Shown: positions 1 through 31,889 of the stretch, piece after piece
Layout of the letters: every line of letters starts with the position of its first letter
How positions within the stretch are numbered: position 1 is the stretch's first letter
Source of the DNA: a virus
DNA: 31,889 nucleotides
Reading direction: 5' to 3' (one strand)
IMG/VR virus record: IMGVR_UViG_3300043437_000549
Location: 1-31,889 of that record
Position numbers and translations under genes: made by a program
Notes under the pieces: model-generated
Databases searched by the model: none
The model's input: only the letters and a program-made list of their open reading frames with translations
Told to the model about the DNA's origin: nothing

Positions 1-2
1 AG

Positions 3-572
3 AATGTTACATATGCAAGAAAACTTGTTGAATTATCTGTTTTAAGAAGATGGGTTGCTGAAAAGAAATTAAAACACACCAAAGAATTAATTAACAATTC
101 ATTAGAAACAGATAAAAAGGTAATTGTATTTACTGATTATACTGCTGTTGTTGATACTTTAAGAGAAGAATATAAAGATATTTGTGTTGTGGTAAATGGT
201 GAAACAAGTCAAAAAGATAGACAAAAAGCTGTTGAAGATTTTCAAAACAATCCAAGTGTAAAGTTGTTTATTGGTAATACAGTTGCAGCTGGTGTTGGAT
301 TAACTTTAACAGCCGCTGAAGTAGTTATTGTAAATGATTTAAATTGGACACCAGCGAATGTGGATCAATCATTAGATAGAGCTTTCCGTATTGGACAAAC
401 TAAGGATGTTATTTGTTATTTCCCACTTTTTGATGATACAATTGATACTATCGTATATGAAGTATTAGATAAGAAAAGAGATATTATCAATATGGCTATT
501 GATGGTGTAATCGATAATAAGGGTGTAATTGAAGAGGTAATTGATAGATTGGATGAAAAGTTTAAAAAATAG
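3..572 (+). CDS. SNF2-family DNA helicase/translocase, C-terminal part (partial)
   Basis: The reading frame is open from the window edge, so the N-terminal ATPase lobe lies upstream. The visible 189 residues are a helicase C-terminal RecA-like lobe: a strand reading VIVFTDYT, then GETSQKDR, then motif V (AAGVGLTLTAA) and motif VI (QSLDRAFRIGQ). The QxxDRxxRIGQ form of motif VI is typical of SNF2/SMARCAL1-like translocases rather than of UvsW. Such enzymes use ATP to move on duplex or forked DNA and anneal or remodel strands; in a T4-like phage it could fill the fork-remodelling role of UvsW (inference). The first in-frame ATG inside the window (189) is internal and not the true start. Family call is firm, specific role is not. 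Confidence 0.85.
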   Translation, partial: NVTYARKLVELSVLRRWVAEKKLKHTKELINNSLETDKKVIVFTDYTAVVDTLREEYKDICVVVNGETSQKDRQKAVEDFQNNPSVKLFIGNTVAAGVGLTLTAAEVVIVNDLNWTPANVDQSLDRAFRIGQTKDVICYFPLFDDTIDTIVYEVLDKKRDIINMAIDGVIDNKGVIEEVIDRLDEKFKK

Positions 573-711
573 ATACAGAAATAATTCACATATTAACTTT
601 GCTCGTAATTGTATGATACAACTATTAGAAAAAAAGTTAAAAGGATTAAATAATATAAGTAGTGATGATTTAATTAGGATTGAACAAATTTTAAGTAAGT
701 ATCAAAAATAA
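553..711 (+). CDS. Small basic/helical protein overlapping the helicase end
   Basis: A 52-residue open frame starts with ATG inside the last 20 bases of the helicase gene and ends with TAA at 709-711, immediately next to the stop codon of the convergent gene. The N-terminal half is basic (MKSLKNRYRNN), the C-terminal half is a predicted amphipathic helix (LLEKKLKGLNN..DDLIRIEQIL). A second ATG at 613 would give 32 residues. The overlap suggests translational coupling with the helicase gene, as is common for tiny genes next to T4 uvsW. No family recognised. It fills the only space between two well-supported genes, which favours it being real. Confidence 0.5.
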   Translation: MKSLKNRYRNNSHINFARNCMIQLLEKKLKGLNNISSDDLIRIEQILSKYQK

Positions 712-1155
712 TTACTTTAAAGCATCTATCAAAGCCAATTTAATTGCGTTTGATAATACAGTTTGTTTAAATGGAACTTCTTCATTAATTTCAAGCATCA
801 TAGCATTTGTAGATGTTTTATAAGTTCCAACACCTTCCATTATTCTAATTCCGTTTATTACTTTAACTCTAATTTCAGTTATCTTATTTTGAATAGCAAA
901 ACCAGCAATTCTAAATGTGTTTTCAGGTAATCCAATATAAGTTATTTCAACAAATATAGGTGAACCGTCTTGACATATATCAAAACCTTTATCCTGTAAT
1001 AAATCTTCGGTAATTTGTTTTATACCGAATAATACCGATCTATTTTCAATAGATTTCATTTCAGTTTTATTATAAACCGAATCAACTTTTACACATTGTC
1101 CGAATGAAAACAATGGAAGGAATAGTAACCCAAATAATAAACTTTTAATTGTCAT
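712..1155 (-). CDS. Small secreted protein, last gene of the envelope cassette
   Basis: A 147-residue protein with a clear Sec signal peptide (MTIKSLLFGLLFLPLFSFG) and probable cleavage before Gln-20, the usual Bacteroidota pattern. Gln directly before Cys-21 makes a lipobox unlikely. The mature part has two Cys (21 and 61), a stretch of alternating beta residues (FVEITYIG.., KITEIRVKVING) and a C-terminal helix (SNAIKLALIDAL). This tail loosely resembles the last helix of CsgG-type proteins, so it could be a small periplasmic relative or partner of the CsgG-like protein encoded at 4212-4925; that is only a guess. Its start overlaps the end of the lectin gene by 11 bases, so the two are probably co-translated. 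Confidence 0.75.
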   Translation of the reverse strand: MTIKSLLFGLLFLPLFSFGQCVKVDSVYNKTEMKSIENRSVLFGIKQITEDLLQDKGFDICQDGSPIFVEITYIGLPENTFRIAGFAIQNKITEIRVKVINGIRIMEGVGTYKTSTNAMMLEINEEVPFKQTVLSNAIKLALIDALK

Positions 1156-2800
1156 AGCCTGTTCTTAATATATAAAAATTAGTTACACCCCCATTTGTTA
1201 ATGGTGATGCCGTAGTTGTTTGTACTCCTGGAAATGTTGTTCTTAAATCCGTTGTCCCTAACCTAATTGTTGAATGTTCAGTTTGTGTGTATATTCTATA
1301 ATTAGGTATTGACCAAGTTGAACCTCTACTTTTCTTTATTTGTAAATAAATATCTGAAACTGAAAATTTGTTATCAGTATTTATATCATATCTAAAATAA
1401 TCTGCACTTACTATTGTTCTTTTACTGAGAATTAAGTTATTATTATCAGATAGATTAGTTCTTTGTGGTGCTGGTATAGATAATGTATCCAAAACTATTC
1501 TCCATTCAATAGATGGATTAGAAGCTCTTAATATTGAATAATCTCCACTATTATTTGTTAAGTATGTAGTATCTAAACTCCAACTACCACTTGTCATTAT
1601 ATAATCAAACTCTAATACGTAGTTTAACATTGATGAGTTTGGTAAGTCATTCCATCTACCACCACTAACAAACTGAGCATAATCTTCTGTTCCTGAGTTA
1701 TTTGGTTCGCCTGGATTCCAATTAGAATAAGGATACACACCATATCTGTAAGCATTAAACATATAACTTCTATTAACTTCATCATCTGTCCAAACAACAT
1801 TTGATACTTGAAATGAACCTAACCTAGCATTAGCATAAGTACCATCACCCATATTGGTATTACACTTAGAGGCGAATGTATAATATAATTGAGAAGGATA
1901 TTCTCTTACATAAGATAAAGATGCGAAATTAGTTCCATTTAAATAACCCTTTAATTGAGTTCCTGAGTGTGTTAAACATATATAATTCCATTGATTTAAT
2001 GTTATTGTTGTACTTACACTTCGTAACCCTGTTCCACTCCAAGTTCCACATCTTAATGTTCCTGTTGAACCTGATACATTTGTTATTTCTATTTGAGAAT
2101 CATACCAATTAGCATCAACTATCGGAGAACCTTGTTCTGATATTAAAACACCTGCATCTGTTGGATATACCCATAACATTAAACTAACTACACCAGAATT
2201 AAAATAACTTCCTAAGTTTTCAGTCATCATATATTGGGTTGAACCATTAAATGACATATATCTACCTGATGTTGCTGTATATGATGGGTTACTGAATAAA
2301 GTAGCATTTGTTCCTGCGATAGTATTCCTAACTAAGGTAGGTGATGTTGTTTTGTATGAGTTAGTATCGGCAATATCATAATTAGCGACTAAATTTCTTG
2401 TAACAGGTAATTCAGTCCATCTAAAACCCCCTAAAGGTTCTGAAAAGAAATATCCACTTGTTTTATCTTGATAATATCCAAACCATCCTGAAGGCCATGT
2501 TCCAAATACAAATGTATTTTCAGCGGCATTAGACATAGTTACTAAGTGTCCACCCATACTTTCACAAGCAGCTTTAGCACCTGTCCAAGTATTAGTTGTT
2601 GTTGAACGATAGTATGAGTGTCCATTATAGTTTGTTTGAGATGTAAACCCTGTAAGAGCTGATGTTGTTCTTTTCCAAAGTTGTACTCTAATATTAGGAA
2701 CTCCAACATTATTTATACCAAATACTCTACCTGTTTGAGAAAAGTTCTGACTTTTAACAACTGAGGATAATAATAATAAAAATAATAATATCTTTCTCAT
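1145..2800 (-). CDS. Secreted lectin: LamG domain nested in a C-type lectin domain, with dockerin-like C-terminal module
   Basis: A 551-residue exported protein. Residues 1-17 are a signal peptide, with Gln-18 at +1. Residues about 22-45 start a carboxypeptidase-regulatory/SpaA-like beta-sandwich (GRVFG..VPNIRVQLWK) that resumes at about 403-438 (GSWSLDTTYLTNNSGDY). Between these lies a C-type lectin domain: first half 57-130 (NGHSYY, WTGAKAACESMGGHLVTM, FRWTE), second half about 355-400 with the sugar/Ca2+ motifs WNPGEPNN and RWNDLP. EPN is the mannose-type motif and WND the second calcium motif. The two lectin halves are separated by a LamG/concanavalin-like domain (136-354; NLVANYDIADTNSY, RYMSFNGSTQYM). 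Residues 470-490 hold one dockerin/EF-hand-like motif (DINTDNKFSVSDIY). Likely role is carbohydrate binding at the cell surface. The start ATG overlaps the upstream stop by 4 bases. Confidence 0.85.
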   Translation of the reverse strand: MRKILLFLLLLSSVVKSQNFSQTGRVFGINNVGVPNIRVQLWKRTTSALTGFTSQTNYNGHSYYRSTTTNTWTGAKAACESMGGHLVTMSNAAENTFVFGTWPSGWFGYYQDKTSGYFFSEPLGGFRWTELPVTRNLVANYDIADTNSYKTTSPTLVRNTIAGTNATLFSNPSYTATSGRYMSFNGSTQYMMTENLGSYFNSGVVSLMLWVYPTDAGVLISEQGSPIVDANWYDSQIEITNVSGSTGTLRCGTWSGTGLRSVSTTITLNQWNYICLTHSGTQLKGYLNGTNFASLSYVREYPSQLYYTFASKCNTNMGDGTYANARLGSFQVSNVVWTDDEVNRSYMFNAYRYGVYPYSNWNPGEPNNSGTEDYAQFVSGGRWNDLPNSSMLNYVLEFDYIMTSGSWSLDTTYLTNNSGDYSILRASNPSIEWRIVLDTLSIPAPQRTNLSDNNNLILSKRTIVSADYFRYDINTDNKFSVSDIYLQIKKSRGSTWSIPNYRIYTQTEHSTIRLGTTDLRTTFPGVQTTTASPLTNGGVTNFYILRTGYDN

Positions 2801-4047
2801 AACGTTAATTTAGCTCCAAATAGTATTTGATAATTTACTAATTGTTCTGTTACCGAGTATGTTGTTCCTCCTGTTAATCCAAATCTAAAAGCCTTTGTTA
2901 TTTTATAATTCACATTTAAGAATGGTAATAATAAAGGTTTTGTTTGGAATACACTTTCAGTATAATATTTCATATACGGAACATATACCGCTGCTAATAT
3001 AAATATCGCGTCAATATTTTTAGTTAATTGTCCTTTATACATTCCACCACCAATCGCTACTAATGTTGTTAATGGTTCTTTATTTAATGTCCCATACATT
3101 CCCCCAACACCATATAATCCTGTTACTTTTTTAACATTGTCTATACGAATATAAACCAATGTATTACTAAAACTATTAGGTAATATTGAAATACTATTTG
3201 AAACTAAATCAATATGTTTTCTAGCGGTTTTTTGTGTAATCCAAGATTTAAATACAGATATGTTACCTACTTTAGCATTAACAGTAAAATCAATAGCAAC
3301 ACCTAAAGAACGTTTTTTATCTCCCGTTATCTTAATAAAACTTGTTGTTACTTTAGCATCTTGTGCCGCATCAGCTGCTCGTTGCATACCAACAATATCA
3401 CCTGTAAGCATAATGGCTGGTTTATCTTGTTTTGCTGTTGCCCTACTACTTGATCTAGTTGTAGATTGAGAAGTTTGTTTTTGTTCCTCTTGTTTAGCCT
3501 CTTCTTGTTTTTGCTCATCAGTTTTCTTTTCTTCAGGTTTAGATGTATTGTTACCATCACTACCACCAGAACTACTAGAACTACCTGTTGCGGTAGAACC
3601 ACCTGAAACACTATTAGCTACACCTGAAACAGAATTAGTTGCAGTTGAAGCTGCTGTGGATGCTGTATTTGACGCTACATCTGTTATTGATGTGAGCATT
3701 GAACTCAACGATACGACATTATTAATAACGTTATTAGATACATTTAATACATTTGCGGTGATAGTTTGAATACCAATTTGTGCACAAGGATTTCCAACAC
3801 CATAGTTGTTATAAACATCATTAGCCCACACATCAAATGAACCATTTTGTAATTCAGTTGGTGTAAATGTTTTAACTTGTCCATAGTAATTCATTACGAT
3901 AGGTAAGTTACCATTTAAATCGGATACTGTGATGTTTTTAACTTCTTTTGTACAAGGATCTACGTAGGAGTATGAGAAGGATTGGGCTTTTACACCCAAT
4001 CCAATCATAACAAGAAATAAAATCAAGAGTGTTTTAAACCCTTTCAT
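2797..4047 (-). CDS. Probable outer-membrane beta-barrel protein with Ser/Glu/Lys-rich linker
   Basis: A 416-residue exported protein: signal peptide MKGFKTLLILFLVMIGLGVKA with Gln at +1, then an N-terminal domain of about 100 residues with two Cys (YVDPCTKEV, GNPCAQIG). Next come an Ala/Thr/Asn stretch, a poly-Ser/Gly segment and a charged linker rich in Glu, Lys and Gln (about 150-200). The last 180 residues are amphipathic beta strands with Gly/Tyr turns (YGVGGMYGTL, AIGGGMYKGQL, AFRFGLTGGTTY), as in small outer-membrane barrels. The low-complexity linker could cross the periplasm or peptidoglycan. In the cassette it follows the CsgG-like pore and a small TM protein. The barrel assignment is by residue pattern only. 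Overlaps of 14 bases upstream and 4 bases downstream indicate one operon. Confidence 0.8.
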   Translation of the reverse strand: MKGFKTLLILFLVMIGLGVKAQSFSYSYVDPCTKEVKNITVSDLNGNLPIVMNYYGQVKTFTPTELQNGSFDVWANDVYNNYGVGNPCAQIGIQTITANVLNVSNNVINNVVSLSSMLTSITDVASNTASTAASTATNSVSGVANSVSGGSTATGSSSSSGGSDGNNTSKPEEKKTDEQKQEEAKQEEQKQTSQSTTRSSSRATAKQDKPAIMLTGDIVGMQRAADAAQDAKVTTSFIKITGDKKRSLGVAIDFTVNAKVGNISVFKSWITQKTARKHIDLVSNSISILPNSFSNTLVYIRIDNVKKVTGLYGVGGMYGTLNKEPLTTLVAIGGGMYKGQLTKNIDAIFILAAVYVPYMKYYTESVFQTKPLLLPFLNVNYKITKAFRFGLTGGTTYSVTEQLVNYQILFGAKLTL

Positions 4048-4231
4048 AAAACCCCCCTTTCACATCATAATATATGTTGTCAATCGGAGTATCTACAAAT
4101 GGAAATACATCTACACTATATATGTGTTTAATTTCAATTATTACAAATAAAGTTGTGGTTAAAATAAAAACGACATATAGGTATTTAAGGAAGGTTAGTA
4201 GTTCATTGAACTTATTTTTCAAATATTCCAT
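4034..4231 (-). CDS. 65-aa single-pass membrane protein
   Basis: A short protein with an N-terminal amphipathic segment (MEYLKNKFNELLTFLKYL), one strong transmembrane helix (YVVFILTTTLFVIIEI) and a tail of about 30 residues rich in Asp, Val and Tyr that is likely outside the cytoplasm. It overlaps the CsgG-like gene by 20 bases and the beta-barrel gene by 14 bases, the same packing as the rest of the cassette, which supports it as a real gene. It could be an inner-membrane anchor or accessory of the export system. No family recognised. Confidence 0.65.
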   Translation of the reverse strand: MEYLKNKFNELLTFLKYLYVVFILTTTLFVIIEIKHIYSVDVFPFVDTPIDNIYYDVKGGFYERV

Positions 4232-4925
4232 CTTTAATCATTTTTGATACTACCCTAGAACAAGCTGTTTCTAAGGATTTTCTTGTCGAAATACCAACAG
4301 TTGACTGTGCGAATTTCATGTCAAGAGATTTCAAAAATGATTGACCATATTGGGTTGCTTCACCCATACCAGAACCTACTCTAATTTGTCCAGATTCAGC
4401 ATCTACAAATCTTATCTGTAAACCTAATCTTGTAGTTACTTCTAACTGCTTTTTACCTGTCGTATAGGTTTCTTGTTCATCTACTGAGAAGTCATACACT
4501 TCAATGTAAACAAAATACTTTGCAAGTTTAATTTTACCTTTACCATCTAATTTGTTTTCAGTAAAACCTTTAGCGCTTGCTTGGAATTGTTTAACCATTT
4601 TAAGTTTGATTTCTTCTTTATCTTCAGTAAACTCAAATCTGTTTGTACCTTCTAAGTAATCTAAAGCAATATTTGTAACACCTAATCCTACGTTTTTTTC
4701 TTTAAGAATTGGATACGAATTAAGGACGTTATCACTAATGCCGATTGAAAGAACTTGGATTGGGATTTGTTTCCCATCATAATCACTTACTACTTGTATT
4801 GATTGCTTCTTTTCAAAATCAGCCGTGTATTTTTCTGTTCTAGTTGTTCCACAACCAAACATCATAACAGCCCCTAATAGGACTGCTATGAAGTTGATCA
4901 TGCTTTGTTGGTTTATAATCTTCAT
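4212..4925 (-). CDS. CsgG-like outer-membrane secretion lipoprotein
   Basis: A 237-residue lipoprotein: hydrophobic signal segment ending in MMFGC, with Cys-25 as the lipidation site; ATG at residue 9 is a shorter alternative start. The mature part follows the CsgG layout: an N-terminal strand (QIPIQVLSIGIS), a helix plus GVTNIALDYLEGTNRFEF (the 'AL..L...GRF.v' signature), a central AKYFVYIEVYDF, a long hairpin region and the strand LQIRFVDAESGQIRVGSG matching the 'LRLVDxxTGEV' signature, then a C-terminal helix (TRKSLETACSRVV). CsgG forms the nonameric outer-membrane pore of curli (type VIII) export. Csg-type genes have been described in marine T4-like pelagimyophages, so a phage copy has precedent. 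Its substrate here is unknown; the other secreted proteins of the cassette are candidates. Confidence 0.8.
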   Translation of the reverse strand: MKIINQQSMINFIAVLLGAVMMFGCGTTRTEKYTADFEKKQSIQVVSDYDGKQIPIQVLSIGISDNVLNSYPILKEKNVGLGVTNIALDYLEGTNRFEFTEDKEEIKLKMVKQFQASAKGFTENKLDGKGKIKLAKYFVYIEVYDFSVDEQETYTTGKKQLEVTTRLGLQIRFVDAESGQIRVGSGMGEATQYGQSFLKSLDMKFAQSTVGISTRKSLETACSRVVSKMIKDGIFEK

Positions 4926-4960
4926 AAAATTCTTTGTTGGTTTTCGTTATTAGTTTTGTA

Positions 4961-5302
4961 TTACCAAGGCGCTTCTTCCTTTGGCTCTTCTTTTTTCTTT
5001 TCTTCTTTTACTGGTGCTGCTTTTTCTATAACTCTTTCTTTAATTATAGTTGTATTTCCACCACCATTATTCTGTTGTTTTTGTTCATTATTGTTTGACA
5101 AATTAATAACAACAGGAGCTGCTGCCGGAGCTGGAGCCACTTGTTCTGTTTTAGTTTCAGCATTATCTTCTGAATGTCCGTTAAAAAATGTTGTTGTAAA
5201 CCAAGTACCTGCTCCAAGTATTGCGGTTGATAAAGTACCAATGATAGTCTTTTTAAGACCACCCCAAGTACCATCATTTGTGTTTTCTGTTTCCTCTACC
5301 AT
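4961..5302 (-). CDS. Small membrane-anchored protein with charged, Pro-rich C-terminal tail
   Basis: A 113-residue protein: polar N-terminus, a hydrophobic helix around residues 15-38 (LKKTIIGTLSTAILGAGTWFTTTFF), then a low-complexity tail: Ala/Pro (APAPAAAPVV), Asn/Gln, then Lys/Glu/Pro ending in EAPW. The tail is probably disordered. The topology resembles single-pass linker proteins that span between membrane and wall; a spanin or export accessory role is possible but unsupported. It lies 30 bases after the T9SS cargo gene and 35 bases before the CsgG-like gene, in the same orientation. A T4-late-like TATAAATA lies 11 bases upstream of its ATG. Confidence 0.7.
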   Translation of the reverse strand: MVEETENTNDGTWGGLKKTIIGTLSTAILGAGTWFTTTFFNGHSEDNAETKTEQVAPAPAAAPVVINLSNNNEQKQQNNGGGNTTIIKERVIEKAAPVKEEKKKEEPKEEAPW

Positions 5303-5313
5303 AATATTTTTTA

Positions 5314-5321
5314 TATTTATA
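5314..5321 (-). promoter_or_regulatory. TATAAATA box (T4 late promoter-like)
   Basis: On the - strand this reads TATAAATA, the T4 late-promoter -10 sequence recognised by gp55, ending 11 bases before the ATG of the gene at 4961-5302. A gp55-like sigma factor is encoded in this window. In DNA this AT-rich the match could be chance. Confidence 0.3.
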
Positions 5322-5332
5322 TGTTTATTCTA

Positions 5333-7216
5333 TTACATAAATACGCTGTTAATTACTTTTGTGCTAGCAATTATCTTACCATCACACTCCATAACAGCAA
5401 GGTATGCACTTGGAGGTAAAGAACCTAAATTAGCTGTGTATCTGTATTCTCCTTTTGGCATTTTACCACTAGTTATCTCAGCTACTTTATTACCCTTTAA
5501 ATCAACGAAATATATTGATGTCATACTATCATCAGGAATATTAAATTGAACTGCTACGATACCTGAAGCTGGATTAGGGTAAACCATAATATCGATTTTA
5601 CCATTTAAACTAACATCAGTAAATTTAGTTTTAAATACCTCAACTCTACCATCAGTAGGTCTAATACTTAAATCTCTTGCTATTTCATTACCAACAAACT
5701 TACGAGTTACATATAATGGTGATCCTGTCCATTCGTCTTTAGGTTTTTTAGCGATGAATTGTAATACTACCACTTCTTGTCCATCACTAATTTTATTTTT
5801 TTCACTCATATCAACTCCACCCCACTCAACTTCGTTGTTGTTAGCGTTAGTGAATGACATCCAATTAGAAGCAGCTCCTTTCGAAGCTACTCCTTTGAAT
5901 TCTAATAAATCTTTGTCATATTTTAATGATAATTGTACTGCTCCTAATGTTTGTCCGTTAGTCAATACTTTTACAGGGATATTAACTAAGTTACCTTCTT
6001 CAACATTTAATGTAGGTAAGTTAATTTCCATTTCATTTAATTGTGCATAGTATTCTGTTGTTTGATCTATAATGAAATTAGGTGCATTTAATGGGTTAGT
6101 TATTTTGATAGGTGCTAATCTAGCCATATTGAAACCTGTTTCATTTACGTCACCTGTTGCTAATACATATACTGTAATTGAATCAACACCTGTAACAATA
6201 GTGTATGAGTAATTAGCTGTTCCTGGAATATCTAATGAGTGGTTAGTTAAACTATCGTTTGTGATTGTGTTATATTGAACATCTGTGAAGAATCTAACAT
6301 CAGGGGTTGTAAACTTGTTAAATCTACCAGCAATTCTATTAAAGATTGTGTAAACGTCTGAAATAGATATGTTACCTGAATTGTTTGGATCTGATGAATG
6401 GAAATCAAAACCTTTTGGATTTTCAATTCCTAATACAAATCTATTAACTTTTTGAGCGTCTGCTGTTGTTACAACATTACCAAGATTTAAAGTATCACCT
6501 TGAACTTCAATCTTACAAGTCCAATATGTAGTATCTACGATAGGGCTAAATCCAAACTTACCATTTACGTCAGTTGTATCTACATTAACTAATGTCCATT
6601 TACCACCTGATTTAGGTTGTTTCCATAAACCCACTAATAATTTTTTAGTGTATGAACCAGTTACGTTTTTAAATGTTCCTGCGAAATTGATAGAAGGTCT
6701 AACAAATATACCACCACCATTAAATCTAGTTAAGGTTGTATCTTTACCAGCATTTGTAGAAGCGATTGTTGGGTATGTGTTATCAAAAGCCAAAGCTGTA
6801 ATTCCTGTCAAATATTGGAATGTGGTTGGTGTTGAATGTTTAAAGTTAATATTAAATAATTCACCTGACGCATAAGTGTAGTTAAGATTTGAACCATCAT
6901 ATACTGTCGATATTGTAATTGTTCCTTTGTTTACATAAAATTGTAAATAAGAATCATTACTATCAGGGATAAGTAATCTAACTGAAGGATCTGTAAATGC
7001 TACCGTATCGTAAGTAATTTTAAATTGTAATGCGGTAATTTTACTTGAAGTTGTGTTATTATAGCAAAGTTTTACATCTGTTTGGTTAGCTATTGAAGAT
7101 GAAACCGTGTAATTTGGTTTAATAATGATTGAGTTCCCATTCGGTGTGGGACATGTTTGGGCGAATGAAATGACAGAAAGGCATAGCATCCCCAAAATTG
7201 AAAGGATTTTTTTCAT
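5333..7216 (-). CDS. Secreted cohesin/dockerin-like protein with T9SS type A sorting domain
   Basis: A 627-residue exported protein, first gene of the cassette. Domains in order: signal peptide 1-19 (SVISFA, Gln-20 at +1); cohesin-like beta-sandwich about 37-160 (ITALQFKITYDTVAF..); carboxypeptidase-regulatory-like sandwich 176-240 (LLVGLWKQ, DTTDVNGKFGF); dockerin-like module about 250-358 (DPNNSGNISISDVYTIFNRIAG, ATGDVNETG); second cohesin-like domain 400-528 (LGAVQLSLKYDKDLLEFKGV, ISDGQEVVVLQF); and a C-terminal Por/T9SS type A sorting domain 543-627 (VYPNPASG, YFVDLKGNKV, PPSAYLAVMECDGK). Type IX secretion is known only in Bacteroidota relatives, so the host exporter would be needed. Expected location is the host cell surface. 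It shares modules with the lectin at 1145-2800. Domain order is clear; which partner the cohesin-like domains bind is unknown. Confidence 0.85.
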   Translation of the reverse strand: MKKILSILGMLCLSVISFAQTCPTPNGNSIIIKPNYTVSSSIANQTDVKLCYNNTTSSKITALQFKITYDTVAFTDPSVRLLIPDSNDSYLQFYVNKGTITISTVYDGSNLNYTYASGELFNINFKHSTPTTFQYLTGITALAFDNTYPTIASTNAGKDTTLTRFNGGGIFVRPSINFAGTFKNVTGSYTKKLLVGLWKQPKSGGKWTLVNVDTTDVNGKFGFSPIVDTTYWTCKIEVQGDTLNLGNVVTTADAQKVNRFVLGIENPKGFDFHSSDPNNSGNISISDVYTIFNRIAGRFNKFTTPDVRFFTDVQYNTITNDSLTNHSLDIPGTANYSYTIVTGVDSITVYVLATGDVNETGFNMARLAPIKITNPLNAPNFIIDQTTEYYAQLNEMEINLPTLNVEEGNLVNIPVKVLTNGQTLGAVQLSLKYDKDLLEFKGVASKGAASNWMSFTNANNNEVEWGGVDMSEKNKISDGQEVVVLQFIAKKPKDEWTGSPLYVTRKFVGNEIARDLSIRPTDGRVEVFKTKFTDVSLNGKIDIMVYPNPASGIVAVQFNIPDDSMTSIYFVDLKGNKVAEITSGKMPKGEYRYTANLGSLPPSAYLAVMECDGKIIASTKVINSVFM

Positions 7217-7287
7217 TGTTGGTTTTATTTTTTAATTTATTCTTTGTTACCTATAAATAGCCTAAAAAATAAAAAAATGAAAAAAAA

Positions 7288-7947
7288 TTATTGTTCATAT
7301 GGAATACGATTCATTCTAACCGCATAACCACCATCACCCCAATTAGTAACTTTTAATTTTTGATTATTATCGTATAATAAAAATGTCATGTTATCATAAC
7401 GATTAGGATCAAGACTAGGTATATTATATGTAATTGTTATTGTAAAACCATCATTATTAGGATTAACATTAACGTCTTTAATTACATACTCTAAACTAGT
7501 TTTATGTATGTCAGATATATAACTACACTTATACAACCTACTATCTTTAATATTATCAGAACCATTTGATGTCCAAACAAAATATGTTTTACTTTTAACT
7601 CTTGTATGGAATGTAAGTTTCCATATTCCAACCCAAGGCCTATCCGGATTGTATTGTTTAGCCTCTTCAATAGAATCTTGAGGTATTTTTATATTTTCAA
7701 TATCTTTAATATCGACATAATTTTTTGGTTTAGTGGTAAAATAACCATCAACACTACGAGTTAAATCTGATGATTTTTCTGATGGTAATATCTCTTCAGG
7801 TCTTTTACAAGATATCTCACCGGTGGTTAATAATGTACATAATAAAACGGCTTTCATTAAATCTTTCATACCTTCATTTACCTCATTTTCATTAATATTC
7901 ATCAATTGCTTGATTCTTTTAATTTCGTTTAGTAGTTTTTTATCCAT
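7288..7947 (-). CDS. Putative phage lipoprotein with N-terminal amphipathic tag
   Basis: A 219-residue protein of unknown function. Residues 1-20 (MDKKLLNEIKRIKQLMNINE) form an amphipathic helix ending in Ile-Asn-Glu, resembling leader helices on internal virion proteins of T4-like phages. Residues 27-47 (MKDLMKAVLL..ISC) then look like a Bacteroidota lipoprotein signal, followed by a typical charged region (CKRPEE). A start at the internal ATG (7867-7869) would make this a plain lipoprotein; the annotated start has a TATTTATT box 3 bases upstream. The C-terminal half is beta-rich (WVGIWKLTFHTRV, TFLLYDNNQKLKV), perhaps a lipocalin-like or META-like fold. It is separated by 71 bases from the next - strand gene. 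Confidence 0.7.
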   Translation of the reverse strand: MDKKLLNEIKRIKQLMNINENEVNEGMKDLMKAVLLCTLLTTGEISCKRPEEILPSEKSSDLTRSVDGYFTTKPKNYVDIKDIENIKIPQDSIEEAKQYNPDRPWVGIWKLTFHTRVKSKTYFVWTSNGSDNIKDSRLYKCSYISDIHKTSLEYVIKDVNVNPNNDGFTITITYNIPSLDPNRYDNMTFLLYDNNQKLKVTNWGDGGYAVRMNRIPYEQ

Positions 7948-7950
7948 AGT

Positions 7951-7958
7951 AATAAATA
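7951..7958 (-). promoter_or_regulatory. TATTTATT box 3 bases before ATG
   Basis: Reads TATTTATT-ACT-ATG on the - strand. Same spacing as the boxes at 22951 and 26276. Could be a -10-like element giving a leaderless mRNA, or a translation-start context; see finding. Confidence 0.3.
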
Positions 7959-8069
7959 TACCAATAAATTAAATATAAATTTGACTTTTTGATATTAAAA
8001 AACTAAACTTAAAAACGATATAAATGGTTACTTTTTGACAATTTTAACTATTTATATAATACAAATTCG

Positions 8070-8083
8070 AACTCGTTAGAGTT
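8070..8083 (+). promoter_or_regulatory. 5' leader hairpin of the gp32 gene
   Basis: AACTC-GTTA-GAGTT forms a 5-bp stem with a 4-base loop, followed by a 26-base unstructured A/T-rich run up to the ATG of gp32. T4 gp32 represses its own translation by nucleating at a 5' pseudoknot and then coating an unstructured AU-rich leader over the start. This layout is similar, but the hairpin is short and a pseudoknot is not proven. Confidence 0.35.
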
Positions 8084-8109
8084 GTATAAACTTTATTAAA
8101 TTATATATT

Positions 8110-8895
8110 ATGAGCGGAAAAGCACAACCAAAAAACAGCGTATTAGACGCAATCTTGAAGCAGTATGAAAGCAACAAGGCAAAACCAAGAAAAGAAGTAG
8201 ATTTAACTAAATACTTCACTACAATGTTACCAAAAGGTAAACTCACAGACAAAAAGAAATTCAGAATTATTCCAGCAGAACCAGGTCAATCACCATTCGT
8301 AGAAGTATGGTTTCACAACGTACAAATTAACGGAGAATGGAAAAAATTGTATTGCCCTGAGAAAAATGCAGGTGATCCTTGTCCATTCTGTGAAATCGCA
8401 TCTGAATTAGACAAATCAGGTTCTAAAGAAGATAAAGATTTGGCTAAAACTTACAAACCTAAAAAATTCTATGTTGTAAAAGGTATTGAAAGAGGTAAAG
8501 AAGATGAAGGTGTTAAGTTTTGGAGATTCCCACACAATTACAAAGGTGCTGGTGTTTTAGACAAAATGATTGCAGTATTTTCAGAAAAAGGGGACATCTC
8601 TGACCCTAAAGAAGGTAGAGATTTAATCATCAACATCGGTAAAGATGATAGAGGTAATTCAGTTGTAAGTTCAATCATTCACGATGATAGAGAGCCATTA
8701 GGAACTGAAGATCAAATCGCTGAATGGACATCTGATACTATGACTTGGGAAGATGTATTCAGTAAGAGAGATTACGATTACTTGTCAAAAGTAGCTAAAG
8801 GTGAAAATCCATATGAGAAGAAAGATACTTCAGCAGCTTCAGCTTCAAATCAAACAGAAGATGAAACTACAATGGATGATGAACAACCATTTTAA
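8110..8895 (+). CDS. 32: gp32-like single-stranded DNA-binding protein
   Basis: A 261-residue T4 gp32-type protein that coats ssDNA in replication, recombination and repair. The zinc site is intact: His-69, Cys-82, Cys-91 and Cys-94 (H-x12-C-x8-C-x2-C, including DPCPFC), very close to the T4 pattern (H64, C77, C87, C90). The N-terminal basic segment (residues 1-30) corresponds to the cooperativity domain. The C-terminal 25 residues are Ser/Ala/Thr/Asp-rich and end in MDDEQPF, resembling the acidic DDxxPF tip of bacterial SSB that recruits partner proteins. The neighbours are UvsX and other replication genes. A hairpin terminator follows directly. Start chosen at the only suitable ATG, just after an A/T-rich leader. 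Confidence 0.92.
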   Translation: MSGKAQPKNSVLDAILKQYESNKAKPRKEVDLTKYFTTMLPKGKLTDKKKFRIIPAEPGQSPFVEVWFHNVQINGEWKKLYCPEKNAGDPCPFCEIASELDKSGSKEDKDLAKTYKPKKFYVVKGIERGKEDEGVKFWRFPHNYKGAGVLDKMIAVFSEKGDISDPKEGRDLIINIGKDDRGNSVVSSIIHDDREPLGTEDQIAEWTSDTMTWEDVFSKRDYDYLSKVAKGENPYEKKDTSAASASNQTEDETTMDDEQPF

Positions 8896-8905
8896 TTAAA
8901 AGTTT

Positions 8906-8936
8906 AAAAGCTCCGAAAGGGGCTTTTACTTTTTTA
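8906..8936 (+). terminator. Rho-independent terminator after gp32
   Basis: AAAAGCTCC-GAAA-GGGGCTTTT (one T-G pair) forms a 9-bp stem with a GAAA tetraloop, followed by a T-run at 8930-8935. It lies 10 bases after the gp32 stop codon. GNRA/UUCG-type loops are common in T4-type terminators. Confidence 0.85.
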
Positions 8937-8973
8937 CTATTTAGAAATTAACAAAAAATAATTATTATTAAGT

Positions 8974-9300
8974 ATGGCAAAAATTAAAGTTTGTATGTGT
9001 GAATCATATACTACAATATTAGCAAAAGAATGGATCGAAATTGATTCAAATATGTATGAAGAAACTAAAGGCATGTCAGCCGAAGAATTAGAAGATTACA
9101 TCAGAGAAAATTATGACGAAATGAAACCAACACCAAACATGAAAAATGAATGGGTTTATACATTAAGGGATGAATTAAATGAGATGGACATTATGCACGA
9201 TAAAATCAAAAACGAAGAATCTTGGTTAGAGTTTAAACAATCTGATGAATGTGAAGATTGTGATGATGAGGAAGATTTTGATGTTGAAGAAGAAGAATAA
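8974..9300 (+). CDS. Small acidic protein between gp32 and UvsX
   Basis: A 108-residue protein with a beta-type N-terminus (KIKVCMCESYTTILAKEWIEID), a helical middle (SAEELEDYIRENYDEM) and a strongly acidic tail holding two Cys (ECEDCDDEEDFDVEEEE). It has its own upstream gap after the gp32 terminator and lies 21 bases before uvsX, so it may share a transcript with the recombinase. By position it could be an accessory or mediator of gp32/UvsX, but it has no visible similarity to UvsY, and its negative charge argues against direct DNA binding. Function unknown. Confidence 0.75.
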   Translation: MAKIKVCMCESYTTILAKEWIEIDSNMYEETKGMSAEELEDYIRENYDEMKPTPNMKNEWVYTLRDELNEMDIMHDKIKNEESWLEFKQSDECEDCDDEEDFDVEEEE

Positions 9301-9321
9301 ATTAAAAAAATATAGATTATA

Positions 9322-10431
9322 ATGGCAGGTAAAATACCAAAAAAAGACGAAACAAAAGCAACTACAAAACCTAAAGTAGTTGATAAAAAATCAATTGACT
9401 TATCAAAACTAAAAGATTTTAAAAATAAAAATGGTTTTAATGAGGATGTTAAAGATAAAGAATTAGAATGGATTCCAATTTCTAAAGCTTTCACAGAAGC
9501 AACAGGATTGGCTGGTATTCCTAAAGGATATATTACATTATCTAGAGGATTTTCTAATACAGGTAAATCTACATCTTTAATGGAAGCTATTGTATCATCA
9601 CAAAAATTAGGTATCTTACCTGTTATTATTGATACAGAAAACAATTTTAGTTGGGAACACGCTAAAGATATGGGTTTAGCATTTGACGAAATCGTTGATG
9701 AAGAAACAGGTGAAGTTGTTAATTATGATGGATTTTTTATCTTTATTAATAATGAATACCTTATCGAAAATTATGGTAAGAAAAGAGATAAGAATAGACA
9801 AGAAGCCGTAATTGAAGATGTTGCTGATTTCTGTCACGATTTGTTAGATAGACAAAGTGCTGGTGAATTACCATATGAGATTTTATTCGCTTGGGATTCA
9901 ATTGGAACTTTAGATTGCGAACAATGTGTTACTTCTAAAAATAGAAATAATATGTGGAACGCAGGAGCATTAGAGGCGGCATTTAAATCACTTGTAAATC
10001 ATAGAATACCTGCATCAAGAAAAGAAGGTAAATCATACACTAATACTATGATTGCGGTTCAAAAGATTTGGATTGATAGTATGGGTGCTGGTGTAGTAAA
10101 ACACAAAGGTGGTGAAGCTTTCTTCTACGGAGCTAGATTAATTCTACACTTTGGAGGTATTCAAGCACACGGAACTGAAAGATTAAAAGCAACAAGTTCA
10201 GGTAGAGAATATTCATTCGCAATCGGAACTAAGATTGAAGTTGTTAAAAATCAAATTAATGGTATTCAATTATTAGGTAAGATTATTTCAACACCTCACG
10301 GATTTATTTCTTACGATGAATTAGATTCATATAAGAAAAAGAATAAAGATTACTTACTAAGTAAATTAGGTAGTGATGATGGTGAGATTGAAATCACATC
10401 AGAAGTTGTAAATAGTATTGATTCTGAATAA
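9322..10431 (+). CDS. uvsX: UvsX/RecA-like recombinase
   Basis: A 369-residue RecA-family strand-exchange ATPase. After a Lys/Thr-rich N-terminal stretch of about 45 residues comes the RecA core: Walker A GFSNTGKST (76-84), LPVIIDTENNFSW with the catalytic-type acidic residues, Walker B-like ILFAWDSIGTL, and a later MIAVQKIW strand. It forms filaments on ssDNA and drives recombination-dependent replication and repair, working with gp32 (encoded just upstream) and the gp47-like nuclease at 26319-27104. The length is close to T4 UvsX (about 390). A strong bidirectional terminator follows. ATG start has an A/T-rich context with no Shine-Dalgarno. Confidence 0.92.
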   Translation: MAGKIPKKDETKATTKPKVVDKKSIDLSKLKDFKNKNGFNEDVKDKELEWIPISKAFTEATGLAGIPKGYITLSRGFSNTGKSTSLMEAIVSSQKLGILPVIIDTENNFSWEHAKDMGLAFDEIVDEETGEVVNYDGFFIFINNEYLIENYGKKRDKNRQEAVIEDVADFCHDLLDRQSAGELPYEILFAWDSIGTLDCEQCVTSKNRNNMWNAGALEAAFKSLVNHRIPASRKEGKSYTNTMIAVQKIWIDSMGAGVVKHKGGEAFFYGARLILHFGGIQAHGTERLKATSSGREYSFAIGTKIEVVKNQINGIQLLGKIISTPHGFISYDELDSYKKKNKDYLLSKLGSDDGEIEITSEVVNSIDSE

Positions 10432-10437
10432 AAAATA

Positions 10438-10464
10438 AACCCCGACTAATAATCGGGGTTTTTT
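10438..10464 (+). terminator. Bidirectional terminator between convergent genes
   Basis: AACCCCGA-CTAATAA-TCGGGGTT forms an 8-bp GC-rich stem with a T-run on the + strand (10459-10464). On the - strand the stem is followed by TTTATTTTTT. It sits between the stops of uvsX and of the convergent membrane protein gene, so it can end both transcripts. Confidence 0.9.
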
Positions 10465-10468
10465 GTTT

Positions 10469-10771
10469 TTATCCTCTTAATATTTGTTGTGTTGGTGGTT
10501 CATCTGGTGTTTCATCTTCATTACCTGAATTATTTTTACCATTCTGAACAGCGTGTGTAATTAAAATTGATGTGATTAAACCAGCGTCAATAGTTAAAAA
10601 TGATACACCATTAGCATCACTCCAATTAGCAATTTGTAAGTAACAGAACACTATTGTAATAACCAATGCGATTACTTTTTTAAGTGAGTAACCTATTGAT
10701 GTATTTTTCATCATTTCTGTTAAATCATTATCTTTAATAAAAGAATATAATTTAGTTAATTTATTTTTCAT
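10469..10771 (-). CDS. Two-TM membrane protein, possible holin
   Basis: A 100-residue protein: a charged N-terminal part (MKNKLTKLYSFIKDNDLTEMMKN), two hydrophobic helices (VIALVITIVFCYLQIANW and FLTIDAGLITSILITHAV) and a polar tail rich in Asn, Glu and Pro (GNEDETPDEPPTQQ). Length, helix count and charged ends match many small phage holins, but no endolysin gene is visible nearby, so this remains a guess. It is a single-gene unit on the - strand between two + strand blocks, ending at the shared terminator. Confidence 0.7.
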   Translation of the reverse strand: MKNKLTKLYSFIKDNDLTEMMKNTSIGYSLKKVIALVITIVFCYLQIANWSDANGVSFLTIDAGLITSILITHAVQNGKNNSGNEDETPDEPPTQQILRG

Positions 10772-10837
10772 AATTTACAGTGTTTTAATATTTTATTATT
10801 ATTCCCTTATAATAAATACAAGAATATATGAAAGTTA
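10772..10837 (+). promoter_or_regulatory. Divergent promoter gap
   Basis: A 66-base A/T-rich gap between two divergent genes. TATAAT at 10808-10813 fits a -10 element for the + strand gene starting at 10838. No convincing -35 or -33 element is seen for either direction. Confidence 0.3.
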
Positions 10838-11170
10838 ATGAAATCCATAAAGGACATTAGAAAAGAGATAGGGTATGTCGAGTTTAGATTATCCTCAACA
10901 GAGATTGTAATGATACAAATATACTCATTAAGAAGAGTAAAGAAAGGTATTAGAATTGAAACAAAACAACACGAATTAGTTGATCAACTTAACAGGATGT
11001 CAAACTTTTACGATGAAAATAATCTACTATTAAATGGTAAAAAGATTGAATATGGTATTATTCTGTTTAAAAAACATAAAAGAGAAATTGAGTTTAGTGA
11101 GATAAATAAAGGTTTAATTACTGATTTAGTTGTTGATAATAACACATATCGCTTCACTTTAACTAAATAA
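10838..11170 (+). CDS. Hypothetical protein, 110 aa
   Basis: First gene of the + strand run 10838-14948. The protein is basic and mixed alpha/beta, with an N-terminal KSIKDIRKEIGYVEFRL, a central helix HELVDQLNRMSNFYDEN and C-terminal strands (IEYGIILFKKHKREIEF, DNNTYRFTLTK). No family recognised, no signal peptide or TM segment. A TATAAT at 10808-10813 could serve as its -10 element. An earlier ATG at 10828 is out of frame and gives only 10 codons. The next gene follows after 17 bases. Confidence 0.7.
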   Translation: MKSIKDIRKEIGYVEFRLSSTEIVMIQIYSLRRVKKGIRIETKQHELVDQLNRMSNFYDENNLLLNGKKIEYGIILFKKHKREIEFSEINKGLITDLVVDNNTYRFTLTK

Positions 11171-11177
11171 TTATTAA

Positions 11178-11184
11178 TATCTTA
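11178..11184 (+). promoter_or_regulatory. TATCTTA box 3 bases before ATG
   Basis: TATCTTA-GTT-ATG, upstream of the HAD-like gene; similar in form and spacing to the boxes before 26319 and 29962. Confidence 0.25.
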
Positions 11185-11187
11185 GTT

Positions 11188-11715
11188 ATGAAAATAGGTA
11201 TTGACGTAAATATTTTAAGAAATTACATCCCAAGATTGATTGACATGTACTTTAAAGAACATGAGAAAAGTCCATCCAATGAAGATATAAACCCATACGC
11301 ATTAGAAGATAGTTTTGATGATGAGATATTTGATTTCATAGGTGAAAACATTTTAGAGATATTTGGATTTGCTAAAGAAACTGAAAGAGGTATTATTAGC
11401 TATTGTAATCAACTACAAAAAAATCATACAGAACATAAGTTTTATATCGTATGTAATGGATTTGAAATGATTGTTCCGAGTACATTACATTTTTTATGTA
11501 AAATGAACTGTGACGTTCAGAATTACGTATTTAGAAAAAATTCTATTGACTTATGGGAAGAAGTTGATATGATTATAACGGATAGTCCATTTCTTTTGGA
11601 GAATAAACCTGAAGATAAAAAAATTGTTAAGATTAAAAAGTTTTACAATCTAAACAATCAAAGTGATTACACATTAGATAGATTAACAGATATAGAAAAT
11701 GAAAAAATTTTATGA
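11188..11715 (+). CDS. HAD-like (5'-deoxyribonucleotidase type) protein with altered catalytic motif
   Basis: A 175-residue protein whose layout matches small HAD phosphatases of the deoxyribonucleotidase type: N-terminal strand MKIGIDVN (motif I, residues 3-8), a helical cap, strand FYIVCNG (85-91, motif II position), and MIITDSPFLLENK followed by KIKKFYNL (128-155, motif IV and the terminal 'fd.pyN' strand). The catalytic D-x-D of motif I is D-V-N here, with a one-residue contraction after it, and motif II lacks the usual Thr/Ser. It may be inactive, or bind nucleotides without hydrolysis. Active relatives trim dNMP pools in phage infection. Family call is by motif reading, moderately sure. 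It overlaps the next gene by 17 bases. Confidence 0.6.
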   Translation: MKIGIDVNILRNYIPRLIDMYFKEHEKSPSNEDINPYALEDSFDDEIFDFIGENILEIFGFAKETERGIISYCNQLQKNHTEHKFYIVCNGFEMIVPSTLHFLCKMNCDVQNYVFRKNSIDLWEEVDMIITDSPFLLENKPEDKKIVKIKKFYNLNNQSDYTLDRLTDIENEKIL

Positions 11716-11986
11716 GATAGAAGGTAAGAAGTATTACTTTGATTTAGATGAAGTAATCAAAACCGTTGAACAACAAGAAGGTGAAATTAATATCGGTAAG
11801 TTTGATTTATTAAGAATGTGGATAGATCAATTTATTAATCTAACAGATACCGAAATTAATGAAGCTACAAATCAAAGCACACCATTAACCGACGCAGGTA
11901 AAATATTATGGAACACTTTGACAAATTATAATGTATTAAAAGAAATAAACGAAAATAAAAGTTATTTTAAACCAAAAACAAAATGA
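11699..11986 (+). CDS. Hypothetical protein, 95 aa
   Basis: A small acidic cytoplasmic-type protein: beta-type N-terminus (KKFYEIEGKKYYFDLDEVIK), then helices (FDLLRMWIDQFINL, AGKILWNTLTNYNVLKEI) and a basic C-terminal end (YFKPKTK). No family recognised. Its start lies 17 bases inside the HAD-like gene and its stop overlaps the next start as ATGA, so the three genes are translationally linked. Confidence 0.7.
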   Translation: MKKFYEIEGKKYYFDLDEVIKTVEQQEGEINIGKFDLLRMWIDQFINLTDTEINEATNQSTPLTDAGKILWNTLTNYNVLKEINENKSYFKPKTK

Positions 11987-13053
11987 TAGAAAAATTAAAA
12001 GAAAGTCTAGGAAAAATTGAAAATAAAGACTTCCAAATTATGTTCCTTACACCAGATTTAAAAGGAACGCCAAGAGCATCAGTTGCTGAAATCTATTATC
12101 ATGTTAAAGAGTTGATTAAATTAGGTTACAATGCATCAATTTTACATGAGAATAATGAATACACTAAGGTTGGTCCTTGGTTAGGTGAAGAGTATAATAA
12201 TTTACCACACTCATCAATCGAGGATATTGGGGGAACATTTAAAGTAGGTCCTCAAGATTTTTTAGTTATCCCTGAATTATTTGGTAACGTTATTCAACAA
12301 ACACAAAAGTTACCTTGTAAAAGAATAATCTTAGCTCAATCATATGACTACATTTTGGATATGTTACCACCAGGGGCTTCTTGGAGTACTTATGGTGTTA
12401 ATACATTTATCACTACAAGTGAAACTATTAAACAAGAAATTAATAAATTATTTCCTCTTACCAATGGTCATATTGTTAATCCTAGTATTCCATCTTATTT
12501 TAAAAATGAGGATAAACTTAAAAAACCTATTATCGCGATTATGTGTAGGGATGATAGAACCACTTCAAAAATTGTTAAATCGTTCTATTTGAAGTATCCT
12601 TTATATTCATTTATTACATTCAGAGATATTAAAAATATGTCTAGAGAAGATTTAGCTGGTGTATTAAACGATTATTTCTTATCAGTATGGATAGATGAAA
12701 CATCTTCATTCGGAACATTCCCTATTGAAAGTATGAGATGTGGAACTCCTGTAATTGGTAAAGTTCCGACAATTCAACCTGAATGGATTAGCGAAAAGAA
12801 TGGTGTTTGGTTATTTGATGAATTACAAATCCCTGAAGCAATTGCTATTTTCTGTAAAAACTTTTTCGAAGATTTAGAAGATACTGAATTGTTAAATGAA
12901 ATTAAGGGGATGGAAAATAAATATACCGAAGAAGAGCAATCAAAACAAATTAAAGATGTCTATACAAAAATATTTGATGAAAGAAAAAATGAAATCAAAA
13001 CAAATATTAGTAGATTATCCGACCCAAATAATTTAGAAAAAGTAACAATATAA
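11983..13053 (+). CDS. GT-B glycosyltransferase (GT4-like)
   Basis: A 356-residue GT-B fold sugar transferase. The N-terminal Rossmann half begins at about residue 17 (FQIMFLTPDLKGTPRASVAEI) and the nucleotide-sugar half at about 180 (KPIIAIMCRDDRTTSKI). The hallmark near the C-terminus is FGTFPIESMRCGTPVIG (243-259), the region of GT4 enzymes that contacts the nucleotide sugar. Acceptor unknown: phage DNA base modification, virion glycoproteins or host surface glycans are all possible. It starts by ATGA overlap with the gene before and lies one base before the next glycosyltransferase, so the two probably act in one pathway. Confidence 0.8.
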   Translation: MIEKLKESLGKIENKDFQIMFLTPDLKGTPRASVAEIYYHVKELIKLGYNASILHENNEYTKVGPWLGEEYNNLPHSSIEDIGGTFKVGPQDFLVIPELFGNVIQQTQKLPCKRIILAQSYDYILDMLPPGASWSTYGVNTFITTSETIKQEINKLFPLTNGHIVNPSIPSYFKNEDKLKKPIIAIMCRDDRTTSKIVKSFYLKYPLYSFITFRDIKNMSREDLAGVLNDYFLSVWIDETSSFGTFPIESMRCGTPVIGKVPTIQPEWISEKNGVWLFDELQIPEAIAIFCKNFFEDLEDTELLNEIKGMENKYTEEEQSKQIKDVYTKIFDERKNEIKTNISRLSDPNNLEKVTI

Positions 13054-13054
13054 T

Positions 13055-13882
13055 ATGGAAAAAAGTAATATAAGTGTAATTATACCAATACATACAGTAA
13101 TTGATTTAGATCAATACTTACCAAAAGCATTAGATAGTATTAAAACTAATACTGAACAACCAGAGGAGGTAATCATTGTTAGATGTGCTTGTCCTGAAGT
13201 AACAGAGTTTTTAGAAGCTTACAATTTCGGTGATATGAAAAAGAAAATTAGAGTTGTTGAAACGAAAAAAACTAAAGATTTTGCTCACATGGTTAATTCG
13301 GCAGTTGAAGAAGTTAAAACAGATTATTTCTCAATTTTAGAGTTTGATGATGAATACTCTTCAATTTGGTTCAAAAATGCTAAAAAATACATTAAAGCAT
13401 ATCCAGACGTAGATGTATTTTTATCTCACGTTATTGATGTAAATGAAAACAATGAGTTCGTTGGAACAACAAATGAAGTAACATGGTCGTTAGGTTTCGT
13501 TAATGGTATGACACCTGAAGAAAGTTATTCTAATTTAGGTTTCTTAGATTTAGAGGCTTTAAAAACATACCCTAACTTCCAAATTAGTGGAGCTGTAATT
13601 AAGAAATCTACCTTTGAAGATATTGGTGGTATTAAAAATAACATCAAATTATCTTTCACTTATGAGTTCTTATTAAGAACAACATATAATGGTTACAGAG
13701 TGATGACAATTCCTAAATCAGGATATAAACATATGAATATGAGACCTTATTCTTTATTCTGGAGATATAGAAATGATGATAGATATAAACTATCACAAGA
13801 TGAAGGTAAGTTTTGGATGCAAACAGCGATGAAAGAATACTTCTTCAATTTCGATAGAGAAATTAAATATGAGGGAAATTAA
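13055..13882 (+). CDS. GT-A glycosyltransferase (GT2-like)
   Basis: A 275-residue family 2-type glycosyltransferase: N-terminal strand ISVIIPIHTV, LPKALDSIKTNTEQPEEVIIV, a helix with FAHMVNSAVEEVKTDYFSIL and the metal/nucleotide motif EFDDEYS at about residue 106. The acceptor-side part has ISGAVIKKSTFEDIGGI and YEFLLRT, typical of GT2 enzymes. No TM segments, so it is probably soluble. It starts 1 base after the GT-B gene stop and overlaps the next gene by 14 bases. Substrate unknown. Confidence 0.8.
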   Translation: MEKSNISVIIPIHTVIDLDQYLPKALDSIKTNTEQPEEVIIVRCACPEVTEFLEAYNFGDMKKKIRVVETKKTKDFAHMVNSAVEEVKTDYFSILEFDDEYSSIWFKNAKKYIKAYPDVDVFLSHVIDVNENNEFVGTTNEVTWSLGFVNGMTPEESYSNLGFLDLEALKTYPNFQISGAVIKKSTFEDIGGIKNNIKLSFTYEFLLRTTYNGYRVMTIPKSGYKHMNMRPYSLFWRYRNDDRYKLSQDEGKFWMQTAMKEYFFNFDREIKYEGN

Positions 13883-14216
13883 AGATTACTTAATCCTTAA
13901 AAAAAATGTGAACGTTATTAAACTTGATATTGGGGGTGAATTAAAACACTACCCAATATTGAGTTTTAATTATGATTTTACATACGATCGCTCAAATATT
14001 GATGAGTTGTTAATTTCTAAAATAGAAATAACCATAATGGCAGATGCTTTTAATTTAAGAGATAAAGTAATGACGCTTATGTTATTACAAGGAAGTTTCA
14101 ACATTCACTATGGTAAGAACAAATATTTGAGATGTCATATGATGGAATACACAAAATCAGATAATAATAATTCATATAAACTAAGAATAGTTGCAGAACA
14201 ACTAGAAATAAATTAA
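13869..14216 (+). CDS. Hypothetical protein, 115 aa
   Basis: A soluble alpha/beta protein starting inside the end of the GT2-like gene. It has beta-rich segments (VNVIKLDIGGELKHYPILSF, SKIEITIMADAFNL, FNIHYGKNKYLRCHMMEY, SYKLRIVAEQLEI). The pattern of a short beta domain could fit a small tail or completion protein, but I do not recognise a family. It lies 18 bases before the sigma-like gene. Confidence 0.65.
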   Translation: MREIKDYLILKKNVNVIKLDIGGELKHYPILSFNYDFTYDRSNIDELLISKIEITIMADAFNLRDKVMTLMLLQGSFNIHYGKNKYLRCHMMEYTKSDNNNSYKLRIVAEQLEIN

Positions 14217-14234
14217 AATCTATTAAAATAAGTT

Positions 14235-14948
14235 TTGAGTACCACATATTTTGGTGAAAATGAAGAATACGGAATGTTATTATTTTTAAGTGCTAAAACT
14301 CAGTACGATAGGACTGTTGTTTTTAACACTCATTTAAGGTTGGCTTTCACTAAACTTGTGGAAAGTATAATTAGAACCTATGAACTATATGATAAGGATG
14401 AAGAGTTTGACGAACAATTCAACGACTCCTTATCATTTATTATGACAAAAATTGAGAACTTTACACCTGGTAGAATAGGTAAAAGTGGTAAACCAGTTAA
14501 AGCATATTCTTACTTTGGGACAATTACAAAAAGATATTTAATATCTAAATTAAAAGACAAATACGAAGAAAAGTTAAAAGCTACTTCATATGAGGATATA
14601 TCACAAGAAATCAATGATGATCCTAAATATTCATATAATATTGATGATGAAAAAAATATTCACGATAAACAATTTTTTATTGGTTTAGGTGAAGCTATTA
14701 AAAAACAAATGGAAACTACCAATATGAAACAAAATGATTTGATTATCGGTAAAACTATTGTTGAGTTATTAGAAAGATGGGATACAATATTTGACGATAA
14801 AGGAAACCATAAAGGTAGTGTTAAGTTCAATAAAAACCTTATATTGCTTTATTTAAGAGAAATTACAGGATTACAACCCAAAGATATTAGAAAGTCGCTT
14901 AAACACTTTAAAAAGGCTTATTTCATATATAAAAAATCTTCTATTTAA
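14235..14948 (+). CDS. 55: Late-transcription sigma factor, gp55-like
   Basis: A 237-residue protein resembling T4 gp55-type late sigma factors: an N-terminal helical part (HLRLAFTKLVESIIRTYELYD), then FTPGRIGKSGKPVKAYSYFGTITKRYLISKLKDKY (77-110), the sigma region 2-like 'fdp.kgka.sYf..i.kryli' pattern, followed by an acidic segment and a C-terminal helical part (LYLREITGLQPKDIRKSLKHF). In T4, gp55 with gp33 and the sliding clamp directs RNA polymerase to TATAAATA late promoters. A stop codon at 14229-14231 limits the frame. The longest start is TTG at 14235; ATG at 14274 is the alternative and removes 13 residues. It ends tail to tail with the structural block, overlapping by 4 bases. Confidence 0.6.
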   Translation: MSTTYFGENEEYGMLLFLSAKTQYDRTVVFNTHLRLAFTKLVESIIRTYELYDKDEEFDEQFNDSLSFIMTKIENFTPGRIGKSGKPVKAYSYFGTITKRYLISKLKDKYEEKLKATSYEDISQEINDDPKYSYNIDDEKNIHDKQFFIGLGEAIKKQMETTNMKQNDLIIGKTIVELLERWDTIFDDKGNHKGSVKFNKNLILLYLREITGLQPKDIRKSLKHFKKAYFIYKKSSI

Positions 14949-15313
14949 TTAGATTTTACAAAACTATCTAAGATATTAATATATAATTTTTCTCTTATTG
15001 GGACAATTAATTTAGTTCCATCATCTGAGAAAGTTAAATCGAATTGTGCTTCATATCTACCTTCTTTTTTGGTATCATTAGCACTCCATTTATAAATTAT
15101 ATAATATTCTATTGTTTGGTTTGTATTAGCTGCAATAATATTAGCTTCTTTATTAGCGACAATTAATTTATTGGTATTCACATCACGCATTGAAAATGTA
15201 ATTGATGCGTATTCTAACTTATCATTTAATTTATGATAATCAAATCTACCATCTTTAACTAACGCTAAGGTAAGAATTGGTAATGTACTATTTTTTGTTA
15301 TAAAGAAATCCAT
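14945..15313 (-). CDS. BppU-like baseplate/tail protein
   Basis: A 122-residue beta-rich protein: STLPILTLALVKDGRFDYHK, ASITFSMRDVNTNKLIV, IEYYIIYKWSANDTKKEGRYEAQFDLTF and IVPIREKLYINILDSF. The order 'variation on input, membrane-like strand, polymer W..eDT...G.Y.a.f.v' matches the N-terminal domain of phage upper baseplate (BppU) proteins, which join receptor-binding proteins to the tail. It follows the giant fibre gene with a 1-base stop/start overlap (TAATG), so it may be stoichiometrically linked to the fibre. Family call by pattern, moderately sure. Confidence 0.65.
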   Translation of the reverse strand: MDFFITKNSTLPILTLALVKDGRFDYHKLNDKLEYASITFSMRDVNTNKLIVANKEANIIAANTNQTIEYYIIYKWSANDTKKEGRYEAQFDLTFSDDGTKLIVPIREKLYINILDSFVKSN

Positions 15314-18300
15314 TATTTTATATATATTTGGTTATTAGTTGAACATTTATATAGTGTACCTGATGGTGCTGAATCTATTTGTGTTTGATTTGGAATACTA
15401 TTTACAATTAAAAATCCATCACATATTGTTAAATTATTAACATATGTCGTATCTGGTCTATTAGTTGTAATATTAGAACCAAATACAAATGTATTACCAT
15501 AATTAGTAGTATTATTAATACCACCACCAATTACTGACCATTGACTACAAATAGTGTTATCACAACCACCAAGTATAGAAGAATAATAAATATAATCAGT
15601 ATTATTATTAATAGTATTTGATCTACCACCAAGTACCGAAGAACTACCAATGGTATTACCTATAAAATTATCATAACCCGAACCTATAAAATCAGCATAA
15701 CCACAAGCTTTATTATTACAACCAGCTACTACACCTGAATATTGTCCTTGACCCGTTATAGTGTTTAATCCACCACCACCAATGAATGAATAAGCATTAT
15801 CTATCGTATTTCCAGTTCCACCAACAATAGCCGAATTGTTTGAAAGTGCTGTAATATTATTATTATAACCACCACCTACAACTGAACAATCCGCATTAAA
15901 TATTGTATTTGATTTACCACCACTTATAGTAGAAAAATCACCCACAACGGAATTACAATAACCACCACCTATAGTTCCATAACTCTGACCGACATAATTT
16001 TTATATCCATTACCAATAAAAGAATAAGAAGCATCTATGGTATTTGATTTACCGCCAACAATTGTTGAATAATACGGTAATGGTGATATCGAGTCACTCC
16101 ATATATAATTATTAGAACCACCAATAATTGACACATTTTCTACACGGAGAATTGTATTATTATTACCACCACCTACAAATGAATAAGAACCATTTGTTGT
16201 ATTTCCACTTCCACCTACAATAACCGACTTACTTGAAGATGCTATAATAGTATTATTCACACCACCACCAATAACCGAGCAATCTGAAGATGATAAAATA
16301 ATATTTTGATAACCATTACCGATAAATGAATAATCACCACAAGTTGTATTAGAATAACCACCATTAATTGATGAATATTGAGCTTTAGCGCAATTTAATT
16401 TACCACTTAATATACCTGAATATCCACCGGATGTTGTATTATTTTTACCACCACCTACTATATCTAATAAACCTGATGTTCTATTACATTCACCACCTAA
16501 GATGGCTGTTCTATAACCATTAGTATAGTTACGATAACCACCACCAATAACTGTTTGATAAGTATTACTTTCAGTAACATTTAAATAACCACCACCAATA
16601 AATGAACAACAACCTTTAGATGTATTACTTACACCACCACCAACGACTGAATATTCACCACATGTTGTATTATTACTACCACCACCAATAAATGAATAAT
16701 CAGAATCAGGAGTAGTTTTATTAGTATCACCACCAACAATAGATGACCTATCACCACATACTATATTGTATTGACCACCACCTATAAATGTTCCAAAATT
16801 AAGTGTTGTATTTTTAACACCACCACCAATTGTACTCACATCAAAGTTAGCACAATTATTACAACCACCACCTATAAATGAATATTTACTTCTATAAATA
16901 CAATTCACTTGACCACCACCAATAAAACTACATTCTGCGGGTGTACTACTAGTACCAAGAATACAATTGTTAATACCACCACCAATAAAAGTATAATTAG
17001 CATAACTATTAATTTCATTATTTTCACCACCAACTATACTTGAATAATTAGTATTAGTGTTAATTTGGTTAGAACAACCACCAACTATGTTTGAAAATCC
17101 ACCATTATTCACATTACTATTACCACCAACTATGTTTGAATATGATATAATTTGAGTGCCAGTACCAACCACATTTCCGCTACCACCACCTATAAATGAA
17201 CAAGCTGCGCAACTTATGGCATTACTTATACCACCACCAACTACACCATAATCACTTGCATATACTATTGAATTATTTCTACCACCACTTATTGTTGAAT
17301 AGTTACTTTCAGCTGTATTATTATTACTTCTTCTTACTGAAGAACCAGTACCTGTTCCTAATACAATTACAGGATCAAGTGATGTTGTATTAACCCATTG
17401 AATACCATTAGAGGTTGAACTTAATACTTGTCCATTAGTACCTGATGAGTTATTAGAATCATATAATTTAGATTGAATATCTAAACAATTAACAAATGTT
17501 GTTCCTGATTTATCTGTTGTAATATTTGAACCTAATATAAATGTATTGTTATGTAATGATTTGTTATTTTGACCACCAGCTATAAATGAAAATCTTGAAT
17601 TAGTGATTGTATTACCACTACCAGCACCAATAAATGAATAACATCCATTAGGGTTAGTAATTGTATTTTTACAACCACCACCGATAGATGAGAAATAACT
17701 TGATGCTGTATTTGATAAACCACCAACAACTACCGAAAATTGCTCACCGGCATAATTATTATAACCGCTACCGATAAATGTATAGTTAGCGTATGCAAAA
17801 TTATTGTAACCACCACTTACAGTTGAATAACTACCACGTACTTTATTACATCTACCACCACTTAACGAACTATATTGCCCAAGAATAGAGGTATTTTTTT
17901 CTCCACCACCAATAAAATTACAATACCCATCAATAGTATTACAAGTACCACCACCAATAAAGTTTCCAGTAAATCCTGTATTAAATGTTATTGTATTATA
18001 ACTACCTGAACCTATGAAATTAATTGAACCTCCAGATATTATATTTCTGAAACCACCCCCAATAAAATTTTCACTATACCCTGATGTTAGTATAGTGTTA
18101 TATCGACCATTACCAATAAAACTAAATGAGCTACCTGATATTGTATTATATACACCATTAACAATTGCTGAGTAATCACCTAAAACTTGATTAGAATCAC
18201 CATTACCAACAAACTCAAAACCATTTAACGTATTACCGGCAATATTATTCACACCACCAACCACAACTGAACAATTACCATAAGCGGTATTATTTAAACC

Positions 18301-21300
18301 ACCACCTACAAATGAATATAAACCTGATGTCGTATTTCCTGGAGGTGATGATAGTTTAACCCATTTAATACCTGTTGGTGTATTACTTAAAACATAACCA
18401 GATAAACCACAACTATTGGTACTATCATAAATAGAAGTTTTAACGTCTAAGTTTTCTACGAATGTTGTATTTGATTTATCTGCGGTTAAATTAGAACCAA
18501 TAATAAATGAACTAAATTGGTTATTTGTGTTATTTCCAACTCCACCAAGAATACCTGAATACATTCCTGATGCGCTATTATTTCTACCACCACCTACAAA
18601 TGTGAAAATACAACTTGTTCTATTACCAGAACCATTTACAATTGCCGAACAAGCCCCATTAGTAATATTAGAAACACCACCACCAATAAATGAACCTGAA
18701 CCATTAGCTATGTTTCCAAAACCACCTACTACAATACCACAATTACCGGCTACACAATTATTATTACCGCTTCCAATAAATGAATAAGAACCTGATGTCG
18801 TATTTGCTCTTCCACCTGTAATTGTTGAATATAATCCTGTTGAACAAATACAATTACCATTAGCAATTCTATAAGTTGAACCAACAATAGTTCCAAATTG
18901 TTGAATAACACTACTACCTGTTAGTGTGATAATTGTTGTTGTACCACCACCACTCATATTAACCCATCTAACACCTGTTGGTGTTGAGCTTAATACTTGA
19001 CCTGATAAACCTGTACTATTTTCACTATCGTATATATTTGTTTTAATGTCTAAGTTTTCTACATATGTTGTGTTTATTGTCGATGCTGTTAAGTTAGAAC
19101 CTAATATGAATGTATTAGTTAAATTAGTGCAGTTATTTTGCCCACCAGCTATGAATGAACAAGATGATGATAATTTGTTTAATCTACCACCCGCAATTAC
19201 CGATGCAATACCTGTTAATTCATTACTTTGCCCAGCTCCGATAAATGAATCGTTACTATTAGTTATTGTATTACTTATACCAGCACCAATAAACGATTCA
19301 AAACAATTAGACCCCTGAATTGTATTTTGTGTACCACCACCAATTACATTATAACAACTATTAGTTGATATTAAGTTGTAGAAACCTGAACCTATAAACG
19401 ATGATTTTGACCCTGAAGATATTCCATTACTATACCCACCACTTATTGTTGAGCAAGTCCCATATACTCCGTTACATTGACCACCTAAAGCTGTTGAATA
19501 AACACCTGTTGCTGTATTACCCACACCAACTCTAACGGCTGAACCGAATGTTGCTCCTGACGTAAATAATTGAGGTGGTAAATCTATTGTTGTTTGAGAT
19601 GTTTGTGTTGTCGCACTTACCCATTTAATACCACTAGGTGTTGTAGATAAAACATATCCTGTCGTACCTGTTGTATTTGTAGAATCATAGATATGTGTTT
19701 TAACATCTAAGTTCTCTACAAATGTTGTATTTGTAGTTGTGGCTGTTAAATTAGAGCCTAATATAAATGTGTTACCATAAGTAGAACAGTTATTTTGACC
19801 ACCTAAAATAGCTGACCATCCACCTTCTGATGTATTATTACAACCACCACCTATAAAGATATAATCACCATTTTTTGCGTAGTTACAATAACCACCAACA
19901 ACTATGGATTTACCATAATCACCGCTTTGTGTTATACAGTTATTAGAACCACCACCTATAAATGAACATTGTGAATTACTATAATTATATCTACCAGCCA
20001 CAAATGAATATAAACCATCAGCGGTATTATCACTATCTTTTCTTACTGAAGAACCAATAGAATTACCTGATATAATGACAGCATCGGATACACCACCAGT
20101 ATTATCAATCCATTTTACACCACTAACAGTTGAACTTAATATTTGTCCATTATTTCCTGAACTATTTAAACAATCATATAATTTAGATTCAATATCTAAA
20201 TTATTTACAAATGTTGTATTACTTGTTGTTGCTGTTAAATTAGAACCTATTAAAAATGTGTTAGTATATTTACTATAATTATTTACACCACCCAATATAC
20301 CTGAATTAGATGAAACAAGGGTGTTTTTACATCCACCATCTATCACAGAACCAGAACCATTAATATAGTTACAACAACCACCACCGATTGATGCCACACA
20401 ACTAGCTAAAATTGTATTACATCTACCACCACCTATTACCGCTTCACATGATCTTACATTACAAATACTATTTAAGAAACCACCTGATATAGTTGTGTTT
20501 TTAGCAAAAGATGTATTACAAAAACCACCAGATATTACCGTACCGGTTTCTAACGCTTCATTATGTTCACCACCACCAATAAATGATTTATAACCACTAA
20601 CAGTATTAGCCCAACCACCAGCAATAGTTCCCCAAGTAGCTGTTTCACCAATATAATTAGATTGACCACCACCTATGAATGTACAGTTAGCACTAGAATT
20701 TATTAAATTAGATTTACCACCACCTATAAATGAATATTGGTTATAATCATAAATCGCATTACCATAGCCACCAACAATAGATGACCAAAAATTATTGGGC
20801 CTAATTGAATTAACTTCACCACCACCTATAAATGATCTATCACCATAATTTGAATTATTCATACCCCCAACAACCGCACTAAAAAAACCAAAGGCTGAAT
20901 TATTCATACCACCACCGACAAACTCACCAGCATTTGGATCACAACCGGCAGTGTTATTTATACCACCTACAACAACAGAATAATTACCACAAGATGTATT
21001 TCCACTACCATTACCAACAAAAGAGTTTGTTCCAATAATTGTGTTATTAGTACCCGCCAATACACTATTAACTCTTAAATTGGCGTAATTTGTTATGTTG
21101 ATTGTACTTGCTGTTATACTACTATTTGTATAACCTAATCTAAACTCTTTATTTGTTTCACTCCATATAAATGCTGTGTCGCCTGTTAAACCTCTATCGA
21201 TAACAAAACCAGCATCATTTACAGGTGTTGTTGTTCCTGAAGCTAAAAGAATTATTGGGTTAGTAACGGTTAAACTTCTTTGATTAATTGTTGTTGCTGT

Positions 21301-22947
21301 TCCATTAATTGTTAAATTACCTGTTATGACAACACTACCAGATATTGTACCACCTGATTTACTAAACTTATCATTAACTTTTGTTGAACTACTTAAAACA
21401 CTATCAATGGGTGTCCAATAACCTTCATTACTTATTACATAACCTTCACCAGGGGATGTAATACCATTTAAATCAAATAATTGTCCTGCTAGATTTAAGT
21501 TTTTAATATATGTACGATCACTATTTGATGCTGTAATTTCATCACCAATAATTGTGACATTATTATAACCATTACTAATATTACTATTACCGATTATAAT
21601 GACATCTGTTGTATTACCAAATGTTGAACATGCTGTGTTATTACAACCACCTAAAATAATTGAATTATCTGAATAACTTATCTGATTACCACAACCACCT
21701 ACAATTATAGAAAGATTACCATTAGCTCCGTTACCATAACCACCACCAATAAATGTTCCATCACAATTTGATGCATTTCCACAACCACCTACAATCGTTG
21801 AATTATTAACATTATTTAATTGATGACATTGACCTCCACCAATAAAATTATAATTTCCATTACTTTCACTTGATGATGTTATAATATTTTGAGAACCAGC
21901 AACAATTGTCGAGCTTTGACCTGCAACATTATTACAAAAACCACCACCGATTAAACTTCTATGTGCGTAATCTGTGATACTATTTCTTTCACCACCACCG
22001 ATAAAATTACATCCGTTATTTGATGACTGACCATTACTAGTAATAGAGTTTGTACCACCACCCACAATTATTGATGATGGGCTATCACTAATAGTGTTAT
22101 ATTGACCACCACCTATTTTAGAACAATCAGAATTACTAATTTTATTTAAATCACCACCATCAACACCACCTGCACGACTAGTTGATATTGTATTACTAAT
22201 ACCCCCTTGTATTGAACCATAACAACCTAAAGCTGAATTACCAATACCACCACCAATAAAGTTATAATTATCACAAGCTCTGTTATTTTCACCACCACCG
22301 ATAAAAGATGAACCTTCAGCCCCTAATAAACCAGGACCTCCACCAGCACCTACAATATTACCTTGACCACCTGAATTACACCAAGCAAGACCATCGGCAG
22401 TTGCTACCAAGTATTGTCCCGCAATACCTGCTGAACCTGCATTATCGTATATAAAATCTCTAATATTTAAAGATTCAACAAAGGTTGTATTTGTTGTTGT
22501 AGCGGTTATATTACTACCTAAAATAACTGAATTAGTTTTATCTGTATAGTTATTTACACCACCAACAATAGTTGAACAATTACCGATTGCATTATTATTA
22601 CTACCACTTCTTACCGTTGAGTTATTACCTGTCCCTTGTTGAAATATTGCACTACAACTAAGATTATTTAATATGTTTTGAGTATTACTTGAATAACTAT
22701 TAAATGTTGTAATATCTAATTTTGTATCAATATAATTTTTAGTATCTGATGTATAACTATAAAACAAACTATTACTAATTGTACTAGCGGTATAACCATT
22801 AAAATTAATCGCTGTTTTAAAATCATCAACTGTTATTTTATTAGATGTATTACCAGATATGCTGTATAATAACAATAAATCTTCTTCAGGGTTTACCGAT
22901 GAGGGGTTTATTGGGTTTAAATCTTTTAATATTCTTCCTTGTGCCAT
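15313..22947 (-). CDS. Giant repetitive tail fibre / adhesin (2544 aa)
   Basis: A very long fibre protein. Residues 1-95 (MAQGRILKDLNPINP..) are a virion-attachment type N-terminus. Nearly all the rest is a repeat of about 15-18 residues of the form SxIGGGxxNxxxGxxS, on the order of a hundred copies, resembling the left-handed beta-roll head repeats of YadA-type trimeric adhesins. Eight 'neck' modules (GSNxTxxxxNTTFVxNLDI, often followed by YDS..GxxGxVLSxTPxGxxWV) interrupt the heads near 22460, 21500, 20190, 19700, 19050, 18450, 17480 and 15430. Near 21050-21380 a tail-fibre module typical of marine T4-like phages occurs (FVIDRGLTGDTAFIWSE). The end (SGTLYKCSTNNQIYI) resembles fibre tips. 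Likely role is host receptor binding as a trimer. No S74 peptidase chaperone is seen. Confidence 0.85.
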   Translation of the reverse strand: MAQGRILKDLNPINPSSVNPEEDLLLLYSISGNTSNKITVDDFKTAINFNGYTASTISNSLFYSYTSDTKNYIDTKLDITTFNSYSSNTQNILNNLSCSAIFQQGTGNNSTVRSGSNNNAIGNCSTIVGGVNNYTDKTNSVILGSNITATTTNTTFVESLNIRDFIYDNAGSAGIAGQYLVATADGLAWCNSGGQGNIVGAGGGPGLLGAEGSSFIGGGENNRACDNYNFIGGGIGNSALGCYGSIQGGISNTISTSRAGGVDGGDLNKISNSDCSKIGGGQYNTISDSPSSIIVGGGTNSITSNGQSSNNGCNFIGGGERNSITDYAHRSLIGGGFCNNVAGQSSTIVAGSQNIITSSSESNGNYNFIGGGQCHQLNNVNNSTIVGGCGNASNCDGTFIGGGYGNGANGNLSIIVGGCGNQISYSDNSIILGGCNNTACSTFGNTTDVIIIGNSNISNGYNNVTIIGDEITASNSDRTYIKNLNLAGQLFDLNGITSPGEGYVISNEGYWTPIDSVLSSSTKVNDKFSKSGGTISGSVVITGNLTINGTATTINQRSLTVTNPIILLASGTTTPVNDAGFVIDRGLTGDTAFIWSETNKEFRLGYTNSSITASTINITNYANLRVNSVLAGTNNTIIGTNSFVGNGSGNTSCGNYSVVVGGINNTAGCDPNAGEFVGGGMNNSAFGFFSAVVGGMNNSNYGDRSFIGGGEVNSIRPNNFWSSIVGGYGNAIYDYNQYSFIGGGKSNLINSSANCTFIGGGQSNYIGETATWGTIAGGWANTVSGYKSFIGGGEHNEALETGTVISGGFCNTSFAKNTTISGGFLNSICNVRSCEAVIGGGRCNTILASCVASIGGGCCNYINGSGSVIDGGCKNTLVSSNSGILGGVNNYSKYTNTFLIGSNLTATTSNTTFVNNLDIESKLYDCLNSSGNNGQILSSTVSGVKWIDNTGGVSDAVIISGNSIGSSVRKDSDNTADGLYSFVAGRYNYSNSQCSFIGGGSNNCITQSGDYGKSIVVGGYCNYAKNGDYIFIGGGCNNTSEGGWSAILGGQNNCSTYGNTFILGSNLTATTTNTTFVENLDVKTHIYDSTNTTGTTGYVLSTTPSGIKWVSATTQTSQTTIDLPPQLFTSGATFGSAVRVGVGNTATGVYSTALGGQCNGVYGTCSTISGGYSNGISSGSKSSFIGSGFYNLISTNSCYNVIGGGTQNTIQGSNCFESFIGAGISNTITNSNDSFIGAGQSNELTGIASVIAGGRLNKLSSSCSFIAGGQNNCTNLTNTFILGSNLTASTINTTYVENLDIKTNIYDSENSTGLSGQVLSSTPTGVRWVNMSGGGTTTIITLTGSSVIQQFGTIVGSTYRIANGNCICSTGLYSTITGGRANTTSGSYSFIGSGNNNCVAGNCGIVVGGFGNIANGSGSFIGGGVSNITNGACSAIVNGSGNRTSCIFTFVGGGRNNSASGMYSGILGGVGNNTNNQFSSFIIGSNLTADKSNTTFVENLDVKTSIYDSTNSCGLSGYVLSNTPTGIKWVKLSSPPGNTTSGLYSFVGGGLNNTAYGNCSVVVGGVNNIAGNTLNGFEFVGNGDSNQVLGDYSAIVNGVYNTISGSSFSFIGNGRYNTILTSGYSENFIGGGFRNIISGGSINFIGSGSYNTITFNTGFTGNFIGGGTCNTIDGYCNFIGGGEKNTSILGQYSSLSGGRCNKVRGSYSTVSGGYNNFAYANYTFIGSGYNNYAGEQFSVVVGGLSNTASSYFSSIGGGCKNTITNPNGCYSFIGAGSGNTITNSRFSFIAGGQNNKSLHNNTFILGSNITTDKSGTTFVNCLDIQSKLYDSNNSSGTNGQVLSSTSNGIQWVNTTSLDPVIVLGTGTGSSVRRSNNNTAESNYSTISGGRNNSIVYASDYGVVGGGISNAISCAACSFIGGGSGNVVGTGTQIISYSNIVGGNSNVNNGGFSNIVGGCSNQINTNTNYSSIVGGENNEINSYANYTFIGGGINNCILGTSSTPAECSFIGGGQVNCIYRSKYSFIGGGCNNCANFDVSTIGGGVKNTTLNFGTFIGGGQYNIVCGDRSSIVGGDTNKTTPDSDYSFIGGGSNNTTCGEYSVVGGGVSNTSKGCCSFIGGGYLNVTESNTYQTVIGGGYRNYTNGYRTAILGGECNRTSGLLDIVGGGKNNTTSGGYSGILSGKLNCAKAQYSSINGGYSNTTCGDYSFIGNGYQNIILSSSDCSVIGGGVNNTIIASSSKSVIVGGSGNTTNGSYSFVGGGNNNTILRVENVSIIGGSNNYIWSDSISPLPYYSTIVGGKSNTIDASYSFIGNGYKNYVGQSYGTIGGGYCNSVVGDFSTISGGKSNTIFNADCSVVGGGYNNNITALSNNSAIVGGTGNTIDNAYSFIGGGGLNTITGQGQYSGVVAGCNNKACGYADFIGSGYDNFIGNTIGSSSVLGGRSNTINNNTDYIYYSSILGGCDNTICSQWSVIGGGINNTTNYGNTFVFGSNITTNRPDTTYVNNLTICDGFLIVNSIPNQTQIDSAPSGTLYKCSTNNQIYIK
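15490..22640 (-). repeat. Tandem short repeats within the tail fibre gene
   Basis: The coding repeat leaves a DNA signature on the + strand: CCACCACC(A/T)ATAAATGAA-like units recur every 45-60 bases, with diverged spacers. The units differ enough that they are not simple slippage repeats, but they offer many sites for recombination and copy-number change within the gene. Confidence 0.85.
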
Positions 22948-22950
22948 ACT

Positions 22951-22958
22951 TATAAATA
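22951..22958 (-). promoter_or_regulatory. TATTTATA box 3 bases before ATG of the fibre gene
   Basis: Reads TATTTATA-AGT-ATG on the - strand in the 19-base gap before the fibre gene. Same spacing at 26276-26283. Possible late-type -10 element with a start-proximal transcript, or a translation signal. Confidence 0.3.
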
Positions 22959-22966
22959 GTGTTATA

Positions 22967-24898
22967 TTATATAATTAAATACTCTTCGTCATTAATATTT
23001 GTGTTTGGATTATCATATTGTGTATCAACAGTATAATTACTAAAATCACTTACAATTAAAGCATCATCTATAAATTGAGGAACACAAGGTAATGTTTCAC
23101 AACCATATTCAGGTAAAACAATTCTTCTACCACCAAAATTACCTTTGAAATTATACCTACATTTTTCTAAATTATAGTTATGTCTTATCTCACCTATATC
23201 TAATGGTTTTTCATACATTTTAAATGAACTAACCCCACCTAAATATGTCCCAGCAAAATAGTTTTGTATCCATAAATCGGGGTTTGTTCCACCTGTATAT
23301 TTACCTAAAAATAAATCATATGGTGTAAAATCTTTATAATTACTAGCATTCCAAAACTCCATCATTTGATCCCAACCCAATTGAATATTTTCCCATATTA
23401 ACGGAGTTTCTTTTAACGATGAAACTTGACTTTGAAATAAACCAGCACTACCACCACCTAAACTTATTGTAAATGGAACTCCTTCTTGTTTTGAAGGGTC
23501 TGTCGGTAATTCATAAGGTATAAACTCAGTAAAGCCTGTTACAGTCCAATAAGGCCTACCATTAACATATGTCTTTAATGTTCCATTTTTATATTTACCA
23601 TAATCTAACTCACAATCTGTATTATAAGGATAATCTCTTTCCCATTTAATTGTTAAGTTTATCCAAGAAGATAAAGTATTTGGGTTACATTCACCGCAAG
23701 TATATCCTGTAAACATTGGTATTGGTGAATACTCTTCCACTATTTTAGGTTGTATCAATTGAGTATATCCAGACGTAAATATGATATTACCACATCTATC
23801 AGTTGATGTTAATGCGGTTGCCACACAATATGTGTTTGTTGTTATTCTTCTATAACCTAATCTAAAATCAGGTGTAACTCTAAAACCTAATACGTTATCT
23901 GTTATACCTGACCAAATTGTTGGGGTGTAACTCCAATCATAAAATCCATTACAATTAGGACAACTATCACCACAATTGCAAGTACCATAGCCAGGTATTA
24001 ACATATTATTCTGAATCGCATTATTTTCTTGTGTTTGAAGATAAGGGTCTAATGAAACACCTGTTGTTGCTCTTAACTCTTGACTTGTAACGGCAGTAAA
24101 TGTTAATGCGATACCAGTTAATATTGTGTTAAATGCTAAACTTGTTACACCTGTAAAACTATCATAAAACTTATTTTCTTGTCTTACACCAAAGTATAAG
24201 AAAAATCCCGTATTACCTGTAAACGTATCATTCAACCTCAATTTTGTAAAATTGGTAAATAATTCAGGATGATATATTGTATTTAAATTTAATTGAGTTG
24301 TCCAACCCTTATTAAATCTTTTTTGTATTAATTGATATGGATAACCATATAACTTATAAAAACCATTAAAATAACCACCACCAAACTCTATATATTGTCC
24401 ACTTGTATCGTTCCATAATTGTAGTGGGAAATCATAATTTGTTGTTCCGTATGGGAATACTCTCCATAATTTGAGATTTGTATTACCACTTATAAATGTT
24501 AAAGTTTCACCTGTAAATGAAAGAGTTGTTGCTGTATATTCACCTAATACAGGATAATCTTCAGGGTTTTGTCCTATTGTATAATTTTTACCATCAGTTT
24601 GTGTCCCAACATTTATTGATGTTAAACCAATATCATTTAGAGTGAATCCTGACGTATATTGTTTAGACGAATATGTTGGTGTTTCTATATATTGAATAGC
24701 ACCATCAACAATATGTATATTTGTATCAGTTGAATCGAAATCAAAGTTAAATATTAAACCATTACTTACAATGTCATTTGAATATAAGTAATCAGGGTAA
24801 TATTGATTAGGCGTTAGCTCATAGTCCCAATAATCTCTGAATGGGAGAACTAAATCTAAATTATTAAAATTAGTTTGTCTATTATAACTATAAGCCAT
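22967..24898 (-). CDS. Virion structural protein with LamG/ConA-like domain
   Basis: A 643-residue structural-type protein encoded directly before the fibre gene. The N-terminal part has aromatic-rich beta segments. Around residues 300-320 there is a Cys cluster, GTCNCGDSCPNCNG (C-x-C-x3-C-x2-C), which could bind metal. The C-terminal region (about 420-610) shows a concanavalin/LamG-like order: SWINLTIKWERD, GTLKTYVNGRPYWTV, VPFTISLGGGSAGL, GTYLGGVSSFKMYEKPLDIGEI. Such domains bind glycans or act as fibre-docking sandwiches in phage tails. It shares a stop/start overlap (TAATG) with the upstream structural gene. Likely a baseplate or fibre-associated protein; exact position in the particle unknown. 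Confidence 0.75.
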   Translation of the reverse strand: MAYSYNRQTNFNNLDLVLPFRDYWDYELTPNQYYPDYLYSNDIVSNGLIFNFDFDSTDTNIHIVDGAIQYIETPTYSSKQYTSGFTLNDIGLTSINVGTQTDGKNYTIGQNPEDYPVLGEYTATTLSFTGETLTFISGNTNLKLWRVFPYGTTNYDFPLQLWNDTSGQYIEFGGGYFNGFYKLYGYPYQLIQKRFNKGWTTQLNLNTIYHPELFTNFTKLRLNDTFTGNTGFFLYFGVRQENKFYDSFTGVTSLAFNTILTGIALTFTAVTSQELRATTGVSLDPYLQTQENNAIQNNMLIPGYGTCNCGDSCPNCNGFYDWSYTPTIWSGITDNVLGFRVTPDFRLGYRRITTNTYCVATALTSTDRCGNIIFTSGYTQLIQPKIVEEYSPIPMFTGYTCGECNPNTLSSWINLTIKWERDYPYNTDCELDYGKYKNGTLKTYVNGRPYWTVTGFTEFIPYELPTDPSKQEGVPFTISLGGGSAGLFQSQVSSLKETPLIWENIQLGWDQMMEFWNASNYKDFTPYDLFLGKYTGGTNPDLWIQNYFAGTYLGGVSSFKMYEKPLDIGEIRHNYNLEKCRYNFKGNFGGRRIVLPEYGCETLPCVPQFIDDALIVSDFSNYTVDTQYDNPNTNINDEEYLII

Positions 24899-25983
24899 TA
24901 GATTAATAAATAAGGTGTTTGGAACGGTCTGTATGACAATATTTTATTAAGGTTTTCTGCTTCACCCGCTTTTCTTTCTAACATCTTAGGTTGACTTATT
25001 CTTTCTAAATATTCTTTTAATTCAGTTATTAAAGCATCTTTTTCTTCTTTCGCTGAACTTGCAAACATTTCATAATCCATTTTAATTTCAGAACCGGGCG
25101 CTCCTAAATTACCACTAAATGTTCCTCTTACATAAGCCAATGTTTCTTTACATAATGCCGTGAAATATCTTCTCACCCAATACTTAGCTGGGTCGTTTAA
25201 ATCTGACCATTGTAATTTACCTATTGGCGTATCACTTGGTAACTTAATAATATCTTTATTCTGTTCAATACATCTTTGTCTTTCAGCATTTACATCATAA
25301 TACCAATACCAAACATAATGACCTTCAATATTTCCTTGATAGTAATCATATCTACCACCTGGAGTTGGTAATAAGTGTAAGTATTTTGTTCCATTTGGAC
25401 CGGCTGTTACTTTATACACATAATCACTTCTAATAATCCTATTCTTTAAGTTTCTATCCGCCGCTCTTAATAAAATATCAAAAGCCGGCATTACATATAA
25501 AGCGCCTAAACCAATATACTCAGCACCAAAGTGGAAGTTCCATACACCCAAAAATGGGTCAATAACTGATTGATTTAGTGTTGGTGGAGTTGCATACATT
25601 ACTTCATTTATTTCTCTACCTGCTGGTATTTGATATATTTGTTGTCCTTTCTTTAAAACAACATAATCTTTTTTAATTTCCCATGGGCCGTTAGCTTGTA
25701 ATCCCACAATCTTAGAATATGCGTATGTGAAAGAAGTTTCATAGTTTAAACTTCTTGTTGTTAAAGCAAATGTAATATCCGCAACATCTAAATTTATACC
25801 TTCTAAAGAACTCCATTGATTCTCAATCAACCAATTTTGCATATACATAGCATAATCCTCAATGGCTGTTTGTAATAAATCATCCAATTGTTCATCAGTT
25901 AATTGTATTTTTCTGATGGGAGCACCTAAACGAGCCTTTACCTGTTTATATAGTGTTAATTTTTCTTCTTGTGTAATTTCCAT
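24898..25983 (-). CDS. Phage virion structural protein (neck/baseplate type)
   Basis: A 361-residue soluble protein. The N-terminal helical part (LYKQVKARLGAPIRKIQLTDEQLDDLLQTAIEDYAMYMQNW) is a pattern I associate with connector or structural proteins of marine T4-like phages. It is followed by a mixed region with aromatic segments (HYVWYWYYDVN) and a C-terminal helical part (KYWVRRYFTALCKETLAYVRGTF, DALITELKEYLERI). No enzyme motif is seen. Position at the head of the block encoding LamG, fibre and BppU-like proteins suggests a baseplate or neck component. It is separated by one base from the small gene upstream and overlaps the next by one. Confidence 0.7.
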   Translation of the reverse strand: MEITQEEKLTLYKQVKARLGAPIRKIQLTDEQLDDLLQTAIEDYAMYMQNWLIENQWSSLEGINLDVADITFALTTRSLNYETSFTYAYSKIVGLQANGPWEIKKDYVVLKKGQQIYQIPAGREINEVMYATPPTLNQSVIDPFLGVWNFHFGAEYIGLGALYVMPAFDILLRAADRNLKNRIIRSDYVYKVTAGPNGTKYLHLLPTPGGRYDYYQGNIEGHYVWYWYYDVNAERQRCIEQNKDIIKLPSDTPIGKLQWSDLNDPAKYWVRRYFTALCKETLAYVRGTFSGNLGAPGSEIKMDYEMFASSAKEEKDALITELKEYLERISQPKMLERKAGEAENLNKILSYRPFQTPYLLI

Positions 25984-25984
25984 A

Positions 25985-26272
25985 TTATAATTTCTCTAAT
26001 GATACGGTTATGTTTTTATTACCATACTTTCTGAACAATTCTAAATCTTTTTGAGCTTCTTCTTCTGTTTTATATATTTTAGGTTTTGAATCAAACTCAA
26101 TGTACCTACCTTTAGGTATATAAACTGTTGACCCATCTTTATAATAACCATAAACCATTTCACCTGTATGTGGCTCACCTGGTTTTTTTTCGCGTTTAAG
26201 TACTATAATATATGATTCACTTAAACCCCCTTTAATCATTTCTAATTGTTCTTCAGTAATTCTAATTTTCAT
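25985..26272 (-). CDS. Small protein with N-terminal capsid-targeting-like tag
   Basis: A 95-residue protein beginning MKIRITEEQLEMIKGGLSE, an amphipathic helix with Ile-Thr-Glu and Leu-Ser-Glu sites. The rest is a compact alpha/beta stretch (SYIIVLKREKKPGEP, VYGYYKDGSTVYIPKGRYIEF, KTEEEAQKDLELFRKYGNKNITVSLEKL). Similar 'MKIRITE.QL' leaders occur on varied phage proteins; in T4, cleavage after (L/I)xE by the prohead protease marks capsid-targeted internal proteins. So a packaged internal protein is possible. First gene of the 26272-14945 transcript run, with a TATTTATA box 3 bases upstream. Confidence 0.65.
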   Translation of the reverse strand: MKIRITEEQLEMIKGGLSESYIIVLKREKKPGEPHTGEMVYGYYKDGSTVYIPKGRYIEFDSKPKIYKTEEEAQKDLELFRKYGNKNITVSLEKL

Positions 26273-26275
26273 ATC

Positions 26276-26283
26276 TATAAATA
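26276..26283 (-). promoter_or_regulatory. TATTTATA box 3 bases before ATG
   Basis: Reads TATTTATA-GAT-ATG on the - strand, at the head of the structural block. The divergent gap 26273-26318 (46 bases) must hold promoters for both strands. Confidence 0.35.
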
Positions 26284-26308
26284 TTTAACTTATTAGTTTT
26301 ATTTATTA

Positions 26309-26315
26309 TATTTTA
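26309..26315 (+). promoter_or_regulatory. TATTTTA box 3 bases before ATG
   Basis: TATTTTA-TGT-ATG before the gp47-like gene, in the 46-base divergent gap. Similar form to the boxes at 11178 and 29952. Confidence 0.25.
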
Positions 26316-26318
26316 TGT

Positions 26319-27104
26319 ATGATAAATAAAATTGCTTATTTTGGGGATTTACATATCCGTTTATATAAATATCACGATGAATATAAAGAAGTTTTCTTTA
26401 ACCAGTTCATACCGAAATTAAAAGAAATTAAACCTGATAGAATAGTTTTTGGTGGGGATTGGGCTCACTCGAAAAATCAAGCCACCCCTGAATTATTTGA
26501 AATATCTTGTATTTTCTTAAATGAACTCACAAAGATTGCTCCTGTTATTCTTACATTAGGAAATCATGATTTATTATTAAATAACTTAGATAGATTGGAT
26601 ATTTTAACACCAATTCTAAATGCTTTAGGTAATGATAAAATTACTTTCTTAAATAAAACTGGTTGTTATGAAGATGAGAATATTGTTTGGTGTGTATGGG
26701 GAATAACTGATGGTAATACAAAACCTGAAATAATTAGAGAAGAAGGTAAACATTATATCGGATTACAACATGGACCTTTAAGAGGTTCTACGACTGATTT
26801 AAACTTTATATTTGAAGATGGTTTAGATATTGAAGATTTTAATGATTGTGATGTAGCTTTAAACTCTGATATTCATAAAAGAAATGTAATGAAAACTGAA
26901 AAAGGTATTCCTGTTATTATGGTTGGTTCTACAATACAACAATCACACGGAGAAAAGGTAAGTAATCACGGATTTTTAGAATATACAATAGAAAATAAAG
27001 GTGTTAAGTTTCACGATCTTCATAATGATTATGTGTTCTTAAACTATAAAATAACCTCAATAGAAGATATTGAGAACGAAAGTGAAGTATTATTAAACGA
27101 ATGA
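26319..27104 (+). CDS. 47: gp47/SbcD/Mre11-like nuclease subunit
   Basis: A 261-residue calcineurin-type metallophosphoesterase. Metal motifs are present in order: GDLHIR (8-13, D-x-H), FGGDWAH (47-53), TLGNHD (87-92), LQHGPL, and SDIHKRN near residue 190 (the GH-x-H position). T4 gp47 pairs with the gp46 ATPase as a nuclease that resects DNA ends for UvsX-dependent recombination and helps degrade host DNA. It is shorter than T4 gp47 (about 340), with the loss at the C-terminal capping/ATPase-binding part; the gp46 partner is not in this window. It starts the + strand block and joins the next gene by ATGA overlap. Confidence 0.85.
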   Translation: MINKIAYFGDLHIRLYKYHDEYKEVFFNQFIPKLKEIKPDRIVFGGDWAHSKNQATPELFEISCIFLNELTKIAPVILTLGNHDLLLNNLDRLDILTPILNALGNDKITFLNKTGCYEDENIVWCVWGITDGNTKPEIIREEGKHYIGLQHGPLRGSTTDLNFIFEDGLDIEDFNDCDVALNSDIHKRNVMKTEKGIPVIMVGSTIQQSHGEKVSNHGFLEYTIENKGVKFHDLHNDYVFLNYKITSIEDIENESEVLLNE

Positions 27105-27487
27105 GATCTTTAAAAGATGGTAATTTATTAGTTAAGAAATGGGAAAAAATAGGACTAATTGAATATTCTTATAACCCTAAAATGATGGCTTATTGTTTTG
27201 AATATGCTACTATATTATTACCAGATTCAAACATAAGTGAGTATAATGGGATGGTGATACCTTTAGTTTATAGGGTTATAAATAGAATAAAACCAAAATC
27301 TAAATCTAAAAGTAAAAGTATTGTTAAAGAAGTTATTGAAGGATTTTCAACTTTTATACGAGAAAACAGATATTTAATACAAGACATTATGCAATTCCAA
27401 AGTTTCGACTGGGAATCAGAAATATGTAGATTATTTACTGAACAATATGTAATTAGCTATGAGAACAATCAAACAATATTGGATTAA
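27101..27487 (+). CDS. Hypothetical protein, 128 aa
   Basis: A soluble, basic, mainly helical protein coupled to the gp47-like gene by an ATGA overlap. It has an N-terminal KDGNLLVKKWEKIGLIEYSYNPKMMAYCFEYATILLP, a Lys/Ser run (KPKSKSKSKS) near residue 68 and a helical C-terminal part with DWESEICRLFTEQYV. No family recognised. The coupling suggests a role in DNA metabolism, without proof. Confidence 0.7.
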   Translation: MRSLKDGNLLVKKWEKIGLIEYSYNPKMMAYCFEYATILLPDSNISEYNGMVIPLVYRVINRIKPKSKSKSKSIVKEVIEGFSTFIRENRYLIQDIMQFQSFDWESEICRLFTEQYVISYENNQTILD

Positions 27488-27707
27488 AAAAAGAAACCAT
27501 AAAACTTTCAATGAACAATGGGACACTTTGGTTAATAGAATTATACTACCAATAACACAACAAGTAGAAGCTAGAACAATTGCTCAAGATTTAGTAAATG
27601 TTCAACCATTAGGGGTATTACGTTATATTGATTTTCAACATGAAAGTAATGGAGAAAGAACATTTCCTTTTTGGAGGATAAAAGTTATATTTAAACATAA
27701 AGAATAG
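27459..27707 (+). CDS. Hypothetical protein, 82 aa
   Basis: A small basic protein: helical N-terminus (MRTIKQYWIKKRNHKTFNEQWDTLVNRI), a middle helix (ARTIAQDLV) and a C-terminal beta hairpin (GVLRYIDFQHES, FPFWRIKVIFKHK). It starts 29 bases inside the preceding gene and ends 5 bases before the next. No family recognised. Confidence 0.65.
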   Translation: MRTIKQYWIKKRNHKTFNEQWDTLVNRIILPITQQVEARTIAQDLVNVQPLGVLRYIDFQHESNGERTFPFWRIKVIFKHKE

Positions 27708-27712
27708 GAATA

Positions 27713-28285
27713 ATGGAATTAAGGGTTAGAATTGAAAAGAACAAATCAAAGTTTATTGAAAGTGTAAAGAATTATGGTAATTTTATTACTGAAGAATTGT
27801 ATGAGTTTTTAGGTGAAGATTTATGGACATCACCAGCTTCTACAAATCTACAATTACATAGTTGTTTTCCTGGTGGTTTGGTTGAACATATTCTTAAAGT
27901 AACAGGTTATGCTGTTAAAATAAATGATACTTTACCTGAAAAACTTAAAGTTGAAAAATCTTCTATTGTTAAAGTTTGTTTCTTACACCAAATAGGTAAG
28001 ATTAAATTATACTTATTAAATAATACTGATTGGGAAATTAAAAGAGGTATTCTATATAAGTTTAATGAGGAATTAACTTCTATGAAAATTAGTGAAAGAA
28101 GTTTATTCTATTGTAATCGATATGGTATTAAATTATCTGATGTAGAGTTCCAAGCGATAATGAACTTTGAGAAAACAGATGAGGATAGACAATCAAGATG
28201 GTATGGTAATATGTTGGGTATCATACTAAAACAAGCAATAGAATTGGCTATTTATGAAGAAAAGCAACTAAATGAGAAGCATTAA
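27713..28285 (+). CDS. Degenerate HD-domain protein
   Basis: A 190-residue helical protein with the layout of phage HD-domain phosphohydrolases: HSCFPGGLVEHILKV (His-49, His-59), then FLHQIGKIKLY (91-100) where active members have H-D-x-G-K, and a late helix LKQAIELAIYEE where an Asp is usual. The HD doublet is His-Gln here and the last metal Asp is missing, so phosphohydrolase activity is doubtful. It could be a binding or regulatory pseudoenzyme. It overlaps the next gene by 14 bases. Family call is moderately sure from motif spacing. Confidence 0.65.
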   Translation: MELRVRIEKNKSKFIESVKNYGNFITEELYEFLGEDLWTSPASTNLQLHSCFPGGLVEHILKVTGYAVKINDTLPEKLKVEKSSIVKVCFLHQIGKIKLYLLNNTDWEIKRGILYKFNEELTSMKISERSLFYCNRYGIKLSDVEFQAIMNFEKTDEDRQSRWYGNMLGIILKQAIELAIYEEKQLNEKH

Positions 28286-28706
28286 AAATATCACATTAGG
28301 AAATAATGGTATAATAAGAAGTTTAAATAATAATAATTTTAACCTCATTCTCACACCGAGACAATGGGGTTTAACTACATTATTAATTGACTATATAAAC
28401 CAAATACCAAACGACAAATCAATATTATTTGGTGTTGCTAATTCAGGCATGGTTAGTTATGTTCATAGAAGAATAACACATCCTAAATGTAGAACTCAAG
28501 CCGTTTATAATTCTGGTTTAGTTGGTAATGGGTTTGATTATATAATATGTGATAATTTTTTTGATGATAAGTGGATAAAAAAATTAGTATTAATTGCACC
28601 TGTATTAAAAGAAGATGGTAAAATAATATTAGCGGATAGTGGTAAAACTTTAGAAGATGAAATACCACATTTTGTAAACTATAATAAAATAATAAAAACA
28701 AGTTAA
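28272..28706 (+). CDS. Degenerate P-loop NTPase-like protein
   Basis: A 144-residue protein with the frame of a small P-loop ATPase: LILTPRQWGLTTLLIDYI (25-42) aligns with a Walker A 'PRQsGKTTlLidyi', and GFDYIICDNFFDD (87-99) with a Walker B 'yDyIiiDE'. The Walker A Lys is Leu and the Walker B Glu is Asn, so ATP hydrolysis is unlikely. The helicase/terminase-type PRQ start is retained. It may be a structural paralogue of a packaging or helicase ATPase. Located between the degenerate HD protein and an unknown phage protein. Confidence in the fold moderate, in inactivity fair. Confidence 0.6.
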   Translation: MRSIKNITLGNNGIIRSLNNNNFNLILTPRQWGLTTLLIDYINQIPNDKSILFGVANSGMVSYVHRRITHPKCRTQAVYNSGLVGNGFDYIICDNFFDDKWIKKLVLIAPVLKEDGKIILADSGKTLEDEIPHFVNYNKIIKTS

Positions 28707-28711
28707 AATTA

Positions 28712-29386
28712 ATGGATGATGTAAGAAAAAAGATGATGGGTTTGGTAACAGCGTTCTTCATGGGATTAAATGAAGCCGACAAGCAAATCCTTAAATCTCA
28801 GTTAAACACGGTTGATGAATTACAACCAGGTCATCACCAAATGAATATCAAGAGTTCTTTTTTGAACGGTATTCATCAAGGTAAGATAACTGAAGAACAA
28901 AGACAACATTTCTATAAGGTATTACACCTTGCAGAACAAAAATGGAGAACATCGAAAGGATTTGATGATCCAGAAAAAATGAGATTATTAATGGAAAAAA
29001 GGGGTATGACTGGTGTATTGGATAGTATTAATTGTGAACCAATTGATATGGGTCTTAGTAATGAATTTTACTACCCTGTTAGAACAAATGCAGATCAGTT
29101 TGAAATTGAAAAGATTGCTGAAAATATGTTGATATTTTCAAATGAAATTAGATTTAGATGTCCGATGCACAATAATAGAAGAGTGTTTGAAAATATTAAA
29201 GGTGAAGGTAATGTTCTAAGAGAGTTAGTAAATACAACACAAGTTGAATGGGATAAAAAAGAGTTTGATAGTGTTGGTATTAAATATACTTATAACACAT
29301 ATGATTATAATATCAGTTATAAGAATACAATAAAAGAAAATGATGACTATTTTTTAGTTGTCTTTAATAAAAACAATGTAATATAA
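28712..29386 (+). CDS. Hypothetical phage protein, 224 aa
   Basis: A soluble protein with a helical N-terminal half (LVTAFFMGLNEADKQILKSQL, ITEEQRQHFYKVLHLAEQKW) and a beta-rich C-terminal half (IRFRCPMHNNRRVFENI, VGIKYTYNTYDYNISYKN, DYFLVVFNKNNV). Two Cys are in the C-terminal half (one in RCPMH). No recognisable catalytic motif. It lies 5 bases after the P-loop-like gene and 1 base before the next gene, so is part of the same operon. Confidence 0.7.
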   Translation: MDDVRKKMMGLVTAFFMGLNEADKQILKSQLNTVDELQPGHHQMNIKSSFLNGIHQGKITEEQRQHFYKVLHLAEQKWRTSKGFDDPEKMRLLMEKRGMTGVLDSINCEPIDMGLSNEFYYPVRTNADQFEIEKIAENMLIFSNEIRFRCPMHNNRRVFENIKGEGNVLRELVNTTQVEWDKKEFDSVGIKYTYNTYDYNISYKNTIKENDDYFLVVFNKNNVI

Positions 29387-29387
29387 T

Positions 29388-29909
29388 ATGGAAAATATAT
29401 TTTTAAAATGTGAGCATAGTTCTCACGGACTCGAAGTTGGGGTGAAAAAAGATAATGAAAAACCTAATAATTCTGAATTCACATTTAGTATTTGGATGTA
29501 TGGTGAAAAAACCAAACCATCATTTAAACAGAGATGGGATTATTTTTGGAAAGGTGAAAATGATATGATTAACAATCATGTAGTTATGGACTTAAATAAG
29601 GTAACAGAATTATCAAAATACTTAACTTCTAATATTGATAAGATTAATGTCGATATTAAGAAACACAATTCATCAAAAGGTTTAATTAAAGATTTGATTA
29701 AGAAATCAGAAGAAAATATGGAAAAAATCTTAAAGAAAAAACCTAAGAAGTTTAATCAACCTACAAAACAACAAGTAGAAAAAGAAGTTAAAGAAATAAA
29801 AGATATTATTACAAAATCTGAAAAAGTTGCTGTTAGTGGTAATAAAATTGAAAAGATTGGTGAATTAGTTATACCATCTAAAGATATGGGTGCTGAAACT
29901 CAGGGATAA
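29388..29909 (+). CDS. Hypothetical phage protein, 173 aa
   Basis: An N-terminal beta domain (FLKCEHSSHGLEVGVKKD, FTFSIWMYGEKTKPSFKQRWDYFWKGE, HVVMDLNKVTELSKYL) follows a pattern I have seen in small phage proteins ('kC.CHsh.l.v...fsfW...'), of unknown function. The C-terminal 90 residues are a Lys/Glu-rich coiled-coil-like tail (KSEENMEKILKKKPKKF, VEKEVKEIKDIITKSEK). No enzyme motif. A 52-base gap with a hairpin follows before the next gene. Confidence 0.7.
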   Translation: MENIFLKCEHSSHGLEVGVKKDNEKPNNSEFTFSIWMYGEKTKPSFKQRWDYFWKGENDMINNHVVMDLNKVTELSKYLTSNIDKINVDIKKHNSSKGLIKDLIKKSEENMEKILKKKPKKFNQPTKQQVEKEVKEIKDIITKSEKVAVSGNKIEKIGELVIPSKDMGAETQG

Positions 29910-29948
29910 AAAAATATAAACTAATCTTTATTTTTAATGGGATATTAC

Positions 29949-29986
29949 CGATACTTAGATTATGATTAAAAATGGTCTAAGTATCG
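29949..29986 (+). promoter_or_regulatory. Perfect inverted repeat enclosing the start codon of the two-domain glycosyltransferase
   Basis: CGATACTTAGA (29949-29959) and TCTAAGTATCG (29976-29986) are an exact 11-base inverted repeat. The 16-base loop contains the ATG at 29962-29964. The right arm is coding. In RNA it would hold the start codon in a hairpin loop and could limit ribosome entry; in DNA it could be an operator. It also includes the TACTTAG box (29952-29958), 3 bases before the ATG. Confidence 0.55.
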
Positions 29987-31548
29987 TATGTTCTATGAGA
30001 GAACACGATAAAGAATTTGAAGAACACGTTAAAAAAACTATCGGATTAAAGGATTATGAGTTATTGTTTTACATAAATCCTGGAACACATTCACTTACAG
30101 AATTATATAACAAAGGATTAAAAGAATCCAAGAACAAATACGTTCTTTTCTGTCACAATGATATTAAATATCTTAAATCAGGTTGGGGTAAAAGATATAT
30201 TGAACAACTTGAAAATCAAGATTATGGTATTATTGGACATGCCGGAACTACAAAATTAACTGAAAGTGGTAGATGGTGGGATGATATGCACTTGATGGTA
30301 GGTCAGGTATGGCATCAATATCACGATGAACAATCAGGTAAAACTATGAAATGGGAATCAAAATACTCAGGTAATTTTGGTGAAAATATTATTGAAACAA
30401 TTAATTTAGATGGTTTGGCTTTCTGTGTTAATAAGGATAAAATTAAAGAAAAGTTTGATGAAAATATTAAAGGATTCCACTTTTACGATTTAGATTTTAC
30501 TTTATCTAATCATTTGGCGGGTGTGAAATGTGGTGTTATTTTTAACAACCCTATTTTACATAAATCAATTGGGATGACTAATGAACAATGGGAAACTACA
30601 AGACAACAATTCGTAGATAAATGGTTAAATAGTGGTATTCCATTAGAGATTAAACCTGATAAAATATTTCACGATTTACACGTTAATAAACCTCTAATTA
30701 AAGAACCTAAATTGGCTGTAGTTATTCCAAGTAAAAACAACTACGATTTATTGGAAAGATGTGTTAAATCACTACAACAAACAAAATTTTCTAACTACAA
30801 GATTTATATTGCGGATACTGGTTCATTAAAAGCTACGATTGATAAAATCAAAGAAAATCTATTAAATGATAAAGTGGTATTAAATCAGTATGGTTACTAT
30901 AATTATAGTAAAATTAATAATGATATGGTTAATACATTTATCGATCAGGATAGTGAGTTAGTATTATTTTGTAATGATGATGTTTATGTTAAAGAAGGTG
31001 ATCCAATAACAAGAATGGTTTCAATATATGTTAATAATAAACACGATGTAGGGACAATTGGATTAAGATTACATTTCGGCGAAAGAAGTGGCGATAGAAT
31101 AAATAAAGTTCAACACGGAGGAATTATTTGTTGGATGAATGATAATAGAAAACTTTTATTAACGCATAATGGTATAAATACTTATTGGAATTATGAGCCA
31201 AAAGTTATGAGAGATGTGTTTGGTAATACATTTGCATTTGCTATGGTACCTATGAATGTATGGAAAAGAATTGGTGGTTTAAATGAAAATTATTTAGAAT
31301 GTTTTGAAGATGTTGAGTTTAATGTTAATTGTATTTTAAATGGGAAAACTAATTATTTTATTGGTGATGAATACGCTATTCACGATGAATCATCATCAAG
31401 AAATAAATCAGAAACAAAAATGCAAAGAGAAAGTGTAGATTTTAATAAAGTTACTGAATATATGAGTAAAAACGTAAATGAAAAACTTATGAAACATATT
31501 AAATATAGAAATATTGGAATAAAATTAGAAGATGGGGTGGAAATATGA
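29962..31548 (+). CDS. Two-domain GT-A glycosyltransferase
   Basis: A 528-residue protein with two glycosyltransferase-A domains. Domain 1 (about 5-240): GLSIVCSMRE start, TELYNKGLKESKNKYVLFCHNDIKYL with an N-D-I metal-type motif, and LDGLAFCVNKDKI. Domain 2 (about 247-500): LAVVIPSKNNYDLLERCVKSLQQT, ELVLFCNDDVYV, and FAFAMVPMNVWKRIGGLNENY, a canonical GT2 layout. Two domains in one chain suggest addition of successive or different sugars. The protein overlaps the next glycosyltransferase by ATGA. Acceptor unknown; virion proteins, modified DNA or host glycans are candidates. Confidence 0.8.
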   Translation: MIKNGLSIVCSMREHDKEFEEHVKKTIGLKDYELLFYINPGTHSLTELYNKGLKESKNKYVLFCHNDIKYLKSGWGKRYIEQLENQDYGIIGHAGTTKLTESGRWWDDMHLMVGQVWHQYHDEQSGKTMKWESKYSGNFGENIIETINLDGLAFCVNKDKIKEKFDENIKGFHFYDLDFTLSNHLAGVKCGVIFNNPILHKSIGMTNEQWETTRQQFVDKWLNSGIPLEIKPDKIFHDLHVNKPLIKEPKLAVVIPSKNNYDLLERCVKSLQQTKFSNYKIYIADTGSLKATIDKIKENLLNDKVVLNQYGYYNYSKINNDMVNTFIDQDSELVLFCNDDVYVKEGDPITRMVSIYVNNKHDVGTIGLRLHFGERSGDRINKVQHGGIICWMNDNRKLLLTHNGINTYWNYEPKVMRDVFGNTFAFAMVPMNVWKRIGGLNENYLECFEDVEFNVNCILNGKTNYFIGDEYAIHDESSSRNKSETKMQRESVDFNKVTEYMSKNVNEKLMKHIKYRNIGIKLEDGVEI

Positions 31549-31889
31549 CAAAATTAGGTATCGCATATAATATTTTTGATGACTCAATAGAGTTATTGGA
31601 AAAATCAATTTTATCTGTTAGAAATGTTGCTTATTATATAACGGTAATTTACCAAGACATTTCTAATATGGGTAATCAATCAGAAATTAACTTAAAAGAA
31701 TTACTGACAGAATATAAAAATAAGGGTTTAATTGACTCTTTTTATCTTTATAAACCACAATTAAACGCACCGGTTCCGCATATTAATGAAACAAATAAAA
31801 GAAATATGGGTTTATATGTTTGTCAAGGGGAGGGGTGTACTCATTTTATGTCAATGGATTCAGATGAATTTTATAAAGAAGATGATTTA
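31545..31889 (+). CDS. Glycosyltransferase, N-terminal part (partial)
   Basis: The first 115 codons of a gene that runs off the window. It begins MTKLGIAYNIFDDSIELLEKSI, continues with VAYYITVIYQDISNMGN and contains HFMSMDSDEFYKED near the end of the visible part, a D-x-D sugar-nucleotide motif as in family 92 or related GT-A enzymes. It starts by ATGA overlap with the two-domain glycosyltransferase, so the two are co-translated. Confidence 0.75.
   Translation, partial: MTKLGIAYNIFDDSIELLEKSILSVRNVAYYITVIYQDISNMGNQSEINLKELLTEYKNKGLIDSFYLYKPQLNAPVPHINETNKRNMGLYVCQGEGCTHFMSMDSDEFYKEDDL

Follow-up and report, generated by a model that had tools for sequence, protein, structure and literature searches.

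A candidate phage-encoded scaffoldin cassette proposed to display a swappable lectin through the type IX secretion system of Bacteroidota hosts

Six genes form a strictly linked cassette in many large viruses of aquatic Bacteroidota. The model that best accounts for them, held with slightly less than even confidence, is that the type IX secretion system (T9SS) of the host would display a scaffoldin-like protein, which would in turn dock a lectin chosen by the phage, probably for adsorption control. The broader interpretation as a viral "scaffoldin" is tentative. It describes a full extracellular assembly of cohesins and X-dockerins that would commandeer the host T9SS, displays a swappable lectin and has its own envelope assembly of CsgG-fold proteins, as a system common to T4-like lineages with portals only ~20% identical. 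The architecture is rated as categorically new and as built from known parts, with its function proposed from sequence. No report of phage cohesin/dockerin systems or of T9SS-displayed lectin systems was found in the open-access literature.

The whole stretch of DNA analysed, referred to here as the window, is a linear virus record of 31,889 bases. It is assigned to a T4-like phage because it also encodes a gp32-like SSB, a UvsX-like recombinase, a helicase C-terminus and a head-tail adaptor; the host group of this phage is Bacteroidota. An earlier note on this DNA described seven co-directional genes at 712-7216, and all of these open reading frames are present there on the minus strand (Table 1). 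The cassette is flanked by the helicase C-terminus (3-572) on one side and the gp32-like SSB (8110-8895) on the other. Its genes are tightly packed, with four neighbouring pairs overlapping by 4-20 nt and two pairs spaced by ~30-35 nt. Promoter and terminator scans gave signals no higher than those of shuffled sequences. The 65-aa product has the transmembrane segment ascribed to it in the earlier note, but its gene is not part of the cassette core, being found in 11 loci that all belong to the window's own clade. The 219-aa gene upstream of the cassette shows 33% identity beyond the nearest contigs and probably lies outside the system. The products of 7288-7947 and 25985-26272 carry the tag-like N-termini EIKRIKQLMNINEN and MKIRITEEQLEMIKGGLSE and are otherwise unrelated. 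Elsewhere in the window, positions 15313-22947 encode a 2544-aa protein that consists largely of GGGxN-type repeats, has no Pfam match and adjoins neck genes. A two-domain glycosyltransferase is encoded at 29962-31548, with further sugar-transferase-like genes, recognised by eye, close by.

Table 1. Genes and protein modules of the cassette and its upstream neighbour, in positions of the window.
Feature	Position	Strand	Description or evidence
p147	712..1155	minus	second, shorter CsgG-like-fold secreted protein (147 aa)
Lectin protein, 551 aa	1145..2800	minus	signal peptide, X-module, C-type lectin, LamG, dockerin, beta-tail
Lectin X-module C-half, dockerin and beta-tail	1145..1642	minus	Ca loop DINTDNKFSVSD; conserved module alignment
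LamG (concanavalin-like), nested in C-type lectin	1772..2248	minus	Laminin_G_3, 1e-10
Barrel protein	2797..4047	minus	outer-membrane barrel-like; signal peptide, linker, C-terminal barrel-like domain
65-aa single-TM protein	4034..4231	minus	TM 14-32; non-core, window clade only
CsgG-like-fold protein, 237 aa	4212..4925	minus	AF2 and Foldseek; most conserved member
p113 (113 aa)	4961..5302	minus	small conserved protein; alignment
Scaffoldin-like T9SS cargo, 627 aa	5333..7216	minus	Pfam, AF2, Foldseek
Scaffoldin T9SS C-terminal sorting domain	5357..5584	minus	aa 545-620; Por_Secre_tail
Scaffoldin cohesin 2	5597..6028	minus	~aa 397-540; Pfam Cohesin 397-493
Scaffoldin X-module, dockerin and beta-tail	6122..6685	minus	~aa 178-365
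Scaffoldin cohesin 1	6701..7135	minus	~aa 28-172; second Pfam Cohesin stretch, AF2 beta-sandwich
219-aa upstream gene	7288..7947	minus	some window-clade loci only (6 loci)

The scaffoldin-like protein consists of a signal peptide, a first cohesin, a transthyretin-like X-module, a dockerin, a beta-tail, a second cohesin and a T9SS sorting tail. It had previously been read as T9SS cargo with cohesin-like domains, and Pfam bears this out by recognising Cohesin (1.4e-8, two stretches) and Por_Secre_tail (3.6e-6), the latter being the T9SS sorting signal of Bacteroidota proteins. Both families are present in 30 of 31 relatives, and a signal peptide is likewise called in 30/31 by a simple hydrophobicity rule. 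Searched against the PDB, the family profile finds solved structures of cohesins and of T9SS tails. Foldseek aligns the AF2 model (pLDDT 79.7) with cohesins over ~148 residues (TMt 0.71-0.76) and also with multi-module cellulosome scaffoldins. In the near-identical record G032, two cohesin matches lie in the same frame. In the module between the two cohesins, residues D253, D276, N278 and D287 are invariant in the family alignment. Dockerin_1 is recognised in 9/31 scaffoldins; the first repeat of the dockerin-like double repeat is degenerate, and the calcium-loop residues of the second are invariant or nearly so.

The second protein with this docking module is the lectin protein, the C-terminal 165 residues of which are homologous to the central module of the scaffoldin (hhalign E 2.8e-28). 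As read from sequence, its X-module is interrupted by a C-type lectin domain, which is itself interrupted by a LamG domain, and a dockerin and a beta-tail follow. The nested lectin had already been recognised, and Pfam places Lectin_C at residues 69-114 and Laminin_G_3 at residues 185-343 (1e-10) of the window protein. The calcium-loop pattern of the dockerin is conserved across the family. Dockerin_1 is absent from the Pfam matches reported for the lectin family, and the profile of the X-dockerin module gave only weak EF-hand and dockerin matches in the PDB. The lectin protein has a signal peptide and lacks a T9SS tail. Throughout its family, the docking module is constant while the binding domain is swapped: Lectin_C occurs in 19/32 members, LamG in 10, PA14 in three and GEVED in two. 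No enzyme domain is listed for either the lectin or the scaffoldin family.

The distribution of these modules is regular in 17 carrier records, a set that includes the near-identical pair G008 and G027. Each record contains a single T9SS tail, always in the cohesin protein (17/17), and the cohesins are confined to the scaffoldin. There are exactly two X-dockerin modules per record, one in the lectin and one in the scaffoldin (17/17), and in carrier records Lectin_C is confined to the lectin protein. In cellulosomes, a cohesin binds an X-dockerin. The simplest reading of the module distribution is that the scaffoldin cohesins would dock the lectin, although X-dockerin and cohesin could instead act in cis.

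The remaining core proteins are putative components of the cell envelope. For the 237-aa protein, a CsgG-like fold is supported with moderate confidence by its AF2 model (pLDDT 71), for which the best Foldseek match is CsgG (4uv2, E 5.9e-8, TM 0.43-0.48). PelC, LptE, YajG and other periplasmic or outer-membrane lipoproteins form a second tier of fold matches, and the best match in a viral structure library is a phage CsgG (E 9.2e-7). The profile match is weak, with Pfam CsgG recognised in 1/18 family members, and a PDB profile search with the family returned nothing useful. A lipobox is found in the window clade. The segments corresponding to the pore hairpins are charged or polar in 18/18 members and, in an alignment made by eye, shorter than in E. 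coli CsgG. Thus, of the CsgG-like pore proposed in the earlier note, the fold stands, whereas the pore is unsupported because these segments are short and charged. The 147-aa protein p147, previously described as a small secreted protein, has a signal peptide in 30/30 members and is a second CsgG-like-fold protein (hhalign against the CsgG-like family: probability 98, E 3e-13); Lipoprotein_16 matches 3/30. The assignment of an outer-membrane barrel is supported by a GxxPhixPhi beta-signal in 23/23 relatives, which all have a signal peptide as well (23/23). The N-terminal domain of this protein contains the invariant residues C32 and C88, and its linker is variable and rich in Gly, Ser and Asn. 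The 113-aa protein p113 had been called a small transmembrane protein, but its moderately hydrophobic N-terminal stretch falls below the transmembrane threshold used. Its tail appears disordered and its C-terminal Trp is invariant. Overall, signal peptides are near-universal in five core families, as called by the simple hydrophobicity rule and not by a trained predictor.

The CsgG-like fold and the Gly/Ser/Asn-rich barrel linker could be seen as traces of a divergent form of curli (type VIII) secretion, with amyloid fibres as the exported product. This is highly improbable given the short and charged barrel-forming hairpins and a gene content unlike that of the pelagiphage operon (PMC9599517). 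Neither CsgF nor CsgE was matched by Pfam or PHROG among the window cassette proteins or in the p147 and barrel families, and no family match to CsgA/B curlin repeats was obtained in the window cassette or the barrel family. A canonical curli system was rejected on the absence of the CsgF, CsgE and CsgA/B partners.

The linkage of the six families was examined by running their HMMs over fetched loci, with the scaffoldin, p113 and p147 as seeds. The loci represent the best 80 matches per scan, with related contigs counted, so the co-occurrence counts favour closer relatives. Among the matches listed, all six families are present in 35/35 loci that were seeded with the scaffoldin and span at least 18 kb. 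The p113-seeded loci listed contain five families in 48/48 cases and all six in 44/48. Where there is room upstream in the listed p147-seeded loci, the CsgG-like, cohesin (Coh), barrel and lectin families are found in 43/43, and p113 accompanies them in 41/43. Near-complete co-occurrence from three independent seeds places the linkage far above chance. After near-identical CsgG proteins were dropped, 99 non-redundant loci remained, and the cassette is co-directional in 99/99. The core order Coh-p113-CsgG-Barrel is invariant, while the positions of the lectin and p147 shift. Scattered orthologues had been named as grounds for refuting a functional module. The families instead co-occur from all three seeds, and the refutation fails because co-occurrence is near-complete and the core order is kept. 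Relatives counted in the viral contig collection number 206 for the 237-aa protein by its own patterns and 406 by alignment, 319 for the scaffoldin-like protein, 423 for p113 and 207 for p147. With 200-400 relatives per family and contigs of up to 434 kb, the system is widespread.

A T4 capsid family is matched in 22/31 carrier records and a T4 portal in 20/31, and several of the non-matching records are fragments. Across 19 carrier records, median identity is 20% for the portals versus 69% for the CsgG-like protein, and the two sets of distances correlate (r 0.51; as high in 0/2000 permutations). Judging from these sequences, either the cassette would be passed between deep lineages or unusually strong constraint would act on the CsgG-like protein. 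Three jumbo carriers of 344-434 kb, G006, G008 and G027 (the records of loci L034, L040 and L139), have two adjacent T4-type portal genes each, and two of the three are near-identical. A cellular origin of the intact cassette was considered and rejected: the single genome-collection match, L083, is a 254 kb contig inside a GTDB Bacteroidetes bin, and it is a phage contig because gp23 and a T4 portal lie on it. Cassette HMMs gave zero matches in 14 short loci that contain cellular genes of the CsgG family.

Among 50,697 phage records, the only carriers are isolates of Immutovirus immuto, the host of which is Flavobacterium sp. LMO8. In phage immuto (vB_FspM_immuto, NC_055915), gp013-gp019 represent the six families with the core order kept. 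Compared with the window, the lectin gene, gp013, lies at the front of the cassette. In immuto and its relatives, two genes with separate starts encode what is a single scaffoldin in the window; in immuto these are gp014 and gp015. The immuto annotation reads "lectin C-type domain" and "cohesin domain", and the rest are hypothetical proteins. Its cassette is located at 10.5-16.4 kb, and the annotated virion genes are found at ~81-150 kb. Virion-associated decoration or receptor-binding proteins could be envisaged, as LamG also occurs in immuto genes annotated as structural. This is very unlikely: signal peptides and a T9SS tail would take the proteins out of the cytoplasm, which is where virions are assembled, and the immuto cassette lies far from the virion genes. 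No match to virion families was obtained for the window cassette proteins in Pfam or PHROG, and the window cassette lies among replication genes. Virion proteins were rejected on the conserved signal peptides, the T9SS tail and the genomic position. The earlier view of an envelope or surface module away from virion genes is sustained by the signal peptides, the T9SS tail in 30/31, the co-occurrence and the immuto layout. Matching tail fibres to lectins as a test of receptor masking was tried and proved uninformative, because LamG occurs in both the lectin and structural genes and Lectin_C in the lectin alone.

The gene neighbourhood points to a main rival explanation. In 65/99 non-redundant loci, the cassette itself contains genes for holin-like small membrane proteins; endolysin-cluster genes flank 47/99, and one or the other is in or beside 82/99, which makes lysis a main rival. 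A GH19 endolysin was confirmed, with endolysin genes near many cassettes; the endolysin cluster also holds a family of 196-203 aa. According to this explanation, p113, a ring of CsgG-fold proteins and the barrel would span the envelope and act with holin and endolysin to disrupt the outer membrane in place of spanins, while the surface proteins would contribute by loosening the outer layer or stripping it off. A lysis role was also proposed for the phage CsgGF of Melnitz (PMC9004378). However, PHROGs recognises none of the small membrane proteins in the cassettes as holins, and the annotated holin and endolysins of immuto are located at 22-44 kb, away from the cassette. Lysis also leaves the T9SS tail, the cohesin/dockerin pair and the swapped lectins unexplained, and is considered unlikely. 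The holin-like and endolysin neighbours suggest that the cassette may be expressed late and in connection with the envelope. Two further neighbours were observed. Cluster c3 (e.g., L060:1131-1586), found near 41/99 cassettes, encodes a secreted protein of ~150 aa with a conserved HExxH-like motif and no family match. A secreted DNA/RNA non-specific endonuclease (L082:9935-10513, immuto gp012, and cluster c5) adjoins the cassette in some phages.

In the preferred model of lectin display, the host Sec pathway would export all but one of the six core proteins. The host T9SS would then carry the scaffoldin outside and attach it to the surface, as its sorting tail implies. There, the cohesins would hold the lectin by its X-dockerin end. 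They may also bind the X-dockerin of an adjacent scaffoldin, which would link scaffoldins into chains. The weakest step concerns the two CsgG-fold proteins, the barrel and p113, which probably constitute an envelope-spanning assembly that would export or anchor the lectin. The infected cell would end up coated with a glycan-binding domain that is swapped per phage lineage. The likeliest purpose would be adsorption control late in infection by masking or occupying surface glycans, which would act against superinfection and against the loss of progeny on the cell and on debris.

Superinfection exclusion, aggregation and glycan capture, the functions suggested in the earlier note, cannot be separated on the basis of sequence, and the sequences do not tell masking apart from aggregation. 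An adhesin function, in which infected cells would attach to neighbours or particles and in this way bring progeny to hosts, is equally compatible with a displayed lectin that cross-links, and the swapped binding domains fit changing partners. Such "sibling capture" was proposed for pelagiphage curli (PMC7029224, PMC9599517), but Melnitz, which carries CsgGF, showed no aggregation (PMC9004378), and this function also appears improbable. In other proteins, lectin, PA14 and LamG domains are sugar binders, and many carriers are large, as would suit the capture of glycans or nutrients to feed the long infection cycle of large phages. As neither a glycosidase nor a SusC-like transporter was recognised among the window cassette proteins, this purpose is decidedly improbable.

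If the lectin-display model is correct, we know of no earlier phage system that uses cohesin-dockerin docking and the host T9SS. By implication, large phages may rebuild the outside of the infected cell with one part swapped per lineage. Binding domains that are exchanged while the dock stays constant could reveal which surface glycans are relevant to these phages. The model is directly testable because a cultured pair exists in Flavobacterium sp. LMO8 and phage immuto. The cohesin/X-dockerin pairing, the second CsgG-fold protein, the swapping of lectin domains and the holin-like and endolysin neighbours had all been missed in the earlier note.

The closest phage counterparts are the curli cassettes of pelagiphages and Melnitz, which likewise are phage clusters with a CsgG-like protein and exported partners (PMC7029224, PMC9004378, PMC9599517). 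Those of pelagimyophages are also located between replication and structural modules. These cassettes hold CsgF, CsgG, CsgA/B, FecR, a histidine kinase and an adenylate cyclase (PMC7029224, PMC9004378, PMC9599517). Apart from the CsgG-like element, which is the only shared part, the present cassette has none of these, and unlike them it encodes T9SS cargo, cohesins, X-dockerins, swapped lectins, a barrel-like protein and two CsgG-fold proteins. PelC, LptE and YajG belong to the same tier of CsgG-like folds; they serve cellular housekeeping or polysaccharide export and have no cassette partners.

Cellulosome scaffoldins (e.g., 4fl4, 3kcp) share the cohesin folds and the order of modules, in which a dockerin-like double repeat comes after an X-module, as well as the predicted principle of a surface-anchored scaffold with a docked binding protein. 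The present system differs in being phage-encoded, in its predicted T9SS anchoring instead of an S-layer domain, and in the predicted docking of lectin-type binding domains with no enzyme recognised. Docked plant-polysaccharide enzymes, the mark of a true cellulosome, were not found, and the X-dockerins are confined to the lectin and the scaffoldin. Each phage has one cohesin protein and one lectin partner, with two scaffoldin genes in the immuto group. The receptor-masking lipoproteins of the T5 Llp type and the superinfection exclusion proteins Imm and Sp of T4 are single small proteins. They resemble the cassette in the proposed outcome, a block of further adsorption or injection, which would here be achieved by a multi-component lectin display.
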